Below the pieces are notes generated by a model. It worked only from the letters and a program-made list of their open reading frames with translations. It had not been told where the DNA came from and ran no database searches. Below, piece after piece: positions 1-64,000 of a DNA stretch of 64,000 nucleotides. The stretch is from Candidatus Phaeomarinobacter ectocarpi (GTDB lineage: Bacteria > Pseudomonadota > Alphaproteobacteria > CGMCC-115125). Position 1 is the stretch's first letter. The number at the start of each line of letters is the position of its first letter. Made by a program: the position numbers and the translations under genes. The DNA is taken from contig NZ_HG966617.1 of NCBI RefSeq assembly GCF_000689395.1, forward strand, positions 2,540,221-2,604,220, written 5' to 3'.

Positions 1-1
1 C

Positions 2-1006
2 CCAATTTATTTCGAGGACGAGGATCCAGGCGTACCTCCTGTCGACGTCGACAGTGAGGAAAACGAAGCAGAAGAGCTGGATGACGGCGACATCGTGTTG
101 TTCACCCCTGACCGGAATGGCCGCGGGTTCAACTTCGAAATGTCGACCGATGCCCTGCGCCGGCATCTGGCCCTGCGCCTCGACGACACGGGAACCGCGC
201 CTGCAACCCTACCGTCACTCACCATTGGCGGCATGCCCGTGAACATCTGGGCGCGTGGCCGTGGCACGCTGTTCGACCGGCAGAAACGCGCGGGCTCCGA
301 TGGCTGGGCGGCTCACCTGCTTGCAGGCGCGGCCCTCAGACTGAGCGACGAACTGACCATCGGTGCCTACGGGTCTTACATGGCCGCTCACAGTGACACA
401 GACCTGTCCAACACAAAGGTCGACACCACTCAGAGCGGCGGTGGCGCCTATCTGCGCTACGCCGTGATGCGGGGTCTGAGCCTTGGCCTGTCCGCAAACC
501 GCGAGACCGGCGAACAGGACATCAAGACACCCACCGGCAGCGGGTCTGCCGACATCAATCTGTGGTCCGTATCATCCTCCGTACAGGGAGCAATCTATCT
601 GCAACCTGTACTGCTGTCCCCCTCTTTGGCTGTTACCTATGCCGAGTTCGAGCGCGACGGCTATACCGACTCCCGCGGCCTCGCCATTCCGGGAACATCA
701 TCAGGTGACACCACCCTAAGCGCTGCGATGACCGCGTCACGCAGCTATACTTTCAAGGAGGGCTGGCTGCGCCGCGTTACGCCGCGCCTCAACGGCACAG
801 TGAATTATTTTGCCCGAGAGGATTCAAGCTATCGGGTGTCAGCGACGGAAGTTGTCGAGTCGGACCGCTGGGGCACAAATGTTGGTGCCGGCGTAACCCT
901 GACCACAACTGGCTCAAGCCGCCTGTCCTTCGACGCAGGCGTCATCGGCATTGGTCAGGACACGCTTGGCTATACCGGGCAGCTGCAGCTTGAATTCGGC
1001 TTCTAG
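2..1006 (+). CDS. Autotransporter-type outer-membrane beta-barrel protein, N-terminally cut by window edge
   Basis: The reading frame is open from the first complete codon of the window, so the true start lies upstream. The visible part begins with an acidic stretch, then has the motif GMPVNIWARGRGTLFDRQ and a long run of alternating polar/hydrophobic strands with many aromatic residues. It ends in LEFGF; a terminal Phe is the usual outer-membrane barrel insertion signal. The last ~270 residues are closely similar to the end of the next gene (1108-3054), so the two are tandem paralogues. Likely role: an outer-membrane barrel of the autotransporter beta-domain type, displaying or anchoring a passenger at the surface. 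The passenger is not visible here. The family call rests on pattern and paralogy only. Confidence 0.7.
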   Translation, partial: PIYFEDEDPGVPPVDVDSEENEAEELDDGDIVLFTPDRNGRGFNFEMSTDALRRHLALRLDDTGTAPATLPSLTIGGMPVNIWARGRGTLFDRQKRAGSDGWAAHLLAGAALRLSDELTIGAYGSYMAAHSDTDLSNTKVDTTQSGGGAYLRYAVMRGLSLGLSANRETGEQDIKTPTGSGSADINLWSVSSSVQGAIYLQPVLLSPSLAVTYAEFERDGYTDSRGLAIPGTSSGDTTLSAAMTASRSYTFKEGWLRRVTPRLNGTVNYFAREDSSYRVSATEVVESDRWGTNVGAGVTLTTTGSSRLSFDAGVIGIGQDTLGYTGQLQLEFGF

Positions 1007-1107
1007 CGCCAGCATGCCCATTCGTGACAGGACCAGCACACACCTGACTCTCAGGCCCATGGCCACTATACTGCCATGAGAGCAGGATCGTCCGTAGGGG
1101 GAGTGAC

Positions 1108-3054
1108 GTGGACAGCTTCAAATCAGCGCGCGCGGGAACGCGGCATTTTGCCGTTATCTTGGGGCTTTGTTTCGCCCCCGTATTGAGTTTCGGCTTCCCG
1201 ATCCACGCCCATGCGCAGTCCGCTGGCTGCACAACCCTGGCCGCCGGAGGTGGCAACACCACCATTCCCGCGGCCACCGTTGTGAACACCACCATCAACG
1301 TGACGGCTGACGCAGGCGAGACCATCACGGTCACAGTCACCGGCAATCCCAACTCCATCCGTATCGGGACGAACCCCGGCAATGTCCGCCTGTTCAGCGG
1401 CCCGGGCAATCAGACCGTCACGGTTACGCTCCCGGCTGGCATCACCGGCATCACCATTTCAGGGCAGGCAGGTGCCGGGTCGGCAGCACAGGTGAATTTC
1501 ACCTGCACGTCCCCGACAGCCGCAGCCACCGGCGGCGACAGCACGTCGCAAGCGCAAACGGGCCCAACACCGGACGAAACATCCGCCTCGACAGAGGCGG
1601 CCAACACCGCCATAGACAATTCCCGGCTGTCGACCACGCCCGCTAGCCTCCCTGGTGCGGGCATAACCATTAGACATCTGCCGAGCGTCGGTCAGATTCA
1701 TTCGCAGATCGGCGCGGTAGACAGCGCCATCCGAAACATTGACGCGGCGCAGGCAGCTCTCATTGAGAGCTTCATGCCTGACTTCGGGTTCAGAGAACAA
1801 AGGGCCCGCGCATGGGCGTATGACGCCTACGGCTACTTCAAGGAAGACGAAGGCGAGGAGTTCTTCCGTGGCTGGCGCGCTTACGTACATGACCCCTTCG
1901 CGCCAGTCCAACCGACCCCGACGAGGGGATCAGGGTTCATCTCACCGCAAGCGTGGGGCGAACAATCACACGCAGCGTTCATCAATGAAGTGCTGCAGGA
2001 AGCCGAGGCAGCCGGTGTCAAGGATCAGCTTGTCCACCTGATGACCAAGCGGCTGGACGCTACCCGCGAGCGCGACCAACTTTACCAGGACCTCTCCAAA
2101 GCACGGGACCTGTCTCCACAGGCGTCACGCTTTGCACCGGCCACACCCCTCGTCGCACAATTTTCCGGCGAGAGCTTTCAACTTGATCTGTCCAGTGACC
2201 AGCTCTTTCAGGCAGCGACGCTGGGTCTTGATGACAGTGCCTCCGGCCCCGCCGACCTGCCGCCGCTCACCGTCGCAGGCATGCCGGTCAATATCTGGGT
2301 GCGTGGCCGCGGGACGGTGTTCGACCGGCAGAAGCGCGGCGGCAGCGACGGCTGGGCGGCGCACGTGCTCTCCGGCATTGCCTTCCAGGTCTCTGATAGG
2401 CTGGTGGTCGGCGCCTATGGCTCCTACCTGACCGGCGAAAGCGACGTGAAGGCGACGGGTACGGAAGTCGTATCCCGGCAGGCGGGCGGCGGCGCCTATG
2501 CACAGATCCAGGTGGCGGACTCCCTCTCGGTCGGGTTGGCTTTCTCGAGGGAAACCGGCGAGCAGGACATAAAGACCACCGCTGCCAGCGGTACGGCGGA
2601 CACGGATCTCTGGACGGTTTCAGGCTCCCTGTCCGGCAGCTACTTCGTCAATCCGGTATTGCTCACCCCGTCGCTGTCGGTCTCCTACTCGGATTCTGAA
2701 CGCGACAGATATACGGACTCAACCAACACAGCCATCCCCGGCAGCCGGTCGCAGGACACCACCATCGGCAGTGGGCTCACTGTGTCGCGCAGCTTTGACT
2801 ATGAAGATGGCTGGATACGCCGCGCCACGCCGCGCCTCAACGCCACGGTCAACTATTTCGCCCGCGAGAAAGACACACTGCGGCTGTCCGCCACGGAAGT
2901 CATTGATCGTGCGGACTGGGGTGGGAATGTCGGCGCTGGCGTGACACTCACCACCAGTGGCTCAAGCCGCCTGTCCGTCGACGCCGGTGTCATCGGCATC
3001 GGACAGGACACGCTGGGCTACACCGGCCAGCTGCAACTGGAAATCGGCTTCTAG
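1108..3054 (+). CDS. Autotransporter-type outer-membrane beta-barrel protein (tandem paralogue)
   Basis: The gene starts at GTG (1108), preceded by a purine-rich AGGGGGA. Residues ~10-36 form a signal peptide ending near AHAQ. Residues ~40-115 are rich in Thr, Val and Gly (for example TTINVTADAGETITVTVTG), resembling a beta-rich passenger. A linker rich in Ala/Thr/Ser follows, then a helical stretch (~190-330) and a C-terminal barrel of ~270 residues starting at GMPVNIWVRGRGTVFDRQ and ending in LEIGF with a terminal Phe. The barrel is nearly colinear with that of the preceding gene. Inference: a surface or cell-envelope protein. There is no protease or adhesin motif I can name. Confidence 0.75.
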   Translation: MDSFKSARAGTRHFAVILGLCFAPVLSFGFPIHAHAQSAGCTTLAAGGGNTTIPAATVVNTTINVTADAGETITVTVTGNPNSIRIGTNPGNVRLFSGPGNQTVTVTLPAGITGITISGQAGAGSAAQVNFTCTSPTAAATGGDSTSQAQTGPTPDETSASTEAANTAIDNSRLSTTPASLPGAGITIRHLPSVGQIHSQIGAVDSAIRNIDAAQAALIESFMPDFGFREQRARAWAYDAYGYFKEDEGEEFFRGWRAYVHDPFAPVQPTPTRGSGFISPQAWGEQSHAAFINEVLQEAEAAGVKDQLVHLMTKRLDATRERDQLYQDLSKARDLSPQASRFAPATPLVAQFSGESFQLDLSSDQLFQAATLGLDDSASGPADLPPLTVAGMPVNIWVRGRGTVFDRQKRGGSDGWAAHVLSGIAFQVSDRLVVGAYGSYLTGESDVKATGTEVVSRQAGGGAYAQIQVADSLSVGLAFSRETGEQDIKTTAASGTADTDLWTVSGSLSGSYFVNPVLLTPSLSVSYSDSERDRYTDSTNTAIPGSRSQDTTIGSGLTVSRSFDYEDGWIRRATPRLNATVNYFAREKDTLRLSATEVIDRADWGGNVGAGVTLTTSGSSRLSVDAGVIGIGQDTLGYTGQLQLEIGF

Positions 3055-3057
3055 GGC

Positions 3058-4008
3058 CTAGGTCTCACCGCGCGCCCGACGGATCATGCCGGGGATTTCG
3101 TTTTCGACACTCTCAATGTCGTCTTCGAACTTGAGCAGCAGGTTGAGCGTGTTGCGCACCAGATCCTCGTCCAGCTCGTCTGTGTGCAGCAGCATCAAGG
3201 CGCGTGCCCAGTCAATGGTTTCACTGACAGCCGGCAGTTTCTTGATCGTCTTTGTGCGCAGCTCCTGCACGAAGGTCACCAGCTGAGCGAGCAGTGATTC
3301 CGGCACGCCGGGCACCCGCTTGTTGATGATCTTCATTTCCAGCTTCTGGTCCGGGAATGAAATGTACAGATGCAGGCAGCGACGCTTGAGGGCGTCGCCC
3401 ACTTCACGGGTGTTGTTGGACGTCAGAAACACCACCGGCTTCACATCCGCCTTGATGGTGCCGATTTCAGGTATCGAGACCTGGAAGTCAGACAGGATTT
3501 CCAGCAGGAATGCCTCAAACTCATTGTCTGATTTGTCGATTTCGTCGACCAGCAACACGCCCCCGTCGGGCACCTGCAGCGCCTTCAGCAGCGGGCGTGG
3601 CTCGAGAAATTCCGGCGAGAAGAATGTGTCGTCAAACTCATGCAGCCGGACCATGGCTTCGGTAATGCCGTTGGTGCCTTCCATCAGGTCCGCCAGCTTA
3701 TCCTTCAAAACCTGCGTGTAGAGCAGCTGCTTGCCGTATTTCCATTCATACAGCGCCTTGGCCTCGTCCAGCCCCTCGTAGCATTGCAGCCGAATGAGCT
3801 CGCGGCCCAGATGGGCCGCCGTCGCCTTGGCCAGCTCGGTCTTGCCCACACCGGGAGGGCCCTCAACCAGAATGGGCTTGTCCAGCGCCTTGGCGAGGTA
3901 AACAGCTGTGGAAATCTGCGTGTTGGCCACATAGCCGCCCACCTCAAACCCCTCCTGAATGAGCTGGATTTCGCGTTTGGCGTCGTCGGACTTGATGTGA
4001 TTGGTCAC
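3058..4008 (-). CDS. MoxR-family AAA+ ATPase
   Basis: A single AAA+ module with Walker A GPPGVGKTEL (about residue 47), Walker B LLVDEIDKSD and the sensor region LTSNNTREVGDALKRR. MoxR ATPases act as chaperone-like remodelers, often for von Willebrand factor (VWA) domain partners and metal-enzyme maturation. The open frame continues upstream to 4227, but that extension is low-complexity and unlike the family. I therefore place the start at the GTG giving MTNHIKSDDAKREI, about 316 residues, which fits the family. No VWA-domain gene is adjacent, so it is an orphan here. It is convergent with the autotransporter gene, with only 3 bp between the stop codons. Confidence 0.88.
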   Translation of the reverse strand: MTNHIKSDDAKREIQLIQEGFEVGGYVANTQISTAVYLAKALDKPILVEGPPGVGKTELAKATAAHLGRELIRLQCYEGLDEAKALYEWKYGKQLLYTQVLKDKLADLMEGTNGITEAMVRLHEFDDTFFSPEFLEPRPLLKALQVPDGGVLLVDEIDKSDNEFEAFLLEILSDFQVSIPEIGTIKADVKPVVFLTSNNTREVGDALKRRCLHLYISFPDQKLEMKIINKRVPGVPESLLAQLVTFVQELRTKTIKKLPAVSETIDWARALMLLHTDELDEDLVRNTLNLLLKFEDDIESVENEIPGMIRRARGET

Positions 4009-4277
4009 GGGAACTGGTCTGCCTGTCTCTTGATATCGGTTCGCCCAAGGGCATACGCGAGCCCAAGCGCCCCGGCAATGGCACATTTGCAAACCCCTTT
4101 GCACAAGGGAAAGCGCCGGCGCCGGGCTCCCATAGGAACACATTGGCTGAATCCAAGACTCGCATCGTCCGCCAAGGTCACTAGAATGCGCCCCAACCAA
4201 GGGCCGATATCCGCCCTTCAAGAACAAATACCCGCCGGACAGCTACAGACAAGGCGGGCCAGACAGGGAGTGCCCAG

Positions 4278-6356
4278 ATGACCCAGATAAACGAAGTCAC
4301 CACACTGACGCGCGAAGGCGATATTGCCGTCGTGACGCTCAATTCTCCGCCGGTGAACGCCCTTTCCGCCAATGTGCGCGAAGGTCTGTTTGAAGGCTTC
4401 AAAGCCGCCATCGCCGACGATGCCGCCAAAGCCATTGTCCTGATCTGCGACGGCCGCACCTTCATCGCCGGTGCCGACATCACCGAATTCGGCCAGGCGC
4501 CGAAGGGCCCGGGTCTGCATGAAGTTCAGGCGATGATCGAAGACGCGCCCAAGCCTGTCGTCGCAGCTGTGCACGGCACAGCCCTCGGTGGCGGTCTCGA
4601 AGTCGCGCTCGTCTGCCACTACCGCGTCGTCGTTCCCAGCGCCCGCATGGGTCTGCCGGAAGTGAACCTCGGCCTGTTGCCCGGTGCCGGTGGCACCCAG
4701 CGCCTGCCGCGCGTCACAGGCGTTGAAAAAGCGCTTGAGATGATGACCTCAGGCCGTCATGCCTCCGCCAAGGAAGCCCATGAAAGTGGCCTTGCAGACG
4801 CCATCGTTGAAGAAGGCAAGCTTCTGGAAGGCGCCATCGCCTTCGCCCAGAAGATCGTCGCTGACAACGCACCACTGACGAAAATTCGCGAGCGCGACGA
4901 CAAGGTTGCCGGAGCCCGTGGCAAGCCGGAAATCTTTGAAGCGTTCCGCAAGTCCATCGCCCGCAAGACCCGTGGATTCCTGGCGCCGGAATACAACATC
5001 CAGTGCATTGAAGCGGCCGTGAACCTGCCCTTCGATGAAGGCATGAAGGTGGAAGCCAAACTCTTCCGCGAACTGGTGACGGGCGAACAGTCTGCTGCCC
5101 AGCGCCATGTCTTCTTCGCAGAGCGTCAGGTCGCCAAGATCCCGGATGTACCCAAAGACACCCCGCAGATCGACGTCAAATCTGTCGGCATCATCGGTGC
5201 GGGCACCATGGGCGGCGGCATTGCCATGAACTTCGTCAATGCAGGCATTCCGGTGACGATCGTCGAGCAGGCGCAGGAACGTCTCGACGCGGGTCTCGCC
5301 GTTGTTCGCAAGAACTATGAAAACTCAGCCAAGCGCGGCCGCTTCCCCATGGAAGAAGTCGACAAGCGCATGGCGATGTTCACCGGCACCACCAACCTCG
5401 AAGACTTGGCCGACAAGGACCTGATCATCGAAGCCATCTTCGAGAACATGGACGTCAAGAAGGACGTGTTCGGCAAGCTCGACAAGATCGTCAAGCAGGG
5501 CTCGATCCTCGCAACGAACACGTCAGCTCTGGACATCGACGAGATCGCAACCGCCACAACGCGCCCTGAAGCGGTCATCGGCCTGCACTTCTTCTCACCG
5601 GCCAACGTCATGAAGCTGCTGGAAATCGTCCGCGCGGACAAAACCAGTAACGAAGTCATCGCCACCTCCATGTCCCTTGCCAAGAAGATCGGCAAGGTCG
5701 GCGTGCTCGTGGGTGTGTGCCCGGGCTTCGTTGGCAACCGCCTTCTGGCCCAGCGCCAGCGCGAAGCCAACAAGCTCATCCTTGAAGGCGCAATGCCATG
5801 GGATGTGGACCGCGTGCTCTTCGACTTCGGCCTGCCCATGGGTCCCTTCGCCATGTCAGACCTTGCAGGCCTTGACCTTGGCTGGAACAAGGAAACGTCC
5901 AAGGGCGAAACCCTGCGTGACCTGCTCTGTGAACGGGACCGTCGCGGCCAGAAGACCGGCGCAGGCTTCTACGATTACGATGAAAACCGCGTGCCGTCGC
6001 CGTCCAAGGAAGTCGAAGGCATCATTCGTCAGTACGCAGAAGAGCGTCAGATTCAGCAGCGTGAAATTTCAGACGAAGAAATTCTCGAACGCTGCCTGCT
6101 GCCGATGGTGAACGAGGGCTACAAGATCCTCGAAGAAGGCAAGGCCATCCGCGCCTCTGACATCGATATCGTCTGGATCATGGGCTATGGCTGGCCTCGC
6201 TATCGCGGCGGCCCGATGTGGTACGGCGAAAACTCAGTAGGTCTGGAAAAAGTCCTCGAGCGCATGCAGCACTACGAAGAGAAGCACGGGGCCGACTTCA
6301 AGCCAGCAGCAATGCTTGAAGACCTCGTCGCCGAAAGCAAGAAGAAGGCAGGCTAA
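4278..6356 (+). CDS. fadJ: Fatty-acid oxidation multifunctional protein: enoyl-CoA hydratase / 3-hydroxyacyl-CoA dehydrogenase
   Basis: Two-enzyme fusion of the beta-oxidation cycle. The N-terminal crotonase domain (1-~190) has GADITEF (65-71) and GGGLE (104-108). It also has [20 protein letters not shown], which carries the second catalytic Glu (about 128). The NAD-binding domain begins near residue 300 with [17 protein letters not shown] and includes the dehydrogenase signature [16 protein letters not shown]. The C-terminal repeat has [16 protein letters not shown]. The length of 692 residues is normal for alphaproteobacterial FadJ. No thiolase gene adjoins it. The TAA stop overlaps the ATG of the next gene by one base, so the GST is probably cotranscribed and translationally coupled. 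Confidence 0.95.
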
Positions 6357-7057
6357 TGGCTCTTGCCCTCTATGACCTCGAAGGCCGTGACGGCCGTCGC
6401 ATGAGCCCCTTTTGCTGGCGCACAAAATACGCGCTGGCCCATAAGGGCCTCACGGCGGAGGACCGTCCGGTCGGCTTCGGGGAAATCAAAACCATCGGGG
6501 ACGGGTCTCACAAGACTGTCCCCGTGCTTGAGCATGACGGCCAGTTCATCGGCGACAGCTGGCAGATCGCAATCCATCTGGATCAAAACTTTCAGGATAC
6601 TCCGCCGCTGTTCCCCAGCCTTGATGCCCTGCACTACGCGCAGTTCGTGGAACGCTGGCTGTTCACGCAGGTGTTCACCGCCATGTTCCCGGCCATGGTC
6701 AAACAGGTGTTTGAACACTGCCGCGAGGAAGACAAGGCCTATGTCCGTGAAAGCCGCGAAAAGCAGCTGGGCGGCATGACCCTTGAACAGGCGGACAAGC
6801 GTGGCAAGGAAGGTCTGGGCGCCATGTCCGTGGCCCTTGGTCCTCTGCGGGCCAAGCTCATGGACACGCCCTACCTCAATGGCAACGAAGCTGGCTATGC
6901 CGACTATGTAGCCGCCAGCACATTCATGTGGGCCCGCGCTGTTTATCCAAACAAGCTGTTTGCACCCAAGGAGCCGGTGGCTGATTGGTTCAAGCGCATC
7001 CTTGAGATGCACGGCTCACTGGGTCGCTCAACGCCGGGCTACGACATCGCAGCCTGA
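6356..7057 (+). CDS. Glutathione S-transferase family protein
   Basis: N-terminal thioredoxin-like GST domain with RMSPFCWRTKYALAHKGL near residues 14-31; SPFCWR occupies the place of the glutathione-activating residue. KTVPVLEHDG matches the cis-proline VPVL element, and DSWQIAIHLD follows the glutathione gamma-glutamyl site. The C-terminal half is helical (residues ~90-225). 233 residues is normal for the family. The start overlaps the fadJ stop by one base, so this is a two-gene operon. Substrate unknown; similar GSTs include etherase-like and detoxifying enzymes. A hairpin with a T-tract follows the stop. Confidence 0.85.
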   Translation: MALALYDLEGRDGRRMSPFCWRTKYALAHKGLTAEDRPVGFGEIKTIGDGSHKTVPVLEHDGQFIGDSWQIAIHLDQNFQDTPPLFPSLDALHYAQFVERWLFTQVFTAMFPAMVKQVFEHCREEDKAYVRESREKQLGGMTLEQADKRGKEGLGAMSVALGPLRAKLMDTPYLNGNEAGYADYVAASTFMWARAVYPNKLFAPKEPVADWFKRILEMHGSLGRSTPGYDIAA

Positions 7058-7084
7058 CGCCTCCACATTTGTTCGAACACTATC

Positions 7085-7123
7085 TCGCGCAGCGGTCCTA
7101 ACGGGCTGCTGCGCGAATTTTTT
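7085..7123 (+). terminator. Intrinsic terminator of the fadJ-GST operon
   Basis: Nine-bp perfect stem TCGCGCAGC (7085-7093) and GCTGCGCGA (7108-7116), a 14-nt loop, then a run of six T at 7118-7123. It reads out on the + strand. The right arm and T-tract lie inside the last codons of the convergent lytic transglycosylase gene. Confidence 0.75.
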
Positions 7124-8381
7124 CCAGCAGCTTTTCTGTGGCAAAGCCGTCCTGCGGTTGCCCCAGGCTTCCCTGAAAACCTCGAATGGCTTTCCGGCTC
7201 ATGGGGCCGATGATGCCGTCCACACCCCCCGTATTGAACCCGATCGCCGTCAGCTTGGTCTGCATCTCTTTGGCCTCTGACAGTGTCAAAGGCCGCTCAT
7301 CCGTGGGCCATGTGCCCTGAATGGCAGGCTCGCCCGCAAAATGCCGCGCAAGATAAGAGACAGCCATCGCATAGGACGTGGCGTTGTTGTAGCGCAGGAT
7401 CGTGCGGAAATTCGGGTAGGCCAGAAACGCCGGTCCGCGATGTCCCGCAGGCACAATCAGGTAGGCCTCAAGTCCCCGCTCACGACGCGGCAGGGTGTCG
7501 CCCGACGCCGTCCGCAGACCGAGTGCCTGCCATTCCTCACCGGTCTTGTTGATACTGCGCGCAGCCAGCGCATAGTCGAAACCACCCGGCAGCTTTACTT
7601 CGCGCACTGCAGGGTCGCCCCTGTCCCAGCCGGACGCCTTGAGGTAGTTGGCAGCAGACCCAAGTCCGTCCGCCGCACTGACCCAGACATTGCGGCGACC
7701 ATCGCCATCAAAATCCACGGCGTGTTCAAGATACGTCGTGGGAATGAACTGCGTGTGCCCCATGGCACCCGCCCATGAACCGTTCATGGCCTTGGGCGTG
7801 ATATCGCCTGACTGGATGATCTTCAGGGCCGCAATGAGTTGCGTGCGGCCAAAGTCCGCCCGACGCCCCTCAAACGCCAGAGTCGTCAGTGAACGGATGA
7901 CACTGCGGCTGCCCATGAAGGTACCGTAATGCGTTTCAAGGCCCCAGATCGCAGCCAGCACTTCACGTTCAACGCCATAGCGTTCTTCAAGTCGGTCAAA
8001 CAGTTTGCGGTTGGCCCGCAGCTGCTCGGCACCGTCCGCCTTGCGTTTGTCAGAAAGGGCAGACCCAAGATAGCCCCAGATCGGCCGGACGAATTCTGGC
8101 TGCTTCTGGTTCAGTTCCAGCACCTTCACGTCCAGCGAAATGCCCTGAAAGGCCCGGTTGAAGGTAGACGAGGTGATTCCCTCAGCCAGTGCGTCACGCC
8201 GAAACCCTGTCAGCCAGGATGAGAGCCGTTCCTCCATGGCCGGTGTCACAACAATATCATCTTCCACCGGCTGCCCCTTTTGGGCGAGCGCACCACCCGC
8301 ACCACCCAGGGTCAGACCTGTCGCCAAAAGAAAGGCTGATAAGGGCGTGAAAGCCCCAAAGCGCGTTGTTTTCCGCCGCAT
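7098..8381 (-). CDS. Lytic murein transglycosylase (MltB-like) with C-terminal peptidoglycan-binding domain
   Basis: Cleaves the MurNAc-GlcNAc bond of peptidoglycan to give 1,6-anhydro ends; acts in the periplasm. Residues 1-33 are a signal peptide (hydrophobic AFLLATGLTLGGAGGALA, then Q). The SLT_2-type catalytic domain includes WGLETHYGTFMG, with the expected catalytic Glu near residue 147, and MGHTQFIPTTYLEHAVDFDG. The last ~60 residues are a peptidoglycan-binding module with GGVDGIIGPMSRKAIRGFQ. 427 residues fits the lytic murein transglycosylase group with this fused module. There is no lipobox, so it is soluble or associated rather than a lipoprotein as in MltB. Confidence 0.92.
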   Translation of the reverse strand: MRRKTTRFGAFTPLSAFLLATGLTLGGAGGALAQKGQPVEDDIVVTPAMEERLSSWLTGFRRDALAEGITSSTFNRAFQGISLDVKVLELNQKQPEFVRPIWGYLGSALSDKRKADGAEQLRANRKLFDRLEERYGVEREVLAAIWGLETHYGTFMGSRSVIRSLTTLAFEGRRADFGRTQLIAALKIIQSGDITPKAMNGSWAGAMGHTQFIPTTYLEHAVDFDGDGRRNVWVSAADGLGSAANYLKASGWDRGDPAVREVKLPGGFDYALAARSINKTGEEWQALGLRTASGDTLPRRERGLEAYLIVPAGHRGPAFLAYPNFRTILRYNNATSYAMAVSYLARHFAGEPAIQGTWPTDERPLTLSEAKEMQTKLTAIGFNTGGVDGIIGPMSRKAIRGFQGSLGQPQDGFATEKLLEKIRAAAR

Positions 8382-8614
8382 TTATTCTCGTTCCGCTGGT
8401 TTGTGAATCGCAGGAAAGCTCAAAAAGTCCGTCACCATAGGCGATGGACTGTGGCAATTCTATGCGCGAACAACCTGCTGTTTAGGTTCATGTTCTAGGG
8501 TGCCAGAAGGCGTGCAACAGGTGCGTCTTGCCGTGGTGCATGGCCCCGTGGCAAAACCGGCTGGCAATCGTTGCTGCGCTGCATCATCTACTCTCGTCTG
8601 CGTAAAGGCTTTTC

Positions 8615-9484
8615 ATGTCCAAACGGATCCGCAAGGTTGTTTTCCCGGTTGCCGGTCTCGGCACGCGCTTCCTCCCGGCCACCAAGTCGGTGCCCAAGGA
8701 GCTGCTGCCGGTCGTCGACCGTCCGCTCATTCAGTACGCCGTGGATGAAGCCAAAGAAGCCGGCATCGAGCATTTCATTTTCGTAACCGGTCGCGGCAAG
8801 ACAGCCATCGCTGACTATTTCGACCACGCCTATGAGCTTGAGCAGACCCTGTCTTCAAAGGGCAAAGGCGACGCGCTGAAGATGCTTGCCGACATGCGCC
8901 CACCCGCAGGCGCTGCCTCCTTCCTACGTCAACAGGAGCCCGCAGGCCTTGGTCATGCAGTCTGGTGCGCACGCGACCTAGTGGGCGATGAGCCCTTTGC
9001 CGTCGTTCTGGCAGACGAACTCCTCAAATCCTCGCCCGGCTGCCTGGCGCAGATGGTGGAGGCCTATGAAAAGACACAAGGCAACATTGTCGGCCTGGTG
9101 GACGTGCCCAAGGAACACACGGACCGCTATGGCGTGATCAAGCCCGGCGCCCGTGATGGAAACCTGGTTGAAGTCGCCGGCATGATTGAAAAGCCCAAGC
9201 CCGAGGCTGCACCCTCCACATTGGCGCTGGTGGGTCGTTACATCCTTCAGCCTTCGGTGTTTGAGCACCTCTCCCGACAGGACCGTGGCGCAGGCGGTGA
9301 GATCCAGCTCACGGATGCCATGGCCCGCCTCATCGGCAATGAGCCCTTCCACGGCCTTGAGTTCGATGGCATCCGGTTTGACTGCGGCAACAAAGTAGGC
9401 TTCATGGCAGCCAATGTGGCCTATGCCCTTGAACGGGAAGACATGGCCGACGAACTTCGTGAGTATCTGCGGACAGTCATCTAG
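8615..9484 (+). CDS. galU: UTP--glucose-1-phosphate uridylyltransferase
   Basis: Makes UDP-glucose from UTP and glucose-1-phosphate. Nucleotidyltransferase signature FPVAGLGTRFLPATKSVPKE near residues 10-29, followed by VDRPLIQYAVDEA. Later elements VLADELL, EKP and a C-terminal FDCGNKVGFM are as in GalU. 289 residues is normal for the family. The downstream UDP-glucose dehydrogenase uses its product directly, so the pair feeds UDP-glucose and UDP-glucuronate to the polysaccharide locus. The intergenic spacer carries two small hairpins. Confidence 0.95.
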   Translation: MSKRIRKVVFPVAGLGTRFLPATKSVPKELLPVVDRPLIQYAVDEAKEAGIEHFIFVTGRGKTAIADYFDHAYELEQTLSSKGKGDALKMLADMRPPAGAASFLRQQEPAGLGHAVWCARDLVGDEPFAVVLADELLKSSPGCLAQMVEAYEKTQGNIVGLVDVPKEHTDRYGVIKPGARDGNLVEVAGMIEKPKPEAAPSTLALVGRYILQPSVFEHLSRQDRGAGGEIQLTDAMARLIGNEPFHGLEFDGIRFDCGNKVGFMAANVAYALEREDMADELREYLRTVI

Positions 9485-9502
9485 ACCACGCCCACATCTA
9501 AA

Positions 9503-9533
9503 GCGGCCCTGGCCGCCAACACCTAAAGAGGTG
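9503..9533 (+). promoter_or_regulatory. Two short hairpins in the galU-ugd spacer, the second covering the ribosome site
   Basis: GCGGCC (9503-9508) and GGCCGC (9511-9516) form a tight 6-bp stem with a 2-nt loop and no T-tract. CACCT (9520-9524) and AGGTG (9529-9533) then form a 5-bp stem with loop AAAG. The right arm of the second hairpin is the Shine-Dalgarno sequence of the ATG at 9538. The sequence shows the pairing; a regulatory effect is inferred. Confidence 0.4.
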
Positions 9534-9537
9534 CGCC

Positions 9538-10854
9538 ATGCGCGTCGCAATGATCGGAACAGGTTATGTCGGCCTTGTGTCCGGAGCCTGCTTCTCTGAT
9601 TTCGGCCACGAAGTCACCTGCGTCGACAAAGACGCCAGCAAGATAGAAGCGCTTGAGCGCGGCGAAATCCCGATCTACGAGCCAGGCCTTGATGTGCTGG
9701 TCAACGGCAACATGCAGGTGGGCCGCCTGACCTTCACAACTGATCTTGCCAACACAGTCCCCGAGGCTGATGCCGTCTTCATAGCCGTCGGCACTCCCTC
9801 GCGCCGCGGCGATGGCCACGCCGACCTGTCCTATGTCTATGCAGCGGCCCGCGAAATCGCGCCATTGCTGACGGGCTACACGGTGGTGGTCACCAAATCC
9901 ACAGTCCCTGTCGGCACCGGTGACGAAGTTGAACGCATTATCCGCGAAGTCGCGCCTGACGCAGACTTCGACGTCGCGTCCAATCCCGAGTTTCTGCGCG
10001 AAGGCTCCGCCATTGAGGACTTCAAGCGTCCAGACCGTGTCGTGGTTGGTACCGATGCCGAGCGCGCACAGGACGTGATGCGTGAACTCTATCGCCCGCT
10101 GTTCCTTCGCGAGACGCCGATGGTCATCACCAACCGGCAGACATCAGAACTCATCAAATATGCCGGCAACGCGTTTCTGGCGACCAAGATCAGCTTCATC
10201 AACGAGATGGCGGACATCTGCGAGAAGACCGGTGCAAATGTGATCGATGTCGCCAAGGGCATTGGCCTTGATGGACGCATCGGCAAGCTCTTCCTGCATG
10301 CAGGCCCCGGTTATGGCGGCTCGTGCTTCCCCAAGGACACCCTTGCCCTGGTCAAGACCGCTGAAGACGTTGGCGCACCGACAGGTATCGTCAGCGCTGT
10401 GGTCGAGGCCAATGCCAGCCGCAAGAAACGCATGGCCCATAAAGTCATTGAAGCTGCCGGCGGCGACGTGAGCGGCAAAAAAATCGCGGTCCTCGGCGTG
10501 ACCTTCAAGCCGAACACGGACGACATGCGGGACAGTCCAAGCCTCGACATCATCCCCCTCCTCAAGGAATCCGGCGCATCGATCCGTGCCTTTGATCCTG
10601 CAGGCATGGATGAAGCCAAAGACCTGATCGACGGCGTCGATTGGGCTGACAATGCATACGACGCCATCAATGGCGCAGACATCCTGCTGATCCTGACCGA
10701 GTGGAACGAGTTCCGGGCTCTGCAGTGGGACAAGGTCGCAAAGGCCATGCCCGGTCGGCTTGTGGTCGACCTCAGAAACATCTACACCCCCCATGAAGTG
10801 GCCCGTCAGGGCTTCACCTATCACTCCATCGGCCGTGCACCTGCAATCGCCTGA
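9538..10854 (+). CDS. ugd: UDP-glucose 6-dehydrogenase
   Basis: Oxidizes UDP-glucose to UDP-glucuronate with two NAD+. N-terminal Rossmann motif MIGTGYVGLVSGACFSDFG (residues 4-22), the central helix domain with SNPEFLREGSAIEDF, and GPGYGGSCFPKDT with the catalytic Cys at about residue 263. The C-terminal UDP-binding domain has VLGVTFKPNTDDMRDSPS. 438 residues is normal. It follows galU with 53 bp between them. Its product is the substrate of the UXS-type decarboxylase at 22235. The GDP-mannose dehydrogenase family is similar, but gene context favours UDP-glucose. Confidence 0.94.
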   Translation: MRVAMIGTGYVGLVSGACFSDFGHEVTCVDKDASKIEALERGEIPIYEPGLDVLVNGNMQVGRLTFTTDLANTVPEADAVFIAVGTPSRRGDGHADLSYVYAAAREIAPLLTGYTVVVTKSTVPVGTGDEVERIIREVAPDADFDVASNPEFLREGSAIEDFKRPDRVVVGTDAERAQDVMRELYRPLFLRETPMVITNRQTSELIKYAGNAFLATKISFINEMADICEKTGANVIDVAKGIGLDGRIGKLFLHAGPGYGGSCFPKDTLALVKTAEDVGAPTGIVSAVVEANASRKKRMAHKVIEAAGGDVSGKKIAVLGVTFKPNTDDMRDSPSLDIIPLLKESGASIRAFDPAGMDEAKDLIDGVDWADNAYDAINGADILLILTEWNEFRALQWDKVAKAMPGRLVVDLRNIYTPHEVARQGFTYHSIGRAPAIA

Positions 10855-10890
10855 CTTCGGCACGTTTTGCAGCGCTCGGCCCTTTTTCCG

Positions 10891-10961
10891 GATTTCCGCC
10901 GCAATTCGCGTGCATTGATTTTGCCGGACATAAAAACGAAGGCCGCGCCCCGGCGGAAATC
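10891..10961 (+). promoter_or_regulatory. Long-range inverted repeat in the mlaC leader
   Basis: GATTTCCGCCG (10891-10901) is exactly complementary to CGGCGGAAATC (10951-10961). The second arm ends three bases before the ATG at 10965 and contains the likely ribosome site GGAAA. A transcript covering both arms could hide its start site. Seen in sequence; function is inferred. Confidence 0.35.
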
Positions 10962-10964
10962 ACC

Positions 10965-11600
10965 ATGATCAAGAGCATTGTTGCCGCCATTTTGTTTGTC
11001 ATGACGTCTGCCACCATGGCGGCAGCGGACCCCGAGGCCACGGCAAAGTCCTTCATCACCGATGGTGTGGATCAGGCGATCACAATTCTGCAGGAGACCA
11101 AGCCGGAAGACCCGGCCCGCGCGGCCCGCTTCCGCGACTTCGTCTCAGAGATCATCGACACCCGCTCAGTCGCCCAGTTCACCTTGGGTCACTATCGCAA
11201 GGGCGCTGATGCTGCCCTCGTGCGTGCCTTCGAGCAGCAGTTCAAGGAATACGCCACCGCCAGCTATGAAAGCCGTCTGGGCCTGTATGGCGGCCAAACC
11301 ATCAACATCACCAACGCTGTCGCGCGCAAGGACACGGATGTGTTGGTCAAAGGCACCATCAACGCAAAGGACGGCAAGCACCTTGCGGATGTCGCCTTCC
11401 GTGTCCTGACGACAAAGCGCGGCCCGCAACTCTTTGATGCGCAGGTTCAGGGTATCTGGCTGGCCGTTGAGCAGCGCGCGCAGTTCGGCAATTTTCTGGG
11501 TCAGCACGATGGCGACATCCAGCAACTGATCAACTTCCTTGCGGATGAAACCGCACGGTTGCGCTCCAAGGACGCCGCAGCGACACCTGCTGAAGGCTAG
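10965..11600 (+). CDS. mlaC: MlaC/Ttg2D-type periplasmic phospholipid-binding protein
   Basis: Signal peptide at 1-22 (AAILFVMTSATMAAA, then DPEA). The remainder matches the Tol_Tol_Ttg2 fold: DFVSEIIDTRSVAQFTLG near residue 53, a long helix, LLTTK-like strands and a hydrophobic lipid-pocket core. MlaC proteins shuttle phospholipids between the outer-membrane complex and the inner-membrane MlaFEDB ABC transporter. The other mla genes are not in this window, so this is an isolated copy between ugd and manC. It may serve envelope maintenance rather than polysaccharide export. Lineage-specific paralogues are common, so the gene symbol is approximate. Confidence 0.85.
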   Translation: MIKSIVAAILFVMTSATMAAADPEATAKSFITDGVDQAITILQETKPEDPARAARFRDFVSEIIDTRSVAQFTLGHYRKGADAALVRAFEQQFKEYATASYESRLGLYGGQTINITNAVARKDTDVLVKGTINAKDGKHLADVAFRVLTTKRGPQLFDAQVQGIWLAVEQRAQFGNFLGQHDGDIQQLINFLADETARLRSKDAAATPAEG

Positions 11601-11602
11601 GC

Positions 11603-13039
11603 CTATTCAACAGCCTTGAGCGCAGGCACCCGGCCATAGACATCATCAAAACGAACGATGTCGTCCTCACCAAAATAGCTGCCTGACTGCACTTCAATGA
11701 TAGAGAGCGGCATCTTGCCGGGATTCTCCAACCTGTGTTTTGCGCCAATTGGGATGTACACGGACTCGTTTTCAGCAACGAGATGCGTCTCCTCACCAAG
11801 CGTCACCTTGGCCGTGCCCCCAACAACGACCCAGTGCTCTGCACGATGATGGTGCATTTGCAGGGAAATGGCCGCCCCCGGCTTGATCATCAGATGCTTC
11901 ACCTGATGGCGTTCATCTGTCGCCAGGCTCTCGTAGAAGCCCCAGGGCCGGTAGACGCGCGCATGAACTTCCTGCTCCGGGCGACCTTCAGTCTTCAACC
12001 GCCCGACAATGGCCTTCACGTCCTGCACCCGATCACGATGAGCCACAAGCACAGCGTCGCCGGTCTCAACCACAATCAGATTTTCCACGCCCACTGTCGT
12101 GACAAGCCGACCTTCCGCCCGCACAAACGTATTGGCCGTGTCCTGAACCATCACGTCGCCGCTCAGCACATTGCCCTGACCATCTTTTTCACCGATGTCC
12201 CACAGCGCCGTCCATGAGCCGACATCGCTCCAGCCGATGTCTGACGGCACCACCACCGCATCCTTGGTGTGTTCCATAACCGCATAGTCGATGGAGTCAG
12301 ACGGGCAAGCCTCGAACGCTTCGCGATCAAGCCGCAGAAAATCCATGTCGCGGTTGCCACCGGAGACCGCCATCGCCGCCTGTCGCCAGATGTCCGGTGC
12401 CAAGGCTTCAAGTTCTGCAATCATCCGGTCCGCGCGGAACAAAAAGATCCCTGAGTTCCAGAAGTAGCGGCCATCGTCGAGATAGGTCTGCGCCGTTGCA
12501 GCGTCGGGCTTTTCAACAAAGGCATCCACCTTGCTGCCGCCGTGGTCGACGGCGTCACCGGAGCGGATATAGCCATACCCGGTCTCAGGTGCATCGGGCA
12601 CAATGCCGAACGTCACAAGCTTGCCCTCTTCAGCCAGCTTCGCACCGGTGGCGATGACGTCGAGAAACAGGTCAGGCCGGGCGATATGATGATCCGCCGG
12701 CAGCACGAGCATCAGCTCGTCCCGACTATGCGCCGCGCACAGAGCTGCAGCAGCTGCAATCGCCGGAGCGGTGTTACGACCCACTGGCTCAAGCATTTCA
12801 ACTTCAAGTTCGACGCCCGCATCCTGAAGCTCTGAGGCGACCGTAAACCGGTGCTCTTCATTGCACACGACGATCGGCGGCAGAAAACGATCTGCATCGC
12901 TCACGCGCAACGCGGTTTCCTGAATCATTGTCCGCTCGGATGTGAGCGCCATGAACTGCTTGGGATGGTGCGCCCGTGACGTTGGCCACAGGCGTGTCCC
13001 CGAGCCTCCGGACAGGATGACAGGACGGATGGGCTTCAT
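11603..13039 (-). CDS. manC: Mannose-1-phosphate guanylyltransferase / mannose-6-phosphate isomerase
   Basis: Bifunctional enzyme giving GDP-mannose. The N-terminal nucleotidyltransferase domain has LSGGSGTRLWPTSR (residues ~9-22), ending KQF, then FVEKPD and GWSDVGSW. The C-terminal cupin domain (about 370-470) has RPWGFYESL and QMHHHRAEHWVVVGGTAKV, the metal-binding type II phosphomannose isomerase pattern. 478 residues is normal. GDP-mannose is the substrate of the 3,5-epimerase at 26193 and of Gmd at 60415, which ties this gene to the locus. It is convergent with mlaC, with only 2 bp between the stop codons. Confidence 0.95.
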   Translation of the reverse strand: MKPIRPVILSGGSGTRLWPTSRAHHPKQFMALTSERTMIQETALRVSDADRFLPPIVVCNEEHRFTVASELQDAGVELEVEMLEPVGRNTAPAIAAAAALCAAHSRDELMLVLPADHHIARPDLFLDVIATGAKLAEEGKLVTFGIVPDAPETGYGYIRSGDAVDHGGSKVDAFVEKPDAATAQTYLDDGRYFWNSGIFLFRADRMIAELEALAPDIWRQAAMAVSGGNRDMDFLRLDREAFEACPSDSIDYAVMEHTKDAVVVPSDIGWSDVGSWTALWDIGEKDGQGNVLSGDVMVQDTANTFVRAEGRLVTTVGVENLIVVETGDAVLVAHRDRVQDVKAIVGRLKTEGRPEQEVHARVYRPWGFYESLATDERHQVKHLMIKPGAAISLQMHHHRAEHWVVVGGTAKVTLGEETHLVAENESVYIPIGAKHRLENPGKMPLSIIEVQSGSYFGEDDIVRFDDVYGRVPALKAVE

Positions 13040-13303
13040 CGTCGTTCAGTCCCTTAACGAAATTGCGCGCGCCCTAGGACGGCACACGCTCATAAATGAC
13101 GCATGGGTTCTAGCACAAACCGGGCCTCTCTTTGGCGTCCCAATACGACACATCGATTGCGCCAATAAGAACCGCCGCCCGACCAAGTGTTAACGCGCGC
13201 CCGGTTTGGCGCAGCTGCCTGACGCCCGCAAACCCGGACAAGAAACCTCAAATATCCAGCAAAACTGCCAGAAATTGACGGCATCCACCTCCCTGACGCG
13301 CCT

Positions 13304-13318
13304 TGGCACAAGGCTTGA
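13304..13318 (+). promoter_or_regulatory. Near-consensus sigma-54 (-24/-12) element upstream of the ExoY-like gene
   Basis: TGGCAC, 5 bp, then TTGA at the spacing of a sigma-54 promoter; the consensus has TTGC. The single mismatch falls in the normally conserved -12 GC. It lies 45 bp before the chosen ATG at 13363. The 323-bp gap 13040-13362 otherwise holds no gene I recognise. Confidence 0.35.
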
Positions 13319-13362
13319 TCTGTAACCAGCAGTCATTAACGCGCTTGAGAGGCATCCCCCCA

Positions 13363-14157
13363 ATGTCTGCACTGCTGAAAAACAACGCTGAAGTCGCCCT
13401 GCCGCTTGGTTCTGCTGAAGAAACGGCACGCCCCCTTCCCCGTTACATTGCCCGTCGCGACGCTGCCTATGCAGTTCTGACGGCTGAAACACCTGCAACT
13501 CTGCGCCCCGCCGCGCGCATTCACGCGGTAGATGCCAACACATCCACCCTACGCGAAATCACCATCCGCACGCTGGACGTACTGGGCGCAATCGCCGGCC
13601 TCATTCTCGCAGCACCCATCATGATGGTTGTGGCTTTCCTCATCATGCGCGACGGCGGCTCAGCCTTCTTTGGCCAGACCCGCGTTGGCCAGCAGGGCCG
13701 CGGCTTCAACTGCTTTAAGCTGCGTTCCATGGCGTCGGATGCCGAAGCACGCCTCCAGACACTTCTCGACAATGACCCGCAGGCTGCTGCTGAGTGGGCC
13801 GAGCACCGCAAGCTCAAGAACGACCCACGCATCACCAAGCTTGGTCACTTCATCCGCAAGACCAGCATTGATGAGCTGCCCCAGCTCTGGAACGTCCTCA
13901 AAGGTGACATGAGCCTCGTTGGCCCGCGCCCGATCGTTCCTGATGAGCTGGCCATGTATGGCAAGGATGCTGCCGGCTACCTGTCTGTCCGCCCTGGCCT
14001 CACAGGTCTGTGGCAGGTCTCAGGCCGCAGCGACTGCGATTACAAAACACGTATTGCTCTGGACGTTGAATGGACCGAGATCCGCACTGTCGCGTCTTAC
14101 CTTGAAATCATTTTCAAGACGGTTCCCGCAGTGCTCGCCAAAGAGGGCGCTTACTAA
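13363..14157 (+). CDS. ExoY-like undecaprenyl-phosphate sugar phosphotransferase
   Basis: Starts polysaccharide repeat assembly by moving a sugar-1-phosphate (glucose or galactose type) to undecaprenyl phosphate. One membrane segment ([20 protein letters not shown], about residues 69-88) precedes the cytoplasmic catalytic domain. That domain has [30 protein letters not shown] and LVGPRPIV, then [13 protein letters not shown]. The domain set is of the short ExoY/WbaP-C type without the four extra membrane helices. The open frame begins at TTG 13303, but ATG 13363 has a GAGAGG ribosome site and fits better. A second, longer initiating enzyme lies at 43131. Confidence 0.9.
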
Positions 14158-14175
14158 AAGTTTCGAGAGGGGAAG

Positions 14176-15282
14176 CTAGCCAACCTGCTTGGCAACTTCG
14201 TCGGCAATAGCCAATGACGATGTGAGTCCGGGGGACTCAATGCCAAGCAGGTTGACCAGCCCAGCAATCCCATGGGCATCAGGCCCGTCTATCCGGAAAT
14301 CAGCAGCCGGCTCACCCTGCGCATTCAACTTGGGACGAATGCCTGCATAGGCAGGCACCAGCGACGCATCCTTCAGCCCCGGCCAATATCGCCGGATGGC
14401 GTCGTAAAACCCATCAGACCGCGCCGGGTCCACTGAGTACTCAACGCCATCCACCCATTCCGTATCAGGGCCAAAGCGCGCCTGGCCGCCAAGGTCAAGC
14501 GTCAGGTGAACGCCAAGGCCGGCAGCTTCCGGAACGGGGTAAATCAACCGGTCAAATGGTGCCCGGCCCTGGAGGGAGTAGTAATTGCCCTTGCAGTAGT
14601 AGGGAACCGGCATAAACGCCGACGACAAACCGGCGATCGAAGCCGCTAATTGGGGCGCAAACAATCCTGCTGAATTGATGAAGCGCTTGGCTTTGATGGT
14701 AGCTTCAGCAGCCCCTGAGGTGGCCACCAGAAAACCCTTATCCGACGCTTCAACCCAGTTGATAGACGTGCCGAATGCGAGCGCCGCGCCACGCTCTTCT
14801 GCTTCGCCCTGATAGCTCAACATCAACCCGTGGCTGTCGATGATGCCTGTTGAGGGCGACAGCAATGCGCCTTCGCAGTTGAGGTGCGGTTCCAGCGCCA
14901 GGGCTTCATCGCGATTGAGAAATGTTAAATCACCAACCCCATTGGCCGCAGCCCTGGCCTTGATGCCTTCAAGCTCCGCGACTTGTGCTTCGGTGGTTGC
15001 CACAATCAGCTTGCCACAGCGTTTGTGATTCAACCCGCGTGCGGCGCAGTACTCATAAAGTTTGTGTTTGCCCTCAACGCAGAAACGGGCCTTGAGCGAG
15101 TCTTGAGGGTAATAAATACCCGCATGAATGACTTCGCTGTTGCGCGAACTTGTATGACTGCCAATCAATGTCTCGCGTTCGACAACGATGACTTCATGGC
15201 CCTGCAGGGCCAACGCGCGCGCCACAGCCAAGCCGATGACACCAGCCCCGGCAATGACGGTATCCGTTTCGAAATGGTCCAT
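14176..15282 (-). CDS. FAD-dependent oxidoreductase, L-2-hydroxyglutarate oxidase-like
   Basis: N-terminal FAD-binding motif [20 protein letters not shown] (residues 9-28), then [19 protein letters not shown] and a C-terminal [18 protein letters not shown]. This is the DAO family, subgroup LhgO/YgaF, which oxidizes L-2-hydroxyglutarate or related hydroxy acids. 368 residues is close to the family length. The open frame extends 7 codons upstream, but ATG 15282 has GGTGGAG at good spacing. It sits at the left edge of the accessory island and has no evident role in polysaccharide synthesis. Substrate assignment is by similarity only. Confidence 0.82.
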
Positions 15283-15321
15283 ACAACTCCACCCAAAAAA
15301 CAACGCTCAATGGCATCAGAC

Positions 15322-15351
15322 ATTCCCTGCTAACAGGGAATTAACAGGGAA
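15322..15351 (-). promoter_or_regulatory. Operator-like palindrome upstream of the LhgO-like gene
   Basis: ATTCCCTG (15322-15329), loop CTAA, CAGGGAAT (15334-15341): a perfect 8-bp inverted repeat. It is followed by a second direct copy of TAACAGGGAA ending at 15351. It lies about 40 bp upstream of the ATG at 15282, where a repressor could act. The rest of the 333-bp gap to 15615 contains the terminator listed next and no gene. Confidence 0.4.
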
Positions 15352-15540
15352 AATTGCGCAATCAATAAGCGTTGCGTCTAGTGACCACCTAGGTACGCCT
15401 CGCAGCCCCAGCCTCTCTAGAGACAGGTAAGTGATTCAAGAGAAAACGCAATGCCACCTCAGAACCTGATGCTCAGGTCATCACGGCCGTCGGGTCTGCT
15501 AACAGGCCAGAGCCATGAACCGAAAGTCAGCTGGTTGATT

Positions 15541-15570
15541 CAAATAAGAACGCCGGCAGGGTTCCGGCGC
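15541..15570 (-). terminator. Probable intrinsic terminator of the methyltransferase-DUF5681 operon
   Basis: On the minus strand a CGCCGG stem (15564-15569), 7-nt loop and CCGGCG partner (15551-15556) are followed by TTCTTATTT. A second imperfect hairpin (15573-15596) lies between it and the DUF5681 stop. Confidence 0.5.
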
Positions 15571-15615
15571 TTCATGCCGAATTGATTATTCCGGCATTTT
15601 GGCATCGGTAGGATC

Positions 15616-16386
15616 TTAGAGCGATGCGCACTTGGGAATGCGCGGCCAATACTCGAAGGGTAAATTGTGCAGAACGGCGCGAACGCCTATCCAACCAAGG
15701 GGTACCATGCCCAAAAGCCGGTCACGAAGCATCTCGAAGCTAGCCTCTGATTCAGGACAACCAGGCTTGAGATCCATTTCATCTTCAAGGTCGGCCAGGT
15801 TATCCACCAACCCCGCAATGGCGGAAGCAGTGTCCTGCCAACTTCTGACCTCCGCCTCCACGATCGGTCCGAGGACAAACGCCTCACCTTTGCGCGGATC
15901 GATTGCAAAGGTCGCGGGGAACGGAACAAAAACATCTGGCTCGATACCCTGTTCCCAGAATTCCTGCCAGACACGGTCGTACATGAACTGAAGTTCGACC
16001 AAACCTTTGTATTTTTCGAATTCCTGCTCTGTATCTTTGTTGCCGGCAAGCGCGGTAAATTGAGCCATTTGGAGCACAAGTCGCTGGGCGGCAGCCGAAC
16101 CTTCGAGCGCTGATTTCGACGTACACAAGGCCACTGCCTCCAACATGCTCTGTTCGATGACCTGGTCGCCATCGCGCGCGAGAACGCGGCGCTGCAATAC
16201 TTTGTTTAGAACCTCCGCTAACTGCACCTCGTTAAGCAACACCACCTTCTTTCCACTACCTTTCGGACGACCACCGGGATTGCCAGATTGACCTTTGCGA
16301 AAACGTGTTTCGACAGGCGGACGCCCGTAACCCACGTTGTAATTCGGAGTATGTTCTGACCGAGAATCTTTCTTGCTCCGACTCAT
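15616..16386 (-). CDS. DUF5681 domain-containing protein
   Basis: N-terminal DUF5681 signature VGYGRPPVETRFRKGQSGNP, continuing GGRPKGSGKK (about residues 18-47), the usual basic, DNA- or RNA-binding-looking head of this family. The remaining ~200 residues are helical and acidic, without a motif I recognise. Such proteins sit beside phage-type methyltransferases and terminases in alphaproteobacteria; their role is unknown. The ATG overlaps the stop of the upstream methyltransferase as ATGA, so they are coupled. A terminator follows. 256 residues. Confidence 0.8.
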   Translation of the reverse strand: MSRSKKDSRSEHTPNYNVGYGRPPVETRFRKGQSGNPGGRPKGSGKKVVLLNEVQLAEVLNKVLQRRVLARDGDQVIEQSMLEAVALCTSKSALEGSAAAQRLVLQMAQFTALAGNKDTEQEFEKYKGLVELQFMYDRVWQEFWEQGIEPDVFVPFPATFAIDPRKGEAFVLGPIVEAEVRSWQDTASAIAGLVDNLADLEDEMDLKPGCPESEASFEMLRDRLLGMVPLGWIGVRAVLHNLPFEYWPRIPKCASL

Positions 16387-17732
16387 GACGCAGCCTCTCG
16401 ATTTGATCGATTTCGTCGCTTGCTCTTGGCCTTTGAAGCCCGTTCCGCGGCAATCGTGTGGAACTTGCGTTCGTCTCCTACAAGGACAGCGTCATCGTGG
16501 GCAAAAGATTGCCAGCGCCGGATCATCCGATCGACATAGAGTGGGTCAAGTTCCATGACCCTGGCTGTTCTACCCGTCTGTTCAGCAGCAATGAGAGTCG
16601 ACCCACTGCCCCCAAAAGCGTCTAGGACGATATGGCCGCGCGTGGTTACATCGCGGATGGCATCCGCGATCATGGAGACGGGCTTCACAGTTGGATGCAG
16701 TTCAAGGGAGCAGTCGCGCTCCGAACCGGCTGCGTTCATCCCTGCATAAGACCAGACATTGGTCCGATACCGGCCATGCTGACCCAACTCAAAATTATTG
16801 TTGTGCTTAGCCGTTCCGTTCTTGAAGACGAAAATGAGCTCATGGCGAGACCGGTAGAAGGTTCCCATGCCACCATTGGTCTTGGCCCACACACAGAGAT
16901 TTTTGAGTTCTTGATATGTGGCTGCTCCGGCGCTGAGCAGTTCCTGCATATGCCGCCAATCCATACAAATGTAATGGATCGAACCATCTACCGTATGAGC
17001 TGCGAGGAGACGAAAGGCTGATAGCAGAAATGTCTTGAAGTCTTCGGGCGTCATTTCGCCGGAGCCCATCACGAATTCGGTATGCTTGACGGTTCCTCCG
17101 CCGCTGACATGCCCATCAATCCGCACGTTGTAGGGTGGATCGGTGAACACCATCTGCGCCTTGTCCGTTCCAAGAAGGTGCGGATAACTCGCAGCGTCGA
17201 CGGCTGAGCCACAATAGACACGGTGTGAGCCAAGCTTCCAAAGATCACCTTCCCGGCTTACCGGCGCTTTCGGCTCGAGCGACGGTAGATTCTCTGCTGC
17301 CGGGTCGCTTCCGCATTCAGGCGCTGCACTGTCCATGGTTTGATCAATTTCGACTGAAGAGAAACCAGTGATATCAATCTCATAGTCATCTTCGAGCAGC
17401 AGTTGGAAGTCGTCGGCCAGGATTTCGATGTCCCAGCCTGCATTCTGCGCAATCTTGTTGTCCGCAATCAGGTATGCCCGCTTCTGCGCTGGCGTCAGAT
17501 GATCCAGGCGAATACAGGGAATGCGAGCGATTCCAAGTTTTTCAGCCGCAGACAAACGTCCGTTTCCAGCGAGAACAGTATTATCCTGATCAATAATGAT
17601 CGGGTTGGTGAAGCCAAACTCCTCGATGCTGTTGGCAATCTGATAGATCTGCTTGTCAGAGTGCGTCCGCGGATTCCGCGGCGAGTGTCTCAGCTGGTCG
17701 AGACCAAGATAAATCACTTTTGCTTTTGTCAT
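16383..17732 (-). CDS. ParB-like nuclease domain fused to a beta-class DNA methyltransferase
   Basis: The N-terminal ~110 residues form a ParB/Srx-type domain with RHSPRNPRTHSDKQI and IDQDNTVLAGNGRLSAAEKL. The C-terminal domain is an N6-adenine/N4-cytosine methyltransferase. Catalytic DPPYNV lies at about residue 198, before the AdoMet motif LDAFGGSGSTLIAAE at about 374; that order defines the beta class. VMELDPLYVDRMI closes the fold. No restriction enzyme adjoins it, so it is an orphan modification enzyme, as is typical of phages and islands. The open frame reaches a TTG at 17825, but ATG 17732 begins the conserved ParB part. Target sequence unknown. Confidence 0.88.
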   Translation of the reverse strand: MTKAKVIYLGLDQLRHSPRNPRTHSDKQIYQIANSIEEFGFTNPIIIDQDNTVLAGNGRLSAAEKLGIARIPCIRLDHLTPAQKRAYLIADNKIAQNAGWDIEILADDFQLLLEDDYEIDITGFSSVEIDQTMDSAAPECGSDPAAENLPSLEPKAPVSREGDLWKLGSHRVYCGSAVDAASYPHLLGTDKAQMVFTDPPYNVRIDGHVSGGGTVKHTEFVMGSGEMTPEDFKTFLLSAFRLLAAHTVDGSIHYICMDWRHMQELLSAGAATYQELKNLCVWAKTNGGMGTFYRSRHELIFVFKNGTAKHNNNFELGQHGRYRTNVWSYAGMNAAGSERDCSLELHPTVKPVSMIADAIRDVTTRGHIVLDAFGGSGSTLIAAEQTGRTARVMELDPLYVDRMIRRWQSFAHDDAVLVGDERKFHTIAAERASKAKSKRRNRSNREAAS

Positions 17733-17825
17733 CGTGTTGCCAACAAAGTTGAAGACCTCATGCAGTCGGCCACGAATCGAGTCGACGCCACCAACATTCT
17801 CCGAACTGACTAGACCAAAGGTCAA

Positions 17826-17881
17826 ATATAATTATAAATTATGCGTCATACGTATATTACGAATCGCTGAGGGGAGGTCCG
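17826..17881. promoter_or_regulatory. Divergent promoter/operator between methyltransferase and XRE regulator
   Basis: A very A+T-rich stretch in otherwise GC-rich DNA. It has two perfect palindromes, TATAATTATA (17827-17836) and ATACGTAT (17848-17855), placed between the divergent genes. This is the arrangement expected for an operator of the XRE protein. GGGGAGG just before 17882 is a strong ribosome site. Confidence 0.5.
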
Positions 17882-18268
17882 ATGACGGTTAGCTCGCTGG
17901 CCAGCCGAATTGGGGAATTGCGGGAAAAAAGGAGCATCTCACTGAAGGACGTCGCCGACGGAGTTGGCGTTTCGAAAACCCATATCTGGCTTCTTGAACA
18001 AGCTAAGTCGGACAACCCCTCAATTGGGCTGCTGCAACGATTGGCGGACTTCTATGGCGTAAATATCGGTTATCTGGTCGGCGAAACTGAAGCACCCCGC
18101 GAAGATGAAACAGATATTAATCGGCTATCCAAAAAATTGATGCAGCTTGAGGCGCAGGAGCAGCTCTTGGTCGAGCAAATTGTCGATTCCATGCGCAAAC
18201 AAAAGCAGCACATTGAAGCGCTGATCGCTAAGAATTCAGCTTTGACCAAATCCTACAGTGAGGAATAA
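17882..18268 (+). CDS. XRE-family transcriptional regulator
   Basis: Residues 5-65 form a Cro/CI-type helix-turn-helix: LREKRSISLKDVADGVGVSK, then THIWLLEQ and PSIGLLQRLADFYGV. The C-terminal ~50 residues are a predicted coiled coil or helix (LSKKLMQLEAQEQLLVEQIV). 128 residues. It is divergent from the methyltransferase operon, with an A+T-rich palindromic region between them. It probably represses that operon and possibly itself. No peptidase domain is present, so it is not an SOS-cleaved CI type. Confidence 0.85.
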   Translation: MTVSSLASRIGELREKRSISLKDVADGVGVSKTHIWLLEQAKSDNPSIGLLQRLADFYGVNIGYLVGETEAPREDETDINRLSKKLMQLEAQEQLLVEQIVDSMRKQKQHIEALIAKNSALTKSYSEE

Positions 18269-18494
18269 GGCACCGGTTTGGCCACTCAATGAGCCGAACG
18301 GGCTCATTCGTACTCAGCAACCTGGTGAGCCAAATACATGGCTACCCACGACCATCACGATACAAGATCCGCCTTGCACATGGGCCCAATAGCCCTGCGT
18401 TTGACAGACCTATCAATGCACTGCAGGTGTTTCAGCAGGCCAAACTGGATCGCTGGTTGAACGCAAACACTTCCGGCGATCGCGGACATGTAAA

Positions 18495-19382
18495 ATGCAC
18501 CTTCGTTCCAAACTGATTGAGACGGTCGCGGTCGGCAACGAGCTGGGCGAATGCGTGTTGTGGCGCGACAGCGACCAGAGCGTTTGGTGGACGGATGTTC
18601 AATCCTGCCGGCTGTATAGGCTCTCATGGCTGTCTCTGGCCCTCACAGTCTATGAAACACCGGAACGGCTTTGCTCATTCAGCTTTTTGGCAGGCACTGA
18701 CCGCGAAATTCTGGCCGCCTTTGCTTCAGGCTTGGCCATCTATAACCCTGAAGAAAACCACATACGCTGGCTGGACCGGCCAAAAGAACTCGGCGGCAGC
18801 CTACGCCTAAATGATGGCCGTACAGACCCTGGCGGACGCTTTTGGGTAGGGTCCATGTCGGAAGACCTTAAACCCTCAGGCAGGCTTTATTGCGCAGGCA
18901 AAGACGGAATTTTGAACACGAGACAGGAAAGTGTTCGCATCTCAAATGGTATCTGTTGGGCGCCTGACGGACGGACCATGTATTTTACCGACAGTCCGTC
19001 ACGGCAAATACGAAGTTGCACCTACGATGCTCGCTTGGGAACCACAGCGGCTTGGCAGAACTTCGCGAGCGTCTCAAAAGGTGAACCGGACGGCGCAATA
19101 ACAGACGCGGATGGCGTTTACTGGTTCGCTCATTGGGCGGGCGCATGTGTGACAGGTCTATCGCCACAAGGCGCCATTGTTGGAGAGATTGAAGTTCCAA
19201 CACCACATGCCACTTGCCCGGCACTAGGCGGACCAAAGGGAAACCTGATGTTCATAACGTCAGCCCGTCAGGGTTTGGATGCGTCGCAGATCGACGAAAA
19301 CGCCGGCAGTCTTTTCATTTATGAGACGGACCTTATGGCATCCACCAACGGACAGACTCGCGCATTAATTGCCCGCCGCTAA
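18495..19382 (+). CDS. SMP-30/gluconolactonase/LRE family protein
   Basis: Six-bladed beta-propeller lactonase family. Motifs seen: LGECVLWRDSDQSVWWTDV near the start, SLRLNDGRTDPGGRFWVGSM (the canonical R-x-N-D-G metal-site blade), ISNGICWAPDGRTMYFTDS and EPDGAITDADGVYWFAHW. The family hydrolyses sugar lactones using a divalent metal, or binds calcium. 295 residues is typical. The ATG at 18495 has no strong ribosome site, and the 226-bp gap before it shows no gene. It could act on aldono- or uronolactones, but nothing in the sequence fixes the substrate. Confidence 0.83.
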   Translation: MHLRSKLIETVAVGNELGECVLWRDSDQSVWWTDVQSCRLYRLSWLSLALTVYETPERLCSFSFLAGTDREILAAFASGLAIYNPEENHIRWLDRPKELGGSLRLNDGRTDPGGRFWVGSMSEDLKPSGRLYCAGKDGILNTRQESVRISNGICWAPDGRTMYFTDSPSRQIRSCTYDARLGTTAAWQNFASVSKGEPDGAITDADGVYWFAHWAGACVTGLSPQGAIVGEIEVPTPHATCPALGGPKGNLMFITSARQGLDASQIDENAGSLFIYETDLMASTNGQTRALIARR

Positions 19383-19757
19383 AGAGCTAGCGTGCAAAAT
19401 CCGGCCGACCCTCGAAATCCGGGACCGAACAATTCTCAATAACTTGCCAGGCGCGCCCAACGCGCCGCTCGAAGAAGCCGGCCAAGGTCATTCACGAGGG
19501 CGATGTCTGGACCAAAACCAGAAATGTCGATTAGCACCACTACAGCAACGCGAGAGATGTGATTGGTAGTAGGAGTGGTCCACACTCGCCAGCTCCCACC
19601 AAAGCATGCTCGTCTAAAATTCTTCCAGTCAAGACCAAGGCCTCTAACCCACTGGTTTTGCACAGGTTTATGCACTGGAAACTTGCTTTTGGGACTGGAT
19701 GCGTAGGCGATTGCATGGATGCATGGAGGGGTAATCACCCCTTGCCGGAGGCTACCC
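19383..19757. other. 375-bp gap without a recognisable gene
   Basis: Only weak overlapping frames occur here. Near the right end GGGGT (19728-19732), AATC, ACCCC (19737-19741) form a small inverted repeat, and GCATGGAT/GCATGGAG is duplicated in tandem just before it. These lie 17-50 bp upstream of the Gp157 start and could belong to its promoter or operator. Confidence 0.4.
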
Positions 19758-20273
19758 ATGAACCAACTCCATCCCATCCAACTTGGAAACGCGATTTCAA
19801 CTCACCAGCAGCTGCGACTGCAGCTCATCCGTGAATTCCCGGAAGCCGACGAGGAAACCCTCGCCGATACCGTCGAAGGAATAAGCGACTTACCGGAGCT
19901 GATTGCTGCTCTCATCAGGTCATCACTTGCCGACCGCGACATGGCGGATGCTCTCAAAGCAAGAATGGCAGATATGGCATCACGCCAGGCAAGGCTCCTG
20001 GAACGCGAACGCAAAAAACGGGCATTAGCAGCAAGCGCGATGCGCGACGCTGACATCAAGAAGATACTGAAATCTGACATCACCGCGAGCCTGCGCCCTG
20101 TTCCTCCAGCGGTATCCATCGAGGATGAGGGCGCTATCCCGGCGGAGTACTGGCGTACTCAACCACCCAAGCTTGATCGCAAGGAACTAAGAGACGTTCT
20201 GCTAAGTGGACAGGATGTTCCGGGAACAAAACTCACGCCACAAGACGACACGCTTTCAGTGAGGACGAAGTGA
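19758..20273 (+). CDS. Gp157-like phage protein
   Basis: A coiled-coil head (about 25-100; many Arg/Lys/Ala with RQARLLERERKKRALA) precedes a C-terminal part matching the siphovirus Gp157 pattern. That part has a beta strand with SLRPVPPAVSIEDEGAIPAE, then YWRTQPPKLDRKELRDVLLS and a closing G-x-x-V-P-G-T-K-L. Gp157 proteins lie in early phage recombination gene blocks; their function is not settled. ATG 19758 is chosen because GGAGG lies 6 bp upstream. The stop overlaps the Rad52-like start, so the pair is coupled, as in phage single-strand-annealing operons. 171 residues. Confidence 0.75.
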   Translation: MNQLHPIQLGNAISTHQQLRLQLIREFPEADEETLADTVEGISDLPELIAALIRSSLADRDMADALKARMADMASRQARLLERERKKRALAASAMRDADIKKILKSDITASLRPVPPAVSIEDEGAIPAEYWRTQPPKLDRKELRDVLLSGQDVPGTKLTPQDDTLSVRTK

Positions 20274-21604
20274 TGGGATTTTCACGCAATCAGATCAAAT
20301 CTCTTGTCGCACCGCTCAAAGCCAAAACAGTCAAAGTGAGATACGAAGACAACATACGACTGGCGTACCTCGAGGGCTGGCATGTCATCAAAGAAGCCAA
20401 TCGCGTGTTCGGTTTTGACGGATGGGATCGGCGAACACTTACACTTGAACAAGTCCAAGTCTTAAGGCGTGATCCGCTTTGGCATGCAACCTATCAGGCC
20501 AAGGTTCAGGTGATCGTGAAGACGAATACCCGTGACATCCTGCGCGAAGGAGTTGGTGTGGGACATGGGCACCATACCGATCAGCCACGGGCACGAGACA
20601 TGGCGCTCAAAGCCGCAGAGACAGACGCTACCAAACGGGCACTCTCAACATTCGGAAACCAGTTTGGCCTGGCGCTCTACGATCCTGAGCTCGCCGACAT
20701 TGATGGGTGCATTGATGATCGACAGGGGCAAAATTGGGTGTTGGTCAATCATGACGGCATGGCTCTTGGCCGTTTTGATCTACCAGGTGAGTTTTGCGGT
20801 GCCTATCGATCGCACCTAAACGCGATGGATTCATACAAGACCGCAATACGCCTATGGGCGTTGAACTACCCTGAGCTTGCCCGACTGATGCGCGAGGTGC
20901 CTTCGCTGAAAAACCAGGCCGGCATGCATTACGGCGAAATTCTTCAGCGAACCTATCAGCGAAAAATCGCCAATTGGCTTCAGGTAGCGGATCCCCCCGT
21001 TCAGGACCCTAACCAGCGTAAACCAGAAGAAGAACTAGCGCAGGCAAAAGATAGAAGCGACACCGAAATCACAAGTCCGACTTCAACGGCAGGACGCACG
21101 CCCAAAGAAGAGGACAAACCTGCCAACGGAAAGAAACACAGGGAAACGTCGAACAGGATTGATAAGTCCAAGCTCCATATAGGCGTTCCCCGTCGTGTCC
21201 GCGACAAAGCCCACCTCAAAAAAATAGCCGCACTTTCCTGCCTGGTCTGCGGGCGACGTCCCTCACAGGCTCACCATCTTACTTACGCCCAGCATCGGGG
21301 TTTGGGACAAAAAGTAAGCGACGAGTTCACCGTGCCGCTATGTGCGATCCACCACCGAGCGCTGCATGATGTCGGGAATGAAGAAAAGTGGTGGGCGCAG
21401 CATTCCATTGACCCGCTGCCAATCGCTCTGGGTTTCTGGCAAGCTCACAAAACTGGCGAGGTACTACCTCAGACGAACACCAACCCGAACGGGAGCGTAG
21501 AAAGTGCCCCTCCAAATAGAGATCGCTCTGTGGCACAATCAGATGCAGTACATGAGGAGTCCTCAGGCAGCACTCAGATCGTCTTAACCCCACCATCACC
21601 TTGA
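20273..21604 (+). CDS. Rad52/22-type single-strand annealing protein fused to a DUF968-like HNH zinc domain
   Basis: Residues ~10-160 match the Rad52/Rad22 family: VRYEDNIRLAYLEGWHVIKE, ANRVFGFDGWDRRTL, GHGHHTDQPRARDMALKAAE and ATKRALSTFGNQFGLALY. Such proteins anneal single strands in phage recombination. A low-complexity linker (~245-300) leads to a C-terminal zinc-type domain with CLVCGRRPSQAHHLTYAQ (about residue 322) and VPLCAIHHRALHD. This is the C-x2-C...H-H...C-x2-H-H layout of DUF968/HNH-like proteins. Fusion of the two is unusual. The start overlaps the Gp157 stop (TGATG), with GAGGA upstream. Confidence 0.78.
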   Translation: MGFSRNQIKSLVAPLKAKTVKVRYEDNIRLAYLEGWHVIKEANRVFGFDGWDRRTLTLEQVQVLRRDPLWHATYQAKVQVIVKTNTRDILREGVGVGHGHHTDQPRARDMALKAAETDATKRALSTFGNQFGLALYDPELADIDGCIDDRQGQNWVLVNHDGMALGRFDLPGEFCGAYRSHLNAMDSYKTAIRLWALNYPELARLMREVPSLKNQAGMHYGEILQRTYQRKIANWLQVADPPVQDPNQRKPEEELAQAKDRSDTEITSPTSTAGRTPKEEDKPANGKKHRETSNRIDKSKLHIGVPRRVRDKAHLKKIAALSCLVCGRRPSQAHHLTYAQHRGLGQKVSDEFTVPLCAIHHRALHDVGNEEKWWAQHSIDPLPIALGFWQAHKTGEVLPQTNTNPNGSVESAPPNRDRSVAQSDAVHEESSGSTQIVLTPPSP

Positions 21605-21651
21605 ATCAGCCTGTGATCGCCATCTCTAAATCCAGTGAACGTCAAGCATGA

Positions 21652-22008
21652 ACTCTAGCACCAGAACAACACACGGCAAACCCCGATGGCCAAGACGGCT
21701 GGTCGCCCGACGTCGTCTCACTTGCACCGCTATTGGCTTGGCCGCCTTTGCCATTTGGTTCGATCACGCCTCTTTGGTCTAACATACTTGCGGCAGCATC
21801 ACTCGGGCTCTTGGCTGTGTACCTCATAGTCCGCCGCAAGACGATTGCATCCGAAGCACTGGATCTTCGCGTCGAGAGCAGTATTTCCCTCAATCCAGTT
21901 AGCGCCCCTGCCGCACTGCATAGATCGACAAACTTGAGTGCGGCTCCTATACACCAACAGACTACGCCGACGGCACTTGGGTACCGCACCCGTTTGAGAG
22001 GAACATGA
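21652..22008 (+). pseudogene. Possible remnant of an O-antigen ligase/polymerase N-terminus
   Basis: One frame opens after the stop at 21649 and reads APLLAWPPLPFGSITPLWSN, then a membrane segment ILAAASLGLLAVYLIVRRK. The same L-A-x-LPLPFGS pattern begins O-antigen ligase proteins; compare LTPLPLGSHRDWGWAAIALA in the gene at 36322. The frame has no ATG, a weak TTG at 21733, and stops after ~90 codons, where the family has ~400-480. The rest of the 630-bp gap 21605-22234 shows nothing recognisable. I read it tentatively as a broken copy left at the island edge. Confidence 0.3.
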
Positions 22009-22234
22009 TTGCGGTTCCTCTCAGACCGCCCCTTTTTGACTAGAATCCCCCTATCTTGGAAGCTGTGATTTCCTTGTGGTAAAACGCCCTAACTAGTGCT
22101 TCATTAAGATCATCGAGTGCAATTTCAACCCCAAAATCGGGGGCGGTAACTGGGGTGCCGTTAAGCAATGCAGCGATACACAACTACCCGCCCTCGCCCA
22201 GCGATCGGAGCCCATCACGAATGACGCCAAAACG

Positions 22235-23206
22235 ATGATAAGTGACGCAACGACTTTGGTAACCGGGGGCGCTGGGTTTATCGGCTCGTTCCTTTGCGAA
22301 AAACTACTAGATGAGGGGAAACATGTTCTTTGTGTGGACAACTATTTCACCGGCAGCCGCGACAACATCCAGCACCTGCTGAGCAACCCACGCTTTGAGC
22401 TGATCCGGCATGACATCACCTGGCCGCTCTATGTCGAAGTGAACGATATCTATAACCTTGCTTGCCCGGCATCACCAATCCACTATCAGCACGACCCCGT
22501 GCAGACGACAAAGACCAGCGTTCATGGCGCCATCAACATGCTAGGCCTTGCAAAACGTGTGAACGCAAGAATTCTTCAAGCGTCCACCAGTGAGGTGTAC
22601 GGTGACCCTGCCGTTCATCCGCAAACGGAAGATTACTGGGGCAACGTCAACCCGATCGGGATTCGCGCCTGCTATGATGAAGGTAAGCGCTGCGCCGAAA
22701 CACTGTTCTTCGATTACTACCGGCAGCATAGTCTACGCATTCGGGTAGCTCGCATCTTCAACACCTACGGCCCTCGCATGCACGCTAGGGATGGTCGCGT
22801 GGTTTCCAATTTCATCGTACAGGCCCTTACCAGTCAGCAGATTACCCTCTATGGCGAAGGCTCACAAACCCGCGCATTCTGTTATGTCGACGATCTCGTA
22901 GATGGCCTGACCCGCTTGATGAACCAACCCGACAACTATCCCGGCCCCGTCAATCTCGGCAATCCATCCGAGTTTACTATCCGCCAGCTTGCGGAGAAGG
23001 TCATAGATATCACAGGCTCTTCATCGAAACTCAAATTTTTGCCGCTTCCCGCAGATGACCCAAAGCAACGCCAGCCGGATATCACAAAGGCAAAAGGCGA
23101 TCTAGCTTGGCAACCCAAGACCTCCCTCGATGACGGCTTGCGGAAAACGGTGGCGTACTTTGAATCATTGCTGTCGTCTGAAGCATTTCATGTCGCGGAC
23201 ACTTAG
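22235..23206 (+). CDS. uxs: UDP-glucuronate decarboxylase (UDP-xylose synthase)
   Basis: Extended SDR enzyme converting UDP-glucuronate to UDP-xylose. NAD motif [17 protein letters not shown] (about residues 8-24), then [15 protein letters not shown], the family marker [20 protein letters not shown], and catalytic Y-D-E-G-K with [28 protein letters not shown] is also typical. 323 residues is normal for bacterial UXS. It uses the UDP-glucuronate made by Ugd (9538). ATG 22235 lacks a clear ribosome site, so the start could be slightly different. It opens the main polysaccharide locus on the + strand. Confidence 0.93.
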
Positions 23207-23248
23207 TTTGCTGGCCCAGCTGAAATCCATGTCCGAGGAAGTAATGTC

Positions 23249-24400
23249 GTGGTAAAGAAGCGCGCAGTTTTCGTAGCATCAGCTCATGCAATGAAGAAGG
23301 TTCCCGGCGGCCAGCAGATATGCACGCGCGAGTACATCGAAGCGATCACACATGCCGGCTTCAATCTTGCTTACAGCACCTTTGAGCCCGCCAACTCCTT
23401 GACCGCAAAAATCACCCGGCGGATTGACCGGCAGCCCTATAGATACTTTGTGCCAAAAAACACGGCCGCCGAAGTAATTCGGCTGTGCAACCAAAATGAT
23501 ACAAGAACTGTTTTCCTGAACGTCGCCGATCTCGCGCCCATCGCAGAGGATCTCAAACAGCACGACCCGAACCTTGAAATCATTATGCTTTCGCACGGTC
23601 TTGGCAGCGTGGACTACCTCCACGAAATCCGCACTCAGAACTGGGGTAGCCATTTCACTGGCTTGCGCACCAGCCAGGTACATTTTTTAGGCCAGCAAAT
23701 CGTCGAGGAATGCCGACAGCGCCGGTGGATTGACGCTGTTATCTGTCTCGCGCCGTTTGAGGCTGAAATTGAGCGGTGGTTGGGCGTTAAACGCATACTC
23801 CAAATCTCTCGTACTGTTGTCCGAGACGAACTGGACTGGCAGCCACTTGACGGACAGATTGGGTTTGTTGGTCGCCTCGACCATCCGCCCAACCTTGAGG
23901 GACTCAGGCTAGTGCTCCAGGAAATGACAAAGAGAAACGCGTCCGACATCGACGTACGCATCATTGGACTGCCGGGCGACGTCGGCGACAAGCTTGCCAA
24001 ACAATTCCCCTTCGCAACTTATCTTGGAAGCCTGCCAGACGAGGCCCTGCGCGAAGAAGCCGCCTCCTGGACCTGCAGCATCAATCCGCTTTTTTGCTAC
24101 GCGCGCGGGGCCAGCACAAAGCTGGCCGTTATGTTGGGGTGGGGTGTCCCGGTTCTGACCACCCCCGAGGGCATGCGCGGCTATAGTTGGCCAGGCGGGC
24201 CGCCGGCCACGGCTGACACGCCCGGCGCATTTGCTGACGCAGCACTTGCTATTGCCCGCCAGCCAGCAGTTCGCGAAAAAGCCCATGCAAAAACACTGAT
24301 GGCCCTAGCAACACCCTACACAATTGACATGGCGGCGCAGGCCATCTCTGAATTCATGAGCGTAAAGCAAGCTGAACCCGCGCATATTGGTAAACGGTAG
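23249..24400 (+). CDS. Glycosyltransferase, GT4-like
   Basis: GT-B fold protein. The C-terminal half carries IGFVGRLDHPPNLEGLRLVL, VRIIGLPGD, ATYLGSLPDEAL and a sugar-nucleotide region CYARGASTKLAVMLGWGVPV followed by LTTPEGMRGY. That is the pattern of family 4 retaining transferases such as those placing sugars on O-antigen or capsule repeats. GTG 23249 is the only start with a good ribosome site (GAGGAAG, 7 bp); the ATG five bases before it is out of frame and stops at once. It lies 42 bp after the UXS gene, likely cotranscribed. Donor and acceptor are unknown. Confidence 0.82.
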   Translation: MVKKRAVFVASAHAMKKVPGGQQICTREYIEAITHAGFNLAYSTFEPANSLTAKITRRIDRQPYRYFVPKNTAAEVIRLCNQNDTRTVFLNVADLAPIAEDLKQHDPNLEIIMLSHGLGSVDYLHEIRTQNWGSHFTGLRTSQVHFLGQQIVEECRQRRWIDAVICLAPFEAEIERWLGVKRILQISRTVVRDELDWQPLDGQIGFVGRLDHPPNLEGLRLVLQEMTKRNASDIDVRIIGLPGDVGDKLAKQFPFATYLGSLPDEALREEAASWTCSINPLFCYARGASTKLAVMLGWGVPVLTTPEGMRGYSWPGGPPATADTPGAFADAALAIARQPAVREKAHAKTLMALATPYTIDMAAQAISEFMSVKQAEPAHIGKR

Positions 24401-24410
24401 GAGTCGCGTC

Positions 24411-25250
24411 ATGAAATCAGCGGATCTGATAGGCACCGCCCTACGACTAGTGCCGTGGACATTCCGTGACCGCATCAAACACTTTCCCGGCCTCGCCCAC
24501 CTGCAGCGGTTTCTGGTTACATCCTTTCTCAATGGCAAGGAATTTGAGCATGTTGTCGATGCGGGGCCCGCCGCCGGCATCAAGTTCCACATCCAAATGC
24601 CTGAAGACAAAGGCATCTGGACGGGCACCTATGAAGTCGATTTTGCGACCCGTGTGTCAAATGCTGTAAAGCCCGGTGACGTCGCCTATGACATAGGCGG
24701 CTGGCACGGATTCTTTTCGGGCGTTCTCGCAGCCGCGGGCACTGCTCAGGTGCATGTGTTTGAGCCGCTGCCCGATAATATCAAGTACATCAAGCGGCTG
24801 GTGACACTGAACCCGGACCACGAAATTACGCTGCACGAATGCGCGGTCGGTGCACTTGACGAAACACTTGATCTCGTCGTAATGCCGCAGACCAGCATGG
24901 CGAAGCTGGGGACAAGCCCCTTCCAAGCAGACACCACTACTGGAGACCGCATAAGCGTTCCCGTCCGGTGCCTTGACAACATGGTTACCAGGGGAGGAAT
25001 CGCCCCGCCGGACATCATGAAAATAGATGTGGAGGGCGCGGAAATTCTTGTGCTGAAGGGCTGCCTTGACACCTTGAGACTCGCAAAGCCCGTCATTTTC
25101 GCCGAGATGCACTCATCCGCGTTGTTGGCAGAAGGCACCTCCCTGCTTGAGAGCGAAGGCTATGTGGTGCACGTCATCGACAAGAATCTGGCGGCTGCAA
25201 AGGATTTAGATGTATTCCAGATTCATGCGCAACACCGAGGCAGCAGCTAA
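24411..25250 (+). CDS. FkbM family methyltransferase
   Basis: AdoMet-dependent O-methyltransferase of the FkbM family. Motif I DVAYDIGGWHGFFSGVLAAA, then HVFEPLPDNIKYIKRLV, and DIMKIDVEGAEILVLKGCLD, which is the FkbM hallmark I-D-V-E-G-x-E. ATG 24411 has AGGAG upstream and begins just after the preceding gene, so they probably form one operon (uxs, GT4, FkbM). 279 residues. Such enzymes methylate hydroxyls of sugars or polyketides; here a polysaccharide sugar is the likely target. It is one of four FkbM copies in the window. Confidence 0.88.
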   Translation: MKSADLIGTALRLVPWTFRDRIKHFPGLAHLQRFLVTSFLNGKEFEHVVDAGPAAGIKFHIQMPEDKGIWTGTYEVDFATRVSNAVKPGDVAYDIGGWHGFFSGVLAAAGTAQVHVFEPLPDNIKYIKRLVTLNPDHEITLHECAVGALDETLDLVVMPQTSMAKLGTSPFQADTTTGDRISVPVRCLDNMVTRGGIAPPDIMKIDVEGAEILVLKGCLDTLRLAKPVIFAEMHSSALLAEGTSLLESEGYVVHVIDKNLAAAKDLDVFQIHAQHRGSS

Positions 25251-25283
25251 ACAGCATAAGCCGACATCACCATCCGCAGCCGC

Positions 25284-26147
25284 CTATGAGGTGCTTTTGC
25301 GGAACCAGAAGCTTTGCGCACATCCCTTGTCCGCGAAGGGCAATCCGCTCAAATCAAACGCGCCACCGCGCTGCGCATAGTGGCCTGGCCACAGCACATC
25401 CGCACTATGTCCGGACAAGTAAATGTGAAGTAACGTCTGCTCAGCCCAAGGCCGGTGGCGGTCCGCCAGCCACTCCGCTGGATACTCATAGGGCAAAAAA
25501 ACATCGTGCACGTGAAAAACCACGCCGGCCGGGGCCATGGGTAGGAGGCGGGTGAAAACGGTCGTCACATCATTGCCCGCCGCCACTTGGTGGCTTGAAT
25601 CCACGAAAACGATGTCGTTCGGCCCAAAGCCGGATAACAGGTTCTCAAAATCCGAGGTCTCGAATTCCTGTTGATAGAGCTTGTCGACGAACCGGCCGAT
25701 TTCCACGCGCGGCATCGGGTCGATTGCTATGTGCTGTGATGCAAGCTGGCCGTCGCTGATGGCCTGGCGGATGATCCGCGTGCTGTTGCCGCAGCCAACC
25801 TCAAGGATGCGATCCGGCGCGAGCGAACGCACCATGAGGTAAAGGACCTCCGCGTCCGGAGTCTTGAAATAGCCGTTGTCCGGCTCATATAACCCTGGCG
25901 AGGTCCCGCCTGCCATCAGCCGCGCAAGGTCATTGCAATAGTGCTGATAGGCGCTGGAGAGTGGATGCGGATCAAACGCGCACATGCACTCAAGCAGCGG
26001 ATAAGCTGGGCCCTCAAAATGGCCACGCTCCGCCATCTGCTGAAGCCGCCGCCGCTCGCGATCTTCCTCGAGCGTCGTGTTCAAATGAAGCCCCACAGGA
26101 TTGAGCGCCAAGTTGAGAGCATTCTTGATACGCGAGCTGAGAGCCAT
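25284..26147 (-). CDS. Class I SAM-dependent methyltransferase (Methyltransf_24-like)
   Basis: AdoMet motif I ILEVGCGNSTRIIRQA (about residue 113), then HIAIDPMPR and DIVFVDSSHQVAAGNDVTT, the D-x-S-H pattern of the Methyltransf_24 group. 287 residues. The N-terminal ~90 residues are unassigned and helical. It follows the GDP-mannose epimerase on the minus strand with a 45-bp gap and is convergent with the FkbM gene at 24411. A role in sugar methylation of the polysaccharide is inferred from context. Confidence 0.8.
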   Translation of the reverse strand: MALSSRIKNALNLALNPVGLHLNTTLEEDRERRRLQQMAERGHFEGPAYPLLECMCAFDPHPLSSAYQHYCNDLARLMAGGTSPGLYEPDNGYFKTPDAEVLYLMVRSLAPDRILEVGCGNSTRIIRQAISDGQLASQHIAIDPMPRVEIGRFVDKLYQQEFETSDFENLLSGFGPNDIVFVDSSHQVAAGNDVTTVFTRLLPMAPAGVVFHVHDVFLPYEYPAEWLADRHRPWAEQTLLHIYLSGHSADVLWPGHYAQRGGAFDLSGLPFADKGCAQSFWFRKSTS

Positions 26148-26192
26148 CGGGTTACCTGATATTGCCGGGCGGGGAATGAGTAGCAGGGCGGG

Positions 26193-27194
26193 CTAGACCG
26201 TCACCCGTTCGCCACGTTCCCGCAACTGTATCTGATCGTAAATCCAGGAATAAGTCTTCTCGAGCCCCTCTCTCAGCGAAATGCTTGGCGCCCAGTCGAG
26301 CTTCTGCTTGATGAGCATGTTGTCAGAGTTCCGACCGCGCACGCCCTGTGGCGCTGAAAGGTCATAATTCCGCTTCAGCTTCACGCCAGCGAAATTCTCC
26401 GCCAGATCCACAAGCTGATTGATCGTGACCAGCTCGTCGGAGCCAAGATTGAGGGGCTCTTCAATGCTTGAATTCATAATGTTGTAGGTGCCGTGCAGGC
26501 AATCATCAATGTACATGAAGCTGCGGGTCTGCTCGCCGTCACCCCAGATATCGATTTCATTGCGGCCCGAGAGCTTGGCCTCGATGACTTTGCGGCAGAT
26601 GGCCGCCGGTGCTTTTTCGCGGCCACCATCCCAGGTGCCTTCAGGCCCATACACATTGTGATATCGAGCCACCCGCGAAACGATGCCGAAATCTTCTGAG
26701 TAATGCCGACACATACGTTCTGAAAAGAGCTTCTCCCATCCATACCCGTCCTCAGGGTCAGCGGGATACGCATCGGATTCCTTGAGAGATGTCACTGCCG
26801 TTTCACGCTGCCGGTAACCAGGATAGACGCACGCGGAGGACGAGAAGAAAAACTGCTCCACCCGAAACTCACGCGCCGCCATGAGCAAATGGGTGTTGAT
26901 GAGAACACTCAGCATGCAGGCCGCTTTGTTGTTCTCGATGAACCCCATACCACCCATATCGGCCGCCAGGTTGTAAATCGCGCACGTGCCGTCCGCCGCC
27001 TTGCGGCAGTTGAGGAGGTCGTTCAGATCAAGCACTTGATTATCAGCCCAATCATGGCGCTGATACCAGGATTCCGGCGGCTTCACGTCAATGGCACGGA
27101 CACTCGTGTGTCCCTGATCCTTGAGGTAGTTAACAAGATGCCCGCCGATAAACCCGCCGGCGCCTGCCACCAGAACCGTTCCAGCCTTACTCAT
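26193..27194 (-). CDS. gme: GDP-mannose 3,5-epimerase
   Basis: Extended SDR. NAD site VLVAGAGGFIGGHLVNYL (about residues 7-24), YNLAADMGGMGFIENNKAAC, SSSACVYPGYRQRET and Y-G-W-E-K. The strongly diagnostic VYGPEGTWDGGREKAPAA matches the plant enzyme pattern nearly residue for residue as I recall it, as does QGVRGRNSDN near the end. The enzyme turns GDP-D-mannose into GDP-L-galactose (or GDP-L-gulose). Substrate comes from ManC. A TTG at 27206 is in frame, but ATG 27194 has GGAGAG close upstream. About 333 residues. Bacterial examples are uncommon and usually within polysaccharide loci. Confidence 0.9.
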   Translation of the reverse strand: MSKAGTVLVAGAGGFIGGHLVNYLKDQGHTSVRAIDVKPPESWYQRHDWADNQVLDLNDLLNCRKAADGTCAIYNLAADMGGMGFIENNKAACMLSVLINTHLLMAAREFRVEQFFFSSSACVYPGYRQRETAVTSLKESDAYPADPEDGYGWEKLFSERMCRHYSEDFGIVSRVARYHNVYGPEGTWDGGREKAPAAICRKVIEAKLSGRNEIDIWGDGEQTRSFMYIDDCLHGTYNIMNSSIEEPLNLGSDELVTINQLVDLAENFAGVKLKRNYDLSAPQGVRGRNSDNMLIKQKLDWAPSISLREGLEKTYSWIYDQIQLRERGERVTV

Positions 27195-27309
27195 AGTGCT
27201 CTCCAAATCTGCTTTTTCTGCCGTAGCCTAGGAACAAAAGGTCACAGTCATAGGACAGCAATAGCGGGATCCGCCAACATACCCCTTGAAGAATACGCGC
27301 TTGGCGCGC

Positions 27310-28002
27310 TTAACGGGAGGCCCAAAGGTTGTTTTCGGTTAATGCCTGGCCAGGCGACCACGCCTCGCCAGTCACAGATGAAAATTTGAAACCGGCTGCG
27401 GACAAAATACGCGCCAGCTGCGCCGCAAATGCAGCGCCACTTTCGGGCAGCACTTCGACAATCACATTGTCCACCCGGGACAGGCTGGCTTTACAGCCTT
27501 CCAGCACCGCAAGCTCATATCCTTCCACGTCAATTTTCAAAAGCCTGATCCGCGGCATTTCATACCTGATAGCAAGGTCATCGACCGATACCAAGGGCAC
27601 CACAAACGGGTATGGCTGATCGTTGGGGCCAATGTTCGCAAGACTCAGCCGGGCCCGGTCCTGATCACTTTGATGTTGTAATGTGATGAAACCGTCTTCC
27701 TGTCCGACAGCGGCGCATATGGTGGTGATATTGCCAAACCCGCTGGCTGCGCTGTTTGTGAGTACCAAGTGGCAGTTGTGAGGCTGCGGATCAATGGCAT
27801 AGACATGCCCCTGCGCGCCTACTGAGTGAGCAGCAAGCAACGACAGCGTTCCAACATGCGACCCAACATCAATGGCGATGTCCCCGCTCCCAAGCAACCG
27901 TTCGAACAAAGCGGTTGTTGCAGGTTCCGTCACGCCAAACTGGATCAGCTCAAGCTGAGTCCATTCGCGCGGGTCAAGTAGCATGCGGATGCCTGGCTTC
28001 AC
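27310..28002 (-). CDS. FkbM family methyltransferase (true start probably further upstream)
   Basis: FkbM hallmarks: AIDVGSHVGTLSLLAAHSVG, HVYAIDPQPHNCHL, and RLLKIDVEGYELAVLEGCKA. The coordinates start at the first conventional codon, GTG 28002, but this cuts off a conserved-looking head. The frame stays open to 28149 and encodes LLRILGRAPGFRGKGWLQHV and RVVEVKPGIRMLLDPREW, much like other FkbM N-termini. There is no ATG, GTG or TTG in that stretch. A CTG at 28149 overlaps the upstream stop as CTGA and has GAGAGAG 7 bp before it; an ATT follows it. I favour that upstream non-canonical start. Last gene of the wzx operon. Confidence 0.82.
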   Translation of the reverse strand: MKPGIRMLLDPREWTQLELIQFGVTEPATTALFERLLGSGDIAIDVGSHVGTLSLLAAHSVGAQGHVYAIDPQPHNCHLVLTNSAASGFGNITTICAAVGQEDGFITLQHQSDQDRARLSLANIGPNDQPYPFVVPLVSVDDLAIRYEMPRIRLLKIDVEGYELAVLEGCKASLSRVDNVIVEVLPESGAAFAAQLARILSAAGFKFSSVTGEAWSPGQALTENNLWASR

Positions 28003-28145
28003 CTCAACAACGCGCGGGCGGGCAGCTCGCTGCAGTACATGCTGCAGCCACCCTTTACCGCGAAAGCCCGGCGCGCGACCCAGAATGCGAAGCAGAAAAA
28101 AGAGAATTGTCCCACCCCCCAGTCCAGGCGATTTCCATGCGCCAA

Positions 28146-29324
28146 TCAGCTAAGTACTCTCTCAAGTGCGGCATCAAAACAGGCCTGACCTTGCGCGAAT
28201 GAATGGGCTTGATTGACCCTGGCGATGTCCTGCATGTCAAGACTGCGTGAGTTTAACACAGCAAGCCGCAGGCAGTCTTGCAATTCCTCTTCAGTGCCGA
28301 ACTGCCACCCTGTCTCGCCATCAAAGATCATGTTGGGAACACACCCACACAGGTTCGAAACGATCGCAGGCAAACCCGCCGCAAACCCCTCATTGACCAC
28401 AAGTCCCCATGTATCATCATCGGATGCAAGTACCTGGCAATCAGCCGCCGCGTAAAACGCCGGTAGCACGGTCTGATTCTGAAATCCCCAGAACCTGACC
28501 GGCAGCCCATATGACATGGCGACCGCCTCCAACTCACATTGCTCCGGCCCTGAACCGACAATCCAAAGCTGAGACCGGCCGACAAGATCCGGTTCGGCCG
28601 CAAGCATGCGGCGGTAAGCCTGAAGCAACATGCTGATCCTTTTCCGGCCGATGAGTTTGCCGACCGTTAGCAGAATCGTATCAGCAACGCCTGCCCCCGA
28701 CTGCCTCCGCAATCTCGCAGCCTCGCCGCTGCCCCGCGCCTCAGCCGCGTCAGAGCCGATGCGTGCCGTATCAACCATATGTGGCAGATAGTGAAGCCGC
28801 CGCGCCGGCACGCCATAATACTCCAAGTATTCCCGCGCCCGCGCACCCGGATAGAGGTAATGGGCCATCCGCGGCATAATCATGCGGTACGGCAGGTATT
28901 TGAGCAACTTCACGGCAGCGCTTCTGGGTGAATTTAGTATAGAGTCGCCACGCACAAACACCGGCAACTTCTGGCGCCGTGCAGCCAAAAGCGCCTGAAC
29001 GCTGGACTTTTTGTTCCAGCCAAGCACGACTAGCGCATCGAACCCACCTGCTTCCAGACGGGCACCAATTTCAGGCGTGTCACAACCTGAGAAACTAAGA
29101 TCCGGATGCTGAGCAACATTGTTGAGCCATTCGTGATGATACCCCTCGAGCAGAGGCGTATCCCACTCAAACTCGATATCAAAGCCCGCCCGCGCTTGGT
29201 CGGCCCCAGTTGCCTTAAGCGCGTAAAAAACCGTCAAGTCATGGTGCCGCGCCAGTGAAGCATACCACGGGCTGTAATATTGCACAGGATGGGTTGCGAC
29301 AAAGGCGATTCGGCGTCGGGTCAT
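28146..29324 (-). CDS. Glycosyltransferase, GT4-like
   Basis: N-terminal IAFVATHPVQYYSPWYASLA, then LLTVGKLIGRKRISMLLQAY, LWIVGSGPEQCELEAVA and VRFWGFQNQTVLPAFYAAAD. It continues with VLASDDDTWGLVVNEGFAAG, the E-x7-E-type nucleotide-sugar site of GT4 enzymes. 392 residues, normal. Its ATG overlaps the sulfotransferase stop (ATGA at 29321-29324), so translation is coupled. It probably adds one sugar of the repeat unit; the donor is not readable from sequence. Confidence 0.87.
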   Translation of the reverse strand: MTRRRIAFVATHPVQYYSPWYASLARHHDLTVFYALKATGADQARAGFDIEFEWDTPLLEGYHHEWLNNVAQHPDLSFSGCDTPEIGARLEAGGFDALVVLGWNKKSSVQALLAARRQKLPVFVRGDSILNSPRSAAVKLLKYLPYRMIMPRMAHYLYPGARAREYLEYYGVPARRLHYLPHMVDTARIGSDAAEARGSGEAARLRRQSGAGVADTILLTVGKLIGRKRISMLLQAYRRMLAAEPDLVGRSQLWIVGSGPEQCELEAVAMSYGLPVRFWGFQNQTVLPAFYAAADCQVLASDDDTWGLVVNEGFAAGLPAIVSNLCGCVPNMIFDGETGWQFGTEEELQDCLRLAVLNSRSLDMQDIARVNQAHSFAQGQACFDAALERVLS

Positions 29325-30301
29325 TCATGCATCGCCTTATCTTGATTCACTCTCAGCCAGTGTTGCAGGGGCCGGCCGAGCATCCGTTCGAGCTCAAGCA
29401 CATCGCCGCGCACCAGCGCGACAATGGCAGCCTTCTCGCCGGCGCTCAATTCAGGATAGGCCGGGCGGAAGAAAAGCTGTTCCATCACCCGCCGCACCTG
29501 CAACAGATCCTTCAACCTGTCAGCAACCGCCATACCCGCCCACTTCTTGATCCACAAATAGGGGCCGCGGGCAATCCATGTATAAAGCCGTGAATAAATA
29601 CGCCGTGCCTTCTCCGACTTTGGTTGAACGCCCTGCCGCGCATTACGCTTGCCTGCCGCCACTAGATGCGTCGATTCGAAAGTGTCAATGCCGAGGAATT
29701 GGGCTAGCTCGTCCAGGGTCGCCTGCCGCCGCTCCGTCACGTCTTCATGGCACCGGATGAAAAACTGGTCTACTGGAAATTCCGCGAACCACCTTTTTAG
29801 GTGTTTTGCGTAAAGCGCCGGTTCGAGCAATAAATCTGGATACTGCTCAATCGCCTCAAGCACGCTTGGCCGGGTGACCAGCGGCACCGCCTGATGAAAA
29901 TTCTGCCGCAGCAGATGCCAGTAGTGAGATTGTATCTGTGACACAGGGTCGCGCAAAATGGCGACAATGCGTGTGTGCGGAATAACAGTCTTCGCATGCA
30001 GGTGCGCGCGCGGAGATGCCATATACCTCACAGAGAAATCACAGCGGATGAGTTCATCCCCGCAACCAGAGAAATAAGCGGGGTATTCATCAAAGCGGTC
30101 CGCAAAATTCTCGTAATGAAGCGCGTTCAGCTCCTTGCGCGTCGGCATGAAAACCTGCGGATGCGCATCAAGCACGTTTGAGAGCCATGTGGTAGCGGAC
30201 TTTGGTGCACCGATGCCAAGGAGGTTCGGCAGGTGCTTGTCCGGGTCACTAGTCGCGCGTTGCGCCAACTCGGCAAGGCGAGGGTCGACATCCATACTCA
30301 T
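29321..30301 (-). CDS. Sulfotransferase family protein
   Basis: PAPS-dependent transferase fold. 5'-phosphosulfate loop LLGIGAPKSATTWLSNVLDA (about residues 27-46) and 3'-phosphate site IVAILRDPVSQIQSHYWHLL. Later CHEDVTERRQATLDELAQFL is as in Sulfotransfer_1 members. 326 residues. It is framed by two glycosyltransferase genes with ATGA overlaps on both sides, so it is part of the assembly operon. The product may carry sulfate esters. The PAPS donor can be made by CysNC at 61948. Protein tyrosine or lipid sulfation is an alternative, but context favours sugar. Confidence 0.85.
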   Translation of the reverse strand: MSMDVDPRLAELAQRATSDPDKHLPNLLGIGAPKSATTWLSNVLDAHPQVFMPTRKELNALHYENFADRFDEYPAYFSGCGDELIRCDFSVRYMASPRAHLHAKTVIPHTRIVAILRDPVSQIQSHYWHLLRQNFHQAVPLVTRPSVLEAIEQYPDLLLEPALYAKHLKRWFAEFPVDQFFIRCHEDVTERRQATLDELAQFLGIDTFESTHLVAAGKRNARQGVQPKSEKARRIYSRLYTWIARGPYLWIKKWAGMAVADRLKDLLQVRRVMEQLFFRPAYPELSAGEKAAIVALVRGDVLELERMLGRPLQHWLRVNQDKAMHE

Positions 30302-31581
30302 GATCGCGCCACCGCCCTATCAAAAATCCGGCATTCCTGCTGCGCCAGCTTTTCCGCCTCGCTAACCTGAATCTTTGCTGGTCCTGGACTAGGCACCCTT
30401 CCAGCGCCGCAAATCACCTCCCGCCACAGCCCCGCAAGGCTTGCCGCCGCATCCTCAAAACCTGCCTCACCATCTGGGAGAAGCCCGATCGCACATTGGG
30501 GGAAAGCACCAAGTGCCCGCTCAACCACGCTGTCCCGCCCCACGGCAGCCACCACCGGCTTCCCCATCTCGGCCAGAATCGCCAGTTTTGAGGGCCGGTA
30601 AGCCGGATCGTTTGACCCCAGCACGATGTTGAAATCCGCCCGAGAGGTGGCATCAAGCGCATTGAAATAAGGTATGCGGTCCCCTTGCTCTTGCACCGCC
30701 TCGCTGACACCGAATTCGCGGGCCGCAGCCGTGACAAAAGCCTGTGTCTCACGGTTCGAATATTTTGTGCCGACAAATTGCAACCGTACTGCACCGAAAA
30801 CATCAGGCCATTGCTGCCGTGCACTACTCAATGCCTTCATCAGCAGCCGCAAAAAATCAACGCTCTCAGCGCCCGCCCGGCCTGCATAGAACCCCGTGCA
30901 TGTCGTTTTATCGAACACGAGTGGGGTCTCAATAGCCTGCAAAACTTCAATGTCCTTAGGGTTGAATCCAAACGGCACTTCCGCCGCCGGAACATCCGCC
31001 AGGCCCGGATAGCGCCTGCGGAAGACATCAATATACTTCTGGCTGACCGAAATGATGCCGGACGCATGCGGAACCGTCATAGCCTCCAGCTTGCGGTGCA
31101 CCGCCCGCATAAACCGATGTTTGAGCTGTCGGCTGCGCTGCGAGTTGACGAATTCAGCGTTGAACCAGGGATCCTGAAAATCGAGCACGAATGGTACACC
31201 AAAGCGGCGCTGCCAATAGCGGCCAAGCGTCATGATCGGGAACTGTGTTGTGGAGATATAGATGAGGTCATACGTCCCGCTGGCCAGAAGCTTTGATCCG
31301 GCCCGTGCCAGAGCCACCCATCCACGCAGGCCGGAAGCAGTCAGGCCGAGATGTCGCGTCACATGTACGCCAAGCGCATCCACACGTTGGATTGGCAGGT
31401 CGTCGGGAACCGTTCGTGTAAGTCGCTCTTCAATTGGCCGCCCGGCGGTTTCAGGAGAGATCGCTAATATGGCAGGCTCCCACCCATACCGTGCATAAAA
31501 GTTCACACCGCCGCGCACCCTGTGCATATCCGCCGCATCTGTCGGCGGAAAATGGGGCGAGACAATGAGGAGACGGCGCAT
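30298..31581 (-). CDS. Glycosyltransferase, GT-B/GT4-like
   Basis: Starts MRRLLIVSPHFPPTDAADMH, the usual GT4 N-terminal strand and loop. FVLDFQDPWFNAEF and GIISVSQKYIDVFRRRYPGL lie in the N-domain. TGFYAGRAGAESVDFL begins the C-domain, with ADFNIVLGSNDPAYRPSKLA and EMGKPVVAAVG as the nucleotide-sugar region. An open frame reaches 31800, but the first 73 codons do not resemble the family and would overlap wzx, so ATG 31581 is used; no strong ribosome site is present. 427 residues. Stop overlaps the sulfotransferase ATG. Confidence 0.83.
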   Translation of the reverse strand: MRRLLIVSPHFPPTDAADMHRVRGGVNFYARYGWEPAILAISPETAGRPIEERLTRTVPDDLPIQRVDALGVHVTRHLGLTASGLRGWVALARAGSKLLASGTYDLIYISTTQFPIMTLGRYWQRRFGVPFVLDFQDPWFNAEFVNSQRSRQLKHRFMRAVHRKLEAMTVPHASGIISVSQKYIDVFRRRYPGLADVPAAEVPFGFNPKDIEVLQAIETPLVFDKTTCTGFYAGRAGAESVDFLRLLMKALSSARQQWPDVFGAVRLQFVGTKYSNRETQAFVTAAAREFGVSEAVQEQGDRIPYFNALDATSRADFNIVLGSNDPAYRPSKLAILAEMGKPVVAAVGRDSVVERALGAFPQCAIGLLPDGEAGFEDAAASLAGLWREVICGAGRVPSPGPAKIQVSEAEKLAQQECRIFDRAVARS

Positions 31582-31607
31582 AAGGGAAGCCCACTTGTTC
31601 ACAGCAT

Positions 31608-33113
31608 TCAGGGTTTGGCAGGCGGCAAGAACAACAACATCCCGAGACGCCTGCCCTGCGGCACATAATATAGAATGTCCCGCAGAGCGCCCGCATCTAT
31701 AACCCGGATCACAGCCAGATAGGTAGATGCACAGAGCCCAGCCGCACCGACAAACTGCCAGACCGTGTCCAGGCCAGATATCGCCGGCACCAGTTGCCAC
31801 CAGGTAACAGCCGCGAGGGAACCACTGGCAGCACAGGCTGCCAGCGTGCGCAGAACCGCACTAAGAGCCAGCACACCGCGCCCAACCAGCAGCGCTATAA
31901 GACCGGTGCAGACGCCCCCATAAACCACAGCAATCGTCTTTGCATATGCCAGAACTTCGCCCGACAGAAGAAGTGGTGCTAGCCCGGCCACATATCCCGC
32001 TAGAAGACTGAGTTGTGCATAGAGGACGATGCGCGGACCGATGCCCGTGAGAACAATCACGGTCAATGCCTGCAGACCAACACGGCCAACGCAGATGAGA
32101 GCCGCAACCGGAAGAAAAGCGGCGACTTCAACCCACCCCGACCCGAAAACAATCAGGACGGCTGCTTCGGGCTCAAGGATCAGCAGTGTCGCGGGCGGCA
32201 ATGCAATCCAAGCAGAGGCCCTTAACAACAGGCCAGACGCTTCACGCGCCTGCTGTGTGCCACGCTCCAGTTTCGAGAGTATCGGATAAAGCACAGTCAC
32301 CGCAGGCCCAGCAAAGGTTGCGGTGGACAATTGCCCAAGACCGATGGCACGCCCATAGATGCCATAAGCGGCATAGCCTTGACCTTGCGAGAGAAAGACG
32401 CTTTCCAGCAGCAGCCGCCCGCGCGTCAGGACCTCGGACGCGCTGCGGGTAATACCAAATCGCATGGCGGAAGCATAGGCCTTGAAATCGAAGTCCCAAG
32501 CAATAAGGCCACGCCGCGAAATGAAGAGGTCTGCGGCGAACGGCACCGGTACTAAGATCATGTGTGCCATAAGGGCAAGAACACCGAAGCCCGACAGCGC
32601 GAGACCGATCGCAACCCCGCCCGACAAAAGCACGCTGATACTCTTGAGAAGCCGCAGACGCCGCCAGTCCAGTTCTATCTGGAGAACAGTGCTCCATAGG
32701 ATGCGGGGCAGATTGAGTAGAATACCAATGGATCCTATTGCCAGATATGGTGCCAAGGGCGCCAAATTCTCAATCCAAAGAAAACCGGCAGCCACGCCAT
32801 TTACGATGACAAAGAGACATCCATGGAGGATCAACCCGAACGACCAGTGCCTTGCATACTGTAGGGTGTTATCGGTCTTCTGCCGTAGCGCATGCTCAAG
32901 AAAGCTCTGGATGGAAAATACATAAGTGAAGACAACGATGGCCTGGATGAGACCGAACTGGCCGTAGATCTGAGGCGTAAGTAGCCGTACCAAAATAAGG
33001 CTGATGGCCACCTGAACAATCTGCAGACTGATCGAGACACCAGTACCCCAGATCAGGGCCGACCTAGCGGTCGTTCTAAAAGATTTTGGTTCTCCTCCGG
33101 ACACGGGTGCCAA
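31608..33113 (-). CDS. wzx: Oligosaccharide flippase (Wzx-like)
   Basis: About 12-14 hydrophobic segments over 501 residues, with the polysaccharide-synthesis flippase pattern. It starts with ALIWGTGVSISLQIVQVAIS and LVRLLTPQIYGQFGLIQAIV; that L-x-P-x-x-Y/F-G motif near the second helix is characteristic. It moves lipid-linked repeat units across the inner membrane. The only Wzx candidate in the window. Start uncertain: TTG 33113 is the longest, and GTG 33104 is possible. It heads the minus-strand operon wzx, GT, sulfotransferase, GT, FkbM. Divergent from the GT gene at 33266. Confidence 0.85.
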   Translation of the reverse strand: MAPVSGGEPKSFRTTARSALIWGTGVSISLQIVQVAISLILVRLLTPQIYGQFGLIQAIVVFTYVFSIQSFLEHALRQKTDNTLQYARHWSFGLILHGCLFVIVNGVAAGFLWIENLAPLAPYLAIGSIGILLNLPRILWSTVLQIELDWRRLRLLKSISVLLSGGVAIGLALSGFGVLALMAHMILVPVPFAADLFISRRGLIAWDFDFKAYASAMRFGITRSASEVLTRGRLLLESVFLSQGQGYAAYGIYGRAIGLGQLSTATFAGPAVTVLYPILSKLERGTQQAREASGLLLRASAWIALPPATLLILEPEAAVLIVFGSGWVEVAAFLPVAALICVGRVGLQALTVIVLTGIGPRIVLYAQLSLLAGYVAGLAPLLLSGEVLAYAKTIAVVYGGVCTGLIALLVGRGVLALSAVLRTLAACAASGSLAAVTWWQLVPAISGLDTVWQFVGAAGLCASTYLAVIRVIDAGALRDILYYVPQGRRLGMLLFLPPAKP

Positions 33114-33265
33114 CTTTGCTGCCAGTTCAATGCGTCAATGCCCGCGGATGCCTAAAGATTTCCGCCACCGGCACCATCATTTGCTACCGCAGCGTTTTAT
33201 CAGACATGACAAGCGGAGGCAGCTATAAATACAGGTAGACTAACGTAGTAGAAAGTGCTGACCCA

Positions 33266-34531
33266 ATGCGCGACCCGGGTTACGACAAGCCCCAGAATGA
33301 TGGCCCGCCGGCACCGGCCCCGAACAACACTCCGGATCAGGAGCGTACGCTTGAAGGTGAGCATATTCTGGCACTGCTCGCGAGCTCCCATCTGTTCGGC
33401 TCTGAACGTGCGAACATCGAAGCCATGCGCGCGCTTCGCGAGCAAGGTGCTCAGGTTACCTTCCTAACCCATGGCACCTTCGGCGCAGATCACATCGAGC
33501 CCTATCTGGAAGCATCCGGCTTCAACTGGCATCGCGCTGCATTTGGCTATTTGTGGACCCGGCATATGCTAGGCAAACACTTCAAGTACTTCATACGCAA
33601 CCTCTACGGTGTAGTCGCTACCTCCCTCACGCTGCGCCGCCTGATACCCGCTCTCGGCATCACCGCGCTGCACATCCCAAATCTGCAAAACTTTTCTTAT
33701 GTCGCACCGATAGCGCGCTGGCTCGGCATGCCCATCGTGATGCGCGCAGGCGACGAACTGCCCGCCCATACACCCATCCACCGTTGGTTGGTGCGCCGTG
33801 CCGTCTGGTCAGCAACACTCTTCGTCGCTGTCTCCAACTACATTCGCGACACGCTCATTGAAAACGGCGTGCCACCGGAAAACGTCCAAGTGATCTATAA
33901 CCACCCACCCCAGCGCAACCTACCTGCCGGGTCCCACACCTGCGATGAAGCGGCGCAAGTCGAGGATAGCACCTGGATGCTTTCCTTCATCGGACAGCTT
34001 TCACCCGCCAAAGGTGCAATTGAAGCAATCGAGGCTGTCTCGCTACTCAAGGAAGCTGGCTACCGGGTGACGCTCAAGATTGCCGGGTCGGCGGAATGGG
34101 GCAGCACTTACGGCCAAAACCTCTCTCAAATCGTGCAAGACCTGGACCTCGCCCGTGAGGTTGAGTTTCTGGGTTTCATTGAGAACGTTCCCGGCCTTCT
34201 CGCAGCCTCACACCTGCACCTGTGCCCCTCAACCTGGAATGACCCCCACCCCAACGTGATACCAGAGGCCAAAAAGTCCGGCACACCATCGATCGTATTT
34301 CCCCGCGGTGGTATGCCGGAATTGATCCATCATAGGGTCGACGGCAGCGTATGCGGCAACGCCACGTCATACGCCTTGTTCACCGAGATTTCATGGTGGC
34401 TCGGACAACCCGAAGTACTCAAGGCCGCATGCATCGCAGCACGGCGCGATTACGAGGCCCGCTTCAATTATGAGCGGTTCATGACGCAGTGGCACGGCAT
34501 CTACGCACATATCCGCAACACACACACCTAG
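33266..34531 (+). CDS. Glycosyltransferase, GT4-like
   Basis: The first ~30 residues are a Pro/Asn-rich tail unlike the family core, which begins at HILALLASSHLFGSERANIE. IVMRAGDELPAHTPIHRWLV and LFVAVSNYIRDTLIENGVPP are N-domain elements. WMLSFIGQLSPAKGAIEAIE, VEFLGFIENVPGLLAASHLH and CPSTWNDPHPNVIPEAKKSG form the C-domain donor site. 421 residues. Only a weak ribosome site precedes ATG 33266. It stands alone on the + strand between wzx and galE, with its own promoter presumably in the 152-bp divergent gap. Confidence 0.85.
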   Translation: MRDPGYDKPQNDGPPAPAPNNTPDQERTLEGEHILALLASSHLFGSERANIEAMRALREQGAQVTFLTHGTFGADHIEPYLEASGFNWHRAAFGYLWTRHMLGKHFKYFIRNLYGVVATSLTLRRLIPALGITALHIPNLQNFSYVAPIARWLGMPIVMRAGDELPAHTPIHRWLVRRAVWSATLFVAVSNYIRDTLIENGVPPENVQVIYNHPPQRNLPAGSHTCDEAAQVEDSTWMLSFIGQLSPAKGAIEAIEAVSLLKEAGYRVTLKIAGSAEWGSTYGQNLSQIVQDLDLAREVEFLGFIENVPGLLAASHLHLCPSTWNDPHPNVIPEAKKSGTPSIVFPRGGMPELIHHRVDGSVCGNATSYALFTEISWWLGQPEVLKAACIAARRDYEARFNYERFMTQWHGIYAHIRNTHT

Positions 34532-34562
34532 AGTTGGAAAACCCAGCAGGAAAAGCGTCAAC

Positions 34563-35540
34563 TCAGGCCGGACTCTCCCGGCAATGCCAACGCCACGCGG
34601 TATCAACAATCGGGCCAATCTCTACGTACTGCGCCTTCCATCCCAACGCGTCGAGAGCCAGCGACGGATCTGATACAAGCCGCGCTGGGTCACCCGCCCG
34701 CCGGGCGCCGACCTCCACAAGAATGGGATTGTTGGTCACCGCTTGTACAGAATCAATCACTTCAAGCACCGAATACCCTCTGCCGGTACCAAGATTAATT
34801 ATGGTGGGGAGACTACTGCCCAGCCGCTCCAGGGCGCGGACATGCGCGTCCGCCAGATCATCCACGTGGATATAGTCGCGGATACATGTCCCGTCCGGCG
34901 TATCGTAGTCGTTACCGAAGATCGTAATGTGAGGCCGCACCCCCTTGGCCACGTCAATAATCAGCGGGATAAGATGAGTCTCGGGATCATGGCTTTCACC
35001 GATCCGGCAGGCGGGATCAGCCCCTGCGGCGTTAAAGTATCTCAGGGCGCACCACTCAAGCCCATACGCCACGGCGCAATCAGCGAGAACTCGCTCGACC
35101 ATCAACTTTGAGGCGCCATAAGGGTTAACCGGATGGGGAGGCTCGGATTCAACAATCGGTACATTTTTGGGCACACCGTAGGTTGCGCACGTGCTCGAAA
35201 AAACGAACTTCTTGACGCCATTGCGGTGCGCAGATTCAACCAGAGATATTGTCCCACCAACATTGTTTTTGTAGTACTTCAGAGGATTGGAGACAGATTC
35301 ACCAACATATGCAAAAGCGGCCAGATGAATGATCCCTTCCGGACCATACTTGCGCATAACCTGATCCAGACGGTCGCCGTCGGACAGCTCACCTACTTCA
35401 AGCGGACCCCAGTTCACGGCCCATTCATGTCCATAGATCAAACTGTCGTAGGTAACAGGCTGGAAGCCCGCTTGGGCTAAAGCTTTGCAGACATGCGAAC
35501 CAATATAGCCCGCACCACCGGTAACGAGGATTGATCTCAT
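34563..35540 (-). CDS. galE: UDP-glucose 4-epimerase-like (possibly UDP-xylose/arabinose 4-epimerase)
   Basis: Extended SDR with RSILVTGGAGYIGSHVCKAL, FSSTCATYGVPKNVPIVESE, Y-G-A-S-K and DTPDGTCIRDYIHVDDLADA, all GalE signatures. The sequence YGHEWAVNWGPLE near residue 38 recalls the rhizobial subgroup that includes UDP-xylose 4-epimerase. With UXS nearby, UDP-L-arabinose production is plausible, but the sequence alone cannot settle it. ATG 35540 is preferred over the TTG two codons earlier. About 325 residues. A second GalE is at 59350. Confidence 0.88.
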   Translation of the reverse strand: MRSILVTGGAGYIGSHVCKALAQAGFQPVTYDSLIYGHEWAVNWGPLEVGELSDGDRLDQVMRKYGPEGIIHLAAFAYVGESVSNPLKYYKNNVGGTISLVESAHRNGVKKFVFSSTCATYGVPKNVPIVESEPPHPVNPYGASKLMVERVLADCAVAYGLEWCALRYFNAAGADPACRIGESHDPETHLIPLIIDVAKGVRPHITIFGNDYDTPDGTCIRDYIHVDDLADAHVRALERLGSSLPTIINLGTGRGYSVLEVIDSVQAVTNNPILVEVGARRAGDPARLVSDPSLALDALGWKAQYVEIGPIVDTAWRWHCRESPA

Positions 35541-35711
35541 CAACAAGGTTCCATTTTTGATTCAACCGCATCAAAACAATAGTGCAGACAATAGGCACCA
35601 AAACGACATAGGCCAAGATGCCTCTGTTGCAGTATCCGGTGGCGTGTTACTTGATCACAAGGCTACCGAGGGCCGCACGAGTTAGGTCAACAAATTCAAC
35701 GGGGTTTGAGT

Positions 35712-36263
35712 ATGAGAGTCTTTTCGACTGCGTGGCTAGCGGCCATATTGGCACTGTTCAGCTACGGCACGGCCATGGCTCAGTCAGAGCCATTCGTATC
35801 CCTCGACCGATATGAGCTAGGCCCAGGCGACCGCGTGCGCATCATTGTCTTCGGCGAAGCGGATCTCTCAGGCGAATTCGAGCTCGACAGCACCGGTGTA
35901 GTCGCCCTTCCTCTCATCGGCGAAATCAACGCGAATGGTATCCACGCACGGGCCCTCGAAACCCGCATCGAAGGTGCCTTGCGCGACGGATACCTCCTCA
36001 ATCCGCAGGTCAGCGCCGAAATCATAGAATACCGCCCGTTTTACATTTTAGGTGAGGTTGAGCAGCCCGGAGAATACCCCTATGTGACTGGCATGACGAT
36101 CGTGAAAGCGATCGCACTGGCTGGCGGCTACACCCCGCGCGCAAATCGGCGGCGGGTCTTTGTCCAGCTCAAAGGTGAAGGTCAGGAAATCGAAAAGCCC
36201 GCCGATGAAAGTGTTCGGGTGTCACCGGGTGACGTGCTACGCATACCGGAAAGCTTCTTCTAG
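35712..36263 (+). CDS. Short polysaccharide export protein (OPX family, Wza-related)
   Basis: Signal peptide MRVFSTAWLAAILALFSYG ending AMA, then QSEP. There is no lipobox Cys, unlike Wza. The Poly_export domain YELGPGDRVRIIVFGEADLS and LNPQVSAEIIEYRPFYILG is followed by one SLBB domain GEVEQPGEYPYVTGMTIVKA. The protein ends soon after DVLRIPESFF, so the C-terminal outer-membrane helix of Wza is missing. 183 residues. Such short OPX proteins need a separate outer-membrane barrel; the protein at 40769 is a good candidate. GGGG lies upstream of ATG 35712. Likely spans the periplasm with the Wzc-like protein. Confidence 0.88.
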   Translation: MRVFSTAWLAAILALFSYGTAMAQSEPFVSLDRYELGPGDRVRIIVFGEADLSGEFELDSTGVVALPLIGEINANGIHARALETRIEGALRDGYLLNPQVSAEIIEYRPFYILGEVEQPGEYPYVTGMTIVKAIALAGGYTPRANRRRVFVQLKGEGQEIEKPADESVRVSPGDVLRIPESFF

Positions 36264-36267
36264 GATA

Positions 36268-36318
36268 CCTGCCAGGCAGGGTTACCTGTTGTTTGAAGAG
36301 GAGCGGCCCACGCGGGCC
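36268..36318. terminator. Hairpins between convergent OPX and O-antigen ligase genes
   Basis: CCTGCC-A-GGCAGG (36268-36280) and GGCCC-ACGC-GGGCC (36305-36318) fill the 58-bp convergent gap. No T-tract follows on either strand. They may stop transcription with Rho or serve both directions. Confidence 0.4.
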
Positions 36319-36321
36319 CCG

Positions 36322-37758
36322 CTAAGTGCGTATCTTAGTAGTAGCACCGGCCAGCGCCACCCCAAGCACAACCGAAAAGGTCAACGCGACGGCAGGAACC
36401 GATACACTAAAATCGAAAACAGAGTGAAGGCCCACCTGGGCCATCACTGCGAGACCACAGGCGGGTAAAACAGTTCCCGCCTTTCGGGCCGTCCCCGCCA
36501 GCAGTTTACGACCGAGCAGCACAAATCCAAGAATTGTTACCAGCGCAACCGGCAGCCCCGCGCCAGCAGCAAGCTCCAGAAATTCATTGTGCATGTAATC
36601 AACTTGAAACAGGGCATATTCCGTTGACGCATAAAGGAAATATGTCTGTTCAAACGCGCCAACACCATGACCAAGGAACGGCCGGTCTTCAATAGCCTGC
36701 AATCCGATATCCATAAGGCTTTTTCTGAAGCCAAGCACCGCAGGCGTTGCCAGCAGGCGGGTAAGCAGCGGATAGCCTGCCAACATGAGCAACCCGCTGG
36801 CAACAGACATTCCTGTGACCCAAGGTATGATAACAGGTTTGCTGGATGATCGCCCAAAGGCTCGCATCAGGACAAGAAGTAGGGCAACACCGATCAGCGT
36901 TGTAGCAACCCCAGCACGCGACCCACTCAACAACAGGGCACAGAACATGACCGCACAGCCGATCAGGTAAACTGATTCCTGCCCGAGAAAACGCTCGATA
37001 CTGTCGCGCAACGCCCGGCGTATCGTGGTCGGCATCCGGAGCCCCCTAGCAACCATATGGTGCCGCCACAGGGCGACCAGACACACCAGCCCCATTCCCA
37101 CAAAGGTGGCAAAGTGATTGCGGTTTACAAAAGGCCCGTTTGCACTAGACAGGTCCGTTGGATAGGGCATCACTGCAGGATGGACAGCAAAGTGCTGGCG
37201 AGCAGCAAGTTCTAGCAGGCCGTATGCACCATAGAACACGCCCGCTACGGCTACGACACGCAGTAGATGCAGCCCGAACGAGGCCCTGTAAACCGCGGCC
37301 GCCCAGGCCCCAACGCCAATTGTTAGATAGGAAAGGAGCCGGACTGCACTATTGGCGGACATATCCGGCGCAACCGAAATCGCTGCGTCGGGTGGGATAC
37401 CATTGGCGCCTCCAAAGGAAATAAACCATGCAGGATGAAACCAGGATGCAGGAACGAGGTTTGAAGTCTGCACCATCGCCCAAACCGGCAGGGAAAGAAG
37501 GCAGAGTACACCCAACCGCAAACCGGCGCTTCTGTGCGCAAGCTGACGTTCTTGAGCGACGGGCGCAAACGCGAGAACGCCCATGAGGAGTGCCAACAGC
37601 GAAGCTGCCAGTGCAATGGCTGCCCACCCCCAGTCACGGTGTGACCCAAGCGGCAGCGGCGTTAACATCACGAGCAACCCGAGAACCGCAACCATAACCC
37701 AAGCACTGCCACGCCAGACAGCCGTAGGGCGATTCGTATGACGACGGCGATCAACCAT
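36322..37758 (-). CDS. O-antigen ligase family membrane protein (Wzy/WaaL-like)
   Basis: About 11-12 hydrophobic helices. It opens with AWVMVAVLGLLVMLTPLPLG and has a large periplasmic loop. NGPFVNRNHFATFVGMGLVC is the Wzy_C-type core motif (F-x-N-x-N-H-F/Y-A), then LLSGSRAGVATTLIGVALLL and DRPFLGHGVGAFEQTYFLYA. This fits O-antigen ligase or polymerase. It polymerizes or ligates lipid-linked repeats on the periplasmic side. ATG 37758 overlaps the preceding stop by 8 bp; GTG 37770 is an alternative. 478 residues. A second, different Wzy-like protein is at 56051. Confidence 0.85.
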   Translation of the reverse strand: MVDRRRHTNRPTAVWRGSAWVMVAVLGLLVMLTPLPLGSHRDWGWAAIALAASLLALLMGVLAFAPVAQERQLAHRSAGLRLGVLCLLSLPVWAMVQTSNLVPASWFHPAWFISFGGANGIPPDAAISVAPDMSANSAVRLLSYLTIGVGAWAAAVYRASFGLHLLRVVAVAGVFYGAYGLLELAARQHFAVHPAVMPYPTDLSSANGPFVNRNHFATFVGMGLVCLVALWRHHMVARGLRMPTTIRRALRDSIERFLGQESVYLIGCAVMFCALLLSGSRAGVATTLIGVALLLVLMRAFGRSSSKPVIIPWVTGMSVASGLLMLAGYPLLTRLLATPAVLGFRKSLMDIGLQAIEDRPFLGHGVGAFEQTYFLYASTEYALFQVDYMHNEFLELAAGAGLPVALVTILGFVLLGRKLLAGTARKAGTVLPACGLAVMAQVGLHSVFDFSVSVPAVALTFSVVLGVALAGATTKIRT

Positions 37759-38392
37759 TGGGAAATGCACGTTCCAGGATGTGCACCGAATAAGGCGGGC
37801 TGTAACCTCGCCGAAGAGCCTGGCGACCGTCGGCGCTTATCCAGGCTTCCCGAACCATCCGCAACACACCTTGTTGCGCCGAGATTGAAAGGTCCGGCCA
37901 GGCCCGCGCGGCAGCCTCGAACTTCACCTGTGTGAGATAGATAGCATGAGGCGCATATGTTTGGGCCATGCGCAACGCATGATCTGTATCCTGTCCGCGC
38001 TCGGCGAAAAAAGAAGTGGCCCATGCAAGCCGCGCCCAGGCAATCCCATCTGCCGGGCGTCGAGCAAGTTGATGACGGAGCACACTGATAGCACCTTCTA
38101 GATAAGTGCTTCGGGCTTCCATACCTCTTTGGTGAGCACGTTCGGCGAGAAACAAGAACGCGGTCGCGCTATCATGTTGCCACTCAGCCGAGGCGGCCGC
38201 GTCTCTGGCTGCCCCCACCAGTTTTCCTGTGGATACCGCGTCGCGCCGCTGCAGCAGCTCGGCCAGCGTGATGCCGTCAAGTGCATTCCGCGCCCGATCC
38301 ATGCCGGAGAAAAAAAGGAAAGCTGCGATTGCGCCACACAATCCGCATAGCAGTACGCGAGGAGCCGACATCGATTCAATCAATTGTATCAC
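37751..38392 (-). CDS. Membrane-anchored helical-repeat protein of unknown function
   Basis: One N-terminal membrane helix (VLLCGLCGAIAAFLFFSG, about residues 13-30), then alternating helices with an Ala/Arg/Leu-rich, TPR-like pattern (AWARLAWATSFFAERGQDTD, HALRMAQTYAPHAIYL). I recognise no family. It lies between wzc and the O-antigen ligase and overlaps both; its GTG start and the wzc stop share GTGA. So it is coupled to both and probably belongs to the polymerization or chain-length apparatus. ATG 38371 is an alternative start. 213 residues from GTG. Confidence 0.7.
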   Translation of the reverse strand: MIQLIESMSAPRVLLCGLCGAIAAFLFFSGMDRARNALDGITLAELLQRRDAVSTGKLVGAARDAAASAEWQHDSATAFLFLAERAHQRGMEARSTYLEGAISVLRHQLARRPADGIAWARLAWATSFFAERGQDTDHALRMAQTYAPHAIYLTQVKFEAAARAWPDLSISAQQGVLRMVREAWISADGRQALRRGYSPPYSVHILERAFPNG

Positions 38393-40599
38393 GACGTATA
38401 GTAGTGACCATATTTTGAGTACTCACCATAGCCATATTCATAAAGTGAATGGCGGCGCACGTCTGCCCGGGTGAGAACCGCACCCAACAGCGGAGCCGAG
38501 TTTTCGCGCAATTGTAGCATCGATTTCTCCACTGCTTCCCGGCTGGTCTCATCCCAACGTACCGCCAGCAACGACATATCCACGTAACTGAGGAGATGCC
38601 GTGTATCGTTGACGGGCAGGAGAGGTGCTGAATCTATGATGACGATATCGAAAACACGAGCCATTTCCTCAACCAGGCGGCGCATTGCGTCCGATTGAAC
38701 AATCATCGGAGGATTGGCCGGCGGTTTGAGGACTGGCAGAATGTACAGCGGCGATTCCGGGTCTTTGTGCATCGCCTCTTCAAGCGGCGTCGCGCCGGAG
38801 AGGTAGTCCATAAGCCCAACCTCCCAGCGATTTTGATCCAGCAGCTTTGCGATGGACGGCCTGCGCAGATCAGCTTCCAGAAGTAGGGTCTTCTTGCCCA
38901 TGCCCGCATAAAGGCGCGCTAGGGACAATGATAATACCGACTTGCCTTCTGCTGACGTCGCAGAGGTCACCACAATCGTCTTCACGGTCTTGTCGACATC
39001 TGAGACCATCAAGGCGGTCTGGATGCTGCGGATCGCTTCTGTATAGGCAGAGAGTGGTTCCGTGATCGGCATTTTCGCGGCAGCAGTCCCGGACGAGGCC
39101 CCGCCCTCGGGCACCACCGCCACTACAGGTATATCGAGCGCGGTTTCAAGCTGACTGGCAGTGCGGAAGCCCTTGTCCAACTTTTCGACCATGAAGGCAA
39201 TAATGAATGCCAATGCCATGCTTGCGGGGATTGAAACAGTAAAAATCTGGCGGCGGTTGGGCCGCACCGGCACAGTCGGCGCCGCTGCCGGAGATATCAC
39301 CCTTGCATCCGGTGTCTGGACACCCTCGGTCTGCTGCATCTCTTTGAGGCGTGTGAGCATACTGTCATGCAGGGCTCGGGTGGATTCTACTTCGCGCTCC
39401 AGATCGCGCAACTGAATGCGCGCGCGGTCCTGCTCCGACGTTGCCCCCTGCACATCTTCTAGGCTGGTCTGAATGACGCCCACCCGGGCGCGCATAATTT
39501 CCGCATCATTCTGCAGCCGCTGCTTCACCCTGTTTACTTCCTGCGCGATTTTCGCCGCCAGATCCTGCTGTTCCGCACGAAGGTCAGTAATCTTCGGGTG
39601 CTTGGGCCCGTATCTGTTTGAATACTCCGCCGCTTGGCGGCGCAGTTGTGCCTCCTGGCCGCGCAGCTGGGAAATGATTCCCGACGCCAAAACCTCTGAA
39701 AGACTATCTAGTTGTATACGGCCGCCCGATGCTCGGTTGATCTGCCTCAGCTGTGCCTCGGCGGCAGCCAACTGGGCTTTTTCTGTCGTCAGCTGAGCGC
39801 TCAGAGTTGAAAGCCGCTGGGCAGTCAATGAAACCCCATTTGCCTCAAACAGATTGTTCTCCATCCGGAACGCTTCAACGGCACCTTCTGCGACAGCAAG
39901 CTGGTCTGCTAGATCATTGATCCGCACCGTGAGCCACTCGGTCGCCTTGCGCGTTGCATCAAACTTGGCGTTGAGTTGTTCGAGCACGTAAAGATTGGCA
40001 ACGGAGTTGGCAATCTGTGCTGCCAAGGCCGGTTTAGTGGATTCAGCGCTGATGCTGATAACCGTGGAGCCGCCGACTGTCCGAACGCTCAGCGCAGAGC
40101 GAAGCTTGTTGACCACCCCAATCCGCTCAGGGCTAAGGAGATCTGTTTCGTCCCGTAGGGCTGCAGCGGAATTGAGTACTGGCTCGGCTGGAGCGGTGTC
40201 CGGCTCGTCAGCCGCAACTGTCTCCGCCAAGGTCAAGTTGAAATCCGGATTGGACATCAAGCCGATGTCTTCGATCACCCGCAACAGCAGGCTGCGAGAC
40301 CGAATGATTTGAATTTGAGTCTGCATGGTAGTCTGGTTTGCTTCCAGCCCAGGCAACACCTGCTGAATATCCACCACCTGCTGTTCACGCGAATCGATTA
40401 GCACTCGGGCATCAGCCTGATAGACCGGCACAAGCTGCGCCACCCACGTGATGGTGACGGCCAGACAAACGACAAACGTACCCAGAATGATCCAGCGGCG
40501 GCTTATCGCCAGTTCACGTATGGCCTTGAAATCAAATGGATTATCTGCGGCGTCTCCAGCCAACGATGAAAGGTTTCGTACAGTTGTTTCTTCGTTCAT
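38389..40599 (-). CDS. wzc: Wzc-like polysaccharide co-polymerase with tyrosine autokinase domain
   Basis: Inner-membrane PCP-2a protein of 736 residues. It has a Wzz domain with the first helix at ~35-55 (WIILGTFVVCLAVTITWVAQ), a long periplasmic coiled coil (~200-420), and a second helix near 465. The cytoplasmic bacterial tyrosine-kinase domain has Walker A SATSAEGKSVLSLSLARLYA (~545), Walker A' LLEADLRRPSI and Walker B IVIIDSAPLLPVND. The C-terminus is a tyrosine cluster, YEYGYGEYSKYGHYY. It controls chain length and export through cycling phosphorylation. The ligand is presumably the short OPX protein. The gene has its own upstream gap at 40600-40768. Confidence 0.93.
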   Translation of the reverse strand: MNEETTVRNLSSLAGDAADNPFDFKAIRELAISRRWIILGTFVVCLAVTITWVAQLVPVYQADARVLIDSREQQVVDIQQVLPGLEANQTTMQTQIQIIRSRSLLLRVIEDIGLMSNPDFNLTLAETVAADEPDTAPAEPVLNSAAALRDETDLLSPERIGVVNKLRSALSVRTVGGSTVISISAESTKPALAAQIANSVANLYVLEQLNAKFDATRKATEWLTVRINDLADQLAVAEGAVEAFRMENNLFEANGVSLTAQRLSTLSAQLTTEKAQLAAAEAQLRQINRASGGRIQLDSLSEVLASGIISQLRGQEAQLRRQAAEYSNRYGPKHPKITDLRAEQQDLAAKIAQEVNRVKQRLQNDAEIMRARVGVIQTSLEDVQGATSEQDRARIQLRDLEREVESTRALHDSMLTRLKEMQQTEGVQTPDARVISPAAAPTVPVRPNRRQIFTVSIPASMALAFIIAFMVEKLDKGFRTASQLETALDIPVVAVVPEGGASSGTAAAKMPITEPLSAYTEAIRSIQTALMVSDVDKTVKTIVVTSATSAEGKSVLSLSLARLYAGMGKKTLLLEADLRRPSIAKLLDQNRWEVGLMDYLSGATPLEEAMHKDPESPLYILPVLKPPANPPMIVQSDAMRRLVEEMARVFDIVIIDSAPLLPVNDTRHLLSYVDMSLLAVRWDETSREAVEKSMLQLRENSAPLLGAVLTRADVRRHSLYEYGYGEYSKYGHYYTS

Positions 40600-40768
40600 C
40601 TGAGAAGCTTACACGCCCAACACTTGACCACATAAAAGGAAACTGCCGGCCACAGGTCTCAATGCCGCAGCGGACAGTAGCAGAAGTCATTCACCACAGG
40701 CGTCGCACAGGTCTACCAACTACATAGATCATCGGTCGCGAAGCACCGACTCCCTACGCACATAACTT

Positions 40769-42019
40769 TCAGAGTGAAAGTCGCAAGCCAAATGTGACTG
40801 TATTTTCATCATAGTCCGACGCGTTCACACTCGAATCCCGGTCGGTGTGATCGTAGCTCAGCACTGCCGCGACATTGTTGGTGAATGCATATGAGGCCCC
40901 AACACCGGCTGTAATCAGGTCGTCTGAGCGTCCTGTGCCTTCAAACTCGGAATTGGTGTAGTTCACGTCTGCGTCGACCGTCAAATTCCGGAGAATGCGC
41001 CAGTCAAGTGCCAAACCACCGGAATGATCAAGACTGCCACTTGCACCAGCAATGATGGTTTCCTCGACAGAGCGGGATCCGCTGGCCGTTACGGTAAGTA
41101 ACGGTGTTGCAGACCATTCTAATTCGACATTGTAATCCACTCCATCGATGTCGGGTAGAGTCGAGTCATCATATTGCCGCTCGAAATAACCAACACCAAT
41201 TTCACCAACGATTAGTCGAGAAACTTCAAACTGGATACCAGCAAGGACACTAACTTCCTCGGAGTCACGATTGACGCCACTGCGATCCAATGTCCGGTCG
41301 AAGTCGGTTCCCGTATAGGTACCACGCAGAAACCAAGTATATTCCTCTAAAAATTCGTAGCTAACTTCGCCCATTGCGAAATGGGAGTCCCGATCGCGGT
41401 CATTGTTGTCCACGATGCCGCCGTTGTTCAACGTCTCAGTATCGTAGTCCACAAAGCCGTAGCCGCCACCGGCAGCAACACCGAACCTGTTGGGCTGATA
41501 AGAAACAATCGCAGAGGTATCAAATTCCTGGAAACGGGGAGGTTCTGAAACCGACACTGGCACATCCGGGGCACCGCGCGATTCATGGTCAATTGCGTAC
41601 GCAATCGTGGTGTCGACCGACAGCCCTCGAGATAGGTCTAGCTTGCCGTTCGATTCCGCAAAGAAATTGACGACGTCTTCACTATCTTCCGAAAAGAACT
41701 TTTGGGCATCAAGGTCAAGCAGCAGATCCACCTCATGGCGCGCGAAATTAGACGCCACATAAACACTGGGCGACACCAAGTAGAACCCATCTTCGGTCGT
41801 GTTACCGCTGGTCTGGAAGGTGTTGTCGGTAAACCCCACGCCGGCCTCAACAGAGGGATAGATGATAAATTGCCCGACACGCACGCCAATGGGGTTATAG
41901 GACTCATCAAAGCCAAACGGGTCAATGAGACTGTCCGCGAATGCCGGTGCGGCAAGCCCCACCGTTACAACGCCCACTGCCACCAACATCCCGCAACGGC
42001 TGGATTGAGTATTCTTCAT
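40769..42019 (-). CDS. Outer-membrane beta-barrel protein, likely polysaccharide secretion porin
   Basis: Signal peptide from ATG 42019 (MLVAVGVVTVGLAAPAFA, then DSLI) with GGGGGC 7 bp before that ATG. Upstream in-frame ATGs at 42034 and 42064 give atypical heads. After residue ~40 (GVRVGQFIIYPSVEAGVGFT) comes a run of about 18 amphipathic strands ending TVTFGLRLSL. This resembles the BBP2-type barrels found in exopolysaccharide loci. It may provide the outer-membrane channel that the short OPX protein at 35712 lacks. It is followed closely on the minus strand after the small secreted protein at 42124. 416 residues. Confidence 0.8.
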   Translation of the reverse strand: MKNTQSSRCGMLVAVGVVTVGLAAPAFADSLIDPFGFDESYNPIGVRVGQFIIYPSVEAGVGFTDNTFQTSGNTTEDGFYLVSPSVYVASNFARHEVDLLLDLDAQKFFSEDSEDVVNFFAESNGKLDLSRGLSVDTTIAYAIDHESRGAPDVPVSVSEPPRFQEFDTSAIVSYQPNRFGVAAGGGYGFVDYDTETLNNGGIVDNNDRDRDSHFAMGEVSYEFLEEYTWFLRGTYTGTDFDRTLDRSGVNRDSEEVSVLAGIQFEVSRLIVGEIGVGYFERQYDDSTLPDIDGVDYNVELEWSATPLLTVTASGSRSVEETIIAGASGSLDHSGGLALDWRILRNLTVDADVNYTNSEFEGTGRSDDLITAGVGASYAFTNNVAAVLSYDHTDRDSSVNASDYDENTVTFGLRLSL

Positions 42020-42123
42020 GTATTTTGCCCCCATAGACCCCCGCAGCGAACACACCCGGCGCATCTAAGCAAATTTAACAAATCGTCGGGCGCCAACGAA
42101 GGCAGCCACTTGGCTTCACCAGA

Positions 42124-42696
42124 TCACGAACCACTTGGTGTGGGCGGATCAGAACTGCTAAACTGGTTGATATCTGACTGCCGGCCCGGCCCGCTCGGGA
42201 TGGCAGCAGTGTTGATCGTCGTGCCAACTTCCTGGGCGGCTGCCAAAATTATGGCCTCCACGTCTGTGTAGCCTGCACCCTCTAGCGCCTCAGCGAGCGC
42301 CAAAACGGTTGCATCGCCACTGTCTGCGGCGAGAACCGTTTCCGCCACCGCGCTGGCATTTCCATTGTTTGCCAGAACGGTCGGCAGCAACTCATCAACC
42401 AACTCAGGATCCAGCGCCATGATAACAGTTAGGATATCGAGCGCCTCTTGGCAGTTTGCGCCACCAGGACAAGCCGCCTCAATGGCCGCATTGCCAGCAG
42501 CTGCCAGCTGGCTAGAAGTGGCCTCACTAATGGTTGTCGGCTGCCCCGTCAGAGCGGCCAATTGAAGCTCAACTGCACTTTGTGCTTCGAGCAACCCTGT
42601 TGATTGAGCATTAGCCGACGCGCTCAACGCCACGAGCAATGCTACCGTCACGGCAACCAAGTGCCCAACACGACGCACTTCTGCAAAAACAGGCAT
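42124..42696 (-). CDS. Small secreted alanine-rich protein of unknown function
   Basis: ATG 42696 is chosen for its TTGGGG ribosome site; an upstream TTG gives an unlikely head. Signal peptide HLVAVTVALLVALSASANA, then QSTGL. The mature part (~160 residues) is Ala/Leu-rich and helical, with one Cys pair (CPGGANC), and has a polar Ser/Pro-rich tail. Not recognised. It lies 104 bp before the barrel gene on the same strand and may be a periplasmic helper of the exporter. The 434-bp gap upstream (42697-43130) carries the divergent promoter region listed separately. Confidence 0.65.
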   Translation of the reverse strand: MPVFAEVRRVGHLVAVTVALLVALSASANAQSTGLLEAQSAVELQLAALTGQPTTISEATSSQLAAAGNAAIEAACPGGANCQEALDILTVIMALDPELVDELLPTVLANNGNASAVAETVLAADSGDATVLALAEALEGAGYTDVEAIILAAAQEVGTTINTAAIPSGPGRQSDINQFSSSDPPTPSGS

Positions 42697-43014
42697 AGCT
42701 GGCCCCAATTCTTCTATACACTCGGACTTCGTAGATCCATTGCTCAAAATTCAAGATCTACTTAGCACGGCGCATGCCCCGCGACAATCTTAACTAATGG
42801 TTAACGCGACATATTGCGATGCCGGCGTCGTAGATTTGCCTTGATGATTGCTATTAATCCGCGACACAAAAATGCTCACCCGTCGACGCACAGCCGGAAG
42901 TAGCAAGCAACAACTACCCACAGGTGCTTGCAACGCATTGGAATGTCGGTCATTTTTTACGCTTGGCCAACCTGCCTAAACTCGGCTCAGCCGGGGATTG
43001 TAGCGTCATGCCAA

Positions 43015-43030
43015 GTGCCAGACATGGCAC
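43015..43030. repeat. Perfect inverted repeat overlapping the upstream sigma-54 element
   Basis: GTGCCA (43015-43020), GACA, TGGCAC (43025-43030). The right half is the -24 element of the first sigma-54 promoter. A second inverted repeat, TTAAC-TAATG-GTTAA, lies at 42790-42804 and could be an activator site. Confidence 0.45.
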
Positions 43031-43039
43031 GGATATTGC
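43025..43039 (+). promoter_or_regulatory. Sigma-54 promoter P1 of the WcaJ-like gene
   Basis: TGGCAC-GGATA-TTGC, followed by T: an exact match to the -24/-12 consensus including the spacing and the flanking G and T. Expected transcription start about 43051, 80 bp before ATG 43131. Confidence 0.75.
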
Positions 43040-43058
43040 TCAATTTGTCAACGCTGGT

Positions 43059-43073
43059 TGGCACTGGAGTTGC
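43059..43073 (+). promoter_or_regulatory. Sigma-54 promoter P2 of the WcaJ-like gene
   Basis: TGGCAC-TGGAG-TTGC: an exact -24/-12 core, placed 34 bp after P1. Expected transcription start about 43085. The tandem arrangement makes chance unlikely. Confidence 0.7.
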
Positions 43074-43130
43074 GAAGCTATCACACTTGCTTTACCCGGC
43101 AGCGCCAATTGACAGTGCACGCAGGAGAGG

Positions 43131-44657
43131 ATGACAGAGGGTCAGATGGCACATACCTCAGAACGCGAACTGTCGAGCAAGGTGCGTTTGATCCACGATC
43201 TTTTCTGGGTCACGTGCGCTCTCCCGCTTGCGCTGACCCTAAGGCACGCGGAAGCCTTGGACGCAGATTTCTTCACGTCTTCACGGTTTCTGCCTCAGCT
43301 GTACGTTTACATGCCTGTTCTTTGGGCGCTCGCACTTGCCACCTTCTTCTTCACCGGCAGCCATACGAAGCCCTGGCGCGCGGCATCGCACGGCCAGCTT
43401 TTCTACATACTGCGTCTGTCAGCCGTCGTCAGTCTGGGCTTTCTCGGCGTGGCTTTCCTCATTCAGTCGCCTTCAGTTGGCCGGTCAGTCCCATTTCTTT
43501 ATGCCATGGGACTGACCCTGGGTATGATTTTGGGGCACCGGTTGCTGCTGGGCGGCTCGCGCCCTGCTCTCGCCAATCAGAACATGCGCGAATGGGTTCC
43601 CGTCATCATCTTTGGCACGGACCGCTTTGCTGAATTCATGATTTCGATGGCACAGGCCACCCCGTACAACAATCTGTGCCCTGTCGCAGTCGTGTCGGAA
43701 AGTGGTAGGACGCAGGAAAAATTCCTCCATGGGGTGCCTGTTGTCGGGGACGTGGGAAACCTCGACAAGCTAATGCTTGAACTGGCCACCCAGGGCATCC
43801 ATCCCGTTGCTACATGTCGCTCGCCGAAAGTTGAAAACTGGGGCGCGCTGGCGGGCCGCCGTATCGACGACTTCGTTGCTCGCCACCGCCTCAAAGAAAT
43901 CGGTCGCACCGATTTTCTCAGCACCTGCATCGAATCGTCCATAACATCAACTGGCGACGTACCCATGTTGGCGGCGCAGGCACGCACCCATTCGGTCAGC
44001 GAGCTTGTGAAGAGGATACTCGATGTCGCAATTGCGGTGATTGCGACAATTTTATTGCTACCAGTGTTTGCCGCGGTATGGCTCCTAGTAGTGGTGGATA
44101 TGGGCCGGCCGGCAATGTTCGTGCAGGTGCGACCGGGCCGCTACTGCGCGCCTTTCAAGCTCTACAAGTTCCGCACGCTCAAATCAGCTACCGGGCCCGT
44201 CGGCGCGCCCCTCGCCGATGACCTAAGGCAAACCAGAATCGGCCGCGTTCTAAGGCGGTTGAGACTTGATGAACTGCCGCAACTCTTCAACGTCATTGCT
44301 GGGCAGATGTCGTTGGTCGGTCCGCGGCCCTGGGTTTTGACCGACCTTGATGGGCACGGCACTAGTGGTGATTTCCGTTTCCAAATGCGCCCTGGCGTCA
44401 CCGGCTGGGCGCAGGTAAATGGTGGCCGCGTGCTGGATGTCGAAGCGAAGCTCAAATTGGACAGGTGGTACTGCGAGCACGCAAACCTTTGGCTAGACGC
44501 GAGAATTCTGCTGAAAACCATGTGGATCATGTTCGCCGGCGAGCATGTGGACGAAAAAGCCTTGCGCGATGCTGGCATTGATCCGGTGGCGCTATGTGAT
44601 GACAAGGATGGTGGACATCCCGCGCCCATCGACCGTAGCCCTGTGCGCAACATCTAG
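43131..44657 (+). CDS. WcaJ-like undecaprenyl-phosphate sugar phosphotransferase
   Basis: Long-form initiating enzyme of 508 residues. It has an N-terminal block with about four membrane helices (for example QLYVYMPVLWALALATFFFT), then a CoA-binding-like Rossmann region (VPVIIFGTDRFAEFMIS). The C-terminal sugar-transferase domain follows one more helix (~300-325). It contains [42 protein letters not shown] and RPGVTGWAQVNGGRVLD. It loads the first sugar on undecaprenyl phosphate. ATG 43131 directly follows GGAGAGG; ATG 43146 has GAGGG. Two sigma-54 elements precede it, so its expression should depend on RpoN and an activator. Confidence 0.92.
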   Translation: MTEGQMAHTSERELSSKVRLIHDLFWVTCALPLALTLRHAEALDADFFTSSRFLPQLYVYMPVLWALALATFFFTGSHTKPWRAASHGQLFYILRLSAVVSLGFLGVAFLIQSPSVGRSVPFLYAMGLTLGMILGHRLLLGGSRPALANQNMREWVPVIIFGTDRFAEFMISMAQATPYNNLCPVAVVSESGRTQEKFLHGVPVVGDVGNLDKLMLELATQGIHPVATCRSPKVENWGALAGRRIDDFVARHRLKEIGRTDFLSTCIESSITSTGDVPMLAAQARTHSVSELVKRILDVAIAVIATILLLPVFAAVWLLVVVDMGRPAMFVQVRPGRYCAPFKLYKFRTLKSATGPVGAPLADDLRQTRIGRVLRRLRLDELPQLFNVIAGQMSLVGPRPWVLTDLDGHGTSGDFRFQMRPGVTGWAQVNGGRVLDVEAKLKLDRWYCEHANLWLDARILLKTMWIMFAGEHVDEKALRDAGIDPVALCDDKDGGHPAPIDRSPVRNI

Positions 44658-44699
44658 AACCATTTAATACGGCAACATCGAGAGCAACAAAATTTTTAA

Positions 44700-45839
44700 T
44701 TAGTCACAATCCGGCTCCATGCACATCCGAGTAGCATGCCCATTCCCAGCCAGTTCCTCCAAAGACGTCAATAGCGCCTCCACCGCGGCCACCGGACAAT
44801 TACGGTAGAATACTCCACGAGCCTCAGCCTCACCGGCCAGAAGATGTACATCGGAGTTACGACTTCCCACGTAAATCAACGGTTTGCCTGAAGCCAAGCA
44901 TCCATATATTTTCGACGGAAGCACGAATCCCACAAAGTCGTCTTTAAGCGTTATGAGGTGCGCGTCAGGGGTGACAAGCAGGCTAGCAAGCTCGTCAAGG
45001 GGCACTGGTTTACCGCGCACATATGGCAGACCGTCCGCCTGCAGAGCTTCTTCAACAGTTCGCGCACCGGCCCCCAAAGCATTCAGCCACAGAACAACAC
45101 GCCCGGACCCGCGCTTGTGATGCTGCCGGTAGGCTTCTATGAATGTCTGTGTATCATGCGCTACTCCCCAATTACCGGAATATAGCAGCAAGACGGCCCC
45201 CTCATATCCATCGGGTCGTTCCAGCGGCAGTGTTTGGCTTGTGATCTCAACCGGTGAGGGGTCACGCTTAATCTCAATGCGGGATTCAGGAATGCCGATG
45301 TCCTTGAGCCGTTCGCGCTGATCTTCCCCCAACGCCTCGAAATGGTGAATGTGGCGGCGCCAGAACACCGTGACACGATACAAAGCCTTGAGCAGCAGAC
45401 CACCGCCGCCACGTTCCGCCATTATGCATTCCGGGTGGAAATCGGTGATCCGGTAGATTATGCGCTTGCGCAACAGTATGTTCAGTGGCACCAGAAAATG
45501 GATCAAAAAGGGCGGGCTTCCGGTGAAGAGTATGTCATCGGCCTCGCGCAAATGGCGCCATACGCGGGTGATCAGCTTTGTATTGACCCTAAGCGTCCAA
45601 AGCGCCCGCTCCCGCAGGCTACCCTTGTCATATTTTTCCGCCTTGAGACGGATGATTTCCAGCGACCCGTTAGGAGCATCAACGCGCACACTGGAATCTA
45701 CTGTTGATGAAAGGCCCGCCAGCACCACATCATATCCGCGCGCCATCCAATCGCGAGCGAAAAGCACACTGTATTGCCCTACGGCCCCGAAATCTGGTGG
45801 TAGCCAGTCACAAAAATAAACAAGTTTGCGGTGCTTCAT
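44700..45839 (-). CDS. Glycosyltransferase, GT4 (WcaI-like)
   Basis: Starts KLVYFCDWLPPDFGAVGQYS, a WcaI-type N-terminus with DWLPPDFGAVGQ. IIYRITDFHPECIMAERGGG lies in the N-domain, and VLLLYSGNWGVAHDTQTFIE begins the C-domain. FVGFVLPSKIYGCLASGKPL is the donor-site region. 379 residues. Tail-to-tail with the WcaJ-like gene. It is last in the long minus-strand operon, 53 bp after the FkbM gene at 45893. Confidence 0.86.
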   Translation of the reverse strand: MKHRKLVYFCDWLPPDFGAVGQYSVLFARDWMARGYDVVLAGLSSTVDSSVRVDAPNGSLEIIRLKAEKYDKGSLRERALWTLRVNTKLITRVWRHLREADDILFTGSPPFLIHFLVPLNILLRKRIIYRITDFHPECIMAERGGGGLLLKALYRVTVFWRRHIHHFEALGEDQRERLKDIGIPESRIEIKRDPSPVEITSQTLPLERPDGYEGAVLLLYSGNWGVAHDTQTFIEAYRQHHKRGSGRVVLWLNALGAGARTVEEALQADGLPYVRGKPVPLDELASLLVTPDAHLITLKDDFVGFVLPSKIYGCLASGKPLIYVGSRNSDVHLLAGEAEARGVFYRNCPVAAVEALLTSLEELAGNGHATRMCMEPDCD

Positions 45840-45892
45840 TCAGGCATCTTACAACTAGAGGCTTTAAACCCTCGAACAGGATGGGTCATCGC

Positions 45893-46780
45893 CTAGATCG
45901 TCCTGCCCAAAACCGTGAAGGGTGCGGCCGATTTCATCCGCGCACCAACATCACTCCCAGCGCGGATGAACAACACATTGTCATTTCGGTGATCAACTCG
46001 GCGCGGCGACAACTCCCGGCTGAATGGATCATAGACGCACCGCTCAAACCCCGCGCCCTCAAGCAATGCCACCGTATCACTATCGTGAAATCCGTACCGC
46101 TGACCGCTGCCATTCAGCTCCACCACTATAGCCTCAAGGCGTGTGTCTACCAGCAATTGCGCTCCACCCCTTAAAACCGGTAGCTCGTAACCTTCCACAT
46201 CCAGTTTCATGACCCGTGGCACCTGATCGCCGAGTTCATCGTCCAGCCGCACGACCATTATGTCGGTAGATGACCCAGCCTTACCATCCACGTCGACAAC
46301 ATGATTCACAGTATCCAGTCCGGTCGTAAAACGAACTGTGCCGGGGGTCTCGCCAACAGCTGCTTCAACGACTCGCACCCGATTTTCCACACAATTGAGC
46401 CCAACATTGCGCCTCAGCCACATCGATGCCCCTTGGTCAGGCTCAAACGCCACCACACGCGCCCCGACCCCCGCGGCAGCTAACAGCGTATAAGAGCCAA
46501 TATTTGCCCCTACATCGGCAAAGACGTCTCCGGGCTCAAGCGCATGAAGCACGAATGCCATGTCTTCAAACTCATGGAGCCCCGTATAGACATTTCCAGT
46601 AGCCCCAGTCATGCCGCGGACCGCGAGAAGCCTCGCCCCGTTGACAATGGGTATCGCCACCGGCGCAGCCAGAAGCCGCGACCCGGCCTGCCAGCTAAGA
46701 TACCGCCACAGGGCTGCCAACCGCCGCTCACGGCAGAGCGGATGAGTGAGGATATGCCACATAGTACCAATAGGTGTCAC
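45893..46780 (-). CDS. FkbM family methyltransferase
   Basis: Motif I DVFADVGANIGSYTLLAAAG, then RVVAFEPDQGASMWLRRNVG and PRVMKLDVEGYELPVLRGGA, the FkbM core. YTGLHEFEDMAFVLHAL is the usual region before motif I. 295 residues from GTG 46780, which overlaps the stop of the previous gene as GTGA. The N-terminal ~60 residues are the variable part. Likely methylates a polysaccharide sugar. The third FkbM copy by position. Confidence 0.88.
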   Translation of the reverse strand: MTPIGTMWHILTHPLCRERRLAALWRYLSWQAGSRLLAAPVAIPIVNGARLLAVRGMTGATGNVYTGLHEFEDMAFVLHALEPGDVFADVGANIGSYTLLAAAGVGARVVAFEPDQGASMWLRRNVGLNCVENRVRVVEAAVGETPGTVRFTTGLDTVNHVVDVDGKAGSSTDIMVVRLDDELGDQVPRVMKLDVEGYELPVLRGGAQLLVDTRLEAIVVELNGSGQRYGFHDSDTVALLEGAGFERCVYDPFSRELSPRRVDHRNDNVLFIRAGSDVGARMKSAAPFTVLGRTI

Positions 46781-47427
46781 AGCTCAATCACACCGCACTT
46801 GTTTCCGGATACCCGATGCAGGAGTCGGTTTTCCGAAACGAACTCCATGAACGCTTGAAAGGCGCCGTCCCAGCGATTGTTGTCGAGTACGTCATCAACC
46901 GCAATCACGCCGCCAGGAGCCATATGCGGAAGCATGTTCTCAAGCGCTTTCTTGGTGGGCACGTAGAGATCAACGTCAAGAAAGCAAAAATTGATAGGGG
47001 CAATAGTCGAAAAATCAAATTCCGACACATCGGTCTGGATGGGTTGCACGAACGGGTACTGTACGAAATTACTCTTCCACACCTCAAAATCGTTGTAAGA
47101 AAATCCTACAAGCTCTCCTCTCGTCTTGCCCCGAGTCTGATACTCAAATTCGAGGTCGGCCTTGGTGAACGAGGAAAACGTATCGAGGCAATAAAACATC
47201 GTATCGTAGGACTGGCGTTTTATGTGCTCCGCAATAAGCTTGCTGGTAAGACCACGCGCCAGACCGATTTCAACCACACAACCGCCGCTGTTCGCTTTCG
47301 AGCGTTCAATGCCGTTTATGATCTCCGCAATCTGGATCGGCTCTATATTGTATTGATATCTCGGGGCGCCCAGGCTGGTATGCCGGAAAACGACCTGTTT
47401 GAAAAACTCCTTCAAATAGCCGCTCAT
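46777..47427 (-). CDS. TylF/MycF-like class I methyltransferase
   Basis: AdoMet motif CVVEIGLARGLTSKLIAEHI (about residue 50), YCLDTFSSFTKADLEFEYQT, then NFCFLDVDLYVPTKKALENM and GGVIAVDDVLD, the D-x-D-L-Y pattern of TylF-type sugar O-methyltransferases. 216 residues, slightly short for the family. Overlaps the next FkbM gene by GTGA. An opposite-strand frame of similar length is a shadow. Macrolide sugars are the classic substrates; here a polysaccharide sugar is likely. Confidence 0.8.
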   Translation of the reverse strand: MSGYLKEFFKQVVFRHTSLGAPRYQYNIEPIQIAEIINGIERSKANSGGCVVEIGLARGLTSKLIAEHIKRQSYDTMFYCLDTFSSFTKADLEFEYQTRGKTRGELVGFSYNDFEVWKSNFVQYPFVQPIQTDVSEFDFSTIAPINFCFLDVDLYVPTKKALENMLPHMAPGGVIAVDDVLDNNRWDGAFQAFMEFVSENRLLHRVSGNKCGVIEL

Positions 47428-47523
47428 ATGTTGTTCCCCTGGTTACACTTTCAATGTGGAAGCAGCACTACAGCACCTTGAACGGAACAATCGGGCACAT
47501 CTAATATCCCGCCGCCGCATATT

Positions 47524-49341
47524 TCAGTGCACAGCCACCGTTTTGTTAGGCTGCCCGCTATCTGCACCTGTTTCCACCTTTGGCCGAGAGATGTCGTCAG
47601 GCCGGCTTATGAATGTGTTCCCGAGCACAAGCACATCCATATTGGTCCGCAGGAAGCAGTCGATGGCCTCCTCTGGCCGGGTGACAATCGGCTCGTTCTC
47701 GTTAAATGAGGTATTCAGCAGCATCGGTACGCCGGTCAACTCATGAAAGCGCCGAATGAGCCCGTAATACCTGCTATTTGACGCCTCCGTTACGGTTTGC
47801 AGGCGGCCTGTGCCATCTGCATGGACAACTGCGGGTATCGCAGCGTGTTTTTCCGGCTTGATCCCAAAGACCTTCATCATAAAAGGCACATCGTCATCTT
47901 CCTCAAACCACTCAGCCACATGCTCGCGCATGATTGAAGGGGCAAACGGCCTGAATGACTCCCGCCGCTTGATCTTGAGATTGAGAATGTCCTTCATGTC
48001 GCCCCGGCGCGGGTCACCCAGAATCGAGCGGTTGCCCAATGCCCGTGGGCCCCATTCCATACGTCCCTGAAACCAGCCGACCACTTTCCCTTCCAAGATC
48101 GCCGTCGCAGTCTTATCGAAGACTTCCTCAATCGGACTGTTGAGATTGACCGTGCAGCCACGCTCGGCAAAATCGCGGGAGAACCTCTCAACGACCTCGC
48201 CAATCTGCACATCGCTATAGCCGGGGCCGAGGTAAGCATTAGGCATTCCGGAGGCGGAAAAGTTGCCGCCAAGTTGCTGCCAGACATTAAGTGCAGCACC
48301 AATGGCACCACCCGCGTCTCCCGCGGCTGCCTGAATATAGACCCGCTCAAAACCCGTATTGCGCCGGATCTTGCCATTCGCTAGAGAGTTCATTGCGCAA
48401 CCGCCGGCAAGACACAGATTAGTACTCTGCCCACGGACCTTGAGAGCGTTGAGTAGGTTGAAGAGCGCGACCTCATAAATCACCTGCACGGAATGCGCGA
48501 TGTCTTTATGCACCTGCGCCAGCTCCTCGCCTGGTACACGCGCTGGGCCGAGCAGGTCTTCCAGCCGGTCGGCGAACAGAACACCAACCTCAGGTGATCC
48601 ATCCTTCCACTGATAGGGAATGTGCTCCCGCCCATGACGGAAATAGCGCTGATTCAGGGTAAAACGACCATCAGCTTCTAGATTCACGACATCTTCTAGT
48701 TTTGAAACAAATGTGGGCTGACCATAGGCCGTAAGCCCCATCACCTTGTACTCGTCACCGTAATTTCTGAAGCCAAGATATTGTGTCAGTGCCTGGTAAA
48801 ACGCACCCAGTGAATGGGGGAAAAGAACCTTATTGTGGATGACAAGATCGGTTCCATCCGCTACCCCCCACAAGGCACTAGCAAAATCGCCGAAGCCATC
48901 AACAGAGGCGACACAGGAACGATCAAAACCCGAGACGGCCGAGGCGGATACAAGATGCGCCCGATGGTGTTCAACACCATGCACTGCACCCGAAAACCCG
49001 TCATGCGGAAAAGCTTGCGCCAGATGGCCGGCGATATCATGCCGCTCAGACCGATTTTTTAACCTGTCGAGAATTGATTTAGGACTTGGAAGCCGGCGAG
49101 CTGCAAACAGTAGTCGCTCCTTGAGATTGGCGCGGCTATCCTGGTTGAGGGCGATATGGTCAATATCGCTCAGGCGCACGCCTCCTTGGTCCAGGCAGAA
49201 CTGGATTGCCTGTGAGGGAAACCCGGCCCAGTGCTTAATGCGCCGGAACCGCTCTTCTTCTGCAGCAGCGACGATACGCCCGTCACGAATCAGACAGGCG
49301 GATGAATCGCCATGGAAAGCATTCAACCCAAGGATCAGCAT
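47524..49341 (-). CDS. NodU/CmcH-family carbamoyltransferase
   Basis: 605 residues with both domains of the family. The N-terminal ASKHA-like part has MLILGLNAFHGDSSACLIRD, VEHHRAHLVSASAVS and ASVDGFGDFASALW. The C-terminal part has LCLAGGCAMNSLANGKI, PNAYLGPGYSDVQIGE and GRMEWGPRALGNRSILGDPR. The enzyme forms carbamoyl-AMP and transfers the carbamoyl group to a sugar hydroxyl, as in Nod factors. Its ATG overlaps the GT2 stop by 7 bp. A 96-bp gap separates it from the methyltransferase downstream. It probably adds a carbamoyl ester to a polysaccharide sugar. Confidence 0.92.
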   Translation of the reverse strand: MLILGLNAFHGDSSACLIRDGRIVAAAEEERFRRIKHWAGFPSQAIQFCLDQGGVRLSDIDHIALNQDSRANLKERLLFAARRLPSPKSILDRLKNRSERHDIAGHLAQAFPHDGFSGAVHGVEHHRAHLVSASAVSGFDRSCVASVDGFGDFASALWGVADGTDLVIHNKVLFPHSLGAFYQALTQYLGFRNYGDEYKVMGLTAYGQPTFVSKLEDVVNLEADGRFTLNQRYFRHGREHIPYQWKDGSPEVGVLFADRLEDLLGPARVPGEELAQVHKDIAHSVQVIYEVALFNLLNALKVRGQSTNLCLAGGCAMNSLANGKIRRNTGFERVYIQAAAGDAGGAIGAALNVWQQLGGNFSASGMPNAYLGPGYSDVQIGEVVERFSRDFAERGCTVNLNSPIEEVFDKTATAILEGKVVGWFQGRMEWGPRALGNRSILGDPRRGDMKDILNLKIKRRESFRPFAPSIMREHVAEWFEEDDDVPFMMKVFGIKPEKHAAIPAVVHADGTGRLQTVTEASNSRYYGLIRRFHELTGVPMLLNTSFNENEPIVTRPEEAIDCFLRTNMDVLVLGNTFISRPDDISRPKVETGADSGQPNKTVAVH

Positions 49342-50138
49342 TCGCGGTTCGGTCCTTTTTCGTCTGGCCTGCCACTCAGGCGCCTGTCCAGCAACTCAAG
49401 CGAGAGCAACAGCTCAGCGTAACAACGCTGCAAAGCATAATGCAGCCCGGCACGCCCATCTAGAATACACCCCTTCCAGAACAGGCAATAGCCTAGAACA
49501 AGAAGCGGACTAGGGATTGCCAGCAGCCGGATCTTGTCCTTCCAGCCACCTCCGCCATCAATTGCCAGAATGCGGTCGGCTTCCTTGCGGACATATGAAC
49601 GTTGAGAGCCGAGCCACCGCTCGATTGGCTTCCGGTCATCGTGAATAATACGCGAGGCCAGTCTTTTGACGGTCCCCGGCACCTCCACCCTATGCCCATG
49701 ACCGACGTCCCTGTAACGGGCGATGCCTGACCGGTAAAGCACCGTTCGCGGCGGATACAGCGTACCCGATAGCCTTTGTCCGTAAACCGCGTAGATGAAA
49801 GATGTTTCATAGCCGCTTATGTCACGCCCATCAGACAGGCTGCGCACTTCATCCTCGAATCCGTCGTCAAGCACATAGTCGGCGTCCATCGACAAAACCC
49901 AGCCTCTGGTCACATGGCCAAGCCCGAAATTGCATTGCTCAGCAAAACTGTCAAACGAACGTTGGATGACATCCACATTCTCGAAACCGGCCGCGATCTC
50001 CAGCGTGCTATCGGTGCTGCCGCTGTCTATCAGTAAAACCCGCCCAGCCCATGCGAGCCGTTCAAGGGTCCGCTGGATGTTTGCCTCCTCATTAAAAGTG
50101 AGGATCATCGCAGTGATTTCGCCGACGTCCATTTTCAT
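49335..50138 (-). CDS. Glycosyltransferase family 2 protein
   Basis: The only GT-A type transferase found. MILTFNEEANIQRTLERLAW (about residue 11), VLLIDSGSTDSTLEIAAGFE, and GWVLSMDADYVLDD carrying the metal-binding D-x-D. A C-terminal hydrophobic segment (LLAIPSPLLVLGYCLFWKG, ~225-243) may hold it to the membrane. The frame reaches 50198, but ATG 50138 overlaps the GT4 stop as ATGA, the pattern of this operon. 267 residues. The KdtX/WaaE-like subgroup (short GT2 with a C-terminal hydrophobic segment) is the nearest match. Confidence 0.88.
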   Translation of the reverse strand: MKMDVGEITAMILTFNEEANIQRTLERLAWAGRVLLIDSGSTDSTLEIAAGFENVDVIQRSFDSFAEQCNFGLGHVTRGWVLSMDADYVLDDGFEDEVRSLSDGRDISGYETSFIYAVYGQRLSGTLYPPRTVLYRSGIARYRDVGHGHRVEVPGTVKRLASRIIHDDRKPIERWLGSQRSYVRKEADRILAIDGGGGWKDKIRLLAIPSPLLVLGYCLFWKGCILDGRAGLHYALQRCYAELLLSLELLDRRLSGRPDEKGPNREC

Positions 50139-51292
50139 TGTGCCCCTGCACTCAATTCGGCGTATGTGCGCAACATTTGGTCGGCGATCCGCGGCCAAAG
50201 GTAGTCCCGGCGGACGGCAGCAACAGCATTCGCCGACATGCGCGCTAGTTCCTCTCGGTCTGTCAGAACGCCCGCGATGCCGGCACCCAGCACCTCAGGG
50301 CCGCCGGCACAAACGATGCCACTGTGGGTCCGGGCCACCATATCCGCTAGACCGACCTCCGGAGTGACGACTACGGGGCAGCCTGCTTGCATGGCTTCAA
50401 TGACCGCAACGCCAAAATTCTCTGACTGCGAGGGAAGCGCAAACACGCTCGCGCTGGCAAACAGCGCCCGTTTTTCACTCCCCGAGACTTCCCCGACAAA
50501 CCGCACCCTGTCAGCAAGCCCAAGCCGGGCAACGATACCATCAAGCACGCCCCTGTAGCCTTCCTCGTCGTTACCCGCAATCACAAGCTCGGCAGCGGGA
50601 ACATACGTTAACGCTTCAATGAGCCGGTCAATGCCCTTCTTCCATGAGATGCGGCCAAGAAACAAAATTACCGGCGCATTCCCAGACCCGCCCTGAGCGG
50701 CGTGTTGCACTGGCCCTTCTATGTCATCAACACCATTGGGAATGATGACATATCGGTGAATGGCCAGCCCGAATGCCTCAATCTCTGCCTTCTCTATTTC
50801 GCTGGTCACATGCAGGGCAGCAGCACCCTCGAGGTTGGCGCGGTCAAGACCATATATCCAGGCGCGTTTCAAAAACCCGCTCTTCTGCTGCACCAGCGTC
50901 CGGTCAATCATGCCCCTTGGTGCATGTACTAGCGGCACATCATGAAGTCGTGCAACCCGCCCCGCCTCATAGGAGGGCCATACGAATTGCGCATGAGTAT
51001 GCACTACGTCAAATTTCTTGATGTGGGCCCGCAGCGCCGTTCCCATGAGACGAGAATAGTAAAACCGCTGCCCTAGGGTCACCGCAGGAAAATAGGTCAC
51101 GGAAACCCCGCCCATCTCAACCGGGGTCGAGACGGGAACATCCGATATGCCGGCGCCATCAACATTTGTTGTATAGACTTCCACCTCGTGTCCCGCCGCT
51201 GCCAATGCGCCGCAAAGTCCGTGTACAGACCGTATAGGACCGCCATATCGCGTGGCCGGATAATAAGTTGCCGTGATATGTAGGATTCGCAC
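50135..51292 (-). CDS. Glycosyltransferase, GT4
   Basis: Textbook GT4: MRILHITATYYPATRYGGPI, then VVHTHAQFVWPSYEAGRVAR, APRGMIDRTLVQQKSGFLKR and HVTSEIEKAEIEAFGL. The C-domain has VILFLGRISWKKGIDRLIEA, RVRFVGEVSGSEKRALFASA and LPSQSENFGVAVIEAMQAGC, with the E-x7-E-like donor site. 385 residues. It lies 27 bp after the methyltransferase at 51320 and overlaps the GT2 gene by ATGA. Confidence 0.93.
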   Translation of the reverse strand: MRILHITATYYPATRYGGPIRSVHGLCGALAAAGHEVEVYTTNVDGAGISDVPVSTPVEMGGVSVTYFPAVTLGQRFYYSRLMGTALRAHIKKFDVVHTHAQFVWPSYEAGRVARLHDVPLVHAPRGMIDRTLVQQKSGFLKRAWIYGLDRANLEGAAALHVTSEIEKAEIEAFGLAIHRYVIIPNGVDDIEGPVQHAAQGGSGNAPVILFLGRISWKKGIDRLIEALTYVPAAELVIAGNDEEGYRGVLDGIVARLGLADRVRFVGEVSGSEKRALFASASVFALPSQSENFGVAVIEAMQAGCPVVVTPEVGLADMVARTHSGIVCAGGPEVLGAGIAGVLTDREELARMSANAVAAVRRDYLWPRIADQMLRTYAELSAGAQ

Positions 51293-51319
51293 GAAAGCCC
51301 CCCTAGTAATACTAAGTCT

Positions 51320-52129
51320 CTAAAGCCTGGGGGTTTGGTCAACCCGTTCCCACATGGAGCCCGGCGCATACACTTTGGGAAGCCACATCGCGCTATCGCA
51401 GTCTTTTGTTTTGCGCGCGAGCACAAAGAGCGTCCGGCTGAATTTTTCACGCATAATGCCGACAGGTACCCGCGCCAGAAAATCCACAATTCCACGCGCA
51501 CCACCACGCTTGTAGGGGTTCCAGAATTCGGCCTTCTCTATCGAGAAGCCACAACTTTCGACGATGTCCACCAAACCATCCAGTGTGAACGCGTAATTGT
51601 GACGACCGTAGACAGAGTCGCGATAGGCGGGCATTTTTGCCCGCTTATGAAACGGGTTCTCAAATTGGGTACCGTTTGGCGTGGTGATCAGCAAAAAACC
51701 GCCAGTCTCAAGCCAGCTGTTGGCATTAAGCAGCATACGATGTGGCGCCCTGACGACATGCTCGATGATTTCACATGCAAGCACCAAATCCACCCGGCCA
51801 CAGATCCGAATATCATTCCTCTCGACATTGGCCGAGTAGTTGGTGAACTGCGCGGTCCGACCGTCGGGCGTAGTCAATTCATAAGGCACTGCCACACAGT
51901 CAAGCTCATCCGGCCATGCGGTTACCTCCTGCGCGCTGACGGAGGCGGCAAGGTCAAAATCATTGTCAGAGGCCAGCATACTAGTCATCAGCCACGGGTC
52001 GCCGCCCAGCTCAAGCACCCGGCGCGCGCCCGTTGTGCGTGCAGCATCGAGCGTCAGTTCTATCCGCTTGCGATGATACGCATCGTAGCGGGTGATATCG
52101 AGCTCTTCGCCGTTAACTCTGATCTTCAT
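51320..52129 (-). CDS. Class I SAM-dependent methyltransferase
   Basis: Motif I ARRVLELGGDPWLMTSMLAS (about residue 35). DLVLACEIIEHVVRAPHRML is the motif with E-I-I-E-H seen in ubiquinone/sugar methyltransferases, and ETGGFLLITTPNGTQFENPF follows. This matches Methyltransf_11/23-like proteins that often modify polysaccharide ends or sugars. 269 residues. Starts with an ATGA overlap on the adenylating enzyme upstream. Substrate unknown. Confidence 0.85.
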   Translation of the reverse strand: MKIRVNGEELDITRYDAYHRKRIELTLDAARTTGARRVLELGGDPWLMTSMLASDNDFDLAASVSAQEVTAWPDELDCVAVPYELTTPDGRTAQFTNYSANVERNDIRICGRVDLVLACEIIEHVVRAPHRMLLNANSWLETGGFLLITTPNGTQFENPFHKRAKMPAYRDSVYGRHNYAFTLDGLVDIVESCGFSIEKAEFWNPYKRGGARGIVDFLARVPVGIMREKFSRTLFVLARKTKDCDSAMWLPKVYAPGSMWERVDQTPRL

Positions 52130-53481
52130 ACTCGATCCTCTTTGACCAAATCTCCATAGACGACGATAGCATGTTTACCTGCGGGTGATTTGCCCAGCTC
52201 TGCGCTGTGCTGAAATGTTACCGAAGAAAGCGTCGCACTCACGCGCGACAACCGCCGGCAAAGCGTATCAGCTTCCTCCGGGGTAAGAGGCCGTGGCCCT
52301 AAATATCTGAGGATGGTTGAATTTTTACTGCCGGACACAACGAACTGAAATGCTCGTATCGCCTGTACCTCTCGCACCACATGGCTGATGGCCTCTGAAT
52401 GAAATTCTTCACCACTTGGCAACCGGACAAGCAAATTGCTCCGTCCCCTGACGTTTGCAAATCTGAGACGCGGGCTTTCGTCTTCCGCAAAGAGCTCAAT
52501 CCGGTCGCCGATCTCATACCTCCAAACAGGCAGCGCACGCGGATAGAGCGACGTAACGACAACGGGCTTAGCATTGCCAATTTTCCGACCAACACCCGCC
52601 TCATCAGCGGTACGCTCTAGGCGGTGCCGGTGCCACAGCGTCTGATATCCCTCATCTGAAAACTGGTACGCCATGACACCTGTTTCCATCGACCCATATT
52701 CCATGCGCATTGGCGCGCGGAAGAAGCTGCGCACACGAGCCTCTGCAGCCGGGCTCGCGAAGCCTTCGCCCGTGGCGATCACAAGCTTCAGCGGCAATCG
52801 GTTGATACTGTGTTTATGGTTGGCGTTGGTTTCGGCAAACCGGTCAAGCGCATTGGAATACCCAATGAGCAGGTCAGGCCGGTGCCTGATGACCTGCCGC
52901 CCAGCGGCGACAAGGGCTGCATCGGTCAGGTCGTATGCGGATATCCGTTGATAGCCGAGCACCTTGTCCGCTAGCTGCCGCTTGGCTTTGCCGATCATCC
53001 CGCCAACGCCATCGCCCAGCATATGCGCGTGCCCCCAGATCAAAGAAACACGCGCATCCGCCCCGACACCTAGACGCTCGCGGGCCGCCCACATGGCCAG
53101 CCCATGCCCCGCTGCCTCATCAGGCCACACGGGAAACCGGAAGGGCTCACCGGTCGTGCCGGCTGTCGCTCGCCATTCACACCCCAGAAAAGCCTCAGAG
53201 CCCGCCTCTTTGACAATCTCTCTCAGATCAGCCTTGGTGCACACTGGCACAAGAGCGTCAAACTGGTCCCAACTCTCAAAGAGGTCGGGCAGAGACCAGC
53301 GGCGCTGAAGAAGTGCTCCGGCACCCACGCCGGCGCTTCTCATATGAATCCAGCTTTCGTTGAGAGCCCGCAGTTGCCAACGCGCAATATCAACAGGGCT
53401 CTGATGCGCGTCGTAGGCTGCTATAACCCCCCGCACAGCCCCCGCGTTGCGCCTTGCCCTCAGCGATGCGAGCCAGCTCAC
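52126..53481 (-). CDS. PaaK/CapK-like adenylate-forming enzyme
   Basis: Related to phenylacetate-CoA ligase and CapK. WRATAGTTGEPFRFPVWPDE (about residue 103) holds the ATP-phosphate loop T-A-G-T-T-G-E-P. LLIGYSNALDRFAETN, VIATGEGFASPAAEARV, MRMEYGSMETGVMAYQFSDE and VWRYEIGDRIEL follow the A-motifs of the family. CapK-type proteins occur in capsule loci and are thought to activate an acyl or amino-acyl group for sugar decoration; the group is unknown here. GTG 53481 overlaps the GT4 stop as GTGA. 451 residues. Confidence 0.83.
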   Translation of the reverse strand: MSWLASLRARRNAGAVRGVIAAYDAHQSPVDIARWQLRALNESWIHMRSAGVGAGALLQRRWSLPDLFESWDQFDALVPVCTKADLREIVKEAGSEAFLGCEWRATAGTTGEPFRFPVWPDEAAGHGLAMWAARERLGVGADARVSLIWGHAHMLGDGVGGMIGKAKRQLADKVLGYQRISAYDLTDAALVAAGRQVIRHRPDLLIGYSNALDRFAETNANHKHSINRLPLKLVIATGEGFASPAAEARVRSFFRAPMRMEYGSMETGVMAYQFSDEGYQTLWHRHRLERTADEAGVGRKIGNAKPVVVTSLYPRALPVWRYEIGDRIELFAEDESPRLRFANVRGRSNLLVRLPSGEEFHSEAISHVVREVQAIRAFQFVVSGSKNSTILRYLGPRPLTPEEADTLCRRLSRVSATLSSVTFQHSAELGKSPAGKHAIVVYGDLVKEDRV

Positions 53482-54647
53482 GCCAAAACCCTCCGCACGT
53501 GCGAGAGAAATCGGGCATGAAACTGAGTAGGCGTAAACTCCCGCTGTAGTCGCGCCCAGCCCTCAGCGCCCATGCTGGTTGCCCGCGCCGGATCATCGAG
53601 CAGCGTCAACACTGCGTCGGCAAGCGCGTCCACCTCAACAGGCTGGTCTATCAACAATCCGGTTTCTTGATCGGCCACCACTTCTGCACCGCCATCATTG
53701 TGGCAAGCGACGCACGGGCGTGCCCAGTTCATGGCCTCAAGATAAACAAGGCCGAACCCTTCCTGCCGACTCGGCATCACAAAGGCATAACAATCTCGAT
53801 ACAGAGCGATGAGGTCCGCATTGCTGACCCGGCCCAGCACAAAAACCGCGCCCTCCACGCCCAAATCCTGCGCCATGGCGCAGTACAGATCAGAGTCGTC
53901 TCCTGGACCAGCCATGACCAGTTGAACATCACGATAGTGGCTTCGCAAAGCAGGCAAAGCCTGCAAAAGTTCCATATGCCCCTTCTCACGCTCGCGCGGA
54001 TCAAGGCGCCCAACAATCAAGAGCATGCGGTTCCCGAGCGACCGGACCTGCCCATCAGCAGCCTGAAACGACAATGGCGCGCCGACCCGTGGCGGCGGCA
54101 GGCGCGTCTGCAGGGTGATATGCGTCGAAAGGCCAAGCAGGCATTCCATTGCCGTTACGCCGGGCTGCGCATGCATCACATGCTCGAGCGTATACCTGGA
54201 ATTGGTCAGAACCAGATCCGCCGCGCGGAACACGCGCCTACTGGACGACTTCAGACGCTTCCATGATTCCGATCCATGCGCGAGGACGATCAGACGCGGC
54301 CTGAGAAATTTAGGAAGCAGCATCAGCGGCACCGCCAGCCGCACATGGGTCACAACAATGCAGTCCGCTGAAAGCGCCACCCTGGTCAGAGCCAACGCGA
54401 AACCTGCCGTGCTGCCGGCAAAACCCGAGAAGCGGTACTCGGCGGATGTGGCGGCCTCGCCTTCAGTCGTTCCGGGCCCATCATGCAGCGACAGAACCGT
54501 CAGCGCTCCCGAGGGCGGAACAGCCTGCTTCAGTGCATCAACAACAGAGCGGCTGACAGACGCAATGCCGCCGGTGCGGTCAAATACATCGGCGGCGGCA
54601 ACAACGATGTTGCAGCCGGGCTTTAGAAATGATGGGTCAAAGGCCAT
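53478..54647 (-). CDS. Glycosyltransferase, GT4
   Basis: AADVFDRTGGIASVSRSVVD opens the N-domain with a G-G-I acceptor loop. LIVLAHGSESWKRLKSSSRR and LVLTNSRYTLEHVMHAQPGV follow. The C-domain has MLLIVGRLDPREREKGHMEL, AVFVLGRVSNADLIALYRDC and MPSRQEGFGLVYLEAMNWAR with the conserved E-x7-E. 389 residues. First gene of the long minus-strand operon that continues through the PaaK-like gene to 44700. Its promoter must lie in 54648-54744, where I see a hairpin but no clear consensus. Confidence 0.93.
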   Translation of the reverse strand: MAFDPSFLKPGCNIVVAAADVFDRTGGIASVSRSVVDALKQAVPPSGALTVLSLHDGPGTTEGEAATSAEYRFSGFAGSTAGFALALTRVALSADCIVVTHVRLAVPLMLLPKFLRPRLIVLAHGSESWKRLKSSSRRVFRAADLVLTNSRYTLEHVMHAQPGVTAMECLLGLSTHITLQTRLPPPRVGAPLSFQAADGQVRSLGNRMLLIVGRLDPREREKGHMELLQALPALRSHYRDVQLVMAGPGDDSDLYCAMAQDLGVEGAVFVLGRVSNADLIALYRDCYAFVMPSRQEGFGLVYLEAMNWARPCVACHNDGGAEVVADQETGLLIDQPVEVDALADAVLTLLDDPARATSMGAEGWARLQREFTPTQFHARFLSHVRRVLA

Positions 54648-54684
54648 TCAGGTCAACGCCCCTCACCAGACGTTTGTGCCTGGC

Positions 54685-54712
54685 TGCCTGTGTCAGGCCG
54701 CCTGACAGCAGG
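54685..54712 (-). terminator. Strong hairpin after the acyltransferase gene
   Basis: TGTCAGG (54691-54697), CCG, CCTGACA (54701-54707) is perfect and extends with GCCTG/CAGGC around a one-base bulge. No T-tract follows on the minus strand, so it may be a Rho-assisted terminator or an RNA end stabiliser. Confidence 0.4.
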
Positions 54713-54744
54713 CGACGCAACACGCATCAAAATCCGCAACTTCA

Positions 54745-55917
54745 TTAAAGCCGTGCCCCCACAGAACGCGCCCGCGCCATAAACCAGTTTCTCAACCTCT
54801 CGGGCCAGCGTGAGTCCATGGTCGGCCGCTCAATCAGAACAAAGAAAACCGCGCTGACAGCAAGACATAGCGGGACCAGCAGCACGATCATGATCAACTG
54901 GTCGACAGCATAACTGCCGCTCAGCTTCACACCGTTTACTAAATAGACTGTGACAAATGTCATTACCCTGCCATGCAGAAGGTAGATCGAGTAACACATG
55001 CCGCCGATGATCACGACTGGCACCCATGTAACGAAGCGCCTGAAACCCAGGCTGCGGAAAGACGCCACGAACAACCCGGCGTAACCTGCGACATATCCCA
55101 GTTGCGCGGCAGGATTGCGGTCAATCTGCCCAAAAACAAACAGGATCAGGACGAAGGAAGCCAAGGCCAGAAAATCAAACCACCGACTTTTACCGCCAAA
55201 GAACAACTGCCCTGAGACGTATACGTCAGCTAGAAGCACACCGGCGATGAAATAATGGGCATATGTCAGTATTGTGTCGGGCCATTCCCAGCCATGAAGC
55301 GTCTGTGGGGCCCATGACCAGATGAGGATGCAAGCAAGCATGGTGACCCGCCTCGCGCCCTGACCGAGGGCAAACAGGCCGGTAAAGATCAGCGGTGCCA
55401 ACACATAGAACTGAAACTCCACCTCCAGCGACCAGGCCGCGAGATAGATCGTCGAGCCTGTGCCGTAGACGATGTTGTGGGAATAAAGCAGCGATGCAAT
55501 CAGGTTGTCGAAATCGCCCGAATAGCTTAGGCGTCCGACCGCCGACAGGGCAATGTAGTATCCCACCATGCACAGAACATATGGCGGCTCGAGGCGCGTT
55601 AACCGCTTCAGATAAAACCGACCGATCGGCAAACTCGGCCCACCGCTGAGCGCGTGGCGCGCCCATGGCAACGCCAGAACGAAGCCGCTGATGGTAAAAA
55701 ACAAAAACACCCCGAGTTTGCCCTGCAGGAACACGCGCATCAAAACCGCATCGATGGTGGTGAATTTCTCGAGATCATAAGTAAGGCCCGAATAAGGGAC
55801 AAACGTGCCCCAAGAATGCGCTGTCAGAACCGCCATGATGGCGAAAAAGCGCAGGCCATCAATCTCTCGGATGACAGCTTTTCCCGACGTCTTGCGGCTG
55901 AGAGCCTCGACTAGCAT
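54745..55917 (-). CDS. Acyltransferase 3 family protein (OafA-like)
   Basis: About ten membrane helices over ~390 residues. IDGLRFFAIMAVLTAHSWGT near the start carries the R and H found in acyltransferase 3 enzymes. YFLKRLTRLEPPYVLCMVGY-like sequence (FYLKRLTRLEPPYVLC) gives the second conserved R-x-R-x-x-P region. WSLEVEFQFYVLAPLIF is the W-S-L-x-x-E-x-x-F-Y motif. It transfers acetyl or another acyl group to a sugar hydroxyl on the periplasmic side. ATG 55917 is preferred over two upstream TTGs. It probably acetylates the polysaccharide. Confidence 0.92.
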   Translation of the reverse strand: MLVEALSRKTSGKAVIREIDGLRFFAIMAVLTAHSWGTFVPYSGLTYDLEKFTTIDAVLMRVFLQGKLGVFLFFTISGFVLALPWARHALSGGPSLPIGRFYLKRLTRLEPPYVLCMVGYYIALSAVGRLSYSGDFDNLIASLLYSHNIVYGTGSTIYLAAWSLEVEFQFYVLAPLIFTGLFALGQGARRVTMLACILIWSWAPQTLHGWEWPDTILTYAHYFIAGVLLADVYVSGQLFFGGKSRWFDFLALASFVLILFVFGQIDRNPAAQLGYVAGYAGLFVASFRSLGFRRFVTWVPVVIIGGMCYSIYLLHGRVMTFVTVYLVNGVKLSGSYAVDQLIMIVLLVPLCLAVSAVFFVLIERPTMDSRWPERLRNWFMARARSVGARL

Positions 55918-56050
55918 CAACAAAGTGCCCCTAGGCTTTGAAAACCTTACAGAGTGATTGGCACACTAAGCATATGCTGCATACCGCATCAAACGCTCTC
56001 GAAGGACATGCCAAACACTAGGACGAGGCATATGCGGTCCGTGCCGTTTT

Positions 56051-57544
56051 CTAGCCCCTGATTGCCGCCCGCCGCAGCCATGAGCCAAGACCCACCAACA
56101 GAACAAGAAGAATGATCGTGAACTGCAGCTGTCCGCCCAGTGCCTTCGTGAAACTCGCGTCATAGACCATGAAAGACGAAACAAAGAGTGTGGTGAGCAC
56201 TGCGCCAAAAACCCTAACGTCCGGCGAGAACACCGCCAAAAAATAGGCCATCCCGCCCGCCAACAGGCCATAGAGGAAGGCAGCGAAGATCACCCCCGCC
56301 ACACCAAAATCAATGTAAAACTCAGCAATGTAACCTAGGCCGATGGACGCACCGGACTCGTTGCCCGCTACATTCAGTCCCGCATACTGGCGCACAAGCC
56401 ACGAGTCACCTCCCAGATTTTCCTTGTTGGGAAAAAGGAAGCGCGGCGTCGTGACGTGATAGATGGCCCGACCGATGAGCGCGCCACCCTCATGGTCGAT
56501 ATGTTGCGGGACGCGAGCAACCACATGGGAAAAATAATTGAGGCCACTAGAAAGGCGCCCCGCAGTGGCCTCCCAGGCCCTAGCCACATCAAAGTCGGAT
56601 GGTGCGCTGATCACCACGTCCGCAAAAACCTCAAGCTTCTCGATCTGTGAGCCACCAATGCCGTTCTGCCACAGATATTCACGCCACTGCGCCTTGATGG
56701 ACCCATTCCACACGAGCCCCAGCGCCGCAATGCCTAATGCCGCGATGACTATCGAGACAATAATACGTTTGTTGATGCGCTTTTGCGCGGTATCTCTAGA
56801 GGCTGGCTGCCACTCCGCAGCAATCGCGGCAGCCACCACGAATATCGGCTCCTTGAAACGCGAAAACCCGGTCAGAAGGCTGGGACCGATCACCACCCCG
56901 AGTGACGTGACCAGATAGGACCACCCCTGCCGCTGGGCAATAACGGTCGAGATCAGCATGAACACCAGCACAAAACGCGCTTCGAGCAGTTTCCCGACCG
57001 GCTGCGATAGCCCACCAAGCTGCGACGAAATGCCGATATCGAATATCCAGCCTACTAGAAAGGCGCCGATGGTCAGCCAGAAGAGTTTTTGCGGCGAGTA
57101 CCGCTCGACCGACGCCCAATGATTGACCGGCAGCCGGACCAAAACCCACGAAATACCGACGGCGAAAGCCAGCAGGCCGACAGAGGACAGCAGCACAGCG
57201 GCTTCAACATCACCCATGGTATCGCCACCCGGCCACCTGTCGCTGAACAGAAAAAACAGATAGCCCGTGGTGCCGAACACCCATTGATAAGCAAGCGCCA
57301 TCGGTACTACTGGAATAATACCGCGTACCCATGTCAGGCCAGTCATCATGAACAGGCAGAAAACAACAAAGCCCGCAATGAAGTCCAGAGAGGCCAATGC
57401 TACAAGAAACGATGCGATCACGCCCAGCCAGGTCATGGCTGGCAGATTTTCCAGCACACGCTTGGGCGGCGCTGCTGGACCCCTAGGCGATCGCACAGGC
57501 ACGCTTGCGGATCTTGCGGAACCAGGCATGTCGTTAACGGTCAT
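56051..57544 (-). CDS. Wzy-like oligosaccharide repeat-unit polymerase
   Basis: About 12 membrane helices. The first ~30 residues are a soluble Pro/Arg-rich head, then MTWLGVIASFLVALASLDFI. LLTGFSRFKEPIFVVAAAIA and TTPRFLFPNKENLGGDS are the nearest to motif-like stretches; the latter resembles the region before the conserved periplasmic loop of O-antigen polymerases. IGLGYIAEFYIDFGVAGVIF is typical near the C-terminus of this group. No enzyme motif beyond that. 497 residues. It differs from the O-antigen ligase at 36322, so the locus has two polymerase/ligase candidates. Confidence 0.72.
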   Translation of the reverse strand: MTVNDMPGSARSASVPVRSPRGPAAPPKRVLENLPAMTWLGVIASFLVALASLDFIAGFVVFCLFMMTGLTWVRGIIPVVPMALAYQWVFGTTGYLFFLFSDRWPGGDTMGDVEAAVLLSSVGLLAFAVGISWVLVRLPVNHWASVERYSPQKLFWLTIGAFLVGWIFDIGISSQLGGLSQPVGKLLEARFVLVFMLISTVIAQRQGWSYLVTSLGVVIGPSLLTGFSRFKEPIFVVAAAIAAEWQPASRDTAQKRINKRIIVSIVIAALGIAALGLVWNGSIKAQWREYLWQNGIGGSQIEKLEVFADVVISAPSDFDVARAWEATAGRLSSGLNYFSHVVARVPQHIDHEGGALIGRAIYHVTTPRFLFPNKENLGGDSWLVRQYAGLNVAGNESGASIGLGYIAEFYIDFGVAGVIFAAFLYGLLAGGMAYFLAVFSPDVRVFGAVLTTLFVSSFMVYDASFTKALGGQLQFTIILLVLLVGLGSWLRRAAIRG

Positions 57545-57713
57545 ACAAACTCACTAGGGTTAACGCACGGCATGGTCTACCGCACCGCATTCCAACTCGA
57601 ACGCTCTGCAGAAAGCTACTACTATGCACCACGCTTGCATACACTTTCGGCTCGTGGAGGATTAACCGCACAGCCTGGACCCAACCTCTGCAGCAAACCG
57701 GAATAGCATCAAA

Positions 57714-58469
57714 ATGAACGATGAAGAGATTGCCAAGATCGCCCGGACAAGCAGTGGACGGCTGGATATGTGGGTCAAGACTGTGGCCGCGATGCATGCC
57801 AAAAGAGTGCTCGAAGTGGGGGTATGGAAAGGTGACTATTCGGCCGAGCTACTCCGCAACTGCCCAAACATCAGTACCTATCTGATGATCGATCCGTGGC
57901 GGCACATCGATCAATGGAACAAGCCGTTCAATGTAAACCAGAAAACCTTCGAAGACATTTATGCTTCGGCGATGGAAACCACCGCGTTTGCGGCACAAAA
58001 GCGTAAGGTACTGCGCGGCACGACCATTGAGGTATCAAAGCAGATTGAAAACAGCTCCATTGACTTTGCCTATATTGACGGCGACCACACGCTGCGCGGC
58101 ATTGTGGTTGACCTCATCAATATCCGCGGCAAGGTGCGGCCAGGCGGCATTATTGGCGGTGATGATTTCAGCGCCGACATTTGGCAGCACACCAAGGACT
58201 ATGAGCCGACACTAGTATTTCCGTTTGCTGTTCATTTCGCTGAAGCAAATCGACTGAAAATCATGGCCCTGCCGTATAATCAATTTGCGATCCTCATCCC
58301 CGAGCCTGCAGAAACGCCCGTATTTCAATTCATAGATCTAACCAGCAAATACAAAGATACCGGCCTTCTGGGACAAATGTATGGCACTAAGCAGGAGGCA
58401 ATCTTCTGGCTCAAGCGCAATCTGCCGGGCAGCGTCAAACGCGCGCTGCGCCAGCTCAGGCCACGATAG
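57714..58469 (+). CDS. Class I SAM-dependent methyltransferase (Methyltransf_24-like)
   Basis: RVLEVGVWKGDYSAELLRNC (about residue 30) is motif I, STYLMIDPWRHIDQWNKPFN follows, and SSIDFAYIDGDHTLRGIVVD has the Y-I-D-G-D-H-T hallmark of Methyltransf_24. GGIIGGDDFS ends the fold. The last ~60 residues are a tail with basic end RALRQLRPR. 251 residues from ATG 57714. It leads a short + strand pair with the FkbM gene 24 bp downstream. The substrate is presumably a polysaccharide sugar. Confidence 0.85.
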   Translation: MNDEEIAKIARTSSGRLDMWVKTVAAMHAKRVLEVGVWKGDYSAELLRNCPNISTYLMIDPWRHIDQWNKPFNVNQKTFEDIYASAMETTAFAAQKRKVLRGTTIEVSKQIENSSIDFAYIDGDHTLRGIVVDLINIRGKVRPGGIIGGDDFSADIWQHTKDYEPTLVFPFAVHFAEANRLKIMALPYNQFAILIPEPAETPVFQFIDLTSKYKDTGLLGQMYGTKQEAIFWLKRNLPGSVKRALRQLRPR

Positions 58470-58493
58470 CCGAACACTCTTTGGACCAGCATT

Positions 58494-59396
58494 TTGCCCA
58501 ACATCATCAAACACATCAACGACTACGGGTCCCAGCAACTAGACCTTCACCACCGTGCATTCGCGCGTGCGGTCAATCAAATGATGGGTATAGCAAAACC
58601 CGCCACGGCTTGTACCATCATGAACATGCGGCAATATTGGAGCGGCAGACCAACTCGCTTCGGGTTCGATGCGGCAACGGGCTTCTACTTTGTCACCGAG
58701 GGCACTGATAAGCACTGGTTCGCCGACAAGTTCCGCGGATTTGGACTTTACAGATACGGCCTTCATGCCCGCAGCAGGTATCTGGCATCCACATATTTCA
58801 TCGACCGAGTGATACTAAGGCCAAACGATATTGTCATTGAGTGTGGCGCGAATTACGGAGACCTCTACCCCTATCTAAGCAGTTTTATCAGTCCGCGGAA
58901 CTACCATTCCTTTGAGCCGTCTCAGGCTGAGTTTGGTTGCCTTGCACTGAATGCACCAGGTGCCACCAACAATTCGGTTGCTCTTTACAGTGAATCCGGA
59001 ACTATGGATTTTTACATCTCATCTTCCGGAGCAGACTCATCCTTGGCCGAGCCCGCAAACGGTTATGAGAGCAAGACTCGCATCGACACGATGTCGCTTG
59101 AGCAGTACCTAGCCGACAATGGGCTCGATAATATCCGCCTCCTGAAACTCGAGGCGGAAGGCCTCGAACCGGAAATCTTGATCGGCTGCGGCGAGGCCCT
59201 GGGAAAAATCGACTACATTGCCGTCGATGGTGGCGAGGAGCGCGGCCTTAAGTCCGAAGAAACCCTCAGCACCGTCGCGAATTACCTCATTCACCGCGGC
59301 TTCGATTTACTCAGCATAGACATCAAGGCACGCATGGGGCGCGCGTTGTTCAGGCGGGCTGGCGCCCCTCGTCAATCTCAACCGCCTGCTGAATGA
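58494..59396 (+). CDS. FkbM family methyltransferase (divergent)
   Basis: Carries DIVIECGANYGDLYPYLSSF as motif I and YHSFEPSQAEFGCLALNAP. In place of the usual I-D-V-E-G it has RLLKLEAEGLEPEILIGCGE, so Asp is replaced by Glu and Val by Ala. It is a divergent member that may act on an unusual substrate. The start is uncertain: TTG 58494 has only GGA upstream, and ATG 58581 would drop ~29 residues. 300 residues from TTG. Its last 47 bp overlap the convergent galE gene. Confidence 0.78.
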   Translation: MPNIIKHINDYGSQQLDLHHRAFARAVNQMMGIAKPATACTIMNMRQYWSGRPTRFGFDAATGFYFVTEGTDKHWFADKFRGFGLYRYGLHARSRYLASTYFIDRVILRPNDIVIECGANYGDLYPYLSSFISPRNYHSFEPSQAEFGCLALNAPGATNNSVALYSESGTMDFYISSSGADSSLAEPANGYESKTRIDTMSLEQYLADNGLDNIRLLKLEAEGLEPEILIGCGEALGKIDYIAVDGGEERGLKSEETLSTVANYLIHRGFDLLSIDIKARMGRALFRRAGAPRQSQPPAE

Positions 59397-60363
59397 GATG
59401 ACGCTCCCATCCAAAGGCATGCCTCACGATGAGATCGAGGTCGTCATAACGCGGTGACCAATTCAAGATAGATTTGATCAGGCCCACATCCGCAACCACC
59501 GATGCAGGATCACCGGCGCGCCGGGCGCATTCAAGAACGGGCAGCGAAACACCCGTGACCCGCTGAACGGCGGCAAGGACATCACGCACCGAACTTCCTC
59601 GCCCATAGCCACAATTCATGACGCAGCTTTCTCCGCCGACACGGAGATAGGCCAATGCGTTGACATGGGCAGCCGCCAAGTCGGTCACATGTATATAGTC
59701 CCTGACGCCAGTGCCATCAGGAGTATCAAAGTCCGCACCGAAAATGGCGACATGATCTCTTTTACCCAGTGCGCATTCTATCGCGGCCTTGACCAGGTGA
59801 TTGGCGCCGATTGTGCTCTGCCCCGCACGGCCGGAGGGGTCAGCCCCGGCGACGTTGAAATAGCGCAAGGCCGTATAGTTGAGATGATGGGGCTTGGAAG
59901 CGTCCATAAGCATCCACTCGGTCATTAGCTTGGAGCGGCCATAAGGCGATATTGGCGCCGGGGCAGCGAATTCGCTCACTGGGATTCTTACCGGTGTGCC
60001 ATAAACCGCAGCTGTGGAGGAGAAAATGAAGTGCGGGATACTGTGAGCCACACAAGCCGCAATCAGTTCACGGGAATTGACGGTGTTGTTGTGATAATAG
60101 CCCAGTGGATCGGCAACGGATTCGGGTACAACAATGGACCCGGCAAAATGGATGACTGCGTCAATCTGGGCCCTGCCAAACAGATCATCAAGCAGTGCCC
60201 TGTCACCCACATTTCCGAAAACGAGGCTGACACCATCGGGAATTGCCGATTCAAATCCCGTTGAGAGATTATCGAGAACGATGACGTCTTCGCCACGATC
60301 AAGAAGCGCCAGCACCGTGTGGCTTCCTATGTATCCTGCTCCACCTGTCACCAGGACAGTCAT
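59350..60363 (-). CDS. galE: UDP-glucose 4-epimerase
   Basis: MTVLVTGGAGYIGSHTVLAL, LDNLSTGFESAIPDGVSLVF, FSSTAAVYGTPVRIPVSEFA, Y-G-R-S-K and DTPDGTGVRDYIHVTDLAAA are the classic GalE signatures. It interconverts UDP-glucose and UDP-galactose (or the N-acetyl forms) using bound NAD. 337 residues is normal. It sits 51 bp after gmd on the minus strand, so the two are probably one operon. It is less like the rhizobial xylose-epimerase group than the copy at 34563. Confidence 0.94.
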   Translation of the reverse strand: MTVLVTGGAGYIGSHTVLALLDRGEDVIVLDNLSTGFESAIPDGVSLVFGNVGDRALLDDLFGRAQIDAVIHFAGSIVVPESVADPLGYYHNNTVNSRELIAACVAHSIPHFIFSSTAAVYGTPVRIPVSEFAAPAPISPYGRSKLMTEWMLMDASKPHHLNYTALRYFNVAGADPSGRAGQSTIGANHLVKAAIECALGKRDHVAIFGADFDTPDGTGVRDYIHVTDLAAAHVNALAYLRVGGESCVMNCGYGRGSSVRDVLAAVQRVTGVSLPVLECARRAGDPASVVADVGLIKSILNWSPRYDDLDLIVRHAFGWERHLIQQAVEIDEGRQPA

Positions 60364-60414
60364 TGCACCCTCGCGAATATTTATCTGCAGGCCGATGCAT
60401 ATGCGGCGTTATCT

Positions 60415-61461
60415 TTAGGCTGTCCGGGCTGCACGCGCCAAATCTGCTTCTACCATATCCGCAACTAGTTGTTGAAAGGTGACCTGCGGTGCCCATCCCA
60501 GTTCATCACGAGCCTTACCGGCATTACCCAGTAGCGAGTTAACTTCAGCAGGGCGGAAGAACTTGGAATCCACTTCAATCAGCAGGTCACCGGATTTGGC
60601 ATCCACGCCCTTTTCTTCAACACCATGCCCGGACCATTCCATGGTCCGGCCGACATGAGAAAAAGCCAGTTCAGCGAATTCACGCACACTGTGGTCCTGT
60701 CCTGTCGCCAGCACATAGTCCGAGGCTTCTTCCTGCTGCTGCATGAGCCACATGCCTTCAACATAGTCACGCACATGCCCCCAGTCACGCTTGGCATCCA
60801 GATTGCCAAGCTGCAAGGGTTCACCTACCCCATGATGGAGATGCGCAACCCCGATGGTGATCTTACGGCTCACAAAATCCTCACCACGGCTGGGACCTTC
60901 ATGATTGAACAGAATGCCGTTAGATGCGTGGAATCCATAGGCCTCACGGTAATTGACCGTGGTCTCAAACGCATGGTGCTTCGAGATGGCATAGGGGCTT
61001 CGGGGCTGGAACGGCGTTGTCTCGCTCTGCGGCATTTCCTGGACATTACCGTACAATTCAGACGTTGACGCTTGATAGAAACGCACGTGCTCGCCCATGC
61101 CGAGCAGACGGATGGCTTCGAGCAATCGCAAAGTGCCCAAAGCATTTACATTGGATGTGTACTCAGGCTTGTCAAAACTAATTTTTACATGGCTTTGCGC
61201 GGCAAGGTTGTAGACCTCATCAGGAAGAGAGGCTGAGAGCGCCTGCGCCAGGCTGGTGCTATCCGTCATGTCGCCGGTGTGGAAGACGATTTCATCCCGC
61301 ACACGTTCCGCACCCAACAGCTCTTCCAGACGGCCGAGTGATGAACTCGAAGAGCGCCGGACAACACCATGCACCGCGTACCCCTTCTCGAGCAGAAGGC
61401 TTGCGAGATATCCGCCATCCTGGCCGGTTATCCCGGTAATCAGCGCTGTCTTTTTGGACAT
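60415..61461 (-). CDS. gmd: GDP-mannose 4,6-dehydratase
   Basis: ALITGITGQDGGYLASLLLE is the NAD site, RRSSSSSLGRLEELL and HTGDMTDSTSLAQAL follow, ASTSELYGNVQEMPQSETTP is the diagnostic GMD loop, and Y-A-I-S-K carries the catalytic pair. It makes GDP-4-keto-6-deoxymannose, the precursor of GDP-fucose, GDP-rhamnose and others. ATG 61461 begins MSKKTALITGITG; the longer frame from 61497 is unlike the family. About 348 residues. No Fcl or RMD reductase gene adjoins it, so the next enzyme is elsewhere or unrecognised. It may share a 486-bp upstream gap promoter. Confidence 0.94.
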   Translation of the reverse strand: MSKKTALITGITGQDGGYLASLLLEKGYAVHGVVRRSSSSSLGRLEELLGAERVRDEIVFHTGDMTDSTSLAQALSASLPDEVYNLAAQSHVKISFDKPEYTSNVNALGTLRLLEAIRLLGMGEHVRFYQASTSELYGNVQEMPQSETTPFQPRSPYAISKHHAFETTVNYREAYGFHASNGILFNHEGPSRGEDFVSRKITIGVAHLHHGVGEPLQLGNLDAKRDWGHVRDYVEGMWLMQQQEEASDYVLATGQDHSVREFAELAFSHVGRTMEWSGHGVEEKGVDAKSGDLLIEVDSKFFRPAEVNSLLGNAGKARDELGWAPQVTFQQLVADMVEADLARAARTA

Positions 61462-61947
61462 GTATCGTAGGTCTCTCAAATTCTCAAACTGTTGCAAGGC
61501 TTAAAGCAGCGAATGCGGGAATTGGCAACAGTTTGCTGTCCAACCAAATCCAATACGACCGCAAAGGTACATGGATCAGTGTCTGGACAAGAAGTTGAAG
61601 CTCACGGTTAGGCAAGTGTGTTTTAAGCATGTGGATCATTGATGTGATAAAGCAACTCGTCCATATCCTGGCCTTCCGGCCAATCTTTCATCAGCTATTG
61701 ACCGGGCCTTTGAAAGACTGAGCAGCGGGACAATCTCATGCCCATATCTGCTTAGCAGATCATGATCATTCGCATTTTTGGCCTGCAAACGCGCCTACGT
61801 GCGAGCATTGAAAGCAATTGCTGGCTTTATCCACCACCGTGGCCGCCATTGACGCAACATGACATCACTCGCCAGCTACCTCGACGTGTCAAAAAGGCAC
61901 AATTTTGCAGTTAACAAAAGCAGCAACCAGGCCGGATGAATGGAGGA
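61462..61947. other. 486-bp gap without a recognisable gene
   Basis: No open frame of useful length. Small symmetric elements occur (GGCC-TTCC-GGCC near 61672; a GATCATGATC palindrome near 61759) but no consensus promoter or known RNA. The gmd promoter presumably lies at the left end. The cysN stop is at 61948. Confidence 0.4.
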
Positions 61948-63870
61948 TTAAACGCCAAATTTGGCTTCCACGTAGTCCACCAACTGTTGAACGCAGTCTT
62001 CAATATCACAGGTTGACGTGTCGACCGTCAGTTGAGGCGCGTCCGGAGCTTCGTAAGGCGCAGAAACACCGGTGAACTCCTTGATCTCACCGGTGCGGGC
62101 CTTCTTGTAAAGACCCTTGGGATCACGTTCCTCACAGGTCTCAAGATCCGCGGCCACATACACTTCATGGAAGTGCTCGCCGGCTGCCTCACGTGCCCTG
62201 TCCCGGTCAGACCGGTAGGGAGAAATAAACGACGTGATGGCAATGGCACCGGACTGAGCAAACAGCGCTGACACTTCACCAACGCGGCGAATATTCTCTG
62301 CCCGGTCCTCAGGTGAGAACCCGAGATTGGCATTGAGGCCATGGCGCACATTGTCGCCGTCCAGCACGAAAGCATTCATACCTTTTTCAAACAGCCGCTT
62401 TTCAAGCTCAACGGCCAGTGTGGACTTGCCGGCACCCGAAAGCCCCGTCAACCAAAGCACGCCGCCCTTGTGGCCATTGCGCACAGCACGCGCGTCAAGC
62501 GTAATCCCGTGCTCCACCTTTGTGATGTTGGTGGACTTCTGGGTAATCAGGTCGCGCTGGTCCGCATACCCCTCCATGGAAATGATGCCGCCGCCGGAAA
62601 TGTCATAGCCATCAATCAGCACAAAGCGGCCGGTGCGGGGGCTGTCCACAAAGCTGTCCAGCGCCAGCATGCGCTTGGAGCGCAACACGATCTCAGCCAC
62701 CTGGTTGCGCTCAACCTGACCCGCATCCGTTGCGGAAAGGTCGGTCGTATCAATGATGCGCTCAATCTCCTGCACCTGAACACGTGCTTCAAACGTATTG
62801 AGCTTGATCTTGTAGGTTTTGCCCACGGTGAGCGGCTCTTTGCCAAGCCAGAAAAGCCGTGCACGGAATACATCCGTTTCGATCGGCGCCTCTTCCACAT
62901 GGCTGGCCATGTCGCCACGCTCGACAAAAATCTGCTCGTCCAGCGTCACGCCAATGCTTTCGCCTGCTTGTGCAGTTTGCGGGTTTTCAAATTCCCCTTT
63001 GGACGACCAGCCTTCAATGCTCGCCACCTTGGCTCTCTTGTTTGAGGGCGAGAACACAAGTGTATCGCCTACATTCAAGGAACCGGCTTCAAGACGCCCG
63101 GCGATGATGCGGCGCGTATCAAACTTGTACACATCCTGGATCGGGAACCGCAGCGCCTGATCAACAGTCGGGGCCGACGGCAGGAAGCTGTCCAGCGCCT
63201 TCACAACTGTTGGGCCTTTGTACCAGGCCATATTGGTGGATTGCTCAGCGATGTTGTCGCCTTCGCGCGCCGACACCGGAATAACAAATGTAGGCGTCAC
63301 ACCAATGGAAGTGAGGTAATCGCGGTATTCTTCCTCAATGAGGTTGAACTGTTCCTGCTCATAATCAACCATGTCCATCTTGTTGACGGCCACAGCCACC
63401 TGACGGATGCCCATGAGATGCAGCAGATAGCCATGACGACGTGACTGCTCACGTACGCCTTCGGCTGCATCAATGATCAGCAAGGCTGCATCGGACTGGG
63501 CCGCACCGGTGATCATGTTCTTCAGGAATTCTTTGTGGCCCGGCGCATCAATGATCGTGTAGTCGCGCTGATCCGTCTTGAACCAGATCTGCGACGTATC
63601 AATGGTGATGCCCTGGTCACGCTCGGCCTGCATGGCGTCCATCAGGAACGCCCACTCAAACGGCATGCCGCGACGCTCGCACATGGCCTGAATGGCCTCA
63701 TACTTGCCTTCGGGCAGCGAACCCGTGTCATGAAAGAGACGGCCGACGAGTGTCGACTTGCCGTGGTCCACATGGCCCACGATCACGATGCGCAAGAGAT
63801 CGCGCACACGCTGGGCAAGAGCCGCATCATCGGTATTCACGGCAGCAAGATTGACTGATGTTTTGGTCAT
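61948..63870 (-). CDS. cysN/C: Bifunctional sulfate adenylyltransferase subunit 1 / adenylylsulfate kinase
   Basis: Fusion of CysN and CysC, as in rhizobial NodQ. GTPase part: [10 protein letters not shown] (about residue 32), [12 protein letters not shown], with the beta-barrel domains after ~240. From about residue 470 the APS kinase domain has [30 protein letters not shown] and [13 protein letters not shown], and ends near [15 protein letters not shown]. CysD and CysN make APS; CysC phosphorylates it to PAPS, the sulfate donor. 640 residues is normal. It follows cysD by 15 bp on the minus strand. It links the window edge to the sulfotransferase at 29321. Confidence 0.96.
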
Positions 63871-63885
63871 GATTTCTGCTCCCGC

Positions 63886-64000
63886 CTACATGTAGCCATC
63901 GGCACGAAGGCGCTCGAAAGCATCCTCCGAGTCATGGTCCATGGCGCGACCAGCGCGCTCTTCGGTCTTGATGGTTTCAAGCTCGGCAATGATTTCTTCG
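63886..64000 (-). CDS. cysD: Sulfate adenylyltransferase subunit 2, C-terminal fragment
   Basis: The last 37 codons, ending at TAG (63886-63888), translate to a tail with TEERAGRAMDHDSEDAFERL and RADGYM. This matches the E-R-x-G-R-x-x-D-H-D ending of CysD, the ATP-sulfurylase catalytic subunit. The rest of the gene lies beyond the window. The 15-bp spacing to cysN/C supports a cysDN operon. Confidence 0.85.
   Translation of the reverse strand, partial: EEIIAELETIKTEERAGRAMDHDSEDAFERLRADGYM

Follow-up and report, generated by a model that had tools for sequence, protein, structure and literature searches.

A GDP-mannose 3,5-epimerase family protein encoded in a polysaccharide locus of Candidatus Phaeomarinobacter ectocarpi

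Introduction

A 64,000-nucleotide stretch of DNA from Candidatus Phaeomarinobacter ectocarpi (hereafter the window) carries at 26193-27194 a gene that a preliminary description read as a plant-like GDP-mannose 3,5-epimerase (GME) in a bacterial polysaccharide locus. This raises the question of whether the protein is a GME, how unusual such an enzyme is in a bacterium, and what it may contribute to the polysaccharide.

Results

Gene call and family membership

Read in reverse complement, 26193-27194 is a single open reading frame on the minus strand, running from ATG to stop and encoding 333 residues, while a plus-strand reading is ruled out by the presence of stops. The coordinates first proposed are therefore exact, the strand being minus. 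An alternative in-frame TTG start exists at 27206; we prefer the ATG at 27194 because a GGAG, noted by eye, lies just 5' of it. Scanning the gene block for promoters gave two against 3.9 expected, and Rfam and tRNA searches across the whole window returned no match.

Both segments on which the preliminary description relied, GTWDGGREKAPAA and RGRNSDN, are found in the protein, and the plant chains 2c59 and 8sg0 have GTWKGGREKAPAA and RGRNSDN. Neither motif occurs in five GDP-L-fucose synthase (Fcl) sequences or in the four other sugar SDRs of the window. The best matches among PDB sequences are plant GMEs, with phmmer E-values from 3.6e-100 (Arabidopsis) to 3.8e-99, and the first non-GME match reaches only 1.1e-25, so that the motif matches lie far beyond chance. 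The query is 48.2% identical to Arabidopsis GME over 313 columns, 24-27% to the five Fcl, and 20-27% to the UXS, GalE and Gmd of the window.

Functional residues taken from the review PMC8787198 were mapped onto the query through the alignment, and all eight are identical: S143, C145, Y174, K178, N203, K217, R243 and R306 of the Arabidopsis enzyme correspond to S120, C122, Y151, K155, N180, K194, R224 and R288. The query thus has the Ser...YxxxK triad (S120, Y151, K155), the acid/base pair of the epimerization (C122 and K194) with the Cys-acidifying R288, and the equivalents of the substrate-diphosphate Arg243 and of Asn203 (R224 and N180); its NAD-binding GxxGxxG/A motif consists of G11, G14 and G17. 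Across 109 homologues, C145, Y174, K178, N203, K217, R243 and R306 are kept without exception, and the S143 position holds Ser in 108 of them and Thr in the remaining one. The NCBIfam search of the query matched no GME model, and no curated cut-off is therefore reached by it.

An AlphaFold model built from a 25-row alignment has a pLDDT of 85.5 and a pTM of 0.88, with some loops at pLDDT 60-70. When this model was submitted to Foldseek, the top 14 rows were all plant GME chains, with TM (query) values of 0.83-0.89.

Phylogeny

Two trees were computed, in which two copies of the query (L001 and L090) were left out, as they were from the neighbor counts below, so that 109 of 111 GME-bearing loci were used; L087 was omitted from alignment A1. 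The first tree, of 121 rows including Fcl, UXS, GalE and Gmd, places the GMEs apart from these families, which stand there on long branches. Owing to these branches, GalE, UXS and Gmd were omitted from the second tree, whose 61 rows were chosen to comprise 41 of the 109 GME rows, 12 of 20 rows from the Verrucomicrobiota phylum, five Fcl, two plants and the query. In it, the 56 GMEs are split from the five Fcl with a support of 100/100. The phylogenetic check suggested in the preliminary description thus groups the query with the GMEs; its subclade there is large and bacterial, and it shows no particular affinity to the plant enzymes. This subclade holds 37 of the 61 rows, and no characterized enzyme was identified among them; the plant enzymes and the presumed Methylacidiphilaceae enzymes fall outside it, and the tree does not settle in which order the GME lineages diverged. 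Taken together, the sequence comparisons, the residues of the active site, the trees and the modelled fold support the assignment of the protein to the GDP-mannose 3,5-epimerase family, as originally proposed.

Distribution among bacteria

In a scan of genome contigs, at least 580 of at least 589 candidate stretches encode a relative (E 1e-3). The best 80 of these share 65-71% identity with the query, and their records carry the labels of ten phyla, although many of them are metagenome bins whose phylum labels may err; all 80 fall within the 98-row clade of the query in the first tree (SH-aLRT 99). A homologue is present in 20 of the 289 genomes sampled from the class, the query's own included, and in 28 of 194 genomes from the phylum of Chthoniobacter (both E 1e-60). 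It is also found in 37 phage records (E 1e-30), every one of them named as a cyanophage or marine phage, and in four plasmid records (E 1e-50). The three other genomes of the genus lack a GME and, short matches aside, the whole 22-36.5 kb stretch, which indicates that members of the genus differ in whether they carry the locus.

The view that the gene is notable as plant-like or unusual does not hold up against this distribution. In 2011, 43 bacterial GME homologues had already been counted (PMC3220709, in the part cited), and the first bacterial enzyme to be characterized, MfGM35E from Methylacidiphilum fumariolicum SolV, was described in 2019 (PMC6678494, likewise in part). Since relatives are widespread in bacteria and one of them has been characterized, the protein counts as a normal representative of an established family.

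The polysaccharide locus

The gene belongs to a co-directional minus-strand block that opens with a Wzx-type polysaccharide transporter (31608..33113; PF13440). There follow a family 4 glycosyltransferase (listed as 30298..31800; PF13579/PF13439), whose translation probably begins inside the listed frame, near 31581, a sulfotransferase (29321..30301; PF13469/PF00685) and another family 4 glycosyltransferase (28146..29324; PF00534), the sulfotransferase gene overlapping the glycosyltransferase gene on each side by 4 bp. An FkbM-type methyltransferase gene (27310..28002; PF05050) lies directly 5' of the GME gene across a 115-bp gap, and a Methyltransf_24-type methyltransferase gene (25284..26147; PF13578) lies directly 3' of it after 45 bp.

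As the preliminary description had stated, a ManC (mannose-1-P guanylyltransferase / mannose-6-P isomerase; 11603..13039, minus strand) is encoded 13 kb from the GME gene; besides its Pfam matches it scores 710 bits with TIGR01479 (about 11630-13030) for a cut-off of 372.95. On the plus strand at 22235..23206 lies a UDP-glucuronate decarboxylase-like SDR, which we take to be UXS from its 68% identity to an annotated GME neighbor elsewhere; its homologues adjoin GME in other genomes. Further minus-strand genes encode a NodU/CmcH-type carbamoyltransferase (47524..49341; PF02543/PF16861), an adjoining GT2 glycosyltransferase (49335..50198; PF00535), and a GDP-mannose 4,6-dehydratase (Gmd; 60415..61497; TIGR01472, 500 bits for a cut-off of 415), a competing user of GDP-mannose. 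Since the genome has no recognizable Fcl, Gmd probably feeds the synthesis of some sugar that is not GDP-L-fucose. The wider locus includes Wza, Wzc, O-antigen-ligase-type and Wzy-type proteins, a bacterial sugar transferase, and many more glycosyltransferases and methyltransferases, and the Pfam and TIGRFAM matches of these neighbors agree with the claim of a bacterial polysaccharide locus containing ManC. The GME block contains a sulfotransferase gene and the edge of the locus a gene for a bifunctional CysN/CysC (61948-63870), which together suggest that the polysaccharide is sulfated.

Between ManC and the GME block, a prophage-like remnant (15616-21604) encodes DUF5681, a ParB-domain DNA methylase, an HTH regulator, Siphovirus Gp157 and Rad52/DUF968. 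An SMP-30/gluconolactonase gene (18495-19382) lies within this stretch, about 7 kb from the GME gene.

GME neighborhoods in other genomes

Neighbors were counted as best matches to window proteins of at least 80 bits in the flanks of the 109 GME loci. Homologues of UXS were found near GME in 30 of the 109 loci, of the carbamoyltransferase in 20, of GT2 in 18, of UGD in 15, of Gmd in 5 and of ManC in 4, all of these counts being lower bounds because many flanks are short and only 50 of the loci have 5 kb on both sides. Given the numbers for ManC, Gmd and UXS, the neighborhoods do not themselves indicate GDP-mannose. The sulfotransferase, a homologue of which was seen in the same flanks of 0 of the 109 loci, was rejected as a conserved partner of GME. 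Two apparent fusions of 827 and 828 residues (L097 and L098) were taken as artefacts in which, by eye, a low-complexity Arg/Gly/Ala-rich N-terminal extension precedes an internal Met; a UGD homologue lies at the site of this extension.

UXS and the carbamoyltransferase occur together in 15 of the 109 loci, mostly of Reyranella and near relatives, and these cases are therefore not independent. In Reyranella-type loci, homologues of UXS, GME, GT2 and the carbamoyltransferase are clustered; in the window, the carbamoyltransferase and GT2 stand 20 kb from GME. An Azospirillum plasmid (36%) and cyanophage S-SCSM1 (28%) also have weak carbamoyltransferase matches near GME. At the genome level, PF16861 occurs in 11 of 19 GME-bearing and in 5 of 20 GME-lacking class genomes (Fisher two-sided p 0.054), which is suggestive only, the GME-lacking genomes being hand-picked by size, G000 excluded, and several GME-bearing genomes coming from one family (f64). 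Tentatively, and with considerable doubt, UXS, GME, GT2 and the NodU-type carbamoyltransferase might be a recurring functional set that provides alphaproteobacterial surface glycans, such as those of Reyranella, with an O-carbamoylated unit of L-galactose or L-gulose (or mannose). This would be the polysaccharide counterpart of bleomycin's L-gulose/carbamoyl-mannose disaccharide. Such a unit could also carry sulfate here, in view of the sulfotransferase encoded within the GME block and of CysNC at the edge of the locus.

Discussion

Proposed function and alternatives

The gene very probably encodes a bacterial GDP-mannose 3,5-epimerase whose L-sugar product would enter the polysaccharide of the Wzx/Wzy-type locus. 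Conversion of GDP-mannose to GDP-L-galactose, with GDP-L-gulose as a by-product, is the likely reaction; this activity, the product ratio and the incorporation into polysaccharide are what we infer, the observations themselves being the sequence and its residues, the position in the trees, the modelled fold, the presence of ManC and the kind of locus. In the proposed pathway, ManC would supply GDP-mannose, C4 of which would be oxidized by tightly bound NAD+ with the help of Y151, K155 and S120. The C122/K194 pair would then invert C5 and afterwards C3, and re-reduction of C4 would yield GDP-L-galactose and some GDP-L-gulose. A glycosyltransferase of the same locus would finally add the L-sugar to the exported polysaccharide; GDP-L-galactose is not a known substrate of any of the neighboring glycosyltransferases.

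The same fold and chemistry could in principle serve another NDP-sugar, and the bacterial subclade may epimerize, for example, a UDP-sugar or another GDP-sugar. That UXS-like (30/109) and UGD-like (15/109) genes are commoner beside GME than ManC (4) or Gmd (5), and that no characterized member was identified inside the query subclade, speaks for such a substrate. We nevertheless consider it improbable, since the active-site residues, among them the Arg for the substrate diphosphate and the Cys/Lys/Arg set, do not vary between the plants and the query subclade, and the genome itself encodes ManC; genes of the GDP-mannose pathway often lie elsewhere in a genome, which weakens the argument from neighbors. 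The presence of Gmd raises the further idea that the enzyme substitutes for GDP-L-fucose synthase (Fcl/GMER) by using the Gmd product, the more so as the genome has no Fcl above the cut-off, the best match being the GME itself at 117 bits and the next scoring 54.6 bits. An Fcl is expected to have His and Lys at the base and Cys-acidifying positions (PMC8787198, in the part cited), and all five alphaproteobacterial Fcl do, whereas the query has Lys (K194) and Arg (R288); with 119.3 bits for the Fcl model NF047922, whose cut-off is 500, and a separate clade supported at 100/100, a role as Fcl substitute is very unlikely. Residues, models and trees likewise rule out that the protein is itself an Fcl, GalE, UXS or Gmd.

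A plant-like bacterial vitamin C route fed by the GME can be credited with hardly any probability. It would make use of the SMP-30/gluconolactonase gene about 7 kb away and of an ALO-type lactone oxidase encoded in the genome, but ALO, the one pathway enzyme that the search covered, is present in all four genomes of the genus although three lack GME (4/4 vs 1/4), so that its presence is independent of GME, and the GME gene sits within a polysaccharide block. The preferred reading, a GME supplying an L-sugar to this polysaccharide, extends a family of which very few bacterial members are characterized by another well-supported bacterial enzyme whose polysaccharide setting is clear; it changes no concept. 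Glycan analysis would bear on the entry of L-galactose or L-gulose into exopolysaccharide by the GME route, which the work cited here proposes for lipopolysaccharide without showing it.

Comparison with known enzymes

For one bacterial homologue, the cited part of PMC6678494 reports proven activity, with GDP-Man:GDP-L-Gal:GDP-L-Gul at 80:15:5, and proposes roles in lipopolysaccharide and antibiotics; kcat/KM values of known enzymes are about 2-9 per s per mM (PMC6678494/PMC8787198, in part). MfGM35E is 50.5% identical to Arabidopsis GME and, by its published description, shares the catalytic residue set of the query, which is also bacterial (PMC6678494, in part). Its presumed relatives in our sample (L138-L141), from genomes of the phylum of Chthoniobacter, are 52-55% identical to the query, outside whose subclade they fall, and 49.8-50.8% identical to Arabidopsis GME; with a Cys-acidifying Arg at residue 281, matching MfGM35E as partly described in PMC6678494, we infer that they represent the family of the Methylacidiphilum enzyme.

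The GMEs of Arabidopsis thaliana (2c59) and Myrciaria dubia (8sg0) share with the query 48% identity, all functional residues and the predicted fold, and differ in their plant lineage and their role in vitamin C and the cell wall. The third residue of the glycine motif is Ala in the plant enzymes and Gly in the query, and plant YGLEK is replaced by YGWEK; as L138-L141 also have YGWEK, this difference need not affect activity. BlmG of the bleomycin pathway, compared with the query through its published description only, is 42% identical to Arabidopsis GME and is hypothesized to make NDP-L-gulose (PMC6678494, in part), differing in that it serves an antibiotic pathway.

Cyanophage GMEs, one gene for which is noted in the cited part of PMC9602691 (S-SCSM1), are 45-47% identical to the query in the rows listed and accompany surface-glycan gene sets, one with a carbamoyltransferase; they differ in being phage-borne and in lying in a different subclade. 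In cyanophage S-SCSM1, an annotated wcaG RNA (L120, 2890-2976) lies just 5' of GDP-mannose sugar genes that include Gmd, Fcl and GME. On the Azospirillum plasmid (L118, 10602-12978), GME directly follows a nucleotide-sugar dehydrogenase that passes the cut-off of the TIGR03026 subfamily only.

Follow-up and report, generated by a model that had tools for sequence, protein, structure and literature searches.

Tandem sigma-54 sites and the probable place of an initiating sugar-phosphate transferase gene in a TacA-like attachment regulon of Candidatus Phaeomarinobacter ectocarpi

The whole stretch of DNA analysed here (the window, 64 kb, G000:C1:2540221-2604220) carries at positions 43131-44657 of its forward strand a gene for an initiating sugar-phosphate transferase of 508 aa, whose C-terminal PF02397 (Bac_transf) domain scores 183.3 bits against a cut-off of 27. 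An earlier reading of the same DNA (the sequence-only reading) had called this enzyme WcaJ-like. It does share its broad family and length class with WcaJ; however, its score with the WcaJ model (TIGR03023) is 208.8 bits, well under the NCBIfam cut-off of 410.75. HfsE (NF050817, score 111 with a cut-off of 750), WbaP and the general EPS subfamily were likewise rejected, the last two also on their NCBIfam cut-offs. Because the protein is below the WcaJ, WbaP, HfsE and general EPS cut-offs, it is best named an initiating sugar-phosphate transferase, and we refer to it as the long transferase.

The long transferase gene, with the ribosome-binding sequence AGGAGAGG directly before its ATG at 43131, is expected to be transcribed alone, as the next gene on its 3' side (44700-45839) is convergent on the opposite strand and a divergent operon lies on its other side. 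This export/polymer operon (36322-42747, reverse strand) has five genes, encoding a secreted protein (42124-42747, start uncertain), a beta-barrel BBP2_2 protein, a Wzc-type kinase, an uncharacterised protein of 213 aa and a Wzy-like protein. The long transferase gene is part of a large exopolysaccharide cluster containing export, polymerase, flippase and glycosyltransferase genes, and not of the hfs-like cluster described below. At 28-32 kb and 44.7-57.5 kb of the window, the exopolysaccharide cluster holds genes for a sulfotransferase, a carbamoyltransferase, several methyltransferases and an acyltransferase; other genes are found there in the sister species G002.

Two sigma-54 sites precede the gene on the forward strand, both directed toward its ATG and both having TGGCAC and TTGC with the five intervening bases expected of a sigma-54 promoter. 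The upstream site, TGGCAC-N5-TTGC(T), occupies positions 43025-43039 (TGGCACGGATATTGC), and the downstream site, TGGCAC-N5-TTGC(G), occupies positions 43059-43073 (TGGCACTGGAGTTGC). They lie 34 bp apart, start to start, and begin 106 and 72 bp upstream of the ATG, with the second ending 58 bp upstream of it. These positions and distances agree with those given by the sequence-only reading, which was also correct in noting that the first site carries the flanking bases of the full consensus (it reads TGGCACG-N4-TTGCT) and that its -24 half lies within a perfect inverted repeat, GTGCCA-gaca-TGGCAC (43015-43030, forward strand). Most simply, the two would serve as tandem -24/-12 promoters of the single-gene unit 43131-44657, with predicted starts near 43050 and 43084 and leaders of approximately 80 and 46 bases. 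There is, however, close to an even chance that one motif only is a promoter, the other being a weak site or a decoy, at which polymerase is held or by which the first promoter is blocked. The first motif matches 11 of the 11 scored positions and the second 10, and two closed complexes this near to each other (34 bp) might interfere; on the other hand, neither motif deviates from the ten core bases, and both predicted leaders are of ordinary length.

Other elements are present farther upstream. An inverted repeat, GTAGCAAGCA-N15-TGCTTGCAAC (90%; 42900-42934, forward strand), is located some 90-125 bp 5' of the first -24 element and is marked as a possible activator site by its position only; it is not common to the partner promoters considered below. 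A CtrA box (TTAACTAATGGTTAAC, 42790-42805, forward strand) is a full match to TTAA-N7-TTAA, and indeed a perfect TTAA-N7-TTAAC, with about 12 such places in the genome. Approximately 220 bp separate it from the motifs downstream of it; it falls in the gap that divides the transferase gene from the divergent exopolysaccharide operon, nearer to the operon.

The genome (G000) has only two PF02397 genes, and a sigma-54-like site precedes each of them. The second gene encodes a short initiating sugar-phosphate transferase (13363-14157, forward strand), the one found genus-wide, and its site, TGGCACAAGGCTTGAT (13304-13319, forward strand), has the form TGGCAY-N5-TTGAT. This site is kept in all four genomes of the genus, with one extra change in G003, inside an upstream region that is otherwise variable. 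The -12 element usually has GC, and since the TTGAT ending departs from this, the site is weaker evidence. Each genome of the genus has one short initiating transferase, while an extra long one is present in G000 and a different long one in G002. The latter is non-orthologous, lies in a matching cluster and has TGGCCCACCAATTGCT upstream, at 197 bp before its start, which is farther than usual. Both long transferases are preceded by TGGCMC-N5-TTGCT. The three congeners have no ortholog of the long transferase studied here, and a wider genome scan gave remote relatives only; as the congeners are without an ortholog, a direct conservation argument for its promoter is impossible.

The same motif is found before genes for holdfast anchoring and modification. 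The holdfast anchor operon (hfaAB plus an HfaD-like gene; genome positions 1854690-1857235) has TGGCACGGCCATTGCT, one of six TGGCMC-N5-TTGCW matches genome-wide, about 55 bp before the start of hfaA, and the HfaB gene follows. HfaA (76.4 bits, cut-off 50) and HfaB (393.4 bits, cut-off 300) both pass their NCBIfam cut-offs, and the third, HfaD-like product is below its own. The hfaA site is also present in two congeners and six other genomes, and these sites span several families with diverged flanks. A search of plasmids for HfaB gave distant relatives only. In the genus, TGTCCC..GGGACA-type dyads lie about 120-145 bp upstream of hfaA. A TGTCCC-N5-GGGACA dyad, seen at the genus hfaA and at the short transferase, was not found at the long-transferase promoter in the window, and this absence rules it out as an upstream activator dyad shared by the whole set.

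A perfect TGGCAC-N5-TTGC also starts 55 bp before a gene for an HfsK-like GNAT protein (PF13480), which is divergent from that for an HfsH-like deacetylase, and this site is kept in all four genomes of the genus. Just 5' of it, the block GATTGCCAAGCGATTGACG is conserved in congeners (slightly changed in G001) and is a possible activator site. A site before a second acetyltransferase gene (L086:1968) was set aside as it is not conserved in congeners. The hfs-like cluster (1.574-1.591 Mb), to which the HfsK-like gene belongs, contains genes for an HfsH-like deacetylase, GNAT proteins, cupin-like proteins, a flippase, Wza, a Wzc-like protein, a glycosyltransferase and a polymerase, and no initiating transferase was seen in it.

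These arrangements bear on which polymer the long transferase serves. Sigma-54 control could be real while the role of the enzyme is confined to the exopolysaccharide of its own cluster, much as in floc or biofilm loci under RpoN control, and we give this an appreciable chance, though one somewhat short of even. The gene adjoins that cluster's genes for export, polymerase, flippase and glycosyltransferase, and RpoN-dependent genes are known in floc/biofilm loci (PMC9850573). Against such a restricted role, the hfs-like cluster has no visible initiating transferase of its own, the only two PF02397 genes of the genome both have sigma-54-like sites, and enzymes of this type act redundantly in making the Caulobacter holdfast (PMC6372794).

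RpoN is encoded in G000 and in all three congeners. A strong Sigma54_activat domain was found in four proteins of the genome, all encoded outside the window, so the sequence-only reading was right that the 64 kb hold no gene for an enhancer-binding protein. Three of them, NtrC, NtrX and FlbD, pass NCBIfam cut-offs; the fourth passes none. The latter is a receiver-AAA+-HTH protein of 504 aa encoded approximately 150 kb away. An activator with the GAFTGA loop is available, as this motif is present in both FlbD and the fourth protein, while NtrC has GSFTGA and NtrX is without it. The enhancer-binding proteins of Caulobacter are of the same four kinds, NtrC, NtrX, FlbD and TacA (PMC10274813), and we therefore take the fourth protein to be TacA-like, by elimination rather than by comparison with the Caulobacter TacA sequence. 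The sequence-only reading had suggested looking elsewhere in the genome for a PrsR-like activator; a PrsR-type activator was rejected, as none of the four proteins reaches the TIGR02915 cut-off (best 385.1 bits, with 502.6 required).

The fourth activator forms a single clade with its orthologs, at 58-99% identity. Every other genome with the hfaA site has this activator, at 63-99% identity. G083 has HfaB and no hfaA site; the fourth activator is absent from it (at most 42% identity over the full length), and a FlbD-like protein is present. No copy was seen in G003, but this genome is fragmented and 81% complete. The activator is present in G066, where the region upstream of hfaA is masked, and in G032 and G036, from which HfaB is absent. 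A TacA-like activator acting on hfaA would fit this co-occurrence, which is a correlation only and is confounded by relatedness.

If real, the sigma-54 promoters might alternatively be driven by FlbD, tying the transferase to flagellar assembly and not to a TacA-like programme. FlbD is above its cut-off and has GAFTGA, and TGGCCCGGGGCTTGCT lies upstream of a hook-like flagellar gene; hook-type flagellar genes are sigma-54 dependent in Caulobacter. However, FlbD-like proteins are also present in genomes without the hfaA site, such as G083, while the fourth activator tracks the site, and we consider control by FlbD unlikely.

Motif counts on their own say little. In the 64-kb window there are two perfect TGGCAC-N5-TTGC motifs, compared with 0.39 expected (two or more occurred in 4 of 100 shuffles). 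Their tandem placement is rare: the expected number of same-strand pairs no more than 60 bp apart is about 0.0006. The genome as a whole (3,415,905 bp), however, has 9 perfect motifs, compared with 7 matches to a reversed control pattern and about 7.8 expected from base composition. Because the genome count is near chance, a single match means little, and some of the nine fall within coding DNA. Matches at 617621 (inside a gene) and at 1069938 (within a Mu-like prophage region, likely chance) were discarded; genes of a Mu-like transposable prophage occupy 1062-1078 kb of the genome. Enrichment was dropped as an argument, since the number of motifs is close to that expected by chance and, in the loci that were read, other spacer lengths yield comparable totals. 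The genome-wide scan proposed by the sequence-only reading thus had a divided outcome: hfaA and the HfsK-like gene do share the motif, while the total is about what chance would give. Many equally good hits at random sites had been named as evidence against sigma-54 control, and the raw counts go half way toward this; the claim survives because the sites are conserved at partner genes.

This conservation is specific to the spacing. The motif was scored, with a hit defined as at least 10 of the 11 scored positions, in 17 upstream regions of orthologous or analogous genes, none of which had served in its discovery. Ten of them belong to hfaA genes of other genomes; the HfsK-like gene and the short transferase contribute three each, all from congeners, and the last is that of the long transferase of G002. 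With the N5 spacing, 14 of the 17 regions had a hit, among them hfaA regions from several other families, those of both transferases of a sister species and those of short-transferase orthologs, whereas each of ten other spacings gave 0-1 of 17; the three misses at N5 include one masked sequence and one region scoring 9. The 17 regions are not all independent, as congeners share ancestry, and that of the G002 long transferase is the least so, having been spotted by eye beforehand. It is improbable that the motifs in the window arose by chance and that a housekeeping or CtrA-linked promoter serves the long transferase instead, for although nine perfect motifs are about the chance number, some being in coding DNA, and a CtrA box lies upstream, the pair is in tandem at the right spacing and distance, the motif is conserved at related genes, and no sigma-70-like site was found in the promoter region.

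Sigma-54 control of the long transferase is well supported, if indirectly: the genome encodes RpoN and activators, and functionally related genes are preceded by conserved, equal sites of identical spacing. Membership of the gene in the attachment programme is probable, and we propose, with moderate confidence, that the tandem RpoN promoter pair places this initiating sugar-phosphate transferase (43131-44657) in a TacA-like, Caulobacter-type attachment regulon. According to this proposal: transcription of the long transferase would depend on RpoN and an activator bound upstream, the best candidate being the fourth enhancer-binding protein, a TacA-like response regulator; the enzyme would put the first sugar-phosphate on the lipid carrier; the same regulon would include hfaAB(D), the HfsK-like holdfast-modifying acetyltransferase and the second initiating transferase; and polymer initiation would be switched on together with attachment. 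We infer that the promoters are active, that this activator acts on them, and that the enzyme feeds the holdfast rather than, or besides, the local exopolysaccharide. Several observations weigh against the proposal: the lack of an ortholog in the three congeners, motif counts close to chance, the dyad of hfaA and the short transferase that this promoter does not have, the location of the gene in the exopolysaccharide cluster, and the GAFTGA of FlbD, which could itself be the activator.

A broader suggestion is offered tentatively, as one that may well prove wrong: a TacA-like sigma-54 regulon across several alphaproteobacterial families might directly switch on holdfast anchoring, modification and priming transferases, and, if a swapped-in accessory priming transferase again carries a sigma-54 promoter, priming might be a conserved control point. 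What is known of how holdfast genes are timed relative to the swarmer-to-stalk switch comes mainly from Caulobacter, in which TacA and RpoN affect adhesion by a route mapped only in part. With a conserved sigma-54 site located directly before hfaA, and before other surface-polymer genes, in several families, there is a direct, testable path from activator to glue.

Among known systems, the PrsK-PrsR/RpoN system of PEP-CTERM loci is similar in having sigma-54 promoters near exopolysaccharide genes, and the mapped pepA promoter of the PEP-CTERM system has TGGCAC (PMC9850573). It differs in that here no activator is above the PrsR cut-off and the outer-membrane protein is far below the PEP-CTERM-associated models. 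Thus, of the earlier view that a sigma-54-controlled exopolysaccharide gene lies here, as in PrsR-type systems, the sigma-54 part is supported by RpoN, the activators and the partner-gene sites, while the PrsR/PEP-CTERM parallel fails on the model cut-offs. Priming of the Caulobacter holdfast is shared redundantly by HfsE, PssY and PssZ (PMC6372794), and the two PF02397 proteins in one genome here recall this redundant set, although the HfsE cut-off is missed. The nearest parallel is the RpoN/TacA (ShkA-ShpA-TacA) swarmer-to-stalk and holdfast programme of Caulobacter crescentus. In Caulobacter, the RpoN motif GGCNC-N4-CTTGC marks swarmer-to-stalk and flagellar start sites, including that of spmX (PMC4287350), and a screen for flagellum-triggered adhesion identified tacA and rpoN (PMC7885107). 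Direct sites at hfaA, the HfsK-like gene and the initiating transferases set the present case apart, with Caulobacter hfaA standing outside this comparison, whereas the RpoN motif, the set of four activators (if the fourth is indeed of the TacA kind) and the link to holdfast are common to both.
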